A stretch of 64,000 nt of DNA from Actinomycetes bacterium (GTDB taxonomy: Bacteria > Actinomycetota > Acidimicrobiia > Acidimicrobiales > Acidimicrobiaceae), in contig JAJYNL010000015.1 of NCBI GenBank assembly GCA_021786375.1, positions 1 through 64,000 on the forward strand, in the 5' to 3' direction. A model generated the notes under the pieces. It made no database searches, had not been told where the DNA came from, and was given only the letters and a program-made list of their open reading frames with translations. This document shows, one piece after another, positions 1 through 64,000 of the stretch. Made by a program: the position numbers and the translations under genes. Positions within the stretch are counted from its first letter, which is position 1. Every line of letters starts with the position of its first letter.

Positions 1-1
1 G

Positions 2-210
2 GTGAGGTTTGTTGGGAACGCTCTTGCAATGGTGTGATGAAATCCCTGAACGGCCGCCTACGGGACGAGTACCTGAACGGAGCGCCCGTGCTCGATGTCA
101 CCGAAGCCCAAGCCATCCTGGATCAGGCCGGGGACAAATACCATACCAGCCCTTGACGCAGCTCCCTTGGCTGCTTGACGCCCGCCGAATTGGAAGCCGT
201 ACCCCTTGCC
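2..210 (+). pseudogene. Decayed C-terminal end of an IS3-type (DDE, integrase-core) transposase
   Basis: One frame reads ..CNGVMKSLNGRLRDEYLNGAPVLDVTEAQAILDQAGDKYHTSP*RSSLGCLTPAELEA, matching the IS3 OrfB pattern (FNGRLRDEYLN...YNTxRPHSSLGxLTPAEF) with an in-frame TGA; no intact ORF. Confidence 0.7.
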
Positions 211-947
211 GACCAGTGCAAGGTGCCCAGAGGAGCTTCCCTGCAGAGAGGATGGGTGGTACCGCAGCTGAAGGCCGCATGACGGCTGCCGGAAATACAA
301 AGACGACGATGATGGCCATAACGGAGACGCAAGCGCTGGCGAATGCGCGGCCGTTGACTAACCTGGCGGGACAAACCCGAGGCTTTGACTCACAATCCGG
401 CCGCGCCAGAAATCGCGTGCCCATCGCACGGCGTGCTGCGCCCCGATACTCCATACAGCCCTCGAGGGCCAAACACTCTAGCCGCAGGCCGCCTCGCAAA
501 GCTATAGGAACACCCGCCGGTTCATCAACTGACAGGGCAACGCGGTCATAGCGGACTCGGCAACACCTACCCCGACGTCCGGGGTCATGTTGGAAGGTAT
601 TTGGGAGGCCCTGGCGCAAGAGTTCGAGGACGGCGCCACACCAAGTATCCGTTGGCGGCGTCATTACCCAGATCGCTTCCCGGCTGCGGAGCAGTCCAGA
701 GCTCGCGCGCTGCGGCGGCCTTTCGAAGGCTAGCGCTCCCGTCTATTCCCACGCGGTGAGAATCGACGCTGGCTAGCGAGCCAGGTCATACAATCGGCTG
801 CGGACGACGGGACTCGTAGTTGCCCGGCGCCTAGTCGGTGCCCGAGGAACAAGGTCTCGCTCAGTCTGGAACCGCTATAGTTGTTCGAATTGTCCCCCGG
901 CGTACTTGAAGCGGCGGCAGGCGCTAATGCGTGAACTATAAGGAGGA

Positions 948-3719
948 ATGGGCCCCTTGGCAACCCTAAAACAAATGCCCATCTCAGTGGGCAAGAATGA
1001 GCGTCAAGCGCTCCGTTCTATCTTGTCAATTTCATGGGTTCGAGGATGTTTTTCGCTACTCGCCATTTTTGTTGCTGACCTCTCGGTATATTTTCCTGTT
1101 GTGTTGCGCCGCGCAAGCGTTATGACGGATACGAGTCGCTGGCCAACTGGTCCATTATTTGTGGGTGATCCCGCCGCTGGTGGTCAAATTACATACTATA
1201 AAGAGTTAGCCGTAGCGCAAGCATGGCATCATATGCATTTGCCGCTTTGGCTTCCCACCGAAGGCTATGGAATAACGCTTGCTGGCAACCAAGCGGCTCC
1301 CTGGTTCCTGCCAGAGGTGGTTCTACACTTGTTAGTCCCCGGAAACTTCTCTCTTTGGAACGTGTTATGTGTAATACTTGCATCATTAGGTGCGTATTTT
1401 CTCGCCAGACACTTGGGCCTGGGTAATGTTCCGTCCATCGCAGCTGCGTTGATATATGGGCTAAGTGGCCCAATGGTTGCCAACCTGAACCTCGACATGA
1501 TTAACCCGATTGCGGTTACGCCGTATGCGATCCTTGCGGCTCTTCGGCTGGTTGAAACGTCGTCGGACAGAGGTCGTTATCTCATTTGGTGGGCTGCGGC
1601 TGCATTTTCAATATCCCAGTTATTTTTGGCTGGTTTTGCCGAGGTGCTGCCGCTTGAGATGATACTTATAAGCCTATTCGTTCTTGGACGCAGTGGTTAT
1701 ATCGCCCGAAGTCGCCGGGAGTTTCTGCGGTTGATAGCGCGCTGGGTAGGAGCCGCTATTGTTGGGGTAGCTGGGTCTCTAATAGCCTCGGTGTCGCTGA
1801 TGTTACCGCTTTCCACCTACCAATTGTTTCAGCCAGTAGGTGCAGAGCTTGCAGCGGAGCCTAAGTATTGGTGGTTGACACTCGTCGATCCATGGGCATT
1901 TGGTCGCGGTCTTGCCGCGGGACCTTTCCAAGCAGGCCATACGGTATGGGCGCCCGGTAACCCACTCATTTTCATGTTTGCTGCAGCTGCCGTGTTGGGC
2001 CTACTCAAGGTCCCACGGGGATGGGGTCGCGGATGGCGGATAGTGATGGCGGCGATTATGCTGTTCGGAATCCTCGGCTTTGCAAATGCTCTTGGCGTCC
2101 TAAATATCTTACGCCTTCCCCCGCTGAGCCTGATTTACTCGCCCAGATTTCTTCCGTTTGTTTGGTGGCTGCCCGCGGCGTTGATGGCAGGGGCTGGCCT
2201 TGAAGCTGTTGGCGAAGGCAGAAGGTACCTGGGATTGGTAGCGTTGGCTGTTACGACAGTGGCCACGGGAATTTTGGTAGCGGATGTGTTTGTGAAGGGC
2301 GGTACGATCTTTCCGGCCATCGACTCGAAGAACCTTACGGCGACCATTAGATCAAATTTGCCCGTTGGTATGGCATTTGCTGTTGGCGTAATAATTATTG
2401 TGTCGGCGCCTAGACGCTGGCGATCTATGGCTAGCTTAGTGGCCCTGGGGGGGCTCGTGCTTCTCTTGGTGCCGAGGAACTTTTTTCCCGTCGCACAGGC
2501 GCCGCAACAGCTGGCGTCCGTAGCAATGCCAATTCGTGCCGCCGGGCTCGGCAACGGCTTGTCGTTTTCGCCGGGTGACTACACGGTGCCGTCGGGTCTT
2601 ATTGGATTAGGTATTCCGAGCATTCAGGCGTTTGATGTGTTTTTCCCGAAAGGATATGCCAACACGGTTGCTCATTATTTCGGTGACGGAAATGCCATGA
2701 GCACAGCTTCGCCTTTGTACCCTGCTGCACCTAGCATGATTGATGTTCCCGTGAACGACGGAACTATTCCGTTGCTGCGTAAGATTGGGGTAGAGACGAT
2801 TGTTCTTCCGTATCGGCTGGATCCCGCAAACCTGGCTACCGTCGCAATTGTGAGGGAACCTAAGGGGCTGGGTTTTAGCGCTGCAAGTTATACGCAGGCC
2901 TTGCATGCTCTGGTATCTGTTTACTTGTCGAGACCGGATCTGGAGCGCTCGTTTCCATTGGTAGGATCCCAATGGGGCCTCGTAGCTTGGCCAATGGTTG
3001 GGGCAAGAGCGCAGGATTCGAGTGCGATTTCCCTGGAGCAGTTCTTTCCAGTGTACAGAAGTTTGCTCGCAGTGGCCGGCACAGAGAGTTCTTTTCGTCC
3101 ATTCAGGCTCGTGGGCGGTTCGAGCCTACGTTCGCTAGATATTCGGCGACTAGCCGTTGGCAACTATTTGGGGACAAAAGAGTATATCTACGTTATAGGC
3201 GGCTCGGCCAATGCGGTGCCAGTCGTCGGCGCCAGCAGTGTTCGGCCCTATCCAGCGGCGTACGCTGGCGCGCCGATTCCACTTGATGGTGCGGTGGCGT
3301 ATGTTTCGCCTTCCGTGGCAAAAAGGGTAGGCAATCCAAGTCAACTCGTTGTCAAGGTGTCCGGATTTTCTGAGAGCGCTTCTGGCCTTAGATTTAGTCT
3401 CGACGTAAACCACCGAGGCCTGGTCTTCCTTCGCAGGCAAATTGCGCCGGGGGAACGGATTCTTATCAATGGCCGTCGTGTGGGACTCGTCTCTGTAGAC
3501 AACTTTCTTACCGGTTTCATTGCAAGAGCGGGGAGCCAAAGGATAGTGATTAGCTACGCGTCCCCGTTACTTTTGGTATTGTTCTGGTCGGGGCTGCTAA
3601 TTAATGTATTTCTCGTAGTGATGATTTGCGTTCTTTGGTTCTGCGTTCGCGGCCGTTCAAATCGGGCGGCCGGAGTTGGGTCGCCCTCTCTCGACGAGAA
3701 CGCATCGTTATTGACCTGA
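948..3719 (+). CDS. Large polytopic membrane protein, YfhO-like / membrane glycosyltransferase type
   Basis: 923 aa, many hydrophobic helices, early acidic/loop motif (FVGDPAAGGQITYYKE...LPLWLPTEGYG), AAGGAGG-type RBS just upstream. Confidence 0.65.
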   Translation: MGPLATLKQMPISVGKNERQALRSILSISWVRGCFSLLAIFVADLSVYFPVVLRRASVMTDTSRWPTGPLFVGDPAAGGQITYYKELAVAQAWHHMHLPLWLPTEGYGITLAGNQAAPWFLPEVVLHLLVPGNFSLWNVLCVILASLGAYFLARHLGLGNVPSIAAALIYGLSGPMVANLNLDMINPIAVTPYAILAALRLVETSSDRGRYLIWWAAAAFSISQLFLAGFAEVLPLEMILISLFVLGRSGYIARSRREFLRLIARWVGAAIVGVAGSLIASVSLMLPLSTYQLFQPVGAELAAEPKYWWLTLVDPWAFGRGLAAGPFQAGHTVWAPGNPLIFMFAAAAVLGLLKVPRGWGRGWRIVMAAIMLFGILGFANALGVLNILRLPPLSLIYSPRFLPFVWWLPAALMAGAGLEAVGEGRRYLGLVALAVTTVATGILVADVFVKGGTIFPAIDSKNLTATIRSNLPVGMAFAVGVIIIVSAPRRWRSMASLVALGGLVLLLVPRNFFPVAQAPQQLASVAMPIRAAGLGNGLSFSPGDYTVPSGLIGLGIPSIQAFDVFFPKGYANTVAHYFGDGNAMSTASPLYPAAPSMIDVPVNDGTIPLLRKIGVETIVLPYRLDPANLATVAIVREPKGLGFSAASYTQALHALVSVYLSRPDLERSFPLVGSQWGLVAWPMVGARAQDSSAISLEQFFPVYRSLLAVAGTESSFRPFRLVGGSSLRSLDIRRLAVGNYLGTKEYIYVIGGSANAVPVVGASSVRPYPAAYAGAPIPLDGAVAYVSPSVAKRVGNPSQLVVKVSGFSESASGLRFSLDVNHRGLVFLRRQIAPGERILINGRRVGLVSVDNFLTGFIARAGSQRIVISYASPLLLVLFWSGLLINVFLVVMICVLWFCVRGRSNRAAGVGSPSLDENASLLT

Positions 3720-4128
3720 AGAGTGACTCGACGTTACGTTTAGGGGGGCCGGGGAACGTTTCGCGGCACTAGGTCTGGGCTGAACACCGCTTGTTCGTGG
3801 GTGGTTGCAGGCCAGCGTAGCTTCATCGTAGCAGGCGCGCTGTTCTAGATGGGCGTGCAGGGTCTCTACCCCGCGGTTGATCGGTTGGCAGATACACGGG
3901 CGATGAAGCTTGTTGCGGGCGCGCAATGCGACAGTGTAGGTAACGGGCGCGAGGGATTCGGCTAAGGGAGGGGAGAGTTCACTGGCCAAAGGCATAGGCC
4001 ACGCGTTTCCTGCGTAACGCGCCATGACGACGTGGCTCTGGCCAATAGCGGGAGCAGTGGAAGATCCGCCCGAGACATGTGCGGGGCGAGTGCGCACTGG
4101 CGGACGCGGCTGCCTATAGCATCTCTAC

Positions 4129-5421
4129 ATGCGAATCGCGATCGTCGGTCTGTGGCATCTCGGGTGCGTGTACGCCGGTTGTCTCGCTGCCGTTGGTCAT
4201 TCAGTCGTGGCGATTGACGAGGATGAAGGCGTCGTTCGAAGTCTGCTCGCGTGCGACTTGCCGATAGAGGAGCCTGGCTTGACTGACCTCCTTGCTCAAG
4301 GGGTTGGTGGCGGATCACTTCGTTTTAGCAGTCGCCTCGAGGACCTCAGGGAATCGGAGCTGGTTTGGCTGACGATTGACACTCCAGTTCGATCTGACGA
4401 TTCGGCAGATGTCGCGCCGGTGTTCGACACGGCGCTTCGGATTGCCGAAGTGATGGACCCGAAGGCAGTGTTGGCAATCTCGTCTCAGGTCCCACTTGGA
4501 ACGTCGCGCGAAGTCCTGAAGCGAATCCGTGCTGATAGGTCTGGCGACTGTCTTGAGATGGCTTATTGTCCCGAGAACCTTAGGTTAGGTTCCGCGATTA
4601 GCTCCTTTCGCGAAGCGGACAGGTTCGTTGTTGGTGCATCAGGATCGCACGCATCGAGGGTCGTGAGCGAGGCACTTAGTCCAACCGGCGTGCCGCTGCA
4701 GCTCATGTCGCTGGAATCTGCAGAACTGTCGAAACATGCACTCAACGCATTCCTCGCTATGTCGGTTGCCTTCGCAAATGAGATCGGCCGGTTGGCTGAA
4801 ATGGGTGGCGCTAACGCGCGGGATGTCGCAGAGTCGTTAAAGTCTGAGTCTCGCGTTGGCCCGCGAAGTTACGTGATGCCTGGAGGGCCGATTGCCGGTG
4901 GTACCCTCGCTCGTGACGTACGCTATCTGAACAGCCTGGGCGAAAAGTTTGGTCTCAGCATTCCACTGATATCATCGGTACTTGAGAGTAACTCAATTCA
5001 GCAGGCGTGGGCCGTCGACTCGCTCGCGGAGTTATGTTCGCCGAGTGCGGGTCCGGTTCTCGTTTTCGGTTTGGCGTACAAACAGGGTACAAGCACGCTA
5101 CGACGTAGCTTTGGCGTGCATGTCGCGAACCAGCTCGTGGCGAAAGGGTACCAAGCCCGTACTTACGATAGCCTTGCAGAGCCGAGCGCTTCATTGGCGG
5201 AAAGTGGTTCGGTCCGGATTGGGGAGCTCGACGCTGCTCTTGATGGCGCGGCTGCAGTAATTGTTTGCGCCGCTGACTCTTCGATCGACCAGTTGCTAGC
5301 ACTCATAGAGACCAGCGAGGCGCCACCAGTGGTCATCGACGCTATTGGGATTATTGCCAATTGGTCCACATCGGAGCGGATTGTCGTGAGGACTCCTGGG
5401 AGAGGCGTGGAGCCCCAGTGA
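4129..5421 (+). CDS. Nucleotide-sugar dehydrogenase (UDP-glucose/GDP-mannose dehydrogenase family), atypical active site
   Basis: N-terminal Rossmann MRIAIVGLWHLGCVYAGCLAAVGHSVVAID, YCPENLRLGSA, C-terminal VLVFGLAYKQGTSTLRRS; GGTLARD in place of GGxCFPKD. Confidence 0.8.
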   Translation: MRIAIVGLWHLGCVYAGCLAAVGHSVVAIDEDEGVVRSLLACDLPIEEPGLTDLLAQGVGGGSLRFSSRLEDLRESELVWLTIDTPVRSDDSADVAPVFDTALRIAEVMDPKAVLAISSQVPLGTSREVLKRIRADRSGDCLEMAYCPENLRLGSAISSFREADRFVVGASGSHASRVVSEALSPTGVPLQLMSLESAELSKHALNAFLAMSVAFANEIGRLAEMGGANARDVAESLKSESRVGPRSYVMPGGPIAGGTLARDVRYLNSLGEKFGLSIPLISSVLESNSIQQAWAVDSLAELCSPSAGPVLVFGLAYKQGTSTLRRSFGVHVANQLVAKGYQARTYDSLAEPSASLAESGSVRIGELDAALDGAAAVIVCAADSSIDQLLALIETSEAPPVVIDAIGIIANWSTSERIVVRTPGRGVEPQ

Positions 5422-6260
5422 AACGCAACGTGATCGTTACTGGAGCAAGCAGGGGACTCGGACGAGCGGTCGTGATGAGGCTGGCCCAGCACGGCTGGAA
5501 TGTATCCTTCGGCGCTAGAGCGGTGGGCGAGCTGCAAGCGCTCGATCTTGAACTCGAGAGATTAGGTTATTCCTGCGCGTACCGCCAGCTGGACGTGTCA
5601 CTCGCAGCGAGCGTTTCAGCGTTCTTTGATTGGTCAATCGACAAGTATGGTTTACCGGATGCGGTGGTGCACAGTGCTGGCGTATACGGTCCCTTTGGAA
5701 ATAGTCAGAGTGTCAATTGCGAAGCTTGGAATCGGACCATCTCCATCAACCTCGGAGGAACATTCCTGGTAGCCCAGCGAGCAATTGATGCCATGCAGCG
5801 AGCGGGGGGAGGCAGAATTGTTGTTCTGAGTGGCGGCGGCGCGACAAGTCCGATGCCAAATATTTCTGCCTATGCGGCATCAAAGGCTGGCGTAGTCAGG
5901 CTGGTGGAATCATTGGCGCTTGAGGTTGAGAGTTATGGGATTGCGATTAATGCGGTGGCGCCGGGGCTAATGGCCACTGACATGCTCAACACGTTGCTGG
6001 CGGAGAACAGGGATGTTGTGGGGGCATCGTTCTATGACCGCATGCAAGATGCGAAAGATCGTGGAGAGGATTCGTTGCCCGATGCTGTAGATTTGATTGC
6101 GTTTCTCCTCGATCGAACCATTCCTGGTCTTACTGGTAGGTTGATTAGCGCAAAGTGGGATCCTTGGAGAAATTGGGATACTGAGGCACCTGAGTTGCTA
6201 GATCGAGACGCTTTCACGTTGCGCCGTATCGTTCCGGGAAACAAGAGGTCACCCAGGTGA
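5418..6260 (+). CDS. SDR-family NAD(P)-dependent oxidoreductase
   Basis: GTG start overlapping the previous stop (GTGA); VTGASRGLG, NISAYAASKAGV (YxxxK), INAVAPG. Confidence 0.85.
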   Translation: MKRNVIVTGASRGLGRAVVMRLAQHGWNVSFGARAVGELQALDLELERLGYSCAYRQLDVSLAASVSAFFDWSIDKYGLPDAVVHSAGVYGPFGNSQSVNCEAWNRTISINLGGTFLVAQRAIDAMQRAGGGRIVVLSGGGATSPMPNISAYAASKAGVVRLVESLALEVESYGIAINAVAPGLMATDMLNTLLAENRDVVGASFYDRMQDAKDRGEDSLPDAVDLIAFLLDRTIPGLTGRLISAKWDPWRNWDTEAPELLDRDAFTLRRIVPGNKRSPR

Positions 6261-6468
6261 TGGGACTTTATACGCGGTTCTTCGTTCGGGGGGCCTTCGC
6301 GCCAGCCGTGCGTTCTCGGAATGGTTCCTGCGCCGGCATCAACCGAAGACTGTGGCGGCTGCTTGTGGAAGGTCGGCGGCGGAGGGTGCCCCCGGGGGGG
6401 GGCTGTGTCAGGTACTTCGTTTGCGGAGGGGCAGGCATGGTGCCGGTAGAAACTCTCCCTGCCAGCTG

Positions 6469-7449
6469 ATGCGATACACAGGCGCTATTCGCGCAAGGCT
6501 GCCCCACTTGGTACTCGGCGGTACCGGGTTTATTGGGCGCCATGTCGCCGTGGCGATCGCGCGGGCGGGAGATCAAGTAACGATTGCGAGCCGGTATCCG
6601 CCGAAATTTGAGTTTCCTGCAGATGTTCGGTCCCGCATTTCGTGGGCGTATGTGGATGTCGCGTCGGCAGACTGGCCTGCGTTGTTGCACGACGTCCGGT
6701 CTGTGCATCACTACGCTTGGGCCTCGGTTCCAGCCACCGCGCAGGAGGATCCTGTCAGGGATGTAGTCGTAAATCTCCTGCCATTGATCTCGCTTCTGGA
6801 GGCGTTTAAAGACCTTCCACGCGGATCTGTACCTCTCATATTCGCATCATCTGGAGGAACTGTCTATGGTAAGCTTTCGCATGTTCCGGTGGCCGAGGCT
6901 CACGAATTGGGATCGATTACGGCTTACGGAGCTACGAAGGTTGCGGCCGAACAGTACCTGCGGCTGTACGGCCACCTCTACGGGGCAGATGTTCGCATAG
7001 CTAGGATTTCAAATCCGTATGGAGCGGGCCAGTCCACGACGACTCCTCAAGGTGTAATTGCTGCAACTATTAACAGGGCGTTGAGGCGGGAGTCGGTAAC
7101 GATTTGGGGAGATGGCTCGATTGTCAGAGATTTTATTTATATTTCGGACGTAGTCGATGCGTTGGTGGCGCTCGGGGCAACTGACTCGAAGCGTCTAGAA
7201 TACACGGAGTTCAATGTCGGCACTGGAGAAGGCTCTAGCATTCGGGATGTCATCGACACGCTCGAGGTGATTCTGCAGCGGCGCATCATCATTAAATGTG
7301 AGAGTGGGCGAGATTATGACGTGCCCGTCAGTATTCTCGACGTGTCACGCGCGAAGAGAGTGCTCTCATGGCAGCCGAAAGTGTCTCTCTTAGAGGGAAT
7401 GCAGCGGACCGTGGAAGCCTTTAAGTGCGGCGCGGCCTTTTCCCATTGA
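6469..7449 (+). CDS. NAD-dependent epimerase/dehydratase (extended SDR)
   Basis: VLGGTGFIGRHVA, SSGGTVYG, YGATKVAAE (YxxxK), IYISDVVDALV, FNVGTGEGSSI. ATG at 6469 chosen. Confidence 0.8.
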   Translation: MRYTGAIRARLPHLVLGGTGFIGRHVAVAIARAGDQVTIASRYPPKFEFPADVRSRISWAYVDVASADWPALLHDVRSVHHYAWASVPATAQEDPVRDVVVNLLPLISLLEAFKDLPRGSVPLIFASSGGTVYGKLSHVPVAEAHELGSITAYGATKVAAEQYLRLYGHLYGADVRIARISNPYGAGQSTTTPQGVIAATINRALRRESVTIWGDGSIVRDFIYISDVVDALVALGATDSKRLEYTEFNVGTGEGSSIRDVIDTLEVILQRRIIIKCESGRDYDVPVSILDVSRAKRVLSWQPKVSLLEGMQRTVEAFKCGAAFSH

Positions 7450-7602
7450 CGAGAAGTGCGATAGTATTGGCGCGCAATTGGGAGGTGCGATGTGGGCGAA
7501 GATGGAAACGATCGGAATGAGATGCTCAAGGATGGCCACAATCAGTGGGGAGCACCTTGGGAGCCGTTCGGCCGGAGAAGCTTGTAGCCGTGATTCACAG
7601 CG

Positions 7603-8367
7603 TCAATGACCGAGGCGTATCTTGAAGAGGATGGTTATCCAGGTGAGGGGATCCTTAAGCAGCCGCACTTTCTTGCCATGGGCGTAGTCGCGAGAGCAAT
7701 ACTGTGCTGGCGCCTCAATTGGATTCGCGCCGGCAAGGATGAAGCGTCCGACGAGTTCCCAGTCTAGGTCAAAGCGGTTGGCGGTAAGCTCCACGGCTGA
7801 CAGTAAATCAGCGCGGAATACCTTCCACATGGTGAATGGGTCACGAAGGCGCGTGGAAAAAGCGATGTTGACCATTGACGCAAAGACCCAGTGCATAACG
7901 TTCATCGCAGTAGCCATCCAACGAGCCTCTTCGAAGTTGCGCATAGGGTGGCCGTGCGAATGGCGGCTCCCCAGTACAAAGGAAGTGAGGCCGTCCTCAA
8001 TCGGCTTCACGAGTTCCCAAATATCGGCAAATTGGTATTCATCGTCCGCATCGAAAATAGTGATGACGTCACCGCTGGCGGCGGTAAAGCCCTGTCTTAC
8101 GGCATTGCCCTTGCCATATGGCTTGTCCTGGAAGATTAGAACAACCCTCGGATCCGCGGCGAATTCTTTTACAACGTCGCGCGATCCATCACTAGACCCG
8201 CTCTCGACGATGACTAGTTCCAGCTCTGTGCCGGCTCGGGGGGATGAAAGTACCTGAAGAATCGCATTTCTAACAGTTGAGCCTTCCTGGTAGACAGGCA
8301 TCACTACTGAGAGGCGTGCGATAGGCGAAGATTTAGCGAAAGGATCGCGACTGGCGCTTCTAGGCAA
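7603..8367 (-). CDS. Glycosyltransferase family 2
   Basis: LSVVMPVYQEGSTVRNAI, VIVESGSSDGSRDVV, GKGNAVRQGFTAASGDVITIFDADDEY (DxD). Confidence 0.85.
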   Translation of the reverse strand: MPRSASRDPFAKSSPIARLSVVMPVYQEGSTVRNAILQVLSSPRAGTELELVIVESGSSDGSRDVVKEFAADPRVVLIFQDKPYGKGNAVRQGFTAASGDVITIFDADDEYQFADIWELVKPIEDGLTSFVLGSRHSHGHPMRNFEEARWMATAMNVMHWVFASMVNIAFSTRLRDPFTMWKVFRADLLSAVELTANRFDLDWELVGRFILAGANPIEAPAQYCSRDYAHGKKVRLLKDPLTWITILFKIRLGH

Positions 8368-8455
8368 TGTATGGATACCCTGATGCGCGAGATGCTTGGA
8401 GGGACCGGTGTCGGTGCGAGCCGTATGATTGGTGCAAATTGTGGTGGTAATTCAT

Positions 8456-9175
8456 TTAGTCAAGCCTGTAGCCAGCAGCAACGGCATCGGCCCTGAACAT
8501 CTTGACTGTATCTAGAGATAGTGCTCCTAGGTCACGGCCCAGAATAGCTATCTTCTGCCATAGGTCCGGTGTCATGGTAATTATGTCGCAGCCGCACTGC
8601 TGAGCTTGTACAAGATTGAGAATTTCGCGAGGGCTCGCCCAAAGTAGTTTGTGGCGGGACCTTTGGTGTACAATATTTGCCGCTTCCGACATTATCCGCG
8701 TCGGATCTATGCCCGTGTCGGCGATTCTTCCCGCGAAGACGGAGATGATCGCGTCCGCATCGCGAGCTAATGCGTCAGTAACGGTCTTGACTTGGTCGAG
8801 AGTTAGAATAGCGGTCACGTTGAGCCTCACCCCACGCGACGAGAGGGCATTGATTTCAGGTGCGAGTGAACGCCCGGTCGTGGTGGTGACGGGGACCTTG
8901 ACAAAGACATTTGGTCCTATCGTCGAAATGGAGAGAGCTTGTCGGAAGATCTCTTCCGGAGTGTCTGAGAAGACTTCGAGGGAAAGTGGCTTAGGGTTTG
9001 TGAGCGCGGATGCCTTGGTCGCAAAGGTCCGGTAATCATCGACGCCCGCTCTCCTCATGAGAGTGGGATTTGTAGTAAACCCCGCTACCGAGGACTCTTG
9101 GGCGAAGGTCTCCAGCGACGCGAGGTCAGCAGCATCGACATATTTATCGATGAGGTTGAGGTCAAAGTCCGCCAC
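8456..9175 (-). CDS. Transaldolase family protein (TalC/FSA-like)
   Basis: AGFTTNPTLMRRAG, NVFVKVPVTTT (Schiff-base Lys), LNVTAILTLDQ, IMSEAANI. Confidence 0.85.
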   Translation of the reverse strand: MADFDLNLIDKYVDAADLASLETFAQESSVAGFTTNPTLMRRAGVDDYRTFATKASALTNPKPLSLEVFSDTPEEIFRQALSISTIGPNVFVKVPVTTTTGRSLAPEINALSSRGVRLNVTAILTLDQVKTVTDALARDADAIISVFAGRIADTGIDPTRIMSEAANIVHQRSRHKLLWASPREILNLVQAQQCGCDIITMTPDLWQKIAILGRDLGALSLDTVKMFRADAVAAGYRLD

Positions 9176-9321
9176 TCGCTACACCTGCTCTCTATGTTCC
9201 TACCCATTGTAAGGTCGGCGGTCAACTTGGCTGAGCGGGATGGTGGACGCCCAGCGGTCGCGAATATCCTAGTGTATGTTTCGTGGCGTGTTGGCACGAC
9301 CGATTGCGGGGAGGATTCTTA

Positions 9322-9927
9322 GTGGGGAGCGTGTACGTAACAGAGTTCCTGGAGGAGGCTGCGTCGATAGCCGGTCGGATAGACAGCGAGCAGATTGAGG
9401 CGATGGCTTCGGAGCTGGCAATTGTGAAGGAGCGTGGCGGCCGAGTCTTCTTCGCCGGTTCTGGCGGTGGCGCGGGCCACGCATCCCACGCGACCTGCGA
9501 CTTCAGAAAGTTGCTTGGCATCGAGTCCTACAGCGTCTCCGATAACGTCACCGAGCTGACGGCACGTATTAATGACGAGTCGTGGGAGGATTCGTACACT
9601 TCCTGGTTGAAGGCATCTCGTTTTGGGCCCAACGATTGCTTGTTCGTTTTTTCCGTCGGCGGGGGGGACGCTGGCAGGGAGGTGAGTATGCAGCTGGTGA
9701 GAGCAATTGACTTCGCCCGGGAAGTCGGCGCCGCCGTCGTCGGCATCGCTGGGCGCGACGGCGGGCACCTTGCCAAGAACGGCGTAGCCGTGTTGATACC
9801 GAGTATCCATCCAGGCAACGTCACGGCTCAAACCGAAGGCTTTCAGGCGGTTGTCTGGCACTTGCTGCTAGGGCATCCTTCACTGATGGCGGCCCGCCCC
9901 GTCTGGGAATCGATTGAGGAGAGATAA
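9322..9927 (+). CDS. gmhA: SIS-domain phosphoheptose isomerase, GmhA-like
   Basis: GGRVFFAGSGGGAGHASHATCDFRKLLGIE, LFVFSVGGGDAGREVSMQLVRAIDFARE; GTG start with GGGGAGGA upstream; next to other heptose genes. Confidence 0.75.
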   Translation: MGSVYVTEFLEEAASIAGRIDSEQIEAMASELAIVKERGGRVFFAGSGGGAGHASHATCDFRKLLGIESYSVSDNVTELTARINDESWEDSYTSWLKASRFGPNDCLFVFSVGGGDAGREVSMQLVRAIDFAREVGAAVVGIAGRDGGHLAKNGVAVLIPSIHPGNVTAQTEGFQAVVWHLLLGHPSLMAARPVWESIEER

Positions 9928-9931
9928 GGCC

Positions 9932-10879
9932 TTGAAAGGGCACGTGGTAGTAACCGGTGGAGCTGGGTTCATCGGATCGAACTTGGTAGATACTCTGCTC
10001 AAGGACGGATTCAGCGTTACCGTGATCGACAACTTTTCGACTGGTTTTCGACGCTACTTGAATGCCGATAACGTCAGGGTGGTTCAGCGCGATATCACAT
10101 GTGCTAAGCCAGACGACCTTGCTGTCGATTTTGTTGGCGCGGAAGCGGTTTATCATTTGGCGGCTAACGCGGATGTGCGTCACGGCTGGAAACACCCAAG
10201 GCTTGATCACGAGCAGAACCTCGTCGCGACACTGAATGTCCTGGACGCGTGCGAGAAAGCTGACGTCCCGGATGTCGTGTTTAGCTCAACCGGTTCCGTC
10301 TACGGTGAAACTCGCGAGATTCCAACTCCGGAACGGGCGATGTTTCCCTTACAAACGAGTCTTTACGCAGCCTCAAAGGTCGCCGCTGAGGCTTTCCTCC
10401 AGGCTCATGCGGCAGCTGGTAGGGTGCGGGCGACAATATTCCGTTTCGTTTCAGTGCTCGGCCCAAGGTATTCACATGGCCATGTATTCGACTTTATGTG
10501 GCAGCTGCGGCGGTCGCCCGACAGGCTTAGGATACTCGGTGATGGCACTCAGAGGAAGTCGTATATGCACGTCGATGACTGCGTGGCCGCACTTATGTCG
10601 CTTCGTCCAGCTGGCGATCTTGAGGTATTTAACCTCGGTACAGACGGCTTCTGCACCGTATCGGATTCCGCCACTTGGATTTCCGCCCGCCTAGGACTCC
10701 AGCCCACTTACGAATTTACGGGAGGAGACAGGGGATGGATTGGTGATAACCCGTTCATTTATCTAGATGTTTCTAAGGCTGCCACTGCCGGGTGGAGGAC
10801 GCGCAAAACAATCAAGGAGTCAGTGGAGGAAACCGTCGATTGGCTGGTAGAAAATGAATGGATTTTCGATGCTCGTTGA
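9932..10879 (+). CDS. NAD-dependent epimerase/dehydratase (UDP-glucose 4-epimerase-like)
   Basis: VVVTGGAGFIGSNLVDTLL, SSTGSVYGE, YAASKVAAEAF, SYMHVDDCV. Start uncertain (ORF opens at 9914). Confidence 0.8.
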   Translation: MKGHVVVTGGAGFIGSNLVDTLLKDGFSVTVIDNFSTGFRRYLNADNVRVVQRDITCAKPDDLAVDFVGAEAVYHLAANADVRHGWKHPRLDHEQNLVATLNVLDACEKADVPDVVFSSTGSVYGETREIPTPERAMFPLQTSLYAASKVAAEAFLQAHAAAGRVRATIFRFVSVLGPRYSHGHVFDFMWQLRRSPDRLRILGDGTQRKSYMHVDDCVAALMSLRPAGDLEVFNLGTDGFCTVSDSATWISARLGLQPTYEFTGGDRGWIGDNPFIYLDVSKAATAGWRTRKTIKESVEETVDWLVENEWIFDAR

Positions 10880-11870
10880 CAGGGGATGTGGAGGGTTTGG
10901 CGTCGTCGGGGCGGGCTTGATCGGTGGCAAGCGCTCGGAAGCCCTCGTCAAGTTGGGTTGCCAGCCGAAAGCGGTCTATGATCCTGATGGCGCGAGAGCT
11001 GAACGGCTGGCGGCCTCCCTAGGTGCGGTTTCCACGAACGGCGTCAGTGAGCTGTTGGAGGCAGTCGGTGACGATGGTATCGTGGTTGTCGCAACGACTC
11101 ACGACGCACTTGCGCCGGTCGCGGCGCATGCGATTCGGGCTGGCTTCAACGTTCTGATCGAAAAGCCCGGGGCCATCGATCTCCGTAGCGTCGATGATCT
11201 AATGCAGGCTGCCGAAAGCGCGAATAGCTATGTCCAAGTTGGCTTCAACCACAGATTTCATCCCGCCGTGCGCATGGCACGCGACGATCTGCAGCGCGGG
11301 ATTCTCGGATTGCCCATCCTCGTCCGGGCTACCTATGGTCATGGGGGTCGCCAGGGTTACGAAAGCGAATGGCGCTTCCGGAAGGAGTTGTCCGGGGGCG
11401 GGGAATTGCTTGATCAAGGAACGCACCTGATTGACCTTGTGAACTTTCTCTTAGAGGGAAGCGTGGAACATGTGTATTCCAGCCTGGCGAGTCTGTATTG
11501 GCGGGGCACGGTGGAGGACAATGCGTTTTTGCATCTGAGGGAGCCGCGGCGCGAGGTCGAGGTGTGGCTCCATGCGAGCTGGACAGAATGGAGGAACAAG
11601 TTCCTTTTTGAGGTCTTTTGTGAACGCGGTAAGCTTGTTGTGGAGGGCCTCGGTGGATCATACGGTCCTGAGACTTACCGCGTCTTCGAGATGGTTGATG
11701 GTATTGGGCCTCCCGTGATACGTTCTACAGAGTTTCCACCAGGGGATGCTTCCTGGCTGGAAGAGAGCGGGGATTTCATCCGCGGAATTGGTGGCGGGGT
11801 CGCTCTAGGGGCGAAGTTGAACGACGCCCGAAGGGTTTTGGCGATTGTAGCGCGGGCCTACGAACAGTGA
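10854..11870 (+). CDS. Gfo/Idh/MocA-family oxidoreductase
   Basis: FGVVGAGLIGGKRSEAL, VLIEKPGAIDLRSVDDL (EKP), VGFNHRFHPAVR, GGELLDQGTHLIDL. Confidence 0.85.
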   Translation: MNGFSMLVDRGCGGFGVVGAGLIGGKRSEALVKLGCQPKAVYDPDGARAERLAASLGAVSTNGVSELLEAVGDDGIVVVATTHDALAPVAAHAIRAGFNVLIEKPGAIDLRSVDDLMQAAESANSYVQVGFNHRFHPAVRMARDDLQRGILGLPILVRATYGHGGRQGYESEWRFRKELSGGGELLDQGTHLIDLVNFLLEGSVEHVYSSLASLYWRGTVEDNAFLHLREPRREVEVWLHASWTEWRNKFLFEVFCERGKLVVEGLGGSYGPETYRVFEMVDGIGPPVIRSTEFPPGDASWLEESGDFIRGIGGGVALGAKLNDARRVLAIVARAYEQ

Positions 11871-12847
11871 TCATCTCTCGCACTCCGCTTCGGATCTCAC
11901 TCGGCGGCGGTGGTACCGACCTCCCATCTTTTTATAGATCCCACGGTCCTGGGTTTCTTATTGCAGCTGCCATCAATAAGTACGTCTACGTGGCCGTACA
12001 TGATAATTTTGAGCCTAAATACCTGCTGAAGTACTCGGAAATAGAAAATGTCCCTGAACTGGGCCAGATACGACATCCTATGATCCGTGCGGCATTTGCG
12101 CACCTCGGCATAACTCCTGGTGTAGAAGTGACATCGATAGCCGATATTCCGGCTGGCACAGGTTTGGGGAGTTCTGGATCGTTCGCCGTGGGACTTCTGA
12201 ATGCTGCGTCCCGATATAAAGGCAGGTCGGTGGAGAGCGAGTGGTTGGCCTCGACGGCCGCCGACCTTGAGATCAACGCGCTGCACGAACCAGTTGGCAA
12301 GCAGGACCAGTACATCGCAGCGTACGGAGGGCTGACCGCATTCGAGTTCAGAAGCGATGAATCTGTTCGGGTCGAGCCGGTGAGGATGGATCCCTCATAT
12401 CGTCAAGATCTAGAGCATTCCTTGATGCTCTTTTTCACGGGCATACGGCGCTCGGCATCTGACGAGTTAAGAGGGCTTACGGTGCCCGCGCCCGCGAACG
12501 TGGAGTCTGTGCGGGAGAACCTTGGCGAGGTTCGCGCTGCTGGCTACGAGGCGCTCAAAGTTCTGGAGAGCGGCGACGTCGAGAAGTTCGGCACCTTGTT
12601 GACCAATCAGTGGAAGTTAAAGTTGGAACGCCAACCTTCGCCAATACACAATGAGATCGATGCAATCATCGATGTTGCTATCAGCGCCGGCGCCTATGGC
12701 GGCAAGCTGATCGGTGCAGGCGGCGGCGGTTTTCTGCTATTGTCGGCGAGCAATAGGCGGGTGGTTCGGAGTGCAATGCGGGAGCGCGGGCTCATCGATG
12801 TGCCGATTGCTTTTGATCACGTCGGCGCCACAACGGTGACTGCATGA
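11867..12847 (+). CDS. hddA: GHMP kinase, D-glycero-D-manno-heptose 7-phosphate kinase-like
   Basis: MIISRTPLRISLGGGGTDLPSFY, ADIPAGTGLGSSGSFAVGLLNA, GKQDQYIAAYGG, GAYGGKLIGAGGGGFLLL. Confidence 0.8.
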   Translation: MIISRTPLRISLGGGGTDLPSFYRSHGPGFLIAAAINKYVYVAVHDNFEPKYLLKYSEIENVPELGQIRHPMIRAAFAHLGITPGVEVTSIADIPAGTGLGSSGSFAVGLLNAASRYKGRSVESEWLASTAADLEINALHEPVGKQDQYIAAYGGLTAFEFRSDESVRVEPVRMDPSYRQDLEHSLMLFFTGIRRSASDELRGLTVPAPANVESVRENLGEVRAAGYEALKVLESGDVEKFGTLLTNQWKLKLERQPSPIHNEIDAIIDVAISAGAYGGKLIGAGGGGFLLLSASNRRVVRSAMRERGLIDVPIAFDHVGATTVTA

Positions 12848-13563
12848 CACCCAAGGTTGCGGTTGTGCTGGCTGGCGGGCTGGGATCAAGAATCTCGGCA
12901 GTCGCGGACGGTAAGCCGAAGATCCTGCTCGATGTTGCAGGGAAGCCGTTCCTCCGTCGAAAGCTCGACGAGCTTGCCCGCAACGGTGTGACTGGTGCAC
13001 TTCTACTGCTTGGATACGGAGCCGAACAGGTCACGCAATGGCTCAACACCAACCCAAGCCCGATCGCGGTAGCGTGCATCGTTGATGGACCGACGCTGCA
13101 GGGAACTGGAGGCGCCCTAGTGGATGCACTACCACTGCTGCCTGAGCTCTTCTTCCTGACCTACGGTGACTCTCTTCTGGAATTAGATTATGGCAAGCTA
13201 GCAGGCCGGGTCTCGGGTGACGCCGCCAGGCGGAGCTGTCTGGCGGTTACAAAGCCTCAAGTCTTCATGGACGGCAGGTGCAACACGGCGGTCCGTGGCG
13301 GGCGTGTAGTTGCGCATAGCAAGGTCGAGAGGACTGCGGACATGCATTGGCTTGACTACGGCCTGTCACTGCTCCGCAAGACTCATCTAAGGCAGTTCAC
13401 CACGGCTACACGGCCGCTCGACTTATCAGTTCTGTACGAGGAGCTGAGTCGCGACGATAAGTTACTTGCCCATGACACTATCGAGCCTTACTGGGAAATA
13501 GGTACACCAGAATCACTCGCGTATGTGCGACAGCTGTTCGACGAGATAGGACCATTTGTCTAG
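12844..13563 (+). CDS. hddC: Nucleotidyltransferase, D-glycero-D-manno-heptose 1-phosphate guanylyltransferase-like
   Basis: VAVVLAGGLGSRI...GKPKILLDVAGKPFL; overlaps the kinase stop (ATGA). Confidence 0.75.
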   Translation: MTPKVAVVLAGGLGSRISAVADGKPKILLDVAGKPFLRRKLDELARNGVTGALLLLGYGAEQVTQWLNTNPSPIAVACIVDGPTLQGTGGALVDALPLLPELFFLTYGDSLLELDYGKLAGRVSGDAARRSCLAVTKPQVFMDGRCNTAVRGGRVVAHSKVERTADMHWLDYGLSLLRKTHLRQFTTATRPLDLSVLYEELSRDDKLLAHDTIEPYWEIGTPESLAYVRQLFDEIGPFV

Positions 13564-14222
13564 CACGTGAGTATTTTTAGCACTTCTCCTAAGTCGTCAG
13601 CTTGAATGTGAGGGACCGTGGCTTTGCACTCGCGCCTCGCCAACTGACCTCTTGTCTGCGACGGAAGGCAGATGGAGCGTAAGGGTATTGCCGCGCCCGC
13701 CTCGATATCGCTGGAACGGTCGCCGATCATCCAGCTATCTGAAACTCGCAAATTCAGATCGCTTATCGCGGATCTGATTAGACCCGGTCGTGGTTTGCGA
13801 CAAGAACAGTTATGGGCGGCGTCGTGTGGGCAAGTATATATCGCGTCAACCTCTGGCACTTGGCTGAGAAGATATTCATTCATCGTCGCGAAGGTGTAAG
13901 GATCCAGATCTCCCCGCGCTATATCGGGCTGATTTGTGACGATAACTAACATATAGCCAGCTTTGTGTACAGCCCGAGCAAAGATGGGAAATGTTCTTAG
14001 CAGTTCAACTTCGTCTCGCGAGCGGGCGCTTCCAACTGTTCCATCGCTTCGGGTAACGTTCCACACTACGACGCCGTCACGGTCGAGGAATAGAGCCGGT
14101 TTGCCGGTGAACAGTGTAGGTGTCGTGGGCCGTGCTGGGAAGGTCTTTAACGGCAATAGGTCCAAGCTTCGCGCGCCAATGGACGAAGTGTACTCGGGAT
14201 TGGGGGCCATTGTTGCGTCCAT
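13560..14222 (-). CDS. gmhB: HAD-IIIA hydrolase, D-glycero-D-manno-heptose 1,7-bisphosphate phosphatase-like
   Basis: ALFLDRDGVVVWN, VIVTNQPDIARG, YTCPHDAAHNCSCRKPRPGLI (Zn-loop), WMIGDRSSDIEAG. Convergent with hddC-like gene, sharing CTAG stops. Confidence 0.85.
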   Translation of the reverse strand: MDATMAPNPEYTSSIGARSLDLLPLKTFPARPTTPTLFTGKPALFLDRDGVVVWNVTRSDGTVGSARSRDEVELLRTFPIFARAVHKAGYMLVIVTNQPDIARGDLDPYTFATMNEYLLSQVPEVDAIYTCPHDAAHNCSCRKPRPGLIRSAISDLNLRVSDSWMIGDRSSDIEAGAAIPLRSICLPSQTRGQLARRECKATVPHIQADDLGEVLKILTC

Positions 14223-14230
14223 ATCCAGCT

Positions 14231-16720
14231 CTAGCGGCCAGTGCCCGGCATTCGTACGGTCATGCTACTCCTCGCGATAACCGGGGGTATGATCCCCAAT
14301 ACTCGCTCAATAGCGTGGAGAAGCGTTCCGTCGGTTGGGAGCGGTTCTGGTGGCATTTGATCAAGGGACAGCTGAAGCTTGTTTAGCAGTCGAAGCAGAT
14401 CTTGAGAGGCCCAGAACATTGTCCCTACAGGAAATTCAAAGTAGGATGGGGTTCGTCCTGACCAGCCCATTGTTGCGAGCAATGCCTCACCTAACTCGAG
14501 GTTGGTGGTCCAGCCTACGGCATGTGGATCGTCGGGAAAGGCGATTGCAATGGATGGATCGATACTCATTCTGTCCACAATGAGATCTAGCGTTGGAAAG
14601 CGCCCGCCGATTGTGTTTTCAAGCAGGAATGTACGCCAGGCGCTGACCATCTGTCTGTCTGAGATATGTAGGGAATCCTTGGTATGCACGTGGCCGACAA
14701 AGTCATAGTGATCGGCGATGCGCATAGAGAGTTCCAGGAATGGCCAGACGTCCCGTCCTCGGTTCGGGTGTATGGTTGTTTCTTTGGGCGTGAAGCCTCT
14801 CTCCGCCGCAATCGTCCATGCGCGCGCCGCAGTCTCTTCGTCGGATGCGGAGAAGTATAAGTCCGGTGTGGTCGCGTTACTCTGAAGACGAAGAAGGATC
14901 TCGTCGAGGAGGTAGTCATAGAACACATGAACGTGGAGTGCGACGCGGGAAGGCACTGCGCTAAACGGTCGGGTGGATCGCGTTAAGGTTTGTCGGGGTA
15001 TGCCCCAAGATAGGGGAAGTGACGCGCGCAAGTGACGTGGATATGATTCCACTGGCTCCCAGGCAAAGTTGTTGCGTTCGGCGACTTCTCCTGGGTTGAA
15101 GCCAACAATGGGTTTCAATTTTCCAAGGGATCCAGTTGACCACGAGCGCACGTATTCCTCGGCCTCGGATAGGCCGTTAGCATGTAATTGCCTGATGAGC
15201 GTCAGGGTGTGGATGCGTCGCTCCTTTGCTTCCTGGAGCGTTGCGAGTAGGCGCTCTACGTAGCGTTCCATTGATAACGCAGCCCGTACTGCTGTTGTTG
15301 ACGCCTCACGCCGAGCTTCGCCGGTGCGGGATGCCAGGACCTCTACCGTCATCCTGGCCATCTGGGAGGCATCGGCGTACGGTACGACGTAGCCGACTGG
15401 CGTGCCTGCGGATGTGGATAGATCATCGATCAGGTCTGGTATGCCGCCTGCTCCCATGAAACAGATAACAGGTGTTCCGCCATAAAGGGCGTCGAGTGCC
15501 ACGTTGGGCAAAGGGTCCATTCTGGAAGTTAGCAGAAATACGGCGGCCCGGTCTATAAGGTCGTTCGGATTATCAAGGTGATCCAGGAATGTGAAGCGTG
15601 AACGCACTTTGGAATGAGCGAGCTGTAAACGCAGCATTGAATGGTAGGCTGACTCATTCTGCAGGGCACCCAGCCAAATGAAGTGAACATCGTCAGTATC
15701 CGCTTCCCTCGCGATGAGCTCGGCTGTGGTTATAAAAATGTCAACTCCCTTGCGGTAGTCCACTGTCCCGCAGCCAACAATGAGACGCTTGCCTGTCCAC
15801 TGTCGCAGTAGAGTTCCGGCATATCCGTTGTTCTGATGCCGAGAGCTGCGTATCGCCTCATACGGGATCTTCCCTTGGGGGAAAACCCGTGAATTTAATA
15901 TGCCCGGGCTCCCTAGTGCTTCGACTGTTGCATCCCGGACAAAGGTTGAGGAGTACACTACTAGATCTGAATTCCGGACTGTTGCATCATGCAGCGGAAG
16001 CCAGTCAAGCGTCGGATATTCATGTATGAGCGAAACAATTGCCTTGGAGCAGTCGCGGTCGAAGGTTGAAAGGAAATCGCCGGCGACGACGGTATTCGCG
16101 ATCACATATTCGAATTTGGATGGAAGCGATACGTGCGCCCTGTGGGGTGTAGACCGCCCGGGGGGGAGGTCAGCAGTGCTGGTTATTGTTGCTGTTACAC
16201 AATATTGAAGAAACTCCGAAAGCAGCGGTCCGCCCCGCATAAATACTAAATATGGGTCGAATGTCCGTGCGAGGTGTCGGAGCAACTCTAGGCCAAGCAT
16301 TGGAGCGCCGGTGACGGTTGCCTCGTGCAGCACGAACATTATCTTCGGCTTGGCGGAAGGAGATAGCCATCCATCGAGGTCTATAAAGCCGCGACCGGGA
16401 AAGCGGACGTCCAGTTCTCGGCGCGGAGCGCGATCCTCCCGCTGTCCGTAAACCAGGTAATGGAGAAACGGATCAATGACGTTGGGATGAACATCTGGGT
16501 ACCTAGAGAGGTAGAACTTCTCATCAAACAGCGAAGTGAGAGAAGTAGCGATTGTCGGTCGGCTGCGAAAGCTTGCCATGGCTCGTGAACCGTACTTCCG
16601 AAGAGGCTGAGTTGCGAGCTTGCGAAGTGGTCTGGGTACTGATGAACTTGAGCGGTCAAGCGCAATGGCTAGTATCTTGGCCGAGCCCCTTAACAGCCGT
16701 AGCTTGGTGTTATCTTTCAT
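14231..16720 (-). CDS. Two-domain glycosyltransferase: GT4-type domain plus C-terminal rhamnan-synthesis-F-like domain
   Basis: 829 aa; YLSRYPDVHPNVIDPFLHYLVYG N-term, GT4 core (RLIVGCGTVDYRKGVDIFI...PLPNVALDALYGGTPVICF), C-term NRGRDVWPFLELS...GHVHTKDSLH...PVGTMFWA. Confidence 0.75.
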   Translation of the reverse strand: MKDNTKLRLLRGSAKILAIALDRSSSSVPRPLRKLATQPLRKYGSRAMASFRSRPTIATSLTSLFDEKFYLSRYPDVHPNVIDPFLHYLVYGQREDRAPRRELDVRFPGRGFIDLDGWLSPSAKPKIMFVLHEATVTGAPMLGLELLRHLARTFDPYLVFMRGGPLLSEFLQYCVTATITSTADLPPGRSTPHRAHVSLPSKFEYVIANTVVAGDFLSTFDRDCSKAIVSLIHEYPTLDWLPLHDATVRNSDLVVYSSTFVRDATVEALGSPGILNSRVFPQGKIPYEAIRSSRHQNNGYAGTLLRQWTGKRLIVGCGTVDYRKGVDIFITTAELIAREADTDDVHFIWLGALQNESAYHSMLRLQLAHSKVRSRFTFLDHLDNPNDLIDRAAVFLLTSRMDPLPNVALDALYGGTPVICFMGAGGIPDLIDDLSTSAGTPVGYVVPYADASQMARMTVEVLASRTGEARREASTTAVRAALSMERYVERLLATLQEAKERRIHTLTLIRQLHANGLSEAEEYVRSWSTGSLGKLKPIVGFNPGEVAERNNFAWEPVESYPRHLRASLPLSWGIPRQTLTRSTRPFSAVPSRVALHVHVFYDYLLDEILLRLQSNATTPDLYFSASDEETAARAWTIAAERGFTPKETTIHPNRGRDVWPFLELSMRIADHYDFVGHVHTKDSLHISDRQMVSAWRTFLLENTIGGRFPTLDLIVDRMSIDPSIAIAFPDDPHAVGWTTNLELGEALLATMGWSGRTPSYFEFPVGTMFWASQDLLRLLNKLQLSLDQMPPEPLPTDGTLLHAIERVLGIIPPVIARSSMTVRMPGTGR

Positions 16721-17012
16721 TATTTGTTATCCGATGGAGTTTTGCCTGGAATACCTCGTCACAGCGGGTTAGGCATCCAGGAGCTCGGTGCACCGCGTTG
16801 GGGTTAGCGTCGGGGCGGAAACAACTATGCGATTGGGTCGGTGCGGAGATAAGGGTCCGCGGACAATCCTCCGCCGAATACATTGGCTGCCTGACCTTCA
16901 CAGCTGCTCCTCTGCCCACTGGAGTTATGCCACGATCCATAGTATCGGTCGCGGTATGCCTTGGTGTCGACACGAAAGATGAAGCCACAGCCCGGATAGT
17001 CTGCGTGCGCAT

Positions 17013-18134
17013 CTAGTTAGAACTGCTCCTCCGCTTGAGCGCATCGCTCGTACGTCGCAACGGGGCCGTGAGCCTCCAGCTTGTTGAGTCAAGAAGTTGC
17101 GATACACGCTTCTCAAGGTCGCGATTTCTCACCTCTAGATCGTGAGCGCTTGCCAAAGCGGCCTTCAGTGCCTCAACCTGAGTAGATAAATCTGCGGCAA
17201 CTGTTCCGAGCCTATCGAGTTCTAGGTCTTTTCGCCGGGTGTCCGCCTCGAAGTGATTTGCCAGCCGTAGAGCAGCTCCCATGTCGCTGAGGCGGAGGTG
17301 CCAACCTTCGACGTCACGCACAAAAGATGGGTTGTCAAGCACGCTATGGGTCTCAGCGGCAGCAAGCAAGGACTTAAACACCTCGCTTACGAGGCGCGGC
17401 GCCTCCTCGTCGATAAGCACTTCGCTTGGCTCATACACAGTGTGACGAAGACTTGTCTCCAAGAACTCTTGTTCGAACGCATGCAGTTCTTGTTGGTCGA
17501 CTCTTGAGCCCAGCTGTTCGGCCATGCGAGTTAAGAGCTGTCCTGGGGTACTAATAAGGTCGTCATAATTGACTAGCAGTCGATCGCGCCCGTGTGTGTA
17601 AAGTAGGCTAGTGATTACGTATTGGAGCCACATCAAGTAGCTATGTTCGCCAAGCAGTCCATTTCGAGCGGTTAATGAGTCCTTCACGCTTCTAGGGTTG
17701 CGGACCATCAGAACATAGTGTATTTCCGAATCCAGGGTATCGAAGATACTTCTCCAAAACGGCATTAGCTTCGCGATGCGAGGATCTTTGAGAGCGAACA
17801 TTGAATGCCTGGTAAGACGATCTGTCAAGAGGTCTAGCGCCGTGTTGGCAAAGCCTTCGCCTTTTAACGAGGTGGCCTCGCTTTCGGTAAAAGGCGCGAT
17901 GGAGTCCCACTCCTGGCCCAGATATCGCATCATCTCGATGTTTAGCGCGTTGAATTCTGCATCTTCGAAGAATCCCTTCGGATTGTCCGCAGCGAGGGGT
18001 ATTAGTGATTCGCCAGCAGAGATGCCAAATACCTGGAGTGCGCGCGTCATGGCGCTGGTGCCGCTGCGATGCATACCAAGCACCACGAAAATCCCGCGCC
18101 TTTCTTGCATGGTCGGTGTCCCTTCTCCGGTCAA
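17013..18134 (-). CDS. Sulfotransferase family protein
   Basis: P-loop-like PAPS site [45 protein letters not shown]; coiled-coil tail [22 protein letters not shown]. Confidence 0.85.
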
Positions 18135-19951
18135 GACATAAGTGCCAGTATCAAACTAACGCATTCTGCAAGGTCTTGAGAAGTGGTGTCGACACGTATC
18201 TCTGGCAGTAGCGGTGGTTCGTACGGCGATGAAACGCCAGTGAAATTGGGTATTTGGCCAGCACGAGCCTTTGCGTAGAGTCCCTTGGGATCGCGCCCCG
18301 CGCATACGTCGACTGGTGCGTCGACATGGACCTCTATGAATTCCCCTCGATCGAACAAGGTGCGGGCGCGTTGCCTGTCGGCAGCAAAAGGCGAAATGAG
18401 GGCAACAATTACGATAATCCCGGCGTCTACCATCAATCTCGCTACTTCGGCGACCCTTCGGATGTTCTCGGCGCGGTCGGCTTCATCGAAACCTAAGTCT
18501 GCGTTCAGGCCATGCCTTACGTTGTCCCCGTCGAGCAAATAAGTGAGGCGGCCTTGCGCATGAAGGTGGCTTTCTAGCGCATTTGCGATTGTCGATTTTC
18601 CCGAGCCAGACAAGCCGGTCAGCCAGATGCAGCACGGCCGCTGACCCAGTAGCTGTTCGCGTGCCTGTCTGTCAACGTTTACCAGGTGCCAGGTAAGGTT
18701 GGCGCCTCTTCTGAGTTCGTGCTGGATCACCCCGGCGGCAATCGTGGCGGTCGTCTCCCTATCAATCAAGATAAAGCCTCCGAGTTGCTTACTTTCCGAG
18801 TAGGCAGCATACGGGATGGGCTCTGCAAGAGAGATGTGGACGTCTCCGATCTCGTTTGCGTCAAGCTGTCTCGCAGCCAGAGCAGATCCTGTCGCCGGGT
18901 CCCGTCGCGAGCGGATGGCGGTCACGGATGCGCGGCTGCTTGCGTAATTGAGCTTTAATAAATATTCGCGGCCCGGTATTAGGGGCTTCTCGGCTAGCCA
19001 GATCAACTGAGCACGGAACTGAGCAGCATAAGACAGTGGTTCATCCGGCGGCGATAGGACGTTTCCGCGCCCGACATCGAGATCCCCCGCCAGTGTTACG
19101 CACACGGAGTCACCCGCCGTTGCCTGTCCTGTGGCGGCGTCGCCGATATAGATCTCTTCGATTGTCGACGCCTTGCCCGAGGGGATGACAACTACTGGAT
19201 CTCCGTTCCGGAGCGTTCCCTGTGCAATGCGGCCGCAATAACCGCGGAAATCCGAAGTCGGGCGCAGCACGAGTTGAACGGGCAGCTGGAATGGTGCCGC
19301 GGGATCGACCATGCCGGGCGATACCTCCGCTAGCCATGTGAGCACCGAGGGACCGGCGTACCAGGAGGCTACCACTGAGTCGACCAGGTTTTCACCTGTC
19401 GTTGCGCACGTCGGAATCGATGTTGCAGACCGGAATCCGAGTTGGCTGGCGATGTTGACGAACGCAGATTCTATCCGTTTGAAGGTCTCGTGATCCCACC
19501 CGACGAGGTCCATCTTGTTGACGACGAGGGCTACGTGGCTCACCCTGAACATCGCGAGAATCGACATGTGGCGCATCGTTTGTTCGACTACTCCCCGTCG
19601 AGCGTCTACCAGAACAATCGCCGCATCCGCTCCCGAAGCGGCAACTGCCATGTTCCGGGTGTACTGCTCATGGCCAGGGGAGTCAAGGACGATGTAGTCT
19701 CGATCCCCAGTTGAAAAGAATCGATATGCCACGTCTACGGTAATTCGCGCAGCCCGTTCGTGCTCGAGCCCGTCGAGTACAAGGGCAAAGTCCAGGTCGT
19801 CTTGACGCGTTCCAAACCGTCGGGAGTCGGTCGTTAGCGTCTCGACCTCATCTATTCGCAACTGTCCAAGATCGTATAGGAGACGCCCGATTAGGGTGCT
19901 CTTGCCGTCATCGACGCTGCCGCAGGTGATGAAGCGGAGGGTATCGCGCAC
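18131..19951 (-). CDS. cysNC: Bifunctional sulfate adenylyltransferase large subunit / APS kinase (CysNC)
   Basis: GTPase domain ([42 protein letters not shown]) fused to APS kinase ([30 protein letters not shown]). Confidence 0.92.
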
Positions 19952-20865
19952 TAGAAGTACCCTTCGCTCTTCTTCTTTTCCATTGAAGCGGGAGCATCGC
20001 GATCTATCAGGCGACCACGCCGTTCCGAATACGTTGAAGTTGCGGTCTCATCGATGATCTTCTCAATCGTGTCTGCTTCGCTTTCGAAGCCAGCCGTCAG
20101 CGGATAGCAGCCAAGAGTCCGAAACCTGACTTTTCGTAGCTGAGGTTGCTCACCCGGGCGAAGTCTCAGGCGGCCATCGTCTACCATGATCCAGTGCCCG
20201 TCACGCTCAACGACAGGGCGCGGCCTTGCAAAATAAAGGTCCACCACCGGAATTTCCGCGAGCTTGATGAACCTCCATATTTGAAGCTCTGTCCAGTTTG
20301 ATAGCGGGAAGACCCTCAAGGTATGTCCTGCCGTAACGCGCGTGTTGTAGTTGGACCAGAACTCTGGACGCTGCTCTCGAGGGTCCCACCTATGTCCGGG
20401 GTCCCTTGGCGAGAAGATTCTCTCTTTGGCGCGTGACGCCTCCTCGTCGCGCCTCGCACCTGCGAAAACGACGTCGAAGCGATACGAATCGAGTGCCTTG
20501 CGTAGGGCCTGCGTTTTCATCACGTCGGTGTACGCAGGGCCATGGTCGAAAGGGTTGTAGCCGGCGGCAAGACCTTCTTGGTTTGTGGAGACAATCAGGT
20601 CCACGTCTGCGCTGGAGGCGAGATTATCGCGGAACTCGATCATTTGCCGGAACTTCCACGTCGTATCGATATGTAACAGTGGAAACGGCAGCCGACCTGG
20701 GGCGAAGGCCATCTGGCAGAGGGCGAGGAGCGCTGAAGAGTCCTTCCCGATTGAGTAAAGCATTATCGGATTCCGCGCGCCCACATATGCCTCGCGGATG
20801 ATGTCTATAGATTCCGCGACAAGGCCGCGGAGCGTCTGGTCGCTGAGTATTCCGTCAGATAACAA
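19951..20865 (-). CDS. cysD: Sulfate adenylyltransferase subunit 2
   Basis: [52 protein letters not shown]-term [10 protein letters not shown]. Confidence 0.93.
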
Positions 20866-21072
20866 GAATCCACCCCGGCAGTCCTGGCCCCTGCGGCCAG
20901 ACTAGTCGGGCAGAGATTGTCTCATTGCGATGGTCAAGGCGCGGCGGCAGATGCTGGGACGCCTACTACCTGCTTCCATGCGTGTCCCGAAATGGCCGAG
21001 TCAGGAAGATCTGGCTTTGGGTAGCGCTCCTCGACCATCGTAGTAAGTGGGCGTTTAGGATCTTGCGGCTAG

Positions 21073-21273
21073 GAGGAGCTAGTTTACGACGTCTACGGAC
21101 TTTGTGACGTCCTGGACGGGCCTCCAGTGAGCCGGATGGAGAGCCAAGCGGCCCTGGATCGCGCGCACGCCGAGAGCGTTCGGCTGCGTCGTTCCCTCGA
21201 GGCGATCGAGAAGTCCCGGACATACCGGCTCGCGGCCGCCATCGCGCGGGTTGCACGGTTTTTCAGGCGCTGA
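21073..21273 (+). pseudogene. Orphan C-terminal tail of a glycosyltransferase/sulfotransferase-type protein
   Basis: Open frame EELVYDVYGLCDVLDGPPVSRMESQAALDRAHAESVRLRRSLEAIEKSRTYRLAAAIARVARFFRR*; the LRRSLEAIEKSRTYRLAAAIAR tail resembles the end of the sulfotransferase at 17013. Confidence 0.45.
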
Positions 21274-21430
21274 AGTGCGCGCTCGGTCGGCGTTACCCGG
21301 GTTGCCTGGCAAAGCCGTGACTTGGGCGTGGCCGTGGGCGTGCCCTCCCACCCCGGGGCGTTCCGGAGGGCCGCCCTAAGGCTGCATTAGGCTCGGAAGT
21401 GTCGTGGCTCTTAATTCTCCGGCAAGGATA

Positions 21431-22636
21431 ATGCGATCCTGGATGCGCGGCGCCGGCACCCCCGTGGCGCTCGCGGCGGCACTGGCCGGCTGCGGTGCCT
21501 CTTCCTCGGTTGGCACTGCGCCCCCGCGCACAACCGCCGTCCCCCCGTCCGCCCCGGCGCCGACCACCACTCAGCCCACCACCACCACCGCGCCGCAATG
21601 CCAAACACCGGTCCACCTGGCTCAATGGAGCACACCGCTCCTGGCCGCGCAGATGGTGGCGACTGCCGCCTTGCTCTCTGCTCCTGCGGCGGCTGATGCC
21701 CAGGTAGGTGAAGGTGCGGGAGGGGTGGTTCTCATGGGCTCCTCTACCTCGGCCGATCTCAGTGCCCAACTTCGCTCTCTGGCTGCTTCCAGCCCCGCTG
21801 GGGTGGCCCCGCTGCTGATGACCGACGAGGAGGGAGGCTCGGTCCAGCGCCTGGTCGCCCAGGTAGGCGACCTCCCCTCCGCCAGGGAGATGGCGTCCAC
21901 CATGTCCTCCGCGCAGGTCCAGTCACTGGCCGCCACCGTCGGGGCGAAGATGGCCGCACTTTCCATCCGCGCCGATCTTGCGCCGGTGCTGGATTTGGAC
22001 GCCGGGCCGGGGCCGTCAGCCACCAACCCGGATGGAACCCGCTCGTTTTCCTTGGATCCGGCCGTAGCGGGGGAGTACGGCTCGGCCTTCGCCAAGGGCC
22101 TCGAGTCCTCCGGAGTGATCCCCGTGGCCAAGCACTTCCCCGGCCTCGGTGGCGCGAGTGGCAACACCGACAATGGCCCAGCCAGCACTCGTACCTACGC
22201 TGATCTTGAGAAGGCGGGGCTGCTGCCCTTCGAGCGCCTCATCAAAGAAGGCATACCGGCGATCATGGTCGCGAACGCGACCGTGCCCGGCCTCTCGGGG
22301 ACAGTGCCGGCTTCGCTTTCAGCTCCAGTGATAAGCGGCCTGTTGCGTAACCAGCTTGGCTTTGGGGGCGTGGTGATGACCGACTCCTTGGAGGCAGGAG
22401 CGATAAGCGCCTACCAGCCCGACCTGGGCAAAGCGGCAGTGCAGTCGCTACAGGCCGGGGCCGACATGGTCATGCTGGCGGGGACTGGCCCGGGCCAGGC
22501 CCAGACCTTTGACCAGGTGGTGCAAGCGATAGTCGCGTCCATCAACGCGGGCACGCTGCCACGCGCCTCCGCCGAGCATTCGGTGCGCAGGATCTTGGAG
22601 ATGAAGGGCGTTCCCGCGGCTTGCATTTTCCTGTAG
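21431..22636 (+). CDS. Glycoside hydrolase family 3 lipoprotein (NagZ/LpqI-like)
   Basis: Lipobox ALAGCG, MTDEEGGSVQRL, AKHFPGLGG, VVMTDSLEAGAIS (nucleophile Asp). Confidence 0.85.
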   Translation: MRSWMRGAGTPVALAAALAGCGASSSVGTAPPRTTAVPPSAPAPTTTQPTTTTAPQCQTPVHLAQWSTPLLAAQMVATAALLSAPAAADAQVGEGAGGVVLMGSSTSADLSAQLRSLAASSPAGVAPLLMTDEEGGSVQRLVAQVGDLPSAREMASTMSSAQVQSLAATVGAKMAALSIRADLAPVLDLDAGPGPSATNPDGTRSFSLDPAVAGEYGSAFAKGLESSGVIPVAKHFPGLGGASGNTDNGPASTRTYADLEKAGLLPFERLIKEGIPAIMVANATVPGLSGTVPASLSAPVISGLLRNQLGFGGVVMTDSLEAGAISAYQPDLGKAAVQSLQAGADMVMLAGTGPGQAQTFDQVVQAIVASINAGTLPRASAEHSVRRILEMKGVPAACIFL

Positions 22637-22778
22637 TGGGGGATGCCCACGCGGGTTAAAAAGCGAAGCGGCGGACGGCAGAGGCGCGGGCTCCACCGTC
22701 ACACCGCAGCAAGGACCCCCATCCAGCTCTATGGAAACCCTACCAGACCGACCTGACTATGACCAAATTCACAATCCG

Positions 22779-24815
22779 TCAGGCCGGTGCCGAAGCGCTG
22801 CCGATCTTTACCCGGTTGATCAGTGGGAAATGGCAAGCTGCCTCGTGAACGCCGCCGTAGCTGACCATGGGCGGCTCCTCCTGTGCACAGAGTTCCTGAG
22901 CGAACTCGCAGCGGGTGCGAAAGCGGCAGCCCGAGGGAGGGTTGATGGCCGAGGGGAGTTCCCCCTTGATCACCCTTCTGCTCTTGTTCCGTTCGAATTC
23001 CGGTTCCGGAACCGGCACTGCCGAAAGGAGCGCGGCAGTGTAGGGATGCGCCGGGTTCTCGTATATGTCGAATCCGTTGCCTATCTCCACCAGCTTGCCC
23101 AGATACATGACGCCAACCCGGTCGGCCAGGAAGCGGACCACCGAGAGGTCGTGGCTGATGACGACATAGGTCAGGCCATGGGCTTGCTGGAGGTCCTTCA
23201 TCAGGTTGAGCACCTGGGACCGGATGGAGACGTCGAGTGCGGACACCGGCTCATCGGCGACGATCAGGCGCGGGTTGAGAGCAAGAGCGCGGGCCAGCCC
23301 GATGCGCTGGCGCTGACCACCGGAGAACTCGTGCGGGTAGCGTTCCACCGCCTTGGGGGAAAGGCCGACTTCGCTGAGCAGCGATTCGACCTTATCTTCG
23401 CGCTCGGCCCTGGTGCCGATGTGGTTGATGTCAAGGGGTTCGCGGATTATGGTTCCCACCCGCATGCGGGGATCGAGGGAGGCATAGGGGTCTTGGAACA
23501 TGAGCTGGAGATCGCGCCGCTTGGCCTTCATCTCCTTGCCCTTCATCCTGTTCAACGGCGCCCCCTCGAAGGTCACCGTGCCTTCCGTCGGCTCTTCCAG
23601 GGCCACCATCATCATGCCCGTCGTCGTCTTGCCGCAGCCGGACTCGCCCACGATGCCGAGCGTTTCACCCTCGTAGACGGTAAGGGAGAGGTCGGTAACG
23701 GCCTTAAGGGTTCCTGCCTTGCGCTGGAGGATCGCCCCCTTGGTGATCACGAATTCCTTGGAGACGTGGTCCAGCACCATCAACGGGAAGCCTCTGGCCT
23801 TGTAGGCGCTCGCAGCGGTGGCGTCGGAGGCGACGGTCACTGGTGCGGATTCGATTCCGACCGGATGGAAGCAGGAGTAGGCGTGTGCACCTCCGGCATT
23901 CGAGGCGAGGGGGTGGTTGGCGACGCAGTTCGCGTCGGCCAGCCGGCAGCGGGGCGCAAAGCGGCAACCTGCGGGCGGACGCGTCAGATCAGGCGGTAAG
24001 CCGGGAATGGAGTAGAGGCGAGTGGAACTGCCGTCCATCTTGGGAATGGAGGCGAGCAGCGCCTCGGTGTAGGGATGATAGGTGTGGGCGAAGATCTCAG
24101 CGGTGGAGGCCTCCTCGGCGATCTCGCCGGCGTACATGACGATGACCCGGTCGGCGCGGCCGGCTATCACCCCCATGTCGTGTGTGATCAGAAGCATGGC
24201 CATGTTCAGCTGATTCTTCAGGTCGTCCAGCAGCGAGAGGATTTGGGCCTGGATGGTCACGTCCAGCGCGGTGGTGGGCTCGTCCGCGATGAGGAGCTTG
24301 GGCTCGCAGGAGAGCGCCATGGCGATCATCACGCGCTGGCGGAGCCCGCCGGAGAGCTGGTGCGGGTAGTCGTTGATGCGCTCGGACGGCTTGGGCATTC
24401 CGACCAGGTCGAGCACCTCCACCGCACGTCCCATGGCTTGATCCTTCGACACTCCTCTGTGGAGGCGGACCGCTTCGGCAATTTGGTTGCCGACGGTCAT
24501 GCAGGGGTTGAGTGAGGTCATCGGGTCCTGGAAGATCATCCCGATATCGTTGCCCCTCACCCGGCGCATCTCGTGCTCGCTCAGCGAGGCCAGGTCGCGG
24601 CCGTCAAAGAGGATCTGCCCCCCGGCGATGTAGCCGCCCACGGGCAGGAGACGCATGATGGACATGCCGGTCATGGTCTTGCCGCAGCCGGACTCGCCAA
24701 CCAGGCCGACGGTCTCGCCCGGATTGATGGCGAAGCTGACGCCGTCGACGGCTCTTACCTCTGCGTTGCGCAGCTTGATGTTGGTGTGAAGATCCTTTAT
24801 CTCAATTAGAGCCAA
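22779..24815 (-). CDS. Fused oligopeptide ABC transporter ATP-binding protein (DppD-DppF type)
   Basis: 678 aa with two Walker A ([28 protein letters not shown]) and two signature motifs ([16 protein letters not shown]), each with the oligo/dipeptide C-terminal Cys-rich extension. Confidence 0.9.
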
Positions 24816-24881
24816 GGGATGATTCCTCTTCCACTAGTAACCCCACGCGGGCCTTTTGGTGCCGGCGCGGGGGGTTGTCGG

Positions 24882-25832
24882 CTAACGCCGCTGCAGGCGG
24901 ACCTCGAGCGAGTCGCGGATGGCGTCTCCGATCAGGTTGAAGGCCACGACCGTCAGGATGATGGCGAAGCCGGCTGGATAGATGAGCCACCAGTATCCGG
25001 CGTAGACGTAATTGACGCCGTCGGAGAGCATGCCACCCCAGTTGGCTGCGGGCGGGGGAAGGCCAAGGCCCAGGTAGCTCAAGACCGCCATGACCAGGAT
25101 CGCATCCGCGACCTGGAAAGTGGCATTGACCACGATGGTGCCTATCGCGTTGGGGACGATGTGGCGTGCCACGATTCGCCTCGACCCTCCGCCCATCACG
25201 CGCACCGCCTTGACGTAGTCACGCACCCGGAGCGAGAGCGCCTCGCCTCGCACCAGACGGGCGGGGGAGAGCCAGGAGACACCGGCGATGACGATGATGA
25301 GCAGCTTCAGGGTTGGGTGAAACACCGAGGCCAGGTAGATGAGCAGAAGCAGGGTGGGAATGGCCAGGAATGCGTCCACGATTCGCATCATGACCGTGTC
25401 GACGACGCCGCCCAGGAAACCCGCGACCGCCCCCCAAGCCACACCGAAGAGGGTGGCGATGATGGCGACCGAGAATCCGATCTCCAAGGAGGACTGGCCG
25501 CCGACCATCAGCCGGCCGAGCACGTCGTAACCGTTCTGGTCGGTGCCGAGCGGATGCCCCTTGCCAGGCGGAAGGTTGATGTTGTAGGTGGTGGTCACCT
25601 GGTTGGTGTGGTAGAAGTGCGGGCCAAGGAAGCAGAAGATCACCGCCGCGAAGACCAGGCCCAGGCCGACCACGGCGAGCTTGTTTTCCAGGAAGGTCTG
25701 CAGGATCAGCTTGAACTGGGATCCGGTCTCGAAGGCCTCGCCACCGGTGGGAACACCCTTGTCCACGAGTACCTCGGCCTCTTGCTGGGGATCGATGGGG
25801 GCTCTCAAGTCATCAAGCTCGGACATGGACAC
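24882..25832 (-). CDS. Oligopeptide ABC transporter permease (DppC/OppC family)
   Basis: HPLGTDQNGYDVLGRLMVGGQSSLEIG and EAL-like loop (VRGEALSLRVRDYVKAVRVMG). Confidence 0.9.
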   Translation of the reverse strand: MSMSELDDLRAPIDPQQEAEVLVDKGVPTGGEAFETGSQFKLILQTFLENKLAVVGLGLVFAAVIFCFLGPHFYHTNQVTTTYNINLPPGKGHPLGTDQNGYDVLGRLMVGGQSSLEIGFSVAIIATLFGVAWGAVAGFLGGVVDTVMMRIVDAFLAIPTLLLLIYLASVFHPTLKLLIIVIAGVSWLSPARLVRGEALSLRVRDYVKAVRVMGGGSRRIVARHIVPNAIGTIVVNATFQVADAILVMAVLSYLGLGLPPPAANWGGMLSDGVNYVYAGYWWLIYPAGFAIILTVVAFNLIGDAIRDSLEVRLQRR

Positions 25833-25886
25833 CTCTTGGGCAAACGGAGTGAAAGTGACTTACGGTGCGGGCTCGGCGCGTGTTGA

Positions 25887-26834
25887 TCACTTGTACCTGA
25901 CCCTGGGATCCAGCACGGCATAGGCGATATCAGCCAGGAGGTTCCCCACCACGGTGAGCACGCCGACCAGGATGATGATGCCAAGCAGAAGGGCGAAGTC
26001 CTCGGTGGTGGCGGCGGTGACAAAGTCCAGGCCGGTGCCAGGGAAGTTGAAGACGGACTCAACCACCACGCCTGCCGTGATCAGCGAGGGAAGGCTGAGT
26101 CCGACCAGGGTGGCAATGGGGATGAGCGCATTGCGCAGCATGTGCTTGAAGAGGATGGCCCGCTGGCTTAGACCCTTGGCCTTGGCGGTGCGGATCCAGT
26201 CCTGGGCCAGGGCTTCGATCGCCGAGGAACGCATATAGCGCGAGAAGGAGGCGAAGCTCACCAGTGTCAGGGTCGCCACCGGCAGGACAAGGCCGGAGGG
26301 GTGGGCGATGATCTGTCCGATGGTGGATCCCTGGGGTGCCTGGGCCGGGAATATGTGGGTGTTGACGGCGAAGGCGATGATGAGGATCAGGCCGAGCCAG
26401 AAGGAGGGCATGGAATAAAGCAGGAACGAGATCGAGGTGGCCGCGTAGTCGACGATCCCGTTGCGCCTCACCGCCTGGAAGACACCGACGGGTATGGCGA
26501 TGATCACCGAGAGGATCAGAGCCGACCCGACCAGCAACACCGACTTGGGTACTTCTCGCGCCAGTATTTGGGAGACCGGCTGGTTGAGCTTGTAGGAATA
26601 GCCGAGGTTCCCTTGCAGCAGGTGGCCCATGTACACCAGGTATTGGGTCACGAGAGGCTTGTCGAAGCCGTTGGCGTGGTTGAAGGTCTGGATCGCCAAC
26701 GGGGTGGCGCGGTTTCCCAGCATCGCCTTGGCGGGGCCGCCGGGAAGAAGATGCTCGAGAATGAACCCGATTATGGACACCCCGATCAGCACGACGATTG
26801 ACTGGAACACCCGGCGAATCAGGTACGCGGTCAA
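25887..26834 (-). CDS. Oligopeptide ABC transporter permease (DppB/OppB family)
   Basis: MTAYLIRRVFQSIVVLIGVSIIGFIL, LGYSYKLNQPVSQIL, DWIRTAKAKGLSQRAILFKHMLRNALIP. Confidence 0.9.
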   Translation of the reverse strand: MTAYLIRRVFQSIVVLIGVSIIGFILEHLLPGGPAKAMLGNRATPLAIQTFNHANGFDKPLVTQYLVYMGHLLQGNLGYSYKLNQPVSQILAREVPKSVLLVGSALILSVIIAIPVGVFQAVRRNGIVDYAATSISFLLYSMPSFWLGLILIIAFAVNTHIFPAQAPQGSTIGQIIAHPSGLVLPVATLTLVSFASFSRYMRSSAIEALAQDWIRTAKAKGLSQRAILFKHMLRNALIPIATLVGLSLPSLITAGVVVESVFNFPGTGLDFVTAATTEDFALLLGIIILVGVLTVVGNLLADIAYAVLDPRVRYK

Positions 26835-26959
26835 GGACTCACCTCACCGGAATAACAAGAGAAATCACTGTAGGGCCATGGCGATGCTAGCGGGATTTCG
26901 GCGCGAATTTGCATCGATGATTCACGCCTCGGCGGGAGCGGCAGCTCGCACCGTTCATG

Positions 26960-27003
26960 GAGAGAGCGCCGACCGCAGCCCGTGGCCTGGCCGGCGCTCT
27001 CTC
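26960..27003 (-). promoter_or_regulatory. Perfect 12-bp inverted repeat between substrate-binding-protein and permease genes
   Basis: gagagagcgccg (26960-26971) and cggcgctctctc (26992-27003), 20-nt loop; no U-tract on the minus transcript. Confidence 0.55.
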
Positions 27004-27051
27004 ATAGGCCGGCCTCCTATTTTTTGCCAGGGGGCCGGTTATCCGATATGA

Positions 27052-28908
27052 CTACTTGGTGAAGTACCACTCCTCCGGCAGCAGGTTCCCGTAGGGGTTC
27101 TGCTGGACGCCGTGCAGCGTGGAGCTCACCTCGGAGAGCTGGTAGTCCGCATTGGGCTGGAAGATCACCGGCAGGCTCTGCACGATGTAGTCCTGATAGG
27201 CGTTGAGAGCGCTCTGGGTCTGGGAAGCCGGAGCGGTGTGGGTGGTCGCAATCAGGCTGTCGGCCTTCGGGTCGCTGTAGCTACCGAAGTTGGCGCCTGC
27301 GCCGGTCTGGTAGAGCTCACCACCGGTGGGGTAGTAGTCGGGAGCATAGACCCAGCCGCCGCCCCAGTTCTCCATCTGCCACTTGCATGCCGCCTGGGTG
27401 GCGGTGCAAGGCGTGGCGTTTCCGATCACCTGATCAAAGGGTGCGGAGGTGAGGCTGATGTTGATGCCGGCCTGAGCCCCTGCGGACTTCAGAGCCGCCA
27501 TCATCTGGGCCGTCGCCTGAACCCCCGAAGCGTACTGCAGGTTGAAGGCGAGCTGGGCGCCCTGGGCTATCCCCTTGCCGCACTGGTTGGCGCCGGTACC
27601 GGGATTCGAGCAGGTGTCGGTGCCGTTCGCGTTGATGGTCCAACCATGGGACTTCAACAGGTCGGTGGCAGCCGAGACACTGAACGGATAGGGGTTGTTG
27701 CGCTCCTTCTGGTCGGCGAAGCTATTGGCGGGAACGATCGGCACCGGGCCGTAGGAGGGAACCCCGTAGCCCTTCAGGAAGGAGGAGATCCACTGGGGCT
27801 GGTCCACCAGGTGCTGGATCGCCTGACGCACGTAGGCCTGGTCGATGATCGGTCCAACCGTCGGGTTGTTGAAGTTTACGACCCAGTAGTTGAACGAGAA
27901 CAGGATCCAGGGATTGAAGGTGAATCCGCTCGAGGTGAGCAGGCTCTTCTGGCTCAGGTCGGCTACGGGGATGTAGCCGTATTGGAGGCCCGAGCCGCTG
28001 CGCAGCACGTTGAACTCGGCGGAGTCGGTGGTGAAGGGCAACTCCACGAACTTCGAGATGGTCGGCTTGACCGGTCCGCTGTAGGTCGGGTTCGGCACGA
28101 AGACCGCCTTGCCCTGCGAAGTGAAGGACTGGAGCTTCCACGGTCCATCGACCACCGACCAGATCGGGCTGGTGGTATATGTGCTGGTGTCCTTGGCCTG
28201 GGCGTCGAGGAACTTGTAGACCGCCTGGGCACCGGTGGGGGTGAGGTCCGGAGCGGTGGTGGAGGTCTCCGACGGCGCGGCCTGCCCGGCTGCGGTCACA
28301 TCCCATGCCATTGGCATCGGGGTGATCTGGGAGAGCTCGTTATAGGTGAACCAGGTCGGGTTGTAGCTGGCATTCAGGTTGAACACCACGGTGTTGGGCC
28401 CGGTGGCCTGGTAGGAGACGACATTGTCCGGGAAAGCGCCCGGGACATAGGCCGCCCAGTTGGCCTTGTTGGCCTTGAGCATGTTCATCCAGAAGACGAC
28501 GTCGCGGGCGTCCACCGGCGCACCGTTCGACCACTTGTAGTTCTTCAGGGTGACGGTGACGGTCTTATCGTTGTTGGAAAAGACCGGCGGGTTGGCCAGC
28601 GAGAGCTTGTAGTTGATGATGGGAGTGGTGCCCTGGCCGAACCAATAGAGCGGACGGTACATCAGCTCTTGGAACTGGGACAGGTTGGTTACGGAGAAGT
28701 ACGCTCCGCTCGAGAGAGGGAAGATGTAGTTAGGGGTCGCGCCGGGACCCTCGGCAAAGTTTACTGTGCCGCCGGAGACCTTGGTGGTGCCGGAGGATGT
28801 GGTTGCAGTCGATGAAGAGCTTCCGGAACCGCAAGCGGCTAGCAGCGTTGCTGCCGCCGCGGTTGAAGCCATAGCCGCAGCGATGCGGCGAACTTTCTTG
28901 GACACCAT
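27052..28908 (-). CDS. ABC transporter substrate-binding lipoprotein (SBP_bac_5 family)
   Basis: Lipobox TLLAACGSG, YKWSNGAPVDARDVVFWMN, adjacent to permeases and ATPase. Confidence 0.9.
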   Translation of the reverse strand: MVSKKVRRIAAAMASTAAAATLLAACGSGSSSSTATTSSGTTKVSGGTVNFAEGPGATPNYIFPLSSGAYFSVTNLSQFQELMYRPLYWFGQGTTPIINYKLSLANPPVFSNNDKTVTVTLKNYKWSNGAPVDARDVVFWMNMLKANKANWAAYVPGAFPDNVVSYQATGPNTVVFNLNASYNPTWFTYNELSQITPMPMAWDVTAAGQAAPSETSTTAPDLTPTGAQAVYKFLDAQAKDTSTYTTSPIWSVVDGPWKLQSFTSQGKAVFVPNPTYSGPVKPTISKFVELPFTTDSAEFNVLRSGSGLQYGYIPVADLSQKSLLTSSGFTFNPWILFSFNYWVVNFNNPTVGPIIDQAYVRQAIQHLVDQPQWISSFLKGYGVPSYGPVPIVPANSFADQKERNNPYPFSVSAATDLLKSHGWTINANGTDTCSNPGTGANQCGKGIAQGAQLAFNLQYASGVQATAQMMAALKSAGAQAGINISLTSAPFDQVIGNATPCTATQAACKWQMENWGGGWVYAPDYYPTGGELYQTGAGANFGSYSDPKADSLIATTHTAPASQTQSALNAYQDYIVQSLPVIFQPNADYQLSEVSSTLHGVQQNPYGNLLPEEWYFTK

Positions 28909-29451
28909 CTTTTCCTTAGAACCTCCTGTGAAAGCGGTGACTCAACAAAAATAGCCTTGAAGTTGGCGAAGAGTTCGCCGCGGATTCACTTTCGGTTCAT
29001 CTTTTTTCTCCGCTTTGTGATCCACAGCCCGGATTCAGTTATGCAGACTTGCATACAATCATTGAAGTGCTGTTCACGGGGGGTGCAGATGCGAAAGGAC
29101 GCTGGCTAACCACGCCGTGACGCGCAGAAATATTTTTTTGGCGACGGATTCCGTTGCATATCATCGGTAACTTAGAGCGCCAGGTTAGCGAATAGCCTAC
29201 GACATGCTAAGTACCGCCACGGTAAGGCTACGGAATCAGTAGGTTACCAACTGGGAACGAGTCATGGCGACTACGCGAACGGGTTCAGTGACACCTGCTC
29301 GGTCGAGTTCGGCGAATCCGGGCCATAGGCGGTGCCACGTTATCCGTCTTTCCACCGGGCCGTCGGACCCTGCCGGCACCACCTCACCGTGGTCCCGGGG
29401 TCAGGGGTGCCCGCCGGTAGGAGTGGATGCCACTGGTTGCGCCTCGGCCTA

Positions 29452-30087
29452 TCAGCGGTCCGGCTGAGGCGTGAGCCGCAGGTAGGGCTTGAGTTTGCGG
29501 AAGCCCTTGGGGAAGCGCTCGGTCGCCTCCTCGTCGGAGAGGGAGGTGGCGATCACCACTTCGTCTCCCTGGTTCCAGTTGACGGGGGTGGAGACCATGT
29601 AGAGGTCGGTCAGCTGAAGTGAATCCAGCACCCGCAGGATCTCGCGAAAGTTCCGGCCGGTTGAAGCGGGATAGGTGATGCTGAGGCGCAGCTTCTTGGC
29701 CGGATCGATGATGAAGACGGAGCGCACCGTGAAGGTGTTGGATGCGTTGGGGTGGATCATGCCGAAAAGGTTGGCCACCTTGGCCTCGGGGTCGCCGATC
29801 ATGGGAAAGTTGACCGCTTGACCCTGAGTCTCCTCTATATCCTTCTCCCACTCGATGTGGCTCTCGACCGGATCGACGGAGAGGCCGATCACCTTGGTAT
29901 TGCGCGCCGCGAACTCGCTCTTGAGGCGCGCCACCTCGGCGAGCTCCGTCGTGCACACCGGGGTGAAGTCCTTCGGGTGCGAGAAGAGTATCGCCCAGCC
30001 GTCACCGATCCACTCGTGGAAGCGGATGGTCCCCTGGGTGGTCGGGGCTTCGAAGTCGGGGACGACGTCTCCTAGCTGCAAAGACAT
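29452..30087 (-). CDS. Peroxiredoxin, 1-Cys (Prx6) type
   Basis: FSHPKDFTPVCTTELAE, GLSVDPVESHIEWEKDI, YPASTGRNFREILRVLDSLQ. Confidence 0.9.
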   Translation of the reverse strand: MSLQLGDVVPDFEAPTTQGTIRFHEWIGDGWAILFSHPKDFTPVCTTELAEVARLKSEFAARNTKVIGLSVDPVESHIEWEKDIEETQGQAVNFPMIGDPEAKVANLFGMIHPNASNTFTVRSVFIIDPAKKLRLSITYPASTGRNFREILRVLDSLQLTDLYMVSTPVNWNQGDEVVIATSLSDEEATERFPKGFRKLKPYLRLTPQPDR

Positions 30088-30238
30088 CTCGGCTCCTTTC
30101 GGGCTGGTCACCACTTTCATGCCACGATATCGCACGCTGGCGTCTATGGCCGGGATCGGGACCGGCTTTTGCCGACCGGGCGGCCATTCCGGACGCTCCT
30201 GGCGGCGCGGGTAGACTGCCGAGCGGAGTGGGCTTTAA

Positions 30239-31201
30239 GTGAATTCATCGGAAATCCAGGACTTCGATCATCACGAGCACGCGGTTCACGCAAGCGGCGC
30301 TGAGTTCCGCTCGGGCCCGTTCTATTTGGTGCTGTTCCTCAATCTCGCCCTCTTCGCCGCCAGCCTGGGCCTCGGTCTGCTGACGCATTCCCTGGCGCTG
30401 ATCTCGAATGCCTTTCACCTTCTGTCGGATCTGGGGGCCCTTGGGGTGGGCGTGCTGGCGGCATGGGCTTCTTCGCGCCCCGCCTCGGCACGCCACAGCT
30501 TCGGCATGGTCAAGGCCGAGGTTCTCGGTGCGCTCGTCACCACCCTGTTGCTCATCGGGGTCTCGGTGGCAATTGTCTACGCGGCCGTGATGCGCTTGGT
30601 CGGGCACCACCTCGTCGGACCGCTCGACTCCGGGGGCTTGGACATAAGTGCAGTCGGGATCGCCGGGGTGTTGGTGAACCTGGTGTCGCTGTTTGCCTTT
30701 GCCCGCCAGGACAGGCGTTCCGCACTGGTGCGGGCCAACCTGATCCATTTCTTTTCTGATGGAATCGGCTGGGTGCTGGCGCTGATCGCAGGCCTGTTGA
30801 TCCTGCGTTACGGCTTCGTCGCGGCAGACCCGCTCGCGAGTATCGGGGTCTCGATACTGGTGATCCTCGCGTCGGTGAGGGTGCTGCTAGATGTCACCAA
30901 CGTGCTGATGGATGCGGTGCCCAGCCAGGTGGACGCGGGCGAGATCCGGCGCATCATGCTGGACGTTCCGGGAGTCGAGGACGTGCACCATCTGCATGTC
31001 TGGAATCTCAGCTCGACCGCGGTGGCGCTCTCGGCCCACCTGGTGATGCGCGAAGGTATATCGCTGCACGAAGCCCAGGCGCGCTCGGTGCTGCTTAAGG
31101 AGCGTCTGGCGGAGCAGTTCGGCATCAGTCACGCGACGCTCGAGATGGAGTGTCACGTCTGCGAGGCGCCGGAGCACGCGGAAGACGCAGGGCCGAAATA
31201 A
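30239..31201 (+). CDS. Cation diffusion facilitator (CDF) transporter
   Basis: SNAFHLLSDLGALG and LIHFFSDGIGW HxxxD metal sites, His-rich N-terminus, C-terminal DVHHLHVWNLSS. Confidence 0.9.
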   Translation: MNSSEIQDFDHHEHAVHASGAEFRSGPFYLVLFLNLALFAASLGLGLLTHSLALISNAFHLLSDLGALGVGVLAAWASSRPASARHSFGMVKAEVLGALVTTLLLIGVSVAIVYAAVMRLVGHHLVGPLDSGGLDISAVGIAGVLVNLVSLFAFARQDRRSALVRANLIHFFSDGIGWVLALIAGLLILRYGFVAADPLASIGVSILVILASVRVLLDVTNVLMDAVPSQVDAGEIRRIMLDVPGVEDVHHLHVWNLSSTAVALSAHLVMREGISLHEAQARSVLLKERLAEQFGISHATLEMECHVCEAPEHAEDAGPK

Positions 31202-31202
31202 C

Positions 31203-31844
31203 TCAGGGGCGCGCCAGGGTTGGCGCCAACATCCCATGCAGAACCAAATCGGCTACCTGATCCACGTCGGCTTCGCCCAGCACCGCTCCCATGATGATCC
31301 TGCGCATGAAGAGCGACCCGAAGATCGCCTCGGATACCCGCTCGGGATCGACGCCGGCACGGACCTCCATCTCGGGCACATGCGATTCGATCAGCTTGAC
31401 CACCGCGCCGCGGCGATGCACGTCCCAAGTGGCGGCAACGAGCGCTCCTACGGTGGGGTTGGACTGTGCCTCTCCGACCAGATGCGCCATCGCACTTCCG
31501 GTGGGGGAGGAGAGCAGCCGGACCAGATTGGCAATGAAGGTGCGGAGGTCCTTCTCCAGGTCGCCCGAGTCCATGTTGCGTCCGAGGTTCTCGGACTCTC
31601 TTGCGATGGCTTCCTGAATGAGTTCCCGCTTGGAGCGCCAGTGCCGATAAATCGTCGACTTCCCGACGCCGGCGTTTCGTGCCACAGACTCGATGGTGAG
31701 GTCGCGATATCCCTCGGTGGCGCAGATGGAAAGGGTGGCGTCCAGGATGCGGCGGTGCGCGTCGACGCTGCGTGGCCTGCCCCGCTTGCGATGTACTTCG
31801 GGGGCGATCGTCTTTCCCGTCAGATCCAGCGCCATCATGGTCAA
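31203..31844 (-). CDS. TetR-family transcriptional regulator
   Basis: HRRILDATLSICATEGYRDLTIESVARNAGVGKSTIYRHWRSKRELI. Confidence 0.9.
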   Translation of the reverse strand: MTMMALDLTGKTIAPEVHRKRGRPRSVDAHRRILDATLSICATEGYRDLTIESVARNAGVGKSTIYRHWRSKRELIQEAIARESENLGRNMDSGDLEKDLRTFIANLVRLLSSPTGSAMAHLVGEAQSNPTVGALVAATWDVHRRGAVVKLIESHVPEMEVRAGVDPERVSEAIFGSLFMRRIIMGAVLGEADVDQVADLVLHGMLAPTLARP

Positions 31845-32039
31845 ACCTCTGTGTCCTCAAGGCGGTGTCATTGGAGCGGCCCGCCACCAAGCCCGCATTA
31901 CGCGCCGATTGCGCCTTGCTTCGGCCTTGAAGCAGACATTAGCGAACGACTCGAAAGAGCCAAGTGGCCAAAGAAAACCTTTACCGTCTCATAATCTTTC
32001 TGGGACCAAAGGCCCTATTTCGTGGCCCTATGGGGGGGC

Positions 32040-32612
32040 TCAGCGAGCGAATACGAGCGCCGAAAGACGTACCCGGGCGGCGAGGACTCCGAGAGATGCG
32101 AGGGCGACGATTCCGCCGGCCAAAGCAATGGACGGCGTTGCGGCGCGCAGGGAGATGGCCGAGCCGAGCACCGTCCAGCAGGCAAAGAAGAGAAGGTCGG
32201 GGCCGTACTTGGCCCTAAGGGTGAGCCGGAGGCGCTCGAACTCCATCTCCAGGATCTTCGAAGCCATCTCACGCTCCAGCCGGGAGTGGCAGCTGCCACC
32301 CTCACCTGAACAGGATTCGTTCCCGCAGCTCTGCTCGGCGCCGCAGCTCTCACCCTCGACTGACCAGCGGGCGGCTTCGCGGCGAAATGAGACAATCAAA
32401 GCCAGTGCGGCGACCGCGCCGACGATGATCGATGCGGCGAGCGCGGGGATCCCCGCCCCAGGCGCGACGCTGGAAAAGCCGAGGAGAACGAGCGACCAAA
32501 CCCAGGCTCCGGCGGCCACCAGCGCAACCCGCATGCGGGCGTCGTACGCCCGCTTGCGGCCGGCAAAGGATGCCTTGATGGTGATGGGGGTGGCACCGGG
32601 AACTTGCTGCAT
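32040..32612 (-). CDS. Hypothetical membrane protein with Cys-rich loop
   Basis: 190 aa, two hydrophobic helical pairs separated by CGAEQSCGNESCSGEGGSCH. Confidence 0.6.
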   Translation of the reverse strand: MQQVPGATPITIKASFAGRKRAYDARMRVALVAAGAWVWSLVLLGFSSVAPGAGIPALAASIIVGAVAALALIVSFRREAARWSVEGESCGAEQSCGNESCSGEGGSCHSRLEREMASKILEMEFERLRLTLRAKYGPDLLFFACWTVLGSAISLRAATPSIALAGGIVALASLGVLAARVRLSALVFAR

Positions 32613-32653
32613 TGCAGGTTAAACCTATCAGGATGCGCGCCTGAGCGCCTTTC

Positions 32654-34381
32654 TCAGTCTTGGACCAGGCGCGAGACCATCTCTTCGCGGAGCTGGCGCT
32701 TCAGCACTTTGCCCGCCGCATTGCGGGGGAGGGGCTCTGCGTGGAAAAAGACGTACTTCGGCACCTTGAACGCTGCCAGCCGGGCCGCCACCGCTGCCCG
32801 GATCTCCTCCTCGGTGGTTTTGCAGCCCGGTCGGAGTTGTACCACCGCCGCGACCTCTTCGCCCATCTCGAGATCCGGGATACCAACCACCGCGGCGTCC
32901 GCCACGCATGGGTTCTCGTACAACGCCCCTTCCACCTCTGCCGAATAGACGTTTTCACCTCCCCGGATAAGCATGTCCTTGGCCCGGTCGACGATATAGA
33001 TATAGCCCTGATCGTCCAGGTAGGCGAGATCTCCGGTTCTGAACCAGCCGTCCCGTATCGCTGCGGCGGTCGACTCCGGCTTGTTCCAGTATCCGATCAC
33101 CACGTTTGGCCCACGGACCCAGAGCTCGCCGGTCTCAAAAGGCTCGGCCGGATCACCACCGGCGCTGACCGCTTTCACCTCGACCACGGGAAGCGGCCTT
33201 CCGACCGAGTCGGGGCGTCCGAGGTAATCGTCTCCGGAGATGCTGGTGGCGACGGAAGACGTCTCGGTCAGGCCGTAGCTGTTGGAGGGTATGGCACCCG
33301 GGAAACCCGCGCGCAGGCGCCGGAGCAGCTCGGGGGGCACCGGCGCGCCGCCGCAGCTTACGGTGCGAAGGCTCGAGGTGTCGCGGCGCTTCAGGTCGGG
33401 AGAGTTAAGAGCCTGCCAGACCATCGTCGGAACACCCCCGAAGTTGGTCACCCCCTCCCTCTCGATCAGTTCGAGCGCCCTTTCGGGATTCCAGCGCCTC
33501 ATCATCACCAGCCTCCCGCCGGCCATGGTGTTGGGGACCAGCAGGCCGTGGCAGCCGGTGGCATGAAAGAGAGGTACCGAAAGGAGAACCGAGTTTGGTG
33601 ACGATGGCGCGGGCTTGGCGGCATAGGCCCGCTGGTTGCGGGCGCTGAGGAAGAAGAGCGACATGAGGCTGGTACAGATGTTGCGGTGCGTGCCAACGGC
33701 GCCCTTGGGGCGCCCGGTGGTGCCCGACGTGTAGAAGATCGTTGCGAGGTCGTCCGGTGCGATCGCCGAGGGGGCGGAGGTGGGGGCGGTTGCCCCCAGG
33801 AGGTCGTTGAGCGGGATCACCTCGATGCCCATGGGCGCGAGCTGTCCGCAGGCGGCGGCGATCCGGGATGTCTCGCAGCGGACTGCGAGGAGATGGGCGA
33901 GCGCGGGCGGCGGCTCCGCCATTAGCTCGGGCATCATCCTCTCCAGGCGCTCCTGGTCGACTATCGCCGTCTTCGCCTCGCAGTCGGCGATGCCGTAGGC
34001 AAGCTCCCCGGAGGTCCACCAGGCATTCAGGGGGACGGCAACGGCGCCGGAGGTGACTATCGCCCAGAAGGAGGCGACCCACTCGGGATAGTTGCGCATC
34101 GCCAGTGCCACGCGGTCGCCCTTTACGACCCCCTTGGCGGCGAGTCCGCCCCTCAGTCTCTTGACCTGCTGCGCCATCTCGCGGTAGGTGATCCGCTCGT
34201 CCTCGTAGACCAGGTAGCAGGCATCTCCAAAACGCTCGGCTTTGCTCCAAACCTGCGCGAGGGAGGCCGGGGCATTCCTCCAGATGGTCATGCGCCTGCC
34301 GCCGACCGTCTCGGCGACCGTCTCGTAGCGTTGCCCGGGCGCGGTCATCTCCGCGGTTAGTTCGGCGAGCAGGTCGGCCAT
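32654..34381 (-). CDS. Acyl-CoA synthetase / AMP-dependent ligase
   Basis: IFYTSGTTGRPKGAVGTH, SYGLTETSS, GWFRTGDLAYLDDQGYIYIVDRAKDMLIRGGENVYSAEVE, PRNAAGKVLKRQLR. Confidence 0.92.
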   Translation of the reverse strand: MADLLAELTAEMTAPGQRYETVAETVGGRRMTIWRNAPASLAQVWSKAERFGDACYLVYEDERITYREMAQQVKRLRGGLAAKGVVKGDRVALAMRNYPEWVASFWAIVTSGAVAVPLNAWWTSGELAYGIADCEAKTAIVDQERLERMMPELMAEPPPALAHLLAVRCETSRIAAACGQLAPMGIEVIPLNDLLGATAPTSAPSAIAPDDLATIFYTSGTTGRPKGAVGTHRNICTSLMSLFFLSARNQRAYAAKPAPSSPNSVLLSVPLFHATGCHGLLVPNTMAGGRLVMMRRWNPERALELIEREGVTNFGGVPTMVWQALNSPDLKRRDTSSLRTVSCGGAPVPPELLRRLRAGFPGAIPSNSYGLTETSSVATSISGDDYLGRPDSVGRPLPVVEVKAVSAGGDPAEPFETGELWVRGPNVVIGYWNKPESTAAAIRDGWFRTGDLAYLDDQGYIYIVDRAKDMLIRGGENVYSAEVEGALYENPCVADAAVVGIPDLEMGEEVAAVVQLRPGCKTTEEEIRAAVAARLAAFKVPKYVFFHAEPLPRNAAGKVLKRQLREEMVSRLVQD

Positions 34382-34423
34382 AGCAAGAATCTAACGCCGA
34401 CCCGAGGAGGAGCGGGAGCTCTT

Positions 34424-34984
34424 CTAACTGCCGGCCAGGCGGAAGAAGGAATCCCTGTAGTAACGGAGCTCCTCGATCGACTCGAGAATGTCGTCGAGTG
34501 CCCGGTGGCCGCGCTTCTTGGTGGGGGCACCGGCGGCGACATCTGGGTTCCAGCGGCGCGCGAGTTCCTTGATGGAGCTGACGTCGACCGAGCGGTAGTG
34601 GAGGTAGTCCTCCACTTCAGGGGCCTGCTCGGCCAGGAAGCGCCTGTCGGTGCCGATGGTGTTTCCGCACAGGGGCGCGCTCTTGGCGGCCTTCACGCTC
34701 TCTTTCAAGAAGGCGAGCGTCTGCGCCTCGGCGGCGTTCAAGGTCAGCGAGCTGGCCCGGATCACCTCGAGGAGCCCGCTGGTGCTGTGCATGTTGGCCA
34801 CGTAGGGGTCCATGGAGGAGAGCAGCTCCTCCGGCGCCGCTATCACGAGTTCGGGACCGGTGGCGACGACGTTGAGCTGATCGTCGGTCACCACGGTGGC
34901 CATTTCGACGATCTGGTCGCGCTTAGGGTCCAGTCCGGTCATCTCCAGGTCCATCCAAACAAGCACAAAGGGGAGTCTAACCAT
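34424..34984 (-). CDS. orn: Oligoribonuclease
   Basis: LVWMDLEMTGLDPKRDQIVEMATVVTDDQLNVVATGPELVI, YRSVDVSSIKELARRW, HRALDDILESIEELRYY. Confidence 0.93.
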   Translation of the reverse strand: MVRLPFVLVWMDLEMTGLDPKRDQIVEMATVVTDDQLNVVATGPELVIAAPEELLSSMDPYVANMHSTSGLLEVIRASSLTLNAAEAQTLAFLKESVKAAKSAPLCGNTIGTDRRFLAEQAPEVEDYLHYRSVDVSSIKELARRWNPDVAAGAPTKKRGHRALDDILESIEELRYYRDSFFRLAGS

Positions 34985-35022
34985 GGTGTTGGTAAGCTCT
35001 ATTGGGCGAATTAGGAGGTTCC

Positions 35023-35841
35023 GTGACTCAGCTCCGGCCGAGCGCAGCACCGTGGGTGGTTATCCCCACGTACAACGAGGCTGGCAACATAGCCAACGCC
35101 GTCAAACGGATACGCAAGGCGCTGCCCGCCGCCAATGTTCTTGTAGTCGACGACTCCTCGCCGGATGGCACCGCCCACATCGTCGAGGCCCTGGCGGCCG
35201 AGGACCCCATGGTCAGCGTGGTGCTCCGTTCCACCAAGTCCGGTCTGGGCTCGGCATACAGGGCCGGCTTTTCGAAAGGGATGGCCCAAGGGGCGACCGC
35301 CCTCATAGAGATGGACGCGGACCTGAGCCACGAGCCGGAGGCGCTGCCAGAGCTGATCGCGGCACTCGACAACGGGGCGGACTTGGCGATCGGTTCGCGC
35401 TACGTTCCCGGAGGAGCCTCGCCCGGCCTGACGGCGGGAAGGCTGGCACTCTCCCGCGGCGGCAACATATACGCAAAGTTCGCTTTGGGGCTGCCGGTGA
35501 TGGACGCAACCTCAGGCTTCCGGGCCTACCGCCCCTCCCTGCTCGGGGCGATCAACCTTTCGACGGTGAGTGCGGATGGCTATGGCTTCCAGATAGAGAT
35601 GGTCTTTCGTGCCAACCTGTTGGGTGCGCGCATCAAGGAGGTTCCGATCATCTTCAACCAGCGGGTTGAAGGTGTCTCAAAGATGTCTACCGATATCGTG
35701 CGCGAGGCGATGCTCCTGTGTACGGTATGGGCCGCCCAGCGCCGGATGCGGCAGTTGCTCGGCAAGAGGAGTGACTTCATCCCTTATCACAAGGCGGACG
35801 GAAGCATGGCGGGCGCCGTGCTGCACGCGCTGCGCTCCTGA
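35023..35841 (+). CDS. Polyprenol-phosphate mannosyltransferase-like GT2
   Basis: GTG start after AGGAGG; PWVVIPTYNEAGNIANAV, VVDDSSPDGTA, EMDADLSHEPEALPELI, IGSRYVPGG. Confidence 0.9.
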   Translation: MTQLRPSAAPWVVIPTYNEAGNIANAVKRIRKALPAANVLVVDDSSPDGTAHIVEALAAEDPMVSVVLRSTKSGLGSAYRAGFSKGMAQGATALIEMDADLSHEPEALPELIAALDNGADLAIGSRYVPGGASPGLTAGRLALSRGGNIYAKFALGLPVMDATSGFRAYRPSLLGAINLSTVSADGYGFQIEMVFRANLLGARIKEVPIIFNQRVEGVSKMSTDIVREAMLLCTVWAAQRRMRQLLGKRSDFIPYHKADGSMAGAVLHALRS

Positions 35842-35852
35842 GGCGCCGGGAG

Positions 35853-36296
35853 GTGGCGATGTTGGAGGTGAGATTCGTCCGGCTCAGCACATCCGCGGTG
35901 CTGCCGTCCTACGCGCGCTCAGGTGACGCCGCTTGTGACCTTGTCGCCGCAGAGGCAGCCAAGATCGCCCCCCTTGGGCGCGCCACGGTTGGCACCGGAA
36001 TTGCGATCGAGATACCTCCGGGTTATGCCGGCTTCGTGCTCCCACGCTCCGGTCTGGCATCGCGGTACGGGCTCACCCTGGCCAATGCTCCTGGACTGAT
36101 CGATTCTGGATACCGTGGTGAGCTTAGGGTGGCACTCTTCAACGCCGACCCGGAGCAGCCCTTCTCGGTCACTCCCGGCGACCGCATCGCCCAGTTCCTG
36201 GTGATGCCGGTCCCGGTCATCACCTGGACGGAGGTGGAAGCTCTTTCCGAGAGCGGCAGGGGCGAGGGCGGTTTTGGTTCGACGGGGGTGAGCTGA
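35853..36296 (+). CDS. dut: dUTP diphosphatase
   Basis: SGDAACDLVA, PRSGLASRYGLTLANAPGLIDSGYRGEL, GDRIAQFLV, GRGEGGFGSTG. Confidence 0.95.
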   Translation: MAMLEVRFVRLSTSAVLPSYARSGDAACDLVAAEAAKIAPLGRATVGTGIAIEIPPGYAGFVLPRSGLASRYGLTLANAPGLIDSGYRGELRVALFNADPEQPFSVTPGDRIAQFLVMPVPVITWTEVEALSESGRGEGGFGSTGVS

Positions 36297-36412
36297 GCCC
36301 GCTCGCGCCTGCTTGGCCGAACGGGCACAGTTACCCCAAGGTGCGGCGTGAGTCGCCCCACCCCCACCGAGTCCGCGGGCGGCAGGCCCCTTTTAACCGC
36401 CTGGAGGCCGGC

Positions 36413-37852
36413 ATGAGTTCAGATACCCGTAGCGAGGATGCATCGCAAATGGAAAGAATGAGTGGTCTTGACGCCGGCTTCTACTACTTCGACTCTCCCG
36501 GCATGCACTTGCACATAGGGGCCATCCTGATCTTTGCCAAGTCCGGCCTGGCTGGACGTGATCCGCTTGAGGCGACCAGGGAACGGATCGAGGCTCGAAT
36601 CGGCCGGATGGAGCGCTTCATGCAACGGGTGGTCGAGGTGCCGTTCGGCCTGGCTGAGCCCTACTGGGTCGACGACGCCGGCTTCGATCTCGACCGCCAC
36701 CTGCACCTTCACGGATCCGAGCACCCCGTGTCGGTTAAGGAGCTGGTGGAGATGGCTGGCGCGACCATCTCGGTGCCGTTGGACAAGGCCCGGGCCCTTT
36801 GGGAGATAACCGTAGTACCCGATGTGCAAGGGGATCGCTTTGCGCTTCTGGCCAAGATCCATCACGTCCTGCTCGACGGGGTGCTCGGCATCGAGGTTCT
36901 CGCACAGCTGTTCGACGTAAGCCCGGAAGCCGCGGGAGGCGAGTCTCCTGCCGCCCCGGTGGTGGAATCGACACCCCAGGCGGGCCTGGGAGATTTTCTT
37001 CGCGAGGTGGCCGACTCGGTCATGGACAAGGTGAGGGAGGCTCCGGTCGACTTCGCCCGGCTTGCGGCCCTGGCTAAGGACTGGGTGCGGTTTTCGCTGG
37101 AGGACTCGGACGCAAAGGGGCTGAAGCCCTTGTTCGGCGCGCCACGCACGCCAATAAACGGCAACCTGGGCACGGAGCGCAGCACCGCCGTCTTGCAGGT
37201 GCCCCTTGATGAGGTGGAGTCGATTGCCGCCCGAGCCGGGGTTCGAATGAATGACGTCGTCCTATGGACCGTTTCCACCGGGCTGGCGAGGTATCTCCAG
37301 GCCAGGGGGTGGGAGGGCGGAAAGGACCTGGTGGCGATGATGCCGATGGCGCACTCGCAGCGGCGCCAAGGCGCGGGGTCGAACCAGGTGACGGCTTTGT
37401 TCGTCTCCCTCTACAACACTGTCCCCGATGCACTGGGGCGCCTTTCGGCGATAGCGGGCGCGACCGCGGCCGCCAAGCGCTTCCACCGTGAGGCTGAGTT
37501 GGCGGATTTTGTGGAGATGACCAAATACGTTCCGCCGGTGTTCACGTGGGCATTCTCCCGGGTGCTTCACGAGGTCAAGGCATTTGAGGTGCTGCCGCCC
37601 GCCTTCAATCTTCTTGTGACGACGGTTCGCGGCATCGATTTCCCGCTCTACTTCTCGGGCTCGGAACTTCTGGAAGTGATTCCCTTCGGCCCTCTTGCAG
37701 AGTCGGCGGGTTTGAACGTTACCGCGCTTAGCTACAACGGGACGCTTGAGATCGGACTGGTCGGGGAGGCGAGGCTGGTTCCGGGGCTGGCCGCGCTTCC
37801 GGGATTGTTCGAGGCGGCGCTTGCTGAATTGAGTGCCGCGCTTCCCCGCTGA
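36413..37852 (+). CDS. Wax ester synthase/diacylglycerol acyltransferase (WS/DGAT)
   Basis: MSGLDAGFYYFDSPGMHLHIGAI, KIHHVLLDGVLG (HHxxxDG), NVTALSYNGTLEIGLVGEARLVPG. Confidence 0.92.
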   Translation: MSSDTRSEDASQMERMSGLDAGFYYFDSPGMHLHIGAILIFAKSGLAGRDPLEATRERIEARIGRMERFMQRVVEVPFGLAEPYWVDDAGFDLDRHLHLHGSEHPVSVKELVEMAGATISVPLDKARALWEITVVPDVQGDRFALLAKIHHVLLDGVLGIEVLAQLFDVSPEAAGGESPAAPVVESTPQAGLGDFLREVADSVMDKVREAPVDFARLAALAKDWVRFSLEDSDAKGLKPLFGAPRTPINGNLGTERSTAVLQVPLDEVESIAARAGVRMNDVVLWTVSTGLARYLQARGWEGGKDLVAMMPMAHSQRRQGAGSNQVTALFVSLYNTVPDALGRLSAIAGATAAAKRFHREAELADFVEMTKYVPPVFTWAFSRVLHEVKAFEVLPPAFNLLVTTVRGIDFPLYFSGSELLEVIPFGPLAESAGLNVTALSYNGTLEIGLVGEARLVPGLAALPGLFEAALAELSAALPR

Positions 37853-37929
37853 AGTGCGGGAGCGCAGCATCGGTTTGGGTGGATGCTGATCGGAGCGCGG
37901 CATCGGCCCTTATAATGGACTTCGCAAAC

Positions 37930-38005
37930 GCGGACGTGGCTCAGCTGGTAGAGCATCACCTTGCCAAGGTGAGGGTCGCGGGTTCGAATCCCGTCGTCCG
38001 CTCCA
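37930..38005 (+). tRNA. tRNA-Gly(GCC), CCA encoded
   Basis: Cloverleaf: GCGGACG/CGTCCGC acceptor, anticodon stem CACCTT-GCC-AAGGTG, TPsiC loop GCGGGTTCGAATCCCGT, then T-CCA. Confidence 0.95.
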
Positions 38006-38288
38006 ATGGTTACATACAAAACTGACGAGGTCGCACCTACAAAAGTGCATCACCAGAATGCACCATCGGTGTGACCTTCGTGTTTTATCCGGCTTCGATG
38101 CCGCTAACGGGCTCTTCAGCTTTGAGCGGGGTGGGGTGCCCATTTCCTGACGCGATCCCGCTTTGAGAAGCTCGAACCGGTTCCCTTTTGACTCACGTGC
38201 GAAATGCGGGACTTCGGCTCCGACCGGGGAGGATGGATATCGCGCACGCGAGCGTCAGAGGCTTCGTCATCGGTGGGCCGTTGGCCGC

Positions 38289-39644
38289 TCAGGACTTCCG
38301 CGTGGCCCGCGGCAACTTCTTTCCGCTACCGGCTGCGACCACTTGAAGCCTCCTTGTGAGGGCGTCGATACCGGAGCGCCTGCCGAACAGGAAGCCCTGG
38401 CCCATTGGCACGCCTACGGCGAGCAGGGCATCGCGTTCCCCTTCCCGCTCGACCCCCTCGGCAATCACCTCGGCCCCGGTCTCCAGCCCCAGGGAGACCA
38501 TTGCCCGCGCGAGGCTGCGGCGCACGGGATCGATGTCGATGCCCCGGACCAGCTCGATGTCGAGTTTCATGATGTCGGGAGCGAAGTTGATGACGTGTGC
38601 GAGGTTGGAATAGCCGGTGCCCACGTCATCGAGGGCGAACCTGACCCCGGTTTTGCGCAGGTTCATGATCGATGCGCGCAGTCGAGGATAGCTGTCTATA
38701 GCGTCGTGTTCGGTCAGCTCGATGATCAGCCTGGCCGGGTCACTCGAGGTGATCAGCTCTAGGAGTCGCGGGTCGTCGATGGCATCGGGCCCGAAGTTGA
38801 GCGCCAGCTTCGATGTGGCGGGAAGCCGGGGGAGAAGGGCGATCGCCCGGCGTGCGGCGGCCAGCTCCAGCTCGACACCGAGACCTACCCGGTGCGCCTC
38901 GGCGAACCATAGATCAGGGGAGCGGTACGGGACTGCATGAAATCGGGTCAGAGCTTCCACGCCGGTCAGGTCCCCGCTCTCGAGCATGACGACCGGTTGA
39001 AAGAGGGGCGAGAACTCCTCGTTGTCGATGACGGCACGGATGCGCCGGTCGGCGTCGATCTCGTTGGCCATTCCCGGCCAAGTTACATTGGCGATGAAGC
39101 GAGCCATCTGGCTCGCTCTCGAATCCGCCGGGTTGCCCACTCCCGGAGCGGGTCGGATGGCCTCGTTGCTGGACAGAGAGGCGGCAGCGGCCAGGGAGAT
39201 GGTTGCCGAGACGAAGTCGGCGAGTCCGGTGAGTATCGCGACGTCCTCCTCGGTGAATGCGGAGGGGGCCGAAGAACCCACCTCCAGGACGCCGAGGGGC
39301 GTTCCATGGTCGTGAAGAGGAACGCATACGATCGACCTGAGGCCCAGGGCGATGCTCGCCTCGAGATCGGCCCGGGGATCGTGGAACACGTCGTCGCAGT
39401 GCAGTGTCGAAGAGGAATCGAGTGCTCGTCCTGGCAAGCCGAACCGGCGCTCAACCTTGGATCCAACCGCTGATAACAGACAGCCTGAGCCGCATACGTA
39501 GACGAGGTGGCCGCCGCTCGGAAACTCGAGCGCGGCGCCCTCGGCTCCGGCGATCAGCTCCACGGCTTCGTCGGCTATGCGCTGCATCACGGCTGTCGGG
39601 CTGTTGGGGCCACGGGAACTTGCGTCCACGGATCCGTATACCAT
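38289..39644 (-). CDS. GAF-EAL protein, putative c-di-GMP phosphodiesterase
   Basis: GAF-like N-term; EALTRF, LALNFGPDAI, LIIELTEHD, FALDDVGTGYSN, MKLDIELVRG, VIAEGVE; no GGDEF. Confidence 0.85.
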   Translation of the reverse strand: MVYGSVDASSRGPNSPTAVMQRIADEAVELIAGAEGAALEFPSGGHLVYVCGSGCLLSAVGSKVERRFGLPGRALDSSSTLHCDDVFHDPRADLEASIALGLRSIVCVPLHDHGTPLGVLEVGSSAPSAFTEEDVAILTGLADFVSATISLAAAASLSSNEAIRPAPGVGNPADSRASQMARFIANVTWPGMANEIDADRRIRAVIDNEEFSPLFQPVVMLESGDLTGVEALTRFHAVPYRSPDLWFAEAHRVGLGVELELAAARRAIALLPRLPATSKLALNFGPDAIDDPRLLELITSSDPARLIIELTEHDAIDSYPRLRASIMNLRKTGVRFALDDVGTGYSNLAHVINFAPDIMKLDIELVRGIDIDPVRRSLARAMVSLGLETGAEVIAEGVEREGERDALLAVGVPMGQGFLFGRRSGIDALTRRLQVVAAGSGKKLPRATRKS

Positions 39645-39896
39645 CTTCGTTCCCCCGGGATTACAGGTGAAGTATCGGCGGCTCAACGGCCCCGCTTGAT
39701 TCGTTCCGTAAGTGAGGCAGGTTCGCCTCCGGAAGAGGAAGGGGTCCATCGCCCGGAAGGCCCGATGTCCAGCGCCTATTCTTGGGGTGCCCGTGCCGAA
39801 CTCGGCGGGCCTTCCCCCGTGGGACGCGCGCCCGGCGTGCCACAAGGGAGGAGCAAGTCGTGGATCGGGATTGCCGCCGCTGGCTACAATCTGGCC

Positions 39897-41205
39897 ATGG
39901 GATCACCTTCGCGGACCTCGTCTCCGGCTGCCGCCGCTCTCTCCGGCCTCGAGGGTATACGGGCATGGGTCGAGGATTTCTACCGCGACCTCCACGAGCA
40001 TCCCGAGCTGTCGCATCAGGAGGTTGTGACCGCGGCAAAGGTCGCGGGGCGAGTGGCGGCCTCCGGCGTCTCCGTGCACACCGGGGTGGCAGGTACCGGG
40101 GTGGTGGGCTTGCTCCGGAACGGGGGAGGGGCCCGCCGTGCTTCTGAGGGCGGACATGGACGCCCTGCCGGTGGCTGAGGCCACAGGCTTGAGCTACGCC
40201 AGCGTGCAGCTTGGGACCGATTCGTACGGCAAAGAGGTGCCGGTCATGCACGCTTGCGGGCATGACGTGCATGTCGCATGCCTCCTGGGCGCGGCACACC
40301 TGCTCGCTTCGCATCGGGAGGCTTGGGCCGGGAGCGTGGCCTTCGTGTTCCAGCCGGCCGAAGAGACTGGAGACGGCGCACGCGCGATGGTCGAGAGTGA
40401 CCTGGCGGGGCTTTTGCCACGGATCGATGTCGCGCTCGCCCAGCATGTCCTTGCCGCGCCTGCCGCAGTAGTGGGCACCCACGCCGGCCCGACCCTTTCG
40501 GCGGCGGACAGCTTGCGCATCACGGTCTTTGGTCGCGGCGCGCACGGATCGATGCCCCAGGCATCCGTAGATCCCGTTGTCCTCGCGGCCATGATCGTCA
40601 TTCGGCTGCAGACGGTGGTGGCGCGGGAGACTCGTCCCGGCGAGCCGGTGGTGCTGACCGTGGGGAAGCTGCAGGCGGGCACCAAGAGCAACGTGATCTC
40701 GGACCACGTGGTGATCGAGCTCAACATCCGCACCCACAGTCCCGAGACTCGAAGCGCCGTCCTGGAGGCGATCCATCGGATCGTGGACGGCGAGTGCCAG
40801 GCGTCCGGATCTCCGCGGCCCGCGACCTATGAATTCTTCGACCAATTCCCGCTCACGGACAACGACTTGGATGCGACCAACCGCGTCGCCGAAGCTTTCC
40901 GCGCGTACTTCGGGGAGCGGGCCGTGGCTCTTCCGGCCCAGTCGGCCAGCGAGGATTTCAGTGACATCCCCAATGCGCTCGGCGCTCCCTACTGTTACTG
41001 GGGAATCGGTGGGACCGATCCCGAGCTCTACCGCAAGGCCGAGGAGGCGGGCCGCGTGGCCGAGCAGGTCCCGGTCAACCACTCCGCGCTATTCGCGCCG
41101 GTTATCCAACCCACGTTAGAGACGGGCATCGAGGCCCTGGTGGTCGCTGCGCTGGCCTGGATTGGTGCCCCCGTACCCGGAGCATCAGGCAGGGACCGGG
41201 CTTGA
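39897..41205 (+). pseudogene. M20-family amidohydrolase (HipO-like), split by an apparent single-G frameshift
   Basis: ORF1 (39897-40178) IRAWVEDFYRDLHEHPELSHQE...GVVGLLRNG, then frame shift; ORF2 (40138-41205) [16 protein letters not shown]...[17 protein letters not shown]...SEDFSDIP. Confidence 0.8.
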
Positions 41206-41207
41206 CC

Positions 41208-41852
41208 ATGGGATTCGAGCTGCAGCTGGTACTCGATCTGGCAGGCACCTTCGTCTTCGGGCTGAACGGAGCGCTCACGGCCATGGAGGCGGAGAACCTC
41301 GATGTCGTCGGAATCGTCGTGCTGGCCGTTATCACCGCCTTGGGCGGGGGAATAATCCGGGATGTGCTGATCGGCTCGTTCCCACCGGCGGCTTTCAGGG
41401 ATTGGCGCTACATGGTGGTCGGCGGTGGCGCCGGCCTGGCTGCCTTCGTGGCCCGGCATCTCTGGGTCCGTGTGCAGCGGTCGATCACGGTTTTCGACGC
41501 TGCGGGCCTGGCCCTGTTCTGCGTCACCGGTACGACTACCGCCTATGCCGCACATCTGGGCGCCTTCCAGTCGGTCATTCTCGGCACCATAACTGGCGTT
41601 GGCGGTGGCACGCTGCGTGACGTGGTGATTAGACGGGTGCCCACCGTCCTTTCCAGCGGACTTTACGCCGTCCCGGCCGCGCTGGGAGCCACCCTGACCG
41701 CCGTGTCGCTGTCCTTTCACTTCTACAGCGGAGCAGTCGCCGCCGCCGCCGCGCTCGTGTGCTTCGCGATACGAATGGTCGGAGTCCACTTCAACCTGAA
41801 CATGCCGGGGTCCGAGCCCGGCGCGACCTGCGCCGGGGCGGATGACGGCTAG
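41208..41852 (+). CDS. Trimeric intracellular cation channel / UPF0126 membrane protein
   Basis: Repeated GGGIIRDVLIG and GGGTLRDVVIRRVP motifs, seven-helix profile. Confidence 0.88.
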   Translation: MGFELQLVLDLAGTFVFGLNGALTAMEAENLDVVGIVVLAVITALGGGIIRDVLIGSFPPAAFRDWRYMVVGGGAGLAAFVARHLWVRVQRSITVFDAAGLALFCVTGTTTAYAAHLGAFQSVILGTITGVGGGTLRDVVIRRVPTVLSSGLYAVPAALGATLTAVSLSFHFYSGAVAAAAALVCFAIRMVGVHFNLNMPGSEPGATCAGADDG

Positions 41853-42041
41853 CCAAGACCGCCGCTGGTGCGGCCGGGCGCCCTGGTGTCCCGTGGCGAT
41901 TCACCACGACCGCGCCGTTCGCGGCCGCACATCGTTGCCGTCATGGCGAAGCGCCGGCTTGGCGGGCTCCCCGCCCTCCCCGCAATCGCGTTGACGTTAC
42001 GGCCCCGTGGTGCTAGCACTTGGTAGTCGTAATCCGCGCAG

Positions 42042-43076
42042 GTGCGCAAGGTGACGCGACCGTTCGACGAAGGGACCGTTGTGGCGATTGCGCACGGAGA
42101 GGGTGGCTCGCAGGCTTCGGCCGGCCGGAAGGTCGACGGGCCTGCGCTAGCGGTTGAGCATCTGACCAAGCGTTTCGGCAATCGCGCAGCTTATTCGGAT
42201 GTCTCCTTCGAGATCGGCTACGGGGAGGTATTCGGCTTCCTGGGACCCAACGGCGCAGGCAAGACGACCACCGTGCGCACTCTCGGGACCCTCATCGCCC
42301 CGACCTCCGGATCAGCCAGAGTGGCGGGGCTTGCCCTGACCGTTGCCAACGGAGCGGCCATCCGCCGGAGAATCTCGATCATGCCCGAGTCGCCCGGCCT
42401 CTATACCCGCCTCACCGTGGAGGAGAACCTCGAGTGCTTCGCGGGGCTGTACGGGCTGAGCGATGCGCGCGAAAGGATCCGTAGGGCTCTGGGCTCGGTG
42501 AACCTGCTCGAGCGCTCGCAAGACCTTTGCGGAGCGCTATCCAAGGGCCTGCGCCAGAGGGTGGCCCTGGCCCGAGCGCTGCTCAACGACCCCGAGGTTC
42601 TCTTTCTCGACGAGCCGACCTCCGGGCTGGATCCGGTTGCCGCCCGCGAGGTCCACGAACTGATCACCGCGATGCGCTCGCGCGGGGTGACCATCTTCCT
42701 CACCACTCACCGGCTCGAGGAAGCCGAGCGGCTCTGCGACCGGGTGGCGATCCTCAACACCACGCTGCGTATGATCGGCCGCCCGGACGAGCTGCGCACG
42801 GAGCTCTTCGCCAGAACGCTGGAGGTGCGAACCAAGGCGCCTCTTGGCAACCCCGGTGCTCTCTTTGCCGGCTTGTCCGGAGTGAAGAGCTGGTCCGACG
42901 CCGGCGGCGCAGCCTACCGGCTCGAGGTGACCGACCCCGAGGTGGCCGCGCCCGGTGTGACCCGGGCCCTGGTGGCCGCCGGAGCCGATGTCCTCTCCAT
43001 CGCGGAGTCGCGGCATTCCCTGGAGGACGTCTATCTCGAGCTGGTGGGCGAAGAGGAGAAGGCGGGGCGGGCGTGA
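42042..43076 (+). CDS. ABC transporter ATP-binding protein (drug/Na-type)
   Basis: GFLGPNGAGKTTTVRTLGTLI, ALSKGLRQRVALARALL, VLFLDEPTSGLDP. Confidence 0.9.
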   Translation: MRKVTRPFDEGTVVAIAHGEGGSQASAGRKVDGPALAVEHLTKRFGNRAAYSDVSFEIGYGEVFGFLGPNGAGKTTTVRTLGTLIAPTSGSARVAGLALTVANGAAIRRRISIMPESPGLYTRLTVEENLECFAGLYGLSDARERIRRALGSVNLLERSQDLCGALSKGLRQRVALARALLNDPEVLFLDEPTSGLDPVAAREVHELITAMRSRGVTIFLTTHRLEEAERLCDRVAILNTTLRMIGRPDELRTELFARTLEVRTKAPLGNPGALFAGLSGVKSWSDAGGAAYRLEVTDPEVAAPGVTRALVAAGADVLSIAESRHSLEDVYLELVGEEEKAGRA

Positions 43077-43807
43077 GCCAGAGCTGGACTCGAATTTGGG
43101 CCATGACGAAGAAGGAGCTGCGTGACTACCGGCGGAACCGCTTCGTGGTGTTGACCATGGCCGTGATGCCGCTTGTGTTCACGGTCGCGCCGATGGTCCA
43201 GCTCTTTGCCGTAAAGATCACCACCACGAGTCCCGCCTTCAATGCCCGCATCGGCCTCTCCTTGCTCTATATGCTTATCATCCCGGCTATCGTTCCCTCG
43301 TCCTTGAGCGCTTACTCGGTGGTGGGGGAGCGTGAGCAGGGGACCCTCGAACCGGTGCTCATCACACCGCTCAGCTCCCAGGAGTTCCTCTTCGGGAAGG
43401 CACTGGCTGCCCTCTTGCCCACCATCGCGATCTCCTATGCCGTCTTCGGGATCTTCCTTGCCGCGGCCGCCACATTCGCCCAGCCCGCAGTGGCCACCGC
43501 GATCTTCTCCGGGTCGCACATCTGGATCCAGCTGCTCTTCACCCCCCTGCTGGCCGGATGGTCGATCCTGGTGGGGATAGCCATCTCGACCCGGTCGGCG
43601 GACGTGCGCACCGCCCAGCAGCTGAGCGTGCTGGCAAGCCTTCCGCCGCTGGCGGTGGTGGCCCTGATCACTTTCAATGTCATTCACGCCTCACGAGGAA
43701 TAACCATCGGCCTGGCGGTCGCGCTGCTTGTCATCGACCGCTTCGGGTGGCGGGCGGTGGCGGCGATGTTTGACCGGGAGCGTCTGGTCACCGGCCGCCG
43801 CGGCTAA
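43073..43807 (+). CDS. ABC-2 type permease
   Basis: GTG start overlapping the ATPase stop; SQSWTRIWAMTKKELRDYRRNRFVVLT, SAYSVVGEREQGTLEPVLITPLSSQEFLFGKAL. Confidence 0.85.
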   Translation: MSQSWTRIWAMTKKELRDYRRNRFVVLTMAVMPLVFTVAPMVQLFAVKITTTSPAFNARIGLSLLYMLIIPAIVPSSLSAYSVVGEREQGTLEPVLITPLSSQEFLFGKALAALLPTIAISYAVFGIFLAAAATFAQPAVATAIFSGSHIWIQLLFTPLLAGWSILVGIAISTRSADVRTAQQLSVLASLPPLAVVALITFNVIHASRGITIGLAVALLVIDRFGWRAVAAMFDRERLVTGRRG

Positions 43808-43887
43808 CTGCTCTGCGGCCCGAGGCTGGGATGGGGAATGGTTTCCTCCCCCATGGACGGGTGACATCGCGGTTCGATTGATATATA

Positions 43888-44283
43888 GTGATCTGCGTGG
43901 ATACGCAGGTAACTAGAGAACCTACTTCGGCACAGCTGGAAGTGGCGGTGGAGACCTTCAAGATGCTGGCTGACCAGACCCGGCTAAAGATCGTCTGGGC
44001 ACTGCTTCATGGCGAGCACTCGGTCAACGAGCTGGCGGACCATCTCGGCATGAACCCCGCGGGCGTCTCCCAGCACTTGGCCAAGCTGCGGCTGGCTCGG
44101 CTGGTGACCGTGCGGCGGGAGGGGACCAAGGCCTTTTATGCGGCACAGAGCGCACACGTGCGCAAGCTCGTGGAGCAGGCGCTCTTCCACGCCGAGCACA
44201 TGTCGGGGACCGGAGCCGCTGCCGGGCCCGCGCATCCGGAGGAGGATTCGACCGGGAAGCCCGGCGGGACGGGGAGGATCTGA
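43888..44283 (+). CDS. ArsR/SmtB-family metalloregulator
   Basis: LADQTRLKIVWALLHGEHSVNELADHLGMNPAGVSQHLAKLRLARLVTVRREGTKAFY, C-terminal SAHVRKLVEQALFHAEH. Confidence 0.92.
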   Translation: MICVDTQVTREPTSAQLEVAVETFKMLADQTRLKIVWALLHGEHSVNELADHLGMNPAGVSQHLAKLRLARLVTVRREGTKAFYAAQSAHVRKLVEQALFHAEHMSGTGAAAGPAHPEEDSTGKPGGTGRI

Positions 44284-44286
44284 ACC

Positions 44287-45210
44287 ATGCACGTTGCCAC
44301 GCAAGCGCAAAGCCCGGAGCCGTTCGCCGCCACCAGGCGGGGTGACGATCGGGCGGATCGCCGCGAGGCCAACCGGGCTATCGGAGTCTCGGCCATCGGC
44401 CTTGCCGCCACCGGCCTTGCCGAGCTCGCCATCGCGGCTCTGAGCGGATCCGTGGGACTGCTGGGCGACGCAATCCACAATCTCTCCGACGTCAGCACCT
44501 CTTTGGCGGTCTTCGTGGGGCTGCGCCTCTCGAAGCGCCGGCCTTCGGAGACCCATCCTTACGGGTGGGAGCGGGCGGAGGACCTTGCCGGGCTGGCCGT
44601 CGCGCTCGTCATCTGGGCGAGCGCCGCGCTGACTGCGGTGATCAGCGTGCGCAAGCTGCTCGAGCACGGCACCACCAGCCATCTCGGCTTCGGCATCGCC
44701 GCGGCCGCGGTGGGAATCATCGGCAACCAGGTGGTGGCCAGGTACAAGCTGGCCGTGGGAAGAAGGATTCACTCGGCCGCCCTGGTGGCCGATGCGAAGC
44801 ATTCATGGCTCGATGCACTCTCCTCGGCAGGGGCCATGCTGGGGTTGATCGGTGTCGCCTTGGGCCTGCCCTGGGCCGACGGACTGGCCGGACTGGCCAT
44901 GACCCTTTTCGTCTGCCATGTCGGCTTCCAGGTAACCCGCGATTTAGTCCGCCACCTGAGCGACGGCGTCGAGGATGGTCTGCTGCAGGCGGCGAGTGCG
45001 GCCGCGATGGAGGTGGACGGCGTGAAGCATGCCCACGTTCGAGCCCGTTGGATGGGGCGCTCCCTTCTGGTCGAGGTGGATGGGTTTCTCAACGGCGACA
45101 CCACCTTGGCGGGGAGCGGGGCCATCGGCCTTGAGGTGGAACGGGCGGTGGCCGCGGCGGTGCCGGAAGCCCGTTTTGTCGTCTGGTCCGCCCGCGCCTT
45201 GCCCTCTTGA
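44287..45210 (+). CDS. Cation diffusion facilitator (CDF) transporter
   Basis: GSVGLLGDAIHNLSDVSTSLAVFVG, RPSETHPYGWERAEDLAGL, VADAKHSWLDALSS. Confidence 0.92.
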   Translation: MHVATQAQSPEPFAATRRGDDRADRREANRAIGVSAIGLAATGLAELAIAALSGSVGLLGDAIHNLSDVSTSLAVFVGLRLSKRRPSETHPYGWERAEDLAGLAVALVIWASAALTAVISVRKLLEHGTTSHLGFGIAAAAVGIIGNQVVARYKLAVGRRIHSAALVADAKHSWLDALSSAGAMLGLIGVALGLPWADGLAGLAMTLFVCHVGFQVTRDLVRHLSDGVEDGLLQAASAAAMEVDGVKHAHVRARWMGRSLLVEVDGFLNGDTTLAGSGAIGLEVERAVAAAVPEARFVVWSARALPS

Positions 45211-45379
45211 GGGTAATTCTCCTCGGATGGGGGTTCGCCGCGATCGGCGCGTCGGCCCGCGCGGTGCCCTCCACGGCAGGCACTGGAGACGTTAGGCTCT
45301 AACAAAAGCAGGCTCAGGGCCCAATGCTTGCTTCCAAGAGATGCCGCCGAGGCGCAGGCAGCGGTGCGGTGGAGAAGCC

Positions 45380-46525
45380 ATGGAACAGAGCGTAAAACTC
45401 GGCAAGCTGTGGGGAATCCCGATCGGCATGCACTGGAGTGTGGCGGTCATTTTCTTCCTGATCGCCTGGGAGCTGTCCGCCCTGGTTCTGCCGGCAGATG
45501 CCGCGGGCTCCTCCCAAGCCTGGTACTGGACGGTCGGAATCGTCACCGCAGTGCTCTTCTATCTCGGCTTGGTCGCCCACGAGGCCGCCCACGCCGTGGT
45601 GGCCAGGCGCAACGGCATCGGCGTGCGCAGGATCACCCTGTGGCTCTTCGGCGGGGTATCCGAGCTGGAGGGCGAGGCGCTTACGCCGGGAGCGGACTTC
45701 CGCATCGCGGTGGTTGGGCCGATCGTCAGCTTCGTGCTGTCGGGTGTGTTCGCGCTTCTGGCCGCGCTAGCGGCTTCTGCCGGCTCCCTCGTGCCCGAAG
45801 CTGCGCTCGGCTGGTTGGCTTGGATGAACCTTCTGCTCGGGGGCTTCAACCTTATTCCCGCCTCCCCGCTGGATGGCGGCCGAGTGCTCAGGGCCGCGCT
45901 TTGGCGCTTCGGTGGCGACAGGACCCGTGCGGCGGTGATCGCCTCGCGCACGGGCGTGGGATTCGGCTACCTCATGGTCGGCGCGGGGGTTCTCTTTTTC
46001 ATCTCCGGATACCTGATCGGCCTCTGGTTTGCCTTCCTGGGCTGGTTCCTCGTCTCCGCCGCGCGTTCCGAGGAGGGTGCCACGGTGATCCGCAGCACCC
46101 TCGCGGGTGTGCGGGTGCGTGACATCATGACCCCCGACCCGATCTGCTTTGAGGCGGCTACGACCGTATCGGAGCTGATCGAAGAAGCGCTGCAGCGCCA
46201 CCACTACACCTCCTTTCCCCTGGCCGGAGCGGATCGCAGGCCTACCGGGCTTGTCACCCTCTCCAGGGTCAGGCGTGTTCCTCCCGACAGCCGCCAGAGC
46301 ACCTCGCTGGCCGCGATTTCGACGCCGCTCGCCCAGGTGCCCCTGGCCCGGCCCGACGATCCGCTTCCCGGGATGTTGGAGCGGATGCAGGCATCGCCCG
46401 ACGGGCGGGCGCTGGTCATCGGTGACGATGGGGAGCTGGTGGGAATCGTCTCACCCAGTGACATCTCGCGCTACCTGCAGCTTTGCATGTTGCGGGGGAG
46501 CCGGCGGCCGGCGGGGCGAGCCTGA
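45380..46525 (+). CDS. Site-2 protease family (M50) with CBS domains, Rip3-like
   Basis: GLVAHEAAHAVVARRNG (HExxH), NLIPASPLDGGRVLRA, VRDIMTPDPICFEAATTVSELI (CBS). Confidence 0.92.
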   Translation: MEQSVKLGKLWGIPIGMHWSVAVIFFLIAWELSALVLPADAAGSSQAWYWTVGIVTAVLFYLGLVAHEAAHAVVARRNGIGVRRITLWLFGGVSELEGEALTPGADFRIAVVGPIVSFVLSGVFALLAALAASAGSLVPEAALGWLAWMNLLLGGFNLIPASPLDGGRVLRAALWRFGGDRTRAAVIASRTGVGFGYLMVGAGVLFFISGYLIGLWFAFLGWFLVSAARSEEGATVIRSTLAGVRVRDIMTPDPICFEAATTVSELIEEALQRHHYTSFPLAGADRRPTGLVTLSRVRRVPPDSRQSTSLAAISTPLAQVPLARPDDPLPGMLERMQASPDGRALVIGDDGELVGIVSPSDISRYLQLCMLRGSRRPAGRA

Positions 46526-46616
46526 AGCCCTCCCGGGGCGTTGATGCGGAGCACCCGAGCTTCTTCGAGTCGGCGGTGGTGCAATAGGATCGAGCGCAGG
46601 CTAAAAGGAGGACGAG

Positions 46617-47606
46617 ATGGTCAAGGCCTTTGTCATCGACGAGGCGGACGGCAAGGTCACCGGGGCGATCCGCGAACTGGACGACTCCGCGCTGCCCGCC
46701 GAGGGCTTGCGCGTGAAGGTCGACTATTCGACGCTCAACTACAAGGACGGCATGGTGATCAATGGCATCGGCCGCCTGGTTCGCAGCTACCCCCACGTCC
46801 CGGGAGTGGACCTGGCCGGCGTGGTGGAGGAGAGCTCGGACCCCCGCTTTAGCGTCGGCGACCGGGTTGTGGTCACAGGTTGGAGGGTCGGCGAGGTTCA
46901 CTGGGGCGGCTACGCGACGGTGCAGTGTGTCAATCCCGACTTCGCGATCAAGCTGCCCGACAGCCTTTCCACCTTTGCGGCCATGGCGCTGGGCACGGCC
47001 GGCCTGACGGCGATGCTGGCCATCATGGCTCTGGAGGATCACCATCTTTCCCCGGCTGCGGAGCACCCGGTTTTGGTGACAGGCGCGGCGGGCGGAGTCG
47101 GCTCCATTGCCGTTCTGGCCCTCTCCAGGTTGGGATACCGGGTGTCCGCCTCGACCGGGAGGATGGAGGAGGAGGCCTACCTCAGGGGTCTGGGGGCGAC
47201 GGAAGTGGTGGCACGGCAGGAGTTCTCCGAGCCTTCCAGTCGCCCACTTGAATCGGCCCGCTTTTCCGGGGCGATCGACAACGTGGGCGGGACCACCCTG
47301 GGACGGCTGCTCGGCCAACTCGACCCCGGGGCTTCGGTGGCCTCCGTCGGCCTGGCCGGCGGCTCCACCTTCAGCGCCAATGTGATGCCCTTCGTGGTGA
47401 GGGGTTGCAACATTCTGGGCATCGATTCAGTGACCTGCCCCAACGCCCGTCGTGAGGCCGCCTGGATGAGGCTCTCGGAGGTGATACCCCGGGTGACGCT
47501 TGAGTCGCTCACCTCGGTCTATGGGCTGCAGGACCTGGACCGCCTGGCGGACGAAATACTGGTCGGGCACGTCAGGGGGCGTGTGGTGATCGATGTTAAC
47601 GCCTGA
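46617..47606 (+). CDS. YhdH/AcuI-family quinone oxidoreductase (acrylyl-CoA reductase-like)
   Basis: VDYSTLNYKDGMVING, PHVPGVDLAGVV, VLVTGAAGGVGSIAVLALSRLGY, RGCNILGIDSV. Confidence 0.9.
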   Translation: MVKAFVIDEADGKVTGAIRELDDSALPAEGLRVKVDYSTLNYKDGMVINGIGRLVRSYPHVPGVDLAGVVEESSDPRFSVGDRVVVTGWRVGEVHWGGYATVQCVNPDFAIKLPDSLSTFAAMALGTAGLTAMLAIMALEDHHLSPAAEHPVLVTGAAGGVGSIAVLALSRLGYRVSASTGRMEEEAYLRGLGATEVVARQEFSEPSSRPLESARFSGAIDNVGGTTLGRLLGQLDPGASVASVGLAGGSTFSANVMPFVVRGCNILGIDSVTCPNARREAAWMRLSEVIPRVTLESLTSVYGLQDLDRLADEILVGHVRGRVVIDVNA

Positions 47607-47621
47607 TACCCTAGGGGGTAT
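47606..47621. promoter_or_regulatory. CsoR/CstR-like operator palindrome ATACCCTAGGGGGTAT
   Basis: Inverted repeat ATACCC-TAGG-GGGTAT, 9 nt before the thioredoxin ATG, overlapping the last base of the previous stop. Confidence 0.55.
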
Positions 47622-47630
47622 AGTGGTGGT

Positions 47631-47966
47631 ATGAGAAAGCGCAACGCCCAATCCTCAATCGAGGCGGACAGCTGGGAGGCATTCGATCGCGAAGTCCTGC
47701 AGTCGAAGGTCCCTGTAATCGTCGACTTCTGGGCGCCCTGGTGCGCGCCCTGCCGCAGGGTCGCCCCCGAGCTCGATGCGATAGCCGCGGGCAGGGGCGA
47801 TGCGGTCAAGGTTGTGAAAGTTAACGTGGACAAGAACCGCGACGCCGCCTTCAAGTACCAGATCGCCTCAATACCCACCATCGCCCTCTATCGCGACGGC
47901 GAGCTTCGGCGCAAGAGCATCGGGGCCAAGCCGGCGCGCATGATCGAGGCGGACCTGAAGCTTTGA
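47631..47966 (+). CDS. Thioredoxin
   Basis: VIVDFWAPWCAPCRRVAPELDAIA (CAPC), ASIPTIALYRDGE. Confidence 0.92.
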   Translation: MRKRNAQSSIEADSWEAFDREVLQSKVPVIVDFWAPWCAPCRRVAPELDAIAAGRGDAVKVVKVNVDKNRDAAFKYQIASIPTIALYRDGELRRKSIGAKPARMIEADLKL

Positions 47967-47970
47967 ATTC

Positions 47971-49182
47971 TCAGGCGATCCCCTGGGGGATCGCGGAAGG
48001 GTCGAGGCCGATGAGTTCGCGAGCGGTGTCGAAGGCGTAGCGATCAGTCATGCCACCTACATAGACGACCACCTCCGCCAGTAGATCCGCCTCCGACATC
48101 CCCGGTTCGAATCCGATCAGCTGCCTGGCGTGCTCGGGGTTCGAGGAGAGGTGCTCCACCAGCAAGCGCAGGACCCTTATTACCTGCTCGGACTGGTGGC
48201 GGGACTCGGGCCTCAAGTAGATCCGCTCGTAGTTGAAGGCCCGCAGGGCCCCTAGCACCGCGGCGTCCCGGTCCCGCATAGCCACGTTCCCGGTCTCGCG
48301 GGCACAGGAGACCATTGCGTTGATGAAGAAGTCGAGCTGGCCCGAACGGCTGGTGCCGGCCGCTTCAGCTACCAGGTCGGGCAAGTCGGCGGTGTCGACG
48401 ATTCCCGCGCGGGCCGCGTCCTCGAGGTCGTGGGCGCAATAGGCGATCCGGTCGGCCCAGGAGACCACCATGCCCTCGGGGGTGGCGGGCACCGGCCGGC
48501 TCCAGGAGTGGTTGCGCACCCCGTCGAGGGTCTCGGCGCACAGGTTCAACCTGGCGAGCACCCGATCCGCGCCGATGATGGCATGATCGTAGCCATCCGG
48601 CATGAATATCGCCAGCGCGTCCTCGCTGGCGTGGCCGCCGGGGCCGTGTCCGCAGTCGTGGCCGAGCGCAATGGCTTCGGTGAGCTCCTCGTTGAGGCGG
48701 AGCCTCTTGGCGATGGAGCGTGCAACCTGGGCGACCTCGAGAGCGTGAGTGAGCCGGGTGCGCTGATGGTCCCTGGGGAAGACGAACACCTGTGTCTTTC
48801 CGGCCAGGCGGCGGAATGCCGAGGAGTGTACGATCCGGTCGCGGTCCTTCTCGAAGCAGGTCCGATGCGGATCGCCGGGTTCCGGGCGCAGGCGGCGGCC
48901 GCCCCCCTCAGCGCGGGTTGCCCCCGGGTTCAGCATCTCCTGGGCGGTTTCGCGTGCGGGGCGGTCGAAGTCGACGCTGGTGGCGATGGCAGGCCCGGCC
49001 GAAGCATGGGCATGCACCAGCCCATTGCCGTCGGCCCACCCGGCCATGGTGGCCGCCCAGGCGTGGGCGCGCAGGGTGGCGCTCTGGCGCCGCTCCGCCT
49101 CGTCCCGGCTGATTGCACTGCCGTTATGCGCTTCCAAAGCTTTCCCGGCCTCCGTCCATTGACTCCAGGGTACTGAGACCAT
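47971..49182 (-). CDS. dgt: dGTPase-like HD hydrolase
   Basis: IVHSSAFRRLAGKTQVFVFPRDHQRTRLTHALEVAQVARSIAKRL, IALGHDCGHGPGGHASEDAL. Start uncertain. Confidence 0.9.
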   Translation of the reverse strand: MVSVPWSQWTEAGKALEAHNGSAISRDEAERRQSATLRAHAWAATMAGWADGNGLVHAHASAGPAIATSVDFDRPARETAQEMLNPGATRAEGGGRRLRPEPGDPHRTCFEKDRDRIVHSSAFRRLAGKTQVFVFPRDHQRTRLTHALEVAQVARSIAKRLRLNEELTEAIALGHDCGHGPGGHASEDALAIFMPDGYDHAIIGADRVLARLNLCAETLDGVRNHSWSRPVPATPEGMVVSWADRIAYCAHDLEDAARAGIVDTADLPDLVAEAAGTSRSGQLDFFINAMVSCARETGNVAMRDRDAAVLGALRAFNYERIYLRPESRHQSEQVIRVLRLLVEHLSSNPEHARQLIGFEPGMSEADLLAEVVVYVGGMTDRYAFDTARELIGLDPSAIPQGIA

Positions 49183-49288
49183 GCTGGCGTCGGGTAGTGA
49201 CAAGGAAGTGGAGCCGGGTGCGCCTGGCTGTGACGAATGACGCGCCGGTTTCGTTGACGCGCCTCGTAATTGCCGATACGCTGGGGAA

Positions 49289-49864
49289 ATGGCAACCAAA
49301 GACCAAAAGGACCGCTACAAGAAGTTCGTCGACGCCGGAAGGACGGTCACCAAGGTGACTTCTGAGCGCGTCGAAGAGGTGGCCAGGGACCTGGTGCACC
49401 TCACCGAGGTGCAGCGTGCCCAAGCCCAGGAGCTTCTCGACGACGTCATGAAGCGCTCCAAGAAGAGCACCGAATACATCGTGGAGACGGTGAAGCACGA
49501 GGTCGACAAGCAGTTCAAGAACGTCAAGTTCGCGAGTCGCGACGACCTGGCAAAGGTGAGCGAGACCCTGAGTCAGATGAAGTCCGACATCGCCTCGCTC
49601 GCCTCGATTCGCGAGGAGCTTCGTAACGATGTCATGAGGCTCTCCGAGGCGGTTGCCCATCTTGTGGTTGCGGTCAAGAGCGGTTCCGCCCACAAGGAGG
49701 AGGCTTCGGCCGAGTCCGAGGCGGCGCCGGCGGCTGAGGAGAATGCGCCCGCTCCCGAAGCCCCGAAGCCGGCTGCCAAGCCGAAGCCCGCAGCCACCCG
49801 TCGCCCGGCTGCACGCCGCCCGAGGAGCAAGCCCGCAAACGGCGGCGAGCCGGAGGCCGACTGA
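49289..49864 (+). CDS. Phasin-like coiled-coil protein with Ala/Pro/Lys-rich tail
   Basis: Amphipathic N-terminal ~130 aa; tail EAPKPAAKPKPAATRRPAARRPRSKPA. Confidence 0.55.
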   Translation: MATKDQKDRYKKFVDAGRTVTKVTSERVEEVARDLVHLTEVQRAQAQELLDDVMKRSKKSTEYIVETVKHEVDKQFKNVKFASRDDLAKVSETLSQMKSDIASLASIREELRNDVMRLSEAVAHLVVAVKSGSAHKEEASAESEAAPAAEENAPAPEAPKPAAKPKPAATRRPAARRPRSKPANGGEPEAD

Positions 49865-49928
49865 CCGCGGTTGTCAAGCGCCGTCGAACTCGCTTGAGCG
49901 GTTCGACTCCAACTGAGGACAAGCACCG

Positions 49929-50765
49929 ATGAGCCGTGCCCCCGTTTCATCGCGGCTGGACAAGGCTCTGGTCGAGCGTGGCCTGGCCCGGAGCCGCGAG
50001 GATGCCGAACGGCTGATCTCCCTGGGGAAAGTGCGGGTGAACGGAGCGCTTGCCGACAAGGCCGCGCGGCAGGTTAAACGCGCCGACGCCATCCTGGTCG
50101 CCTCGGAAGGCGCCTCTTATGTGGGCCGCGGCGCCTACAAGCTGCTCGGCGCACTGGATGAGCTGGGCATCGACGTCTCCGGCCTCGAGGTTTGCGATCT
50201 CGGCTCCTCGACCGGAGGCTTTACCCAGGTGTTGCTGGAGCGCGGAGCGGCGTCCGTGCTCGCCGTCGACGTCGGGCGGCAGCAGATGTCCGAACGCGTC
50301 TCGGCCGATCGCCGGGTGCGGCTCCTGGAGGGGGTGAACGCCCGGCATCTACGGCGCGACGAGGTGGGCCTAGGCCAGTTGGACCTGGTGGTGGGGGACC
50401 TTAGCTTCATCTCGCTCACGCTCCTTGCCGATGTCGTCGCACACGAATTACTCCAGGAGCACGGCGCCTTTCTCCTACTGGTGAAGCCACAGTTCGAAGT
50501 GGACCGCAAAGTGGCCTCCAAGGGTCGCGGCGTGGTGCGCGACCCGGGCGAGTGGTCAAGAGCGCTGGAAGCGGTGATCGGCGCCTTCACGCGCCGGGGG
50601 GCCAGGATCGAGGGGGTGGTCCCGTCCCGGACGCGCGGCGCCAGCGGCAACCAGGAGTTTTTCGTCTTCGGTCGCTTTGGCGCCAGTGCTGCGGGAGCCT
50701 ACGAGGACGACGTCGCGCCGTTGGTGGCTGCCGCGGTCGGGCGGGCTGCGACGGGCTTGCTTTGA
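49929..50765 (+). CDS. tlyA: TlyA-family rRNA methyltransferase
   Basis: S4 domain (RLDKALVERGLARSREDAERLISLGKVRVNG) plus FtsJ-like LEVCDLGSSTGGFTQVLLERGA. Confidence 0.93.
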   Translation: MSRAPVSSRLDKALVERGLARSREDAERLISLGKVRVNGALADKAARQVKRADAILVASEGASYVGRGAYKLLGALDELGIDVSGLEVCDLGSSTGGFTQVLLERGAASVLAVDVGRQQMSERVSADRRVRLLEGVNARHLRRDEVGLGQLDLVVGDLSFISLTLLADVVAHELLQEHGAFLLLVKPQFEVDRKVASKGRGVVRDPGEWSRALEAVIGAFTRRGARIEGVVPSRTRGASGNQEFFVFGRFGASAAGAYEDDVAPLVAAAVGRAATGLL

Positions 50766-50886
50766 TAGGCGCGCTTCGAGCAGGGGTAGGATTGTGCCGG
50801 TCCAGCACGAACGAAGAGGCGGGTAATGACCGAAGGCGACTTCGAGGCGGTCTAGTGATGCTGCAAGCTCGATCAGGGATCCGTGC

Positions 50887-51720
50887 GTGAGCCGCATCGG
50901 GATCATCGTCAACCCCCGCCGCGAAGAGGCCATCAGCGCCCGCGAAAAGCTCGAGTCCTGGTGCGAGGCCCACGGCCACTTGTCCACCAGGCTGGCCGCC
51001 CCCCAGGACTGCCTGGGTCTCGACGTGGCGGTGGCGCTCGGTGGTGATGGAACCATGCTTCGTGCGCTCGAGCTGTCGCTTCTCTACCAGACTCCGGTGA
51101 TCGGGGTTAACTTCGGCCACCTGGGGTATCTCACCGAGGTCGAACCGGATGAGCTCTTCATTGCCATAGAGCGCTTCTTCTCCGGCCGTCACAGGATCGA
51201 GGAGCGCACCACGCTGGAGATCCGCATGCGGCGCCCCGGGGGAACCTCTCCCGCGGAGCGCTTTTTCGCGGTCAACGAGGTGGTGGTGGAAAAGTCGCAT
51301 TCGGGTAACGTGGTCAAGCTGGGAGTTTCCATCGCGGGCGAGCCCTTTCTCGACTACGAAGCAGACGGCATAATCGTCTCCACCCCTACGGGCTCGACCG
51401 CCTACTCCTTCTCGGCTAGGGGCCCGGTGGTCTCGCCACGCATGTCCGCCATGATTCTCACCCCGGTCTCGCCTCACATGCTGTTCGACCGCGCCATGGT
51501 GCTTGAGCCGGACGAGGAGGTCGAGATCAGGGTGCTCGGCGGCCAGGACGCCACGCTGATGGTCGACGGGGTGAATCGCGAGGTGCTCAAGGTGGGCGAG
51601 TCGATCATCTGCCGTGCCTCGGCCCTCAACGCGCGGCTGGTAAAGTTCGAGGAGCGCGACTTCCGCACCATCCTGAAGGCAAAGTTCGGGTTGGCCAACA
51701 AGGACATGGGAGAGCTCTGA
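50887..51720 (+). CDS. nadK: NAD kinase
   Basis: VALGGDGTMLRALEL, GVNFGHLGYLTEV, GIIVSTPTGSTAYSFSARGPVVSP. Confidence 0.95.
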   Translation: MSRIGIIVNPRREEAISAREKLESWCEAHGHLSTRLAAPQDCLGLDVAVALGGDGTMLRALELSLLYQTPVIGVNFGHLGYLTEVEPDELFIAIERFFSGRHRIEERTTLEIRMRRPGGTSPAERFFAVNEVVVEKSHSGNVVKLGVSIAGEPFLDYEADGIIVSTPTGSTAYSFSARGPVVSPRMSAMILTPVSPHMLFDRAMVLEPDEEVEIRVLGGQDATLMVDGVNREVLKVGESIICRASALNARLVKFEERDFRTILKAKFGLANKDMGEL

Positions 51721-51790
51721 GCTAAGCGCAGTTGCCGTCCCCGCCCGAAGGCGGCCGCAATTCCCAACGCAGTCCCCTGGCTGGAGAGAG

Positions 51791-53383
51791 ATGCTCGAAG
51801 AGCTGGTCGTAGAAAACCTTGGAGTTATCGAACGGGCTCAGCTCAGTCTGGGCGAGGGGATGACCGTAATAACCGGTGAGACCGGGGCGGGTAAGACGAT
51901 GCTGGTCGGGGCGCTCCAGATGGCATTGGGGGCGCGTACGGACCCGCGCCTGATCCGCGAGGGCGCCTCCCAGGCCGGCGTCGAGGCCCGTTTTCTGCTC
52001 GCTGGCGAGGAGTTCGTTGTCAGCCGGACCCTGAGCGTCCAGGGTCGCTCACGCGGTTACATAAATGGAAAGATGGCCAGCCAGGCCGAGCTGGCCGAGT
52101 TCGGGAGGCGTGCGGTCGACGTGCATGGCCAGCATGCCCAGATGCGCCTCGAGTCGGCCGCGGCCCAGCTCGCGCTGCTGGATGCCTTCTACGGAGTAGA
52201 CCTGGGCCCCCGCAACAGGATAGCCGAAGCCCTATCCCGCCTGGAGAGGCGCATTGCCGAGGCGCGGAGCGGCATCGCAGAGCGTGAGCGTGAGCTGGCC
52301 GTGGTCCGCTTCGAACTGGGGGAGATCGACCGTGTTGCGCCCCTGGACGCCGAGGAGGACCTGCGGCTCGAAGAGGAGCTGGATGTGCTCGAGCGCGAGG
52401 AGGAGTTCCGCGAGATCTACCTCTCGCTGCTCGCGGTGGTCTCGGGAGACGAAGGCGACGCAGGCGCGGTGGGCGAGCTGTCGCATCTGGCCCGCAGGCT
52501 GCAGCGCGAACCATCGACCGCCGAACTTGCCGAGCGGCTGGACGGGGTGCTGATCGAGCTGAACGAGCTCTCCCACGTCGCCCAGCGCAGGCTCGAGGGC
52601 CTCACCGGCGATCCGGATCGGCCCGACCAGATTCGTTCCAGGCTGGTAGCGCTGCGCGACCTGAAGAAGCGCTTTGGACCGACCCTGGGGGATGTCATTT
52701 CGACCCGGCGGGCGCTGGCCACCCGCCTTGACGAGCTTTCAGGAGACCCGACTTCGCCCGAGCTGCTGGAAGCCCAGGCGGAAAAATTGCGCGCCGAGCG
52801 CGACCAGGAGGACATGCGCATCAGGAAGGCCAGGCAGGAGGCGGCGGAGAAGGTTGCGGCCGCGGTCAACCGGCAGCTTCCACTGCTCTCCTTCACCGCG
52901 GCCGAATTCGCCGTGGAGCTCGCCGAGGGAGGGGACGGCTCGCCCGCGGTATTCATGTTCCGGCCGCATCCCGGCTCCCGTCCACTCGAGATCGCGCGCT
53001 TTGCCTCAGGTGGAGAGCTTTCCAGGCTGATGCTCGGATTGGCACTGGTGATGGGGGTCGAGGCGGAGACGCAGCTGTTCGACGAGGTGGACGCGGGGGT
53101 GGGTGGCCGGTCGGCGCGGGACATCGCGCAAGCACTAAAGCGCCTTTCGTCCAGCAGGCAGGTGCTGGTGGTCACTCACCTTGCCCAGGTGGCCGCGGTT
53201 GCCGACCGGCACTTCACCATCACCAAGCGGATAGCCGGCGAAGGCACCGTCACCGAGATCGCCTCTTGCGAGGGAGAGAGCCGGGTGGGGGAGGTGGCCC
53301 GGATGCTGGCCGGAGACCCGGACTCGCCCACTGCGCGAAAGCACGCGACCGAACTGCTTCACGCGGGTGGCGGGCGGAGTTAG
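51791..53383 (+). CDS. recN: DNA repair protein RecN
   Basis: MLEELVVENLGVIERAQL, VITGETGAGKTMLVGAL, FASGGELSRLMLGL, DEVDAGVGGRSARDIAQAL. Confidence 0.96.
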   Translation: MLEELVVENLGVIERAQLSLGEGMTVITGETGAGKTMLVGALQMALGARTDPRLIREGASQAGVEARFLLAGEEFVVSRTLSVQGRSRGYINGKMASQAELAEFGRRAVDVHGQHAQMRLESAAAQLALLDAFYGVDLGPRNRIAEALSRLERRIAEARSGIAERERELAVVRFELGEIDRVAPLDAEEDLRLEEELDVLEREEEFREIYLSLLAVVSGDEGDAGAVGELSHLARRLQREPSTAELAERLDGVLIELNELSHVAQRRLEGLTGDPDRPDQIRSRLVALRDLKKRFGPTLGDVISTRRALATRLDELSGDPTSPELLEAQAEKLRAERDQEDMRIRKARQEAAEKVAAAVNRQLPLLSFTAAEFAVELAEGGDGSPAVFMFRPHPGSRPLEIARFASGGELSRLMLGLALVMGVEAETQLFDEVDAGVGGRSARDIAQALKRLSSSRQVLVVTHLAQVAAVADRHFTITKRIAGEGTVTEIASCEGESRVGEVARMLAGDPDSPTARKHATELLHAGGGRS

Positions 53384-53433
53384 TCGGGGCCATCTGATCA
53401 TCCCCGGCGGGCCTGGGCTCAGTTAGACTTCTG

Positions 53434-55095
53434 TTGCGAGGTTCTAGAGCGGAAGGTGGCACAACGCAGTTGGCTAAGCATATTTTCGTCACCGGCGGCG
53501 TCGCATCCTCGCTGGGCAAGGGGCTGACCGCCTCCTCGCTGGGCAGGCTGCTCAAGGCGCGCGGCCTGCGGGTCGTAATGCAGAAACTCGATCCTTACAT
53601 CAACGTCGATCCCGGGACGATGAACCCCTTCGAGCACGGAGAGGTATTCGTCACCGAGGACGGCTCGGAGACCGACCTCGATCTCGGCCATTACGAGCGC
53701 TTCATCGACGTGAACCTGAAGAAGAACTCCTCGGTCACCACCGGCTCCATCTACTCCGCAGTGATAGCCCGCGAGCGGCGCGGCGACTACCTGGGCAAGA
53801 CGGTCCAGGTGATTCCGCATGTGACCGACGAGATCAAGTCGCGGATCACCGCTCTTGCCACCGACGACGTCGACGTGGTCATCACCGAAGTGGGTGGCAC
53901 GGTCGGCGACATCGAGATCCTTCCCTTTCTGGAGGCCATCAGGCAATTCCGCAAGGACGTCGGGCGAGACAACGTCTGCTACATCCACCTCACCCTGGTG
54001 CCCGGGATCGGACCCCACGGCGAGCAGAAGACCAAGCCCACCCAGCATTCGGTCACCGAACTGCGCTCGCGAGGGATCCAGCCCGACGTCATCGTCTGCC
54101 GCTCAGGCGAGGTGGTCTCGGACTCTTTGAAGTCCAAGATCTCGATGCTCTGCGACGTTCCCAAGGATGCGGTGATCTCCGTCCATGACGTTTCCAACAT
54201 CTATGAATTGCCACTGCTCCTGCACAAGGAGGGCCTGGACGGCTACATCATCAATCTGCTCCACTTCGACAACGTCGGAATGGAGCTGAACCTCGGCTCC
54301 TGGATGGACCTCGTGGCCCGCAGTTCCTCCCTGACTGATACGGTGAGGATCGGGATCATCGGCAAGTACATCAACCTTCCCGACGCGTATCTCTCGGTGG
54401 TGGAGGCACTCCGTCACGGGGGCATCCACCACGGGGTGGCAATCGAGCTGGAGTGGATCCAGGCCGAAGAGGTCTCTCCCATGCTGGCGGAGTCGATGCT
54501 CGGTCACCTGGGTGGAATCGTAATTCCCGGCGGCTTTGGCGAGCGTGGCATCGAGGGCAAGATCGCAGCGGCAGGCTTTGCCCGAGAGGCGGGGGTGCCC
54601 TGCCTCGGGCTCTGTCTTGGCCTGCAAACCATGGTCATCGACGTGGCCCGGAATTTGGCCGGCCTGGAGCACGCCCATTCGCGTGAGTTCAGGCTCGACA
54701 CCCCGCATCCGGTCATCGACATGATGGAGGAGCAGCGCGGTGTCACCAACATGGGAGGCACCATGCGCCTGGGCGCCTATGTGGCCCGGCTGAAGCCGGG
54801 CACCAGGGTTGCCGGGGCCTACGGTGAGACCATTGTCTCGGAGAGGCATCGCCACCGCTTCGAAGTCAACTCGCGCTATCGCAAGAGGCTGGAGGAGGTG
54901 GGGCTAGTCTGCTCGGGCGAGTCCCCCGACGGCTCGCTGGTCGAGTTCGTCGAGCTGGCGGAGCACCCCTTCTGGGTAGGCACTCAGGCCCATCCGGAGT
55001 TCAAGAGCCGGCCCGATCGTCCGCATCCCCTTTTCCGCGACTTCATCGGGGCGTCGGTGGCCCATCAGGCCAAGGTGGGCAAGGAGCTCGGGTGA
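53434..55095 (+). CDS. pyrG: CTP synthase
   Basis: [52 protein letters not shown], glutaminase GLCLGLQ. Confidence 0.97.
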
Positions 55096-55718
55096 GCCGG
55101 TTGGAGCAGTTCACGCTGGTGGAGGACGCGCCCGAGCTGCGTTACCAGGGCTCCTTCATCACCGTGCAGACGGTCTCCTACCGTGGTCCCAACGGCGAGA
55201 TGCACAGCCGCGAAGTGGTGCGCCACCCCGGAGCGGTGGTGGTGGTGCCTTATCTCGAGTCCGACGGTGCGGTGCTGTGCATCGAGCAGTTCCGGGTGGC
55301 GGCCAACTCCCGCATGCTCGAGCTTCCGGCGGGAAAGCGGGACGTCGTCGGGGAGGACCCCTACGACTGCGCGGCCAGGGAACTCGAGGAGGAGCTGGGG
55401 ATTCGCGCCCGATCCTGGGTTCGCCTGGCAACCTTTTACAACTCTCCGGGATTCACCGACGAACTCACCCACGTCTTCCTCGCCCGCGGGCTCTCCATGG
55501 GCAGGCGCGACCCCCAGGGCGCGGAGGAGGCGGCCGCCTCCTTGCGTTCCGTGCGCTTGATGAACCTGGAGCGCATGATCGCCGAGGGCAAGCTGGTGGA
55601 TGCAAAGAGCATCATCGGCATGTACGCGGCCCGCTCCTACCTCGAGGGCAGGGGAGTGCCCGAGAGCTTCGACGACGATCTCGATCTCGACGAGTTCGAG
55701 GTGGTAGAGCTGGGCTGA
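55092..55718 (+). CDS. Nudix hydrolase (ADP-ribose pyrophosphatase-like)
   Basis: Nudix box [23 protein letters not shown]. Confidence 0.93.
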
Positions 55719-55723
55719 GGCTG

Positions 55724-56641
55724 ATGGCCCGGATCCAAGGCGCCGATCTCTCCGCGATCGACGGTTATCTCGACGAGCTGCGCCTGGTGTACGGGCGCTC
55801 GTCCAACACGGTCGAGGCCTACTACTCCGATCTGGAGCGGGCCTCGGAGGGCCTGAGTGGACTGGGCACCTCCCTCACCGGTGCCACATCCGCCGAATTG
55901 GCCGAGCTGATCTCCTCGCTTGGCGGTCGTTTCGCGGATTCGACGCTGGCCCGCATGGCCTCCACGCTGCGCAACTTCTACGCCTTTCTGGTGGAAACCG
56001 AGGCCCTGGCCGCCTCGCCGATGGCGGAGGTGGAGTCCCCCAGAGCGCCCTATCTCCTGCCCGAGGTGCTCTCAGTGGAGCAGGTGGAGGCACTGCTGGC
56101 CGCGGTCGATCTCGGCAGGCCGGGGGGGCTTCGTGACCGAGCCCTGATCGAGGTGCTGTACGGTTCCGGCTTGCGGGTGTCCGAGGCCGCCGCGTTGGAC
56201 CTGGAGGACTTCCTCGAGGACGACGGGCTCCTCAGGGTCACCGGCAAAGGGGCCAAGACCCGGGTGGTGCCGCTCACCCCGCCTGCCGCCCGCCTGCTTG
56301 GGGAATACATCTACGGAGGGCAGCGCTCCCACTGCCTGCGGCGGCGCTCCGAGCCGGCGGTCTTCGTCTCGCTCAGGGGATCGCGGCTGACGCGCCAGGC
56401 CATCTGGCAGATGATCCGCAAGCATGCGCTGCTGGCCGGTCTGGAGGGCAGCATCCACCCCCATACTCTGCGTCATTCCTGCGCTACGCATATGGTGAAC
56501 GGCGGCGCCGACATCCGGGTGGTGCAGGAGCTTCTCGGACACGCCTCGGTGGCCACCACGCAGATCTACACCCATGTGGAGCCGGCCCGCCTGCTGGCCG
56601 TCTATCGCCGGTCGCATCCTAGGGCTGACAGCGACTTGTAG
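55724..56641 (+). CDS. xerD: Tyrosine recombinase XerD
   Basis: IEVLYGSGLRVSEAAALDLEDF, HPHTLRHSCATHMVNGGADIRVVQELLGHASVATTQIYTHV. Confidence 0.94.
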   Translation: MARIQGADLSAIDGYLDELRLVYGRSSNTVEAYYSDLERASEGLSGLGTSLTGATSAELAELISSLGGRFADSTLARMASTLRNFYAFLVETEALAASPMAEVESPRAPYLLPEVLSVEQVEALLAAVDLGRPGGLRDRALIEVLYGSGLRVSEAAALDLEDFLEDDGLLRVTGKGAKTRVVPLTPPAARLLGEYIYGGQRSHCLRRRSEPAVFVSLRGSRLTRQAIWQMIRKHALLAGLEGSIHPHTLRHSCATHMVNGGADIRVVQELLGHASVATTQIYTHVEPARLLAVYRRSHPRADSDL

Positions 56642-56660
56642 AGCTACCTATAATCATGGC

Positions 56661-57008
56661 ATGGAAGAGTCGCAGCTTGATCTCAAAGTGATCAGCGCCG
56701 AGCTTTCCGCCGAGCGGGAAGTGCTCGTCGCCAAGCTGGCTGAATTATCCACCGGCGCCACCACTCATGGGGGTTACGACCCCAACTTCGCCGACTCCTC
56801 CGCGGTCATCGCCGAGCGGGGTGAGGCTGAGACCCAGCATGCGAACCTTTCCCAGCTCCTGGACGACGTCGAGGCCGCGCTGGCCAAGATCGAGGACGGA
56901 ACCTACGGGATTTGCGAATCATGTGGCGGCCGGATCGAGCCGGCCCGCTTGGAGGCAATACCCACCGCCCGCTTGTGCATGAGCTGCGCGGTTCAACGCC
57001 GCCGCTAG
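56661..57008 (+). CDS. TraR/DksA-type zinc-finger protein
   Basis: DGTYGICESCGGRIEPARLEAIPTARLCMSCAVQ (C4). Confidence 0.93.
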   Translation: MEESQLDLKVISAELSAEREVLVAKLAELSTGATTHGGYDPNFADSSAVIAERGEAETQHANLSQLLDDVEAALAKIEDGTYGICESCGGRIEPARLEAIPTARLCMSCAVQRRR

Positions 57009-57194
57009 AGCCTGAGGCGGGCCATGGGAACGGTCGGCGGTTCTTTGGGCCGGAAAACCTCCCCCCGGGCATGCCTCGCGCCACCGGAACGCATCCTGGG
57101 CAGCCACAACGCCCCACCTCGGACCAGCCCAGGGACGTAATACCGTTCCACGCCCTAGATTGGTGATCCAGACGGTCGCTCAGCTGGAGAGATA

Positions 57195-57938
57195 TTGAGA
57201 ACCAAGGCGCTTTGGATCATCGGGCTGGCGATATTGGTCGTATTGGCGGTCTCCAAGCACGTCTTCACCATCTACACCTTGGTGGATGTCGTGGCGGCGG
57301 TTCTGGCGATCGTGCTCCACGAGGTCAGCCACGGCTGGGCCGCGCTTTATTACGGTGATCGGACCGCGGCGGAGAACGGGCGCCTTTCGCTGAACCCGAT
57401 CAAGCACATCGATCCCTTCGGGACGCTGATCCTGCCCGGGCTGCTGCTGCTTCTGCACCTCACCCCGATCGGATACGCAAAGCCGGTGCCGATCAATCCG
57501 GCCCGGATGCGCAATCGGCGGCGAGCCGAACTGGTGGTCGCCATGGCCGGGCCCTTCACCAACCTCGCGCTATCCGTGGTGGCGGGCGCGGTTTTCCGGC
57601 TTTTCCTCTTCTCCAACTCCTATGCGAACAATGGCCCGCTTCTGACGGGGGGCACCTCCTTCACCTCGCTGGTGGGGCTGTTCCTGGTCTATTTCGGCCT
57701 GGTAAACGTGATGCTGTTCATCTTCAACATGCTTCCCGTACCCCCTCTGGACGGCTCCGCCTGGCTGCGCCGGCTGGTGGGGGAGAGGCGATGGTTCGCA
57801 ATCGAGCACAGCATGCGCATCGTCATCCCGCTACTGCTCTTCGTGGTCTTCTTCTTCCCGGGCGTCCTGAGCGCCATCATCAGCCCGATCCTGAACCTCT
57901 GGATCTCGGTCTTCGTTCCGGCCACCGCGGTCATCTGA
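57195..57938 (+). CDS. Site-2 protease family membrane protein (M50)
   Basis: AIVLHEVSHGWAALYYGD (HExxH), FNMLPVPPLDGSAWL. Confidence 0.9.
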   Translation: MRTKALWIIGLAILVVLAVSKHVFTIYTLVDVVAAVLAIVLHEVSHGWAALYYGDRTAAENGRLSLNPIKHIDPFGTLILPGLLLLLHLTPIGYAKPVPINPARMRNRRRAELVVAMAGPFTNLALSVVAGAVFRLFLFSNSYANNGPLLTGGTSFTSLVGLFLVYFGLVNVMLFIFNMLPVPPLDGSAWLRRLVGERRWFAIEHSMRIVIPLLLFVVFFFPGVLSAIISPILNLWISVFVPATAVI

Positions 57939-58089
57939 GCCGCCACGTCCGCCATTGGCGGCCCTGAATACGCAGCACCATCTCCGGCCCTATTGAGGTC
58001 TGCATGATAACATTCGGATAGAAACGATCTTCGCCCCGGGTTTGGTGCAGGCGGGCGGGCGGAAAACACAGTTCTAGCGAGAGGTATCG

Positions 58090-59556
58090 GTGAAAACCAT
58101 GGCCTTAGTTGCGGGCGCCCAGGTTGATACGGATCATTTCATCGGGGGCCGGAGGATGGCTTCGGAGTCCACCTTCGAGGACATATCCCCGATTGACGCC
58201 AGGGTCATCGCCGAGGTCGCGCGAGGCGGGCAACATGAGGCCTACCTGGCCATCGGGGCGGCGAAGGCCGCTTTCGAGGTCTGGCGCAGGGTGTCTCCCA
58301 AGGAGCGGGCGGCCTACCTTCATCGCATAGCCGATCTGGTGGAGGAGCGGGTGGAGGTTCTTGCCGCCGTCGAAACCGCGGACAACGGCGCCTTGCTGCG
58401 CTCGCATCGCCGCAGTGTCATGCCCAGAGTTGCGCAAAACTTCCGCTTTTTCGCCGACTACCTGACCGATTCGCTGGAGGTGGGCGAGTTCCACACCCGG
58501 GGGCACCGCAACCACGTGAGCTACGATCCGGCCGGGGTGGCGGTGCTCATCTCGCCATGGAACGCACCGCTCATGCTTGCCACCTGGAAGGTGGCCCCTG
58601 CTCTGGCGGCGGGCGACACCGTAGTGCTCAAGCCCTCTGAGTGGTCGCCGCTGACCGCCTCGCTGCTTGCGGACATCGTCACCGAGGCCGGCCTGCCTCC
58701 GGGCGTCTTCAACCTGGTGCAGGGATTTGGAGAGGAGGCGGGTGCGGCTCTTGTCGCCGACTCCCGGGTGCGCAGGATCTCCTTCACGGGCTCGGTTCCC
58801 ACGGCCAGGCTCATTGCAGCGGCATGTGCGAAAAATCTCACCCCCGTCTCATTTGAACTCGGTGGGAAGTCGCCTTTCATGGTCTTTGATGACGCGGATC
58901 TGGAGTTGGCGGTGAGCATGGCCGTCGAGCAGTATGACAACGCCGGCCAGGTCTGCCTCTCCGGAACCCGCCTACTGGTGCAGTCGGGAATCTGGGACGC
59001 CTTCATGGAGCGCTTCGTGGCTGCCGCGACCTCTCTGCGCCAGGGCGACCCGCGGGAGGAGGAAACCCAGATCGGCCCTCAGATCCATCCCGAGCACCTG
59101 GCGCGGATCGACGGGTTCGTCTCCCGGGCCAAGGCCTCCGGTGCGAAGGTCGCCTTCGGCGGCGGCCCGAACCAGGAGCTGGGCGGGCTTTACTACCGCC
59201 CCACGCTCTTCGTGGAGGTGGACCCCCAGGCCGAGATCGCCCGCGAAGAGGTCTTCGGCCCGGTGCTGGTGGCCCTACGCTTCGATACCGAGGCCGAAGC
59301 CGTCGCCCTGGCCAACGACACCGATTTCGGCCTGGCGGCGATGGTCTTCACCTCCGACCCCGAGCGCGCGGAGCGTGTGAGCGCCGAGGTGGTGGCGGGC
59401 ACCGTCTGGAACAACTGCTTCTATGTCCGTGACCTGCGCGCCCCTTTTGGCGGGTCCAAGCGGAGCGGCGTGGGTCGCGAAGGGGGAGCCTGGTCCTTCG
59501 ACTTCTTCTGTGACCTGAAGAACTCGGTCTTTTCTCCCCATGGATGGAGGGTTTAG
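58090..59556 (+). CDS. Aldehyde dehydrogenase, likely 5-carboxymethyl-2-hydroxymuconate semialdehyde dehydrogenase (HpaE-like)
   Basis: ISPWNAPLMLATWKVAPALAAGDTVVLKPSEWSP, FELGGKSPFMVFDDAD, GQVCLSGTRLLV; followed by extradiol dioxygenase and FAH genes. Confidence 0.85.
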   Translation: MKTMALVAGAQVDTDHFIGGRRMASESTFEDISPIDARVIAEVARGGQHEAYLAIGAAKAAFEVWRRVSPKERAAYLHRIADLVEERVEVLAAVETADNGALLRSHRRSVMPRVAQNFRFFADYLTDSLEVGEFHTRGHRNHVSYDPAGVAVLISPWNAPLMLATWKVAPALAAGDTVVLKPSEWSPLTASLLADIVTEAGLPPGVFNLVQGFGEEAGAALVADSRVRRISFTGSVPTARLIAAACAKNLTPVSFELGGKSPFMVFDDADLELAVSMAVEQYDNAGQVCLSGTRLLVQSGIWDAFMERFVAAATSLRQGDPREEETQIGPQIHPEHLARIDGFVSRAKASGAKVAFGGGPNQELGGLYYRPTLFVEVDPQAEIAREEVFGPVLVALRFDTEAEAVALANDTDFGLAAMVFTSDPERAERVSAEVVAGTVWNNCFYVRDLRAPFGGSKRSGVGREGGAWSFDFFCDLKNSVFSPHGWRV

Positions 59557-60453
59557 ATGGGCGAGATCGTGGGCGCGGGTCTTCTGGCGCATGTGCCTAC
59601 CATCGTGCTTCCCGAGGAGGTCCGGCGTGGCCTCAACAACGGGGAGGACTTCAGCCTGGTCGAAGGTCTGGAGCGCCTGCGCCGAGAGGTGTTCGAGACC
59701 CTCGACTACGACACGGTCATCGTCTTCGACTCGCACTGGGCCACCACGGTCGAGTTCGTGATCACCGCCCACGAGAGGCGCTCGGGACGCTACACCTCCG
59801 AGGAACTGCCTCGTGGCATGAGCGGCCGTCCCTACGACTTCGCCGGCGACCCCGAACTGGCGTGGGCGGTCGCCTCCCATGCCGAGGAGGTCGGCACCTG
59901 GATCACTCCCGTCGACGATCCCTACCTGCCCATCCACTACGCCACCACCAACCTCTGGGAGTTTCTTGGCCAGGGGTTGGACGGCAAGCGCTGGGTCTCG
60001 GTGGGAGTCTGCCAGACCGCCACCACCGAGGATTTCCTGCGCATGGGTCGCGCGGTCGCCCTGGGAATAGCCGATGTCGATCGCAAGGTGGTGCTGATCG
60101 CCTCAGGTGCACTGTCGCACACCTTCTGGCCACTGCAGGAGCTGCGCAAGCACGAGGCGGCGGGCACCGAGCATATCTTCACCCCCGAGGCTCTGGCCGC
60201 CGACATGGAGCGCATCGCCTGGTTGAAAGAGGGCGACCATGCCAAGGTGCTCGCCGGGATGGACGAGTTCTATCACTTCAAGCCCGAGGCGCGCTTCGGC
60301 CACTACCTTATGATGATCGGCGCCCTCGGGGAGAGCAAAGTGGTGGCCCCGGGCCGGCTATACGGTGAGTACGAGAACAGCGTCGGCACCGGACAGGTGC
60401 ACATCTGGTTCGCCCGGCCCCGAGGTGGCTGGACCGGAAGGGCAATGGCGTGA
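59557..60453 (+). CDS. Class III extradiol dioxygenase, 3,4-dihydroxyphenylacetate 2,3-dioxygenase-like (HpaD)
   Basis: GAGLLAHVPTIVLPEE, VIVFDSHWATTVEFVI, IASGALSHTFWPLQEL. Confidence 0.85.
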   Translation: MGEIVGAGLLAHVPTIVLPEEVRRGLNNGEDFSLVEGLERLRREVFETLDYDTVIVFDSHWATTVEFVITAHERRSGRYTSEELPRGMSGRPYDFAGDPELAWAVASHAEEVGTWITPVDDPYLPIHYATTNLWEFLGQGLDGKRWVSVGVCQTATTEDFLRMGRAVALGIADVDRKVVLIASGALSHTFWPLQELRKHEAAGTEHIFTPEALAADMERIAWLKEGDHAKVLAGMDEFYHFKPEARFGHYLMMIGALGESKVVAPGRLYGEYENSVGTGQVHIWFARPRGGWTGRAMA

Positions 60454-61298
60454 TCGAGACTCGCAGAATACTGCTGGATGGCGCGGTGGTGTCGGTGCTG
60501 CGTGCCGGGGACGAGTTGGTGGCCGGGGACGGCCGGCGTCTTCCCGCGGAAAGCGCGTTGCATCTTCCCCCCGTTGTCCCCACCAAGGTCATCGCGGTTC
60601 ACCTCAACTACCAAAGCCGGGTCAGTGAGTTCCAGGCCAGGCTCCCACCGGCTCCCACCTACTTCCAGAAGCCTCTCTCCTCGCTCAACTCCCACCAAGG
60701 AGCGGTGGTGCGCCCCAGGGGGTGCAACTGGCTGAACTACGAGGGGGAGATCGGCATCGTCATCGGCCGCAGCTGCCGGAACGTGGGTATCGAGGAGGCC
60801 GGGTCCTATATTGCCGGCTACACCGTCGCCAATGACTACGGTCTGCATGACTTTCGTGACACCGACGCCGGCTCCATGCTCCGGGTGAAGGGTTCCGATA
60901 CGCTTTGCCCCCTGGGGCCGGGCCTGGTCGAGGGATGGGATTTCCGCGGCAAGGCCATCGAGACCCGGCTGAACGGGCGCATCGTGCAGTCGGGCAACAC
61001 CAAGGAGATGATGTGGGACATGCACTACCTGCTGGCGGACCTGGCCCGCAACATAACTCTCGAGCCGGGGGACGTGATACTCTCCGGCACCCCCGCCAAC
61101 TCGCGCCCGGTGCAGCCCGGCGATGTGGTGGAAGTCGAAGTGGAGGGACTCGGGTGTCTCCGCAATCACATTGTTGAGGGGCCTGTGCCCGTCAACCCAG
61201 GCTTCGGGGCCCAGCCCACCGAGTCGGAGGAGGTCGTCTCCACCGCCCTTGGCGGAGATTGGGAGTTCCGGGGAATCCGCCCACCCAGGCGGGATTGA
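60450..61298 (+). CDS. Fumarylacetoacetate hydrolase family protein (HpaG-like)
   Basis: NYEGEIGIVIGRSCRNV, YTVANDYGLHDFRDTDAGSMLRVKGSDTLCPLGPGLV, GDVILSGTPANSRPVQPGDVVEVEVEGLG. Confidence 0.88.
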   Translation: MIETRRILLDGAVVSVLRAGDELVAGDGRRLPAESALHLPPVVPTKVIAVHLNYQSRVSEFQARLPPAPTYFQKPLSSLNSHQGAVVRPRGCNWLNYEGEIGIVIGRSCRNVGIEEAGSYIAGYTVANDYGLHDFRDTDAGSMLRVKGSDTLCPLGPGLVEGWDFRGKAIETRLNGRIVQSGNTKEMMWDMHYLLADLARNITLEPGDVILSGTPANSRPVQPGDVVEVEVEGLGCLRNHIVEGPVPVNPGFGAQPTESEEVVSTALGGDWEFRGIRPPRRD

Positions 61299-61331
61299 GG
61301 AAACCGGCATACAGGACAGGGAAGGTTCCAG

Positions 61332-61547
61332 TTGAAAGTAATTGTCGATCTCAACAAGTGCAACGACCACGGCCAGTGCGTCTACTCGGCGCCCGAGGTC
61401 TTTTCTCTGAACGGCCGTGGTGAGCTGAGCTTCCGGGACGAGGCCAGGGACATTTACGTCTCGGACCAGCTCGACGAATCCCTCAGGGACGCTCTTGAGG
61501 AGGCGGCGGACATCTGCCCGATGCAGGCCATCGAGATCGAGGGCTAG
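61332..61547 (+). CDS. Small ferredoxin, P450-associated 3Fe-4S type with CxxHxxC
   Basis: MKVIVDLNKCNDHGQCVYSAPEVF...AADICPMQAIEIEG (CxxHxxC...CP). Confidence 0.85.
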   Translation: MKVIVDLNKCNDHGQCVYSAPEVFSLNGRGELSFRDEARDIYVSDQLDESLRDALEEAADICPMQAIEIEG

Positions 61548-61551
61548 GGAG

Positions 61552-62757
61552 TTGGCCGGTGTCGTCGTAGTGGGGGCCTCCCTGGGCGGGCTCCGGGCGG
61601 CCGATGCGTTGGCGCGCTCGGGGTACTCGGGGGGCATCACCCTGGTGGGTGACGAGCCCCACCAGCCCTACAATAGGCCCCCGCTTTCAAAGGAGGCGCT
61701 GCTCGAGGCGCAAGACTTCGACGCCATCAGGCTACGCTCCTCCGCCAAGCCCGGCACGGTGTCCCTGGTTACCGGGGTTCGCGCCGCCTCGGTGGATCTG
61801 GGCCGTGGGCTTCTCTTTCTCTCCGACGGGCGAGAGCTCGCCTTCGAGGGGCTGGTGGCCGCGACCGGACTGCGGCCCCGCGCATTGGGGATACCCAAAC
61901 CTTCCGCCGGGGTGGTGGTGCTCAGGACCTATGAGGACCTGGTACGGTTGCGGAGCGAGTTGGCCACTGTAAAGGACGTGGCCATAATCGGCGCCGGCTT
62001 TATCGGTTGCGAGCTCGCGGCAAGCCTCACCCAGTTGGGCTATCGAGTCTCGGTGATAGCACCTGAGAACGTACCCATGCTTCGGCCGCTCGGCGAGGAG
62101 CTTGGTGCGGCGTTGATGCGCCACCACCTAAGGGCGGGCGTTGCTTTCGGGCTTGAGCGGCTTCCGGTTGCCATCGAGGGCTGCGAACGCCCCGAGAGGG
62201 TGGTGTGTAACGACGGGAGCAGCTTCGAAGCCCAACTGGTGATCGAGGCGGTGGGGTCGGCGGCCAACACCGAATGGCTGGAGGGCAACGGCCTCGACCT
62301 TTCCGACGGGATCCTCTGCGACGAGAGGCTGTCCTTTGGCGGCGACGGGCGTTTCCTGGCCGTTGGCGACGTGGCGCGATTTCCCAATCTCGCCTTCGAC
62401 GCCGTCCCGCGCAGGGTCGAGCACTGGGGGATAGCCGTCGATACCGGGCGCTATGCGGGCAAGGCCCTCGGCCGGCTCCTGTCGTCAGGGGAAGTGAGCC
62501 CGGCCTTCACGCCGATGCCGGCCTTCTGGTCCGACCAGTTCGAGCTGCGCATCCAGTCCTTCGGGATACCGGGACTGGTCACCGATGCTTCGGAGATCCG
62601 CGTGCTCGAGGGCGACCTCGACGGCGAGGTGGTAGTTGGATACCACCGTGACGGCACCCTGGTCGGGGTGGTCCTGGTCGGATTCGCCCAGAGCCACATG
62701 AAATACCGTGCCGCCGTAGCCGAGAGCCTGGAGGCCGCCGCGGGAGCTTCCTCCTAG
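61552..62757 (+). CDS. FAD-dependent ferredoxin reductase
   Basis: TTG start; GVVVVGASLGGLRAADAL, PHQPYNRPPLSKE, VAIIGAGFIGCELAASL, FLAVGDVARF. Confidence 0.88.
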   Translation: MAGVVVVGASLGGLRAADALARSGYSGGITLVGDEPHQPYNRPPLSKEALLEAQDFDAIRLRSSAKPGTVSLVTGVRAASVDLGRGLLFLSDGRELAFEGLVAATGLRPRALGIPKPSAGVVVLRTYEDLVRLRSELATVKDVAIIGAGFIGCELAASLTQLGYRVSVIAPENVPMLRPLGEELGAALMRHHLRAGVAFGLERLPVAIEGCERPERVVCNDGSSFEAQLVIEAVGSAANTEWLEGNGLDLSDGILCDERLSFGGDGRFLAVGDVARFPNLAFDAVPRRVEHWGIAVDTGRYAGKALGRLLSSGEVSPAFTPMPAFWSDQFELRIQSFGIPGLVTDASEIRVLEGDLDGEVVVGYHRDGTLVGVVLVGFAQSHMKYRAAVAESLEAAAGASS

Positions 62758-63314
62758 GACGTCGCGCCTGCCGGCCTGGCCCCGGCGATGCGGGACAGGG
62801 CTTGGTTCAGCTGGAGGACGTTTACATAGGGCGAACCGAGGAACCCCAGCTGACGCTGATGGATCTGTGACGCGACCAGCTTGTCGAGGGACCGGATCGA
62901 GAGTCCACGCGCCCTGGCGACCATGGGCACTTGGGCGTATGCCGCTGCGGGTGAGATGTCGGGGTCCAGGCCCGATCCCGAGGTGGTTACGAGGTCGTTG
63001 GTGGGCTTGACTCCATGGCGATTCCAGTAGGCGATCTGGGATTTCACCTGGGCGACCAGTTTTGCCGAGCGCGGGCCGAGGTTCGACCCTCCCGAGGCCA
63101 TGGGGTTGTTGGGGTCCGGGCGGGTGTGGAAGAAGGCGGAACCGCTGAAGGTCTGGCCAATCAGCACCGAGCCGTCGGCCCCGATCGAGCCGTTGGCCTG
63201 ATAGCCAAAGAGACCCTGGGCCACCGCCGTCTCGGCCAGGGGATAGGCGAGACCGCATACCACCAGGAACAATAAGGCGAGAACAACGCCTCGGCGTAGC
63301 TGCCTGAGGACCAT
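62754..63314 (-). CDS. kdpC: K+-transporting ATPase subunit C
   Basis: GLAYPLAETAVAQGLFGYQANGS, LVTTSGSGLDPDISPAAAYAQVPMVARAR, VNVLQLNQAL. Confidence 0.95.
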   Translation of the reverse strand: MVLRQLRRGVVLALLFLVVCGLAYPLAETAVAQGLFGYQANGSIGADGSVLIGQTFSGSAFFHTRPDPNNPMASGGSNLGPRSAKLVAQVKSQIAYWNRHGVKPTNDLVTTSGSGLDPDISPAAAYAQVPMVARARGLSIRSLDKLVASQIHQRQLGFLGSPYVNVLQLNQALSRIAGARPAGATS

Positions 63315-64000
63315 CAGTGCACCCCCATGAGAACAAGAAGAAGATCGATCGCCTTGATCCCCACGAAGGGCAGGGCAAGGCCGCCAAGTCCGTAGACGAG
63401 CACGTTGCGCCTGAGCACCGCCGTGGCGCTGGCGGCGCGGAATTTCACGCCCCGGAGTGCCAGTGGCACCAGGGCGATGATGATCAGGGCGTTGAAGATG
63501 ACCGCCGAGAGGATCGCGGTGTTGGGGCTGCTCAGGCGCATGATGTTCAGCGCAGCGAGCCCGGGGAAGGACGCCTGGAAGATGGCCGGGATGATGGCGA
63601 AGTACTTGGCCACGTCGTTGGCGATGGAGAAGGTGGTGAGAGCGCCCCGGGTGATGAGCAGCTGCTTGCCGATCTCCACGATGTCGATCAGCTTGGCCGG
63701 ATTGGAATCGAGGTCGACCATGTTCCCGGCCTCCTTGGCGGCGTTGGTGCCGGTGTTCATCGCCACTCCGACGTCGGCCTGCGCAAGCGCGGGGGCGTCG
63801 TTGGTGCCGTCTCCGGTCATCGCCACAAGCTTCCCCTTGGCCTGTTCCGCGCGTATCAGCTCCATCTTGGTCTCAGGGGTTGCCTCGGCCAGGAAGTCGT
63901 CCACGCCGGCGTCCGCCGCGATGGCCGCTGCCGTCAGAGGGTTGTCGCCGGTAATCATCACCGTGCGGATACCCATCAGCCGAAGTGTTGCGAAACGTTC
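63314..64000 (-). CDS. kdpB: K+-transporting ATPase subunit B, C-terminal part (truncated by window edge)
   Basis: [53 protein letters not shown]; frame open to 64000. Confidence 0.95.

Follow-up and report, generated by a model that had tools for sequence, protein, structure and literature searches.

The window analysed here, a stretch of 64,000 nt spanning positions 1-64,000 of the forward strand of contig JAJYNL010000015.1 (assembly GCA_021786375.1, an Acidimicrobiaceae actinomycete), contains a gene cassette that probably encodes a lincosamide-type GDP-octose pathway serving a cell-surface glycan, a reading to which we assign a probability of about two in three. The genes fall into definable subfamilies, are closely associated and are homologous to the lmb/ccb set. 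An earlier note had described positions 8456-14222 as an apparently complete GDP-D-glycero-D-manno-heptose pathway with its own transaldolase. The SIS, GHMP kinase, HAD-IIIA, nucleotidyltransferase, transaldolase, epimerase and Gfo/Idh/MocA proteins that it named were all recovered as open reading frames in the positions and families it gave, and they do amount to a complete pathway for a nucleotide-activated higher sugar, with enzymes resembling HddA, GmhB and GmhA; the heptose identity, by contrast, is probably wrong. The cluster also reaches past 8456-14222, with a GT2 glycosyltransferase, a short-chain dehydrogenase (SDR) and a UDP-glucose-dehydrogenase relative belonging to the same conserved cassette. 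The cassette genes and their context are as follows.

4129..5421, plus strand: LmbL-type nucleotide-sugar dehydrogenase relative of the UGDH family (Pfam UDPG_MGDP_dh)
5361..6260, plus strand: SDR of the cassette (adh_short, 155 bits)
6352..7449, plus strand: EpiA, a second NAD-dependent NDP-sugar epimerase/dehydratase (147 bits to Epimerase, starting at residue 53)
7603..8367, minus strand: GT2 glycosyltransferase, dolichyl/undecaprenyl-phosphate-sugar-transferase-like (Glycos_transf_2, 99.5 bits; best NCBIfam AglJ-like, 66 bits)
8456..9175, minus strand: cassette transaldolase, LmbR role (TIGR02134, 273 bits; cut-off 282)
9283..9927, plus strand: SIS-domain ketose-/aldose-phosphate isomerase, LmbN role (SIS_2, 28 bits; SVGGG loop with insertion)
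9914..10879, plus strand: NAD-dependent NDP-sugar epimerase EpiB, LmbM role (Epimerase, 157 bits)
10854..11870, plus strand: Gfo/Idh/MocA oxidoreductase, LmbZ role (Pfam GFO_IDH_MocA)
11867..12847, plus strand: GHMP sugar-phosphate 1-kinase, LmbP role, HddA superfamily (GHMP kinase domains)
12844..13563, plus strand: sugar-1-phosphate nucleotidyltransferase, LmbO role (NTP_transf_3)
13560..14222, minus strand: HAD-IIIA phosphatase, LmbK role, GmhB-like (DxD motif, Zn-binding CPH...CSC)
14231..16720, minus strand: context, GT4 glycosyltransferase fused to a rhamnan-synthesis protein F domain (RgpF, 128 bits; Glyco_trans_1_4, 62 bits)
17013..20865, minus strand: context, sulfotransferase-like protein (weak), CysNC and CysD (PAPS supply)

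Neighbouring plus-strand genes from the isomerase to the nucleotidyltransferase (9283-13563) overlap by 4-26 bases in an operon-like arrangement, and the first 20 kb of the window form a low-GC island (0.54-0.58 vs 0.60-0.68 further on). The true start of the SDR is probably downstream of its TTG and that of EpiA well downstream of 6352, while the start codon of the isomerase is uncertain, its conserved part beginning at about residue 16. EpiA has a close relative only in locus L044 and is not a constant cassette member.

The same gene set recurs in about 75 loci across many phyla, which is far from chance, and the conserved cassette was found in bacteria of about a dozen phyla. The cultured, harmless Acidithrix ferrooxidans (L045) shares its core genes. 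A transaldolase is present in 37 of the 42 complete cassette loci, as against none of the seven heptose-type loci, and within the class the six of 198 genomes that encode the transaldolase subfamily are exactly the six that encode the isomerase subfamily. The transaldolase is dedicated to the pathway as a near-obligate partner of the isomerase, and the suggestion that it merely tunes the sedoheptulose 7-phosphate pool is not supported. Annotation at the family level alone would also allow a housekeeping pentose-phosphate transaldolase that lies in the island by chance. This explanation is extremely improbable: the genome encodes two further transaldolases, the same subfamily accompanies the cassette at dozens of loci in many phyla, and the co-occurrence with the isomerase subfamily, together with the two other copies, led us to discard it.

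Among characterised pathways, we found this set of genes solely in the one that supplies the GDP-octose for lincomycin and celesticetin (Streptomyces lincolnensis and S. caelestis). The lincosamide clusters were retrieved blind with the transaldolase profile, as the top two matches among 394 Streptomyces genomes, and were identified by their gene content, namely a DegT aminotransferase between O and R, a carrier-protein domain on CcbZ, and MDMPI, PhzF and luciferase-like genes (PMC4351081, PMC12945683). Profile A1 also matched TAL-effector repeat chains in the PDB, which we took as a composition artefact. Both clusters hold a homologue of every cassette step, the eight enzymes LmbR, N, P, K, O, M, L and Z, in a single cluster. 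In the window, R, N, P, K and O homologues likewise occur together, with M, L and Z also present, and gene order is related (N M Z P O in the window, L M N Z P O S R in lmb, and M L sdr Z P O N K R elsewhere, in several phyla). The two systems also differ. The cassette lacks the aminotransferase LmbS and the ergothioneine glycosyltransferase LmbT (an LmbS-like gene occurs in only one of the 75 cassette loci and an LmbT-like gene in none), indicating that it is not a lincosamide cluster; it adds an SDR, carried by 34 of the 75 loci; and it is surrounded by the glycosyltransferase and sulfation genes of a glycan island, not by carrier-protein or adenylation genes.

The isomerase provides one specific link to the lincosamide enzymes. 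Its AlphaFold model (pLDDT 92) has the GmhA fold at 20-25% identity, and it retains an acid/His pair where GmhA has its catalytic residues. However, it forms a subfamily of its own, with 272-346 bits to its profile compared with at most 123 for all other SIS proteins seen, and it misses the curated GmhA models by a wide margin (45.5 bits where PRK13938 needs 320; 34.3 where TIGR00441 needs 209). An SVxGG loop with an insertion, common to the cassette isomerase, LmbN and CcbN, replaces the STSGNS of GmhA; SVGGG is invariant in all 72 cassette SIS proteins. In the SIS tree, cassette, lincosamide and other transaldolase-linked proteins group together (support 99/96), and a topology placing LmbN with GmhA-type SIS proteins was rejected (p 0.013). 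The tree has long branches, and without the long rows the internal forks of the wider clade are weak, which counts against the octose reading. Homologues of the isomerase were also sought in phages, and none was found.

A further link lies in the dehydrogenase encoded at 4129-5421, which shares the three-domain fold of UDP-glucose 6-dehydrogenase (TuaD/AglM) but has Thr in place of the UGDH catalytic Cys (AGGTLARD). LmbL and CcbL also have Thr at this position, as do the proteins of 17 other cassette loci, whereas classical UGDHs (L181, L176) keep Cys; GLWHLG and PENLRLG motifs are likewise common to the window protein and LmbL/CcbL and absent from classical UGDHs. Because the catalytic Cys is missing, uronic-acid oxidation is not expected, and uronic-acid synthesis was rejected as its role. 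LmbZ and CcbZ score 267 and 277 bits against the profile of the cassette Gfo/Idh/MocA enzyme, compared with 127 for the best solved structure, and their tree places them with an acidobacterial cassette member (SH-aLRT 99). The HAD phosphatase retains the catalytic DxD motif and the Zn ligands. LmbK is an enzyme of this type and nests inside the cassette HAD proteins.

Other comparisons count against the octose reading. No particular affinity to the cassette enzymes was seen for LmbP, LmbO or LmbM. The kinase and nucleotidyltransferase trees leave the placement of LmbP and LmbO unsettled. LmbO and CcbO reach 148 and 137 bits against the cassette nucleotidyltransferase profile. LmbM and CcbM score 274 and 293 bits against the EpiB profile, on which the archaeal GalE-1 structure 3ehe scores 362. 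The UGDH tree left the position of LmbL unsettled. LmbR branches with other Streptomyces proteins, and the cassette transaldolase has closer relatives than LmbR; the two belong to separate subfamilies of the same superfamily and hold the same place in the pathway. The cassette transaldolase has invariant K93 (Schiff base), E67, F147, R150, S181 and R183, and LmbR has Gln and Leu at the positions of Glu67 and Phe147. Fructose-6-phosphate aldolase (FSA) carries Gln and Tyr there, and this activity was rejected for the cassette enzyme, as was a sulfoquinovose-type transaldolase pathway, since BmSF-TAL is distant (33 bits) and the kinase and nucleotidyltransferase do not fit. Finally, an LmbL-type gene is found in only 14 and an LmbZ-type gene in only 36 of the 75 cassette loci, and the product of the core may therefore be a simpler sugar.

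Could the cassette product be a heptose after all? The transaldolase would then act on fructose 6-phosphate and erythrose 4-phosphate to supply sedoheptulose 7-phosphate, with a diverged GmhA as the isomerase. Transaldolases classically yield sedoheptulose 7-phosphate, the classical Glu67/Phe147 and the phosphate-binding Arg150/Ser181/Arg183 are kept, as is the acid/His pair of the isomerase, and the GmhA-HddA-GmhB-HddC route uses the same four reaction types and superfamilies. Profile and structure searches pulled in opposite directions. The nearest solved structures are heptose enzymes: GmhA, the HddA-type 3k85 for the kinase (117 bits), the 6-deoxy-mannoheptose-pathway enzyme 5xhw for the nucleotidyltransferase (61 bits) and GmhB for the phosphatase. 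The kinase is nearer to HddA-type structures than to fucokinase (64 bits) and was not taken as a fucose-type kinase. By contrast, the curated cut-offs were missed by far by the kinase (HddA, 127.5 of 600 bits) and the nucleotidyltransferase (HddC, 55 of 300). The phosphatase scored 110 of 178 bits for the GmhB model PRK08942 and 90 of 150 for TIGR00213, with its catalytic DxD and Zn-binding residues in place. The heptose-type loci, found in related genomes and plasmids (L158 on a Streptomyces plasmid, L129 on a Rhizobium plasmid, L037, L039, L040, L041 and L176), also combine SIS, usually HAD, and HddA-type kinase genes, but their SIS proteins score only 44-91 bits against the cassette profile, have the canonical S/T-S-G loop where aligned, and come without a transaldolase. 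With an LmbN-like isomerase loop, and with LmbL- and LmbZ-type enzymes that have been characterised in the octose pathway only, we consider a heptose product unlikely. Less probable still is a third kind of product, either a C9 sugar or a C7/C8 sugar that differs in stereochemistry, built along the same lines by a transaldolase that uses some other aldehyde acceptor. Sequence does not fix substrates, and at least three transaldolase subfamilies accompany cassettes and their relatives, so acceptor use may vary; however, the literature searched held no C9 pathway of this kind, and the conserved downstream enzymes fit the octose set.

Based on these findings, we propose a plausible route to a GDP-octose. 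LmbR joins ribose 5-phosphate and a C3 donor to give the octulose that forms the C8 skeleton (PMC5854111). The cassette transaldolase would similarly transfer the C3 unit of fructose 6-phosphate or sedoheptulose 7-phosphate to ribose 5-phosphate, yielding octulose 8-phosphate, a C8 rather than a C7 chain, which the SIS enzyme would convert to octose 8-phosphate. The GHMP kinase would then phosphorylate C1, the HAD enzyme would remove the 8-phosphate, and the nucleotidyltransferase, for which we infer a preference for GTP, would form GDP-octose. Epimerisation, oxidation or dehydration, and re-reduction may follow through EpiB, the Cys-less LmbL-type dehydrogenase, the Gfo/Idh enzyme and the SDR, a presumed ketoreductase; the earlier proposal that the epimerase and oxidoreductase modify the sugar further is supported, though probably not for a heptose. 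The GT2 enzyme, with orthologues in 12 of the 75 loci, is a candidate octosyl transferase that would attach the sugar. The sulfotransferase-like gene and CysNC/CysD suggest a sulfated glycan, and the modified GDP-octose is probably destined for a surface glycan that is itself probably sulfated.

In the literature searched, octoses made via a nucleotide-octose by such a route were found only in lincosamide antibiotics. Exotic "antibiotic sugar" chemistry may be a widespread means of decorating bacterial surfaces. We hold it an even chance that a complete GDP-octose (C8) pathway, with a Cys-less dehydrogenase for side-chain chemistry, is a common and so far unnamed source of surface-glycan sugar in about a dozen phyla, from which the lincomycin/celesticetin octose pathway was recruited. 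If octoses do serve surface glycans, a C8 sugar would be a common, overlooked envelope component, masked by annotation pipelines as heptose, galactokinase and UDP-glucose-dehydrogenase functions; the lincosamide sugar pathway would have an origin; and many new enzymes, including Cys-less LmbL and LmbN types, would become available towards new lincosamides.

The window is part of contig C79 in a 2.83-Mb actinobacterial draft genome, and its first 20 kb form a low-GC island (0.54–0.58 vs 0.60–0.68 further along). Acidithrix ferrooxidans, an acidophile, is among the nearest named relatives at the locus (62% kinase identity). Every gene listed in the earlier note was present, each in the family stated. 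A single plus-strand operon of tightly overlapping genes encodes the SIS isomerase, epimerase, Gfo/Idh enzyme, kinase and nucleotidyltransferase; the transaldolase and a GT2 point away from this operon, with which the HAD phosphatase is convergent. Features beyond these genes are as follows.

948–3719: 923-residue protein, multi-spanning as judged from sequence, with no Pfam match (YfhO at E 0.76); a candidate GT-C glycosyltransferase
4129–5421: relative of UDP-glucose dehydrogenase (UGDH)
17013–20865: weak sulfotransferase together with CysNC and CysD, where the low-GC island has its edge

The reading of this region as a GDP-D-glycero-D-manno-heptose pathway held only in part in HMM and structure searches. 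The cut-offs of the curated NCBI heptose models were not reached by the isomerase (45 bits against a cut-off of 320), the kinase (127 against 600), the nucleotidyltransferase (55 against 300) or the phosphatase (110 against 178), whereas the closest solved structures of all four are heptose enzymes. Modelled with AlphaFold (pLDDT 92), the isomerase adopts the GmhA fold, with 20–25% identity. These structural relationships point to chemistry of the ketose-phosphate to NDP-aldose type, on a substrate that need not be heptose.

Across 80 related loci, taken from genome contigs and other sources, a few stereotyped gene orders recur. In the letters of the lincomycin (Lmb) enzymes, the core order is P-O-N-K-R (kinase, nucleotidyltransferase, isomerase, phosphatase, transaldolase). 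A Rhizobium plasmid has the fuller order M-L-sdr-Z-P-O-N-K-R, as do contigs labelled Verrucomicrobiota, Bacteroidota, Myxococcota and Pseudomonadota; Acidobacteriota show near variants of it. Plasmid 3 of Lawsonia intracellularis carries the full cassette, rearranged (SIS, HAD, transaldolase, membrane protein, nucleotide sugar dehydrogenase, SDR, Gfo/Idh, ‘galactokinase’, nucleotidyltransferase). The labels span about twelve phyla, although individual ones may be wrong because many loci are metagenome bins. The 75 loci with the isomerase subfamily contain the kinase in 74 cases, the nucleotidyltransferase in 71, the phosphatase in 62 and a transaldolase in 59.

The transaldolase had been proposed merely to tune the sedoheptulose 7-phosphate pool, a role at odds with its distribution. 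Two further transaldolases are encoded elsewhere in the genome. In a set of 198 genomes from the class, six, each of a different family, carry the isomerase subfamily (at least 272 bits; next value 79), and the transaldolase subfamily occurs in the identical six (at least 301 bits; next 106); the probability of such coincidence is ~1e-11, uncorrected for kinship. A transaldolase is present in 37 of the 42 loci in which the isomerase is flanked by 5 kb or more on either side, but absent from all seven GmhA/HddA-like loci of lower similarity (p ~1e-5). It is part of the pathway. As a heptose pathway needs no transaldolase of its own, this association asks for an explanation other than heptose. 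Two actinobacterial cassettes (L055, L179) have a third transaldolase type (SLFYGR/SLFWGR motif) in place of the cassette one, as if the type were changeable, yet some transaldolase required.

To our knowledge, the lincomycin and celesticetin octose pathway is the one studied route combining a transaldolase, SIS isomerase, GHMP kinase, HAD phosphatase, guanylyltransferase, epimerase, UGDH-family protein and oxidoreductase. A blind search of 394 Streptomyces genomes with the cassette transaldolase profile gave two top matches (137 and 116 bits; next 88), each inside a cluster with homologues of all eight pathway enzymes. The first cluster has an N-terminal extension ahead of the SIS domain, a DegT aminotransferase gene lying between those for O and R, and MDMPI, PhzF and luciferase-like genes; in the second, the oxidoreductase bears a carrier-protein domain. 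This gene content, matching published lmb and ccb (celesticetin), identifies the two clusters as these; published tables confirm the octose-pathway assignments (PMC4351081, PMC12945683). With ribose 5-phosphate as acceptor, LmbR forms the octulose using either fructose 6-phosphate or sedoheptulose 7-phosphate to donate the carbon unit (PMC5854111), and LmbM, LmbL, CcbZ and CcbS convert GDP-octose to GDP-lincosamide (PMC12945683). In three further Streptomyces genomes (L164, L165, L166), a transaldolase-like gene (86–88 bits, cassette profile) adjoins an LmbS-resembling aminotransferase (377–394 bits); these are possible further amino-octose-type clusters.

Several cassette enzymes share characters with their lincosamide counterparts. 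Thr replaces the catalytic Cys of UGDH in the 4129–5421 protein, 17 further cassette loci, LmbL and CcbL, most of which have GLWHLG and PENLRLG motifs; classical UGDHs, among them a further copy from this genome, have Cys, a GxVGL-type start and PEFLRE. All cassette isomerases, LmbN, CcbN and two more transaldolase-linked loci have SVxGG plus an insertion instead of the GmhA phosphate loop STSGNS, while aligned SIS proteins from transaldolase-free loci keep S(T/S)SG. In SIS domains generally, this loop touches the terminal phosphate of the sugar and hence might track a longer chain. In the SIS tree, cassette, LmbN/CcbN and other transaldolase-linked proteins form one clade (99/96; reduced set 96/92), and grouping LmbN with GmhA-type SIS was rejected (p = 0.013). 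LmbK/CcbK nest among the phosphatases of the cassette, and the clade they share (98/95) leaves out transaldolase-free loci, and LmbZ/CcbZ branch with an acidobacterial cassette member (SH-aLRT 99). Neither trees nor scores revealed special kinship of the cassette kinase, nucleotidyltransferase or epimerase to LmbP, LmbO or LmbM, and the UGDH tree did not settle where LmbL branches. The cassette transaldolase keeps Glu67 and Phe147, where LmbR has Gln and Leu, and falls outside the LmbR subfamily. Judged by these sequence comparisons, common ancestry with the lincosamide pathway is likely for the pathway as a whole, although only some of its genes show it, and we infer a C8 sugar. An intermediate SIS subfamily (115–123 bits) occurs with HAD at L172 and at L173 and L174 of another genome, accompanied by a transaldolase in L172 and L173; the L172 UGDH relative has Asn at the Cys position (GGNLERD). 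These loci are predicted to encode a further, diverged octose-like pathway.

We propose that the transaldolase most likely joins ribose 5-phosphate and a C3 donor into octulose 8-phosphate, which the SIS isomerase would convert to octose 8-phosphate, the GHMP kinase to the 1,8-bisphosphate, the HAD phosphatase to octose 1-phosphate and the nucleotidyltransferase to GDP-octose. The EpiB, LmbL-type, Gfo/Idh and SDR enzymes would then epimerise the sugar and oxidise or dehydrate and reduce its side chain, and the GT2, which resembles polyprenyl-phosphate sugar transferases, would hand it to a glycan. Unlike lincosamide clusters, the cassette lacks LmbS and LmbT; it is therefore not an antibiotic cluster, and C6 of its product probably carries no amino group. 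A keto intermediate may instead be reduced by the extra SDR.

Next to the cassette are genes for a GT4-RgpF protein, a weak sulfotransferase, CysNC and CysD, which suggest a sulfated glycan, with PAPS-dependent sulfation. No such octose cassette outside lincosamides was found in the literature searched, which covered few subscription papers, so absence of reports is no proof of novelty. The cassette is probably an octose pathway of the lincosamide type, set among surface-glycan genes and spread over many phyla.
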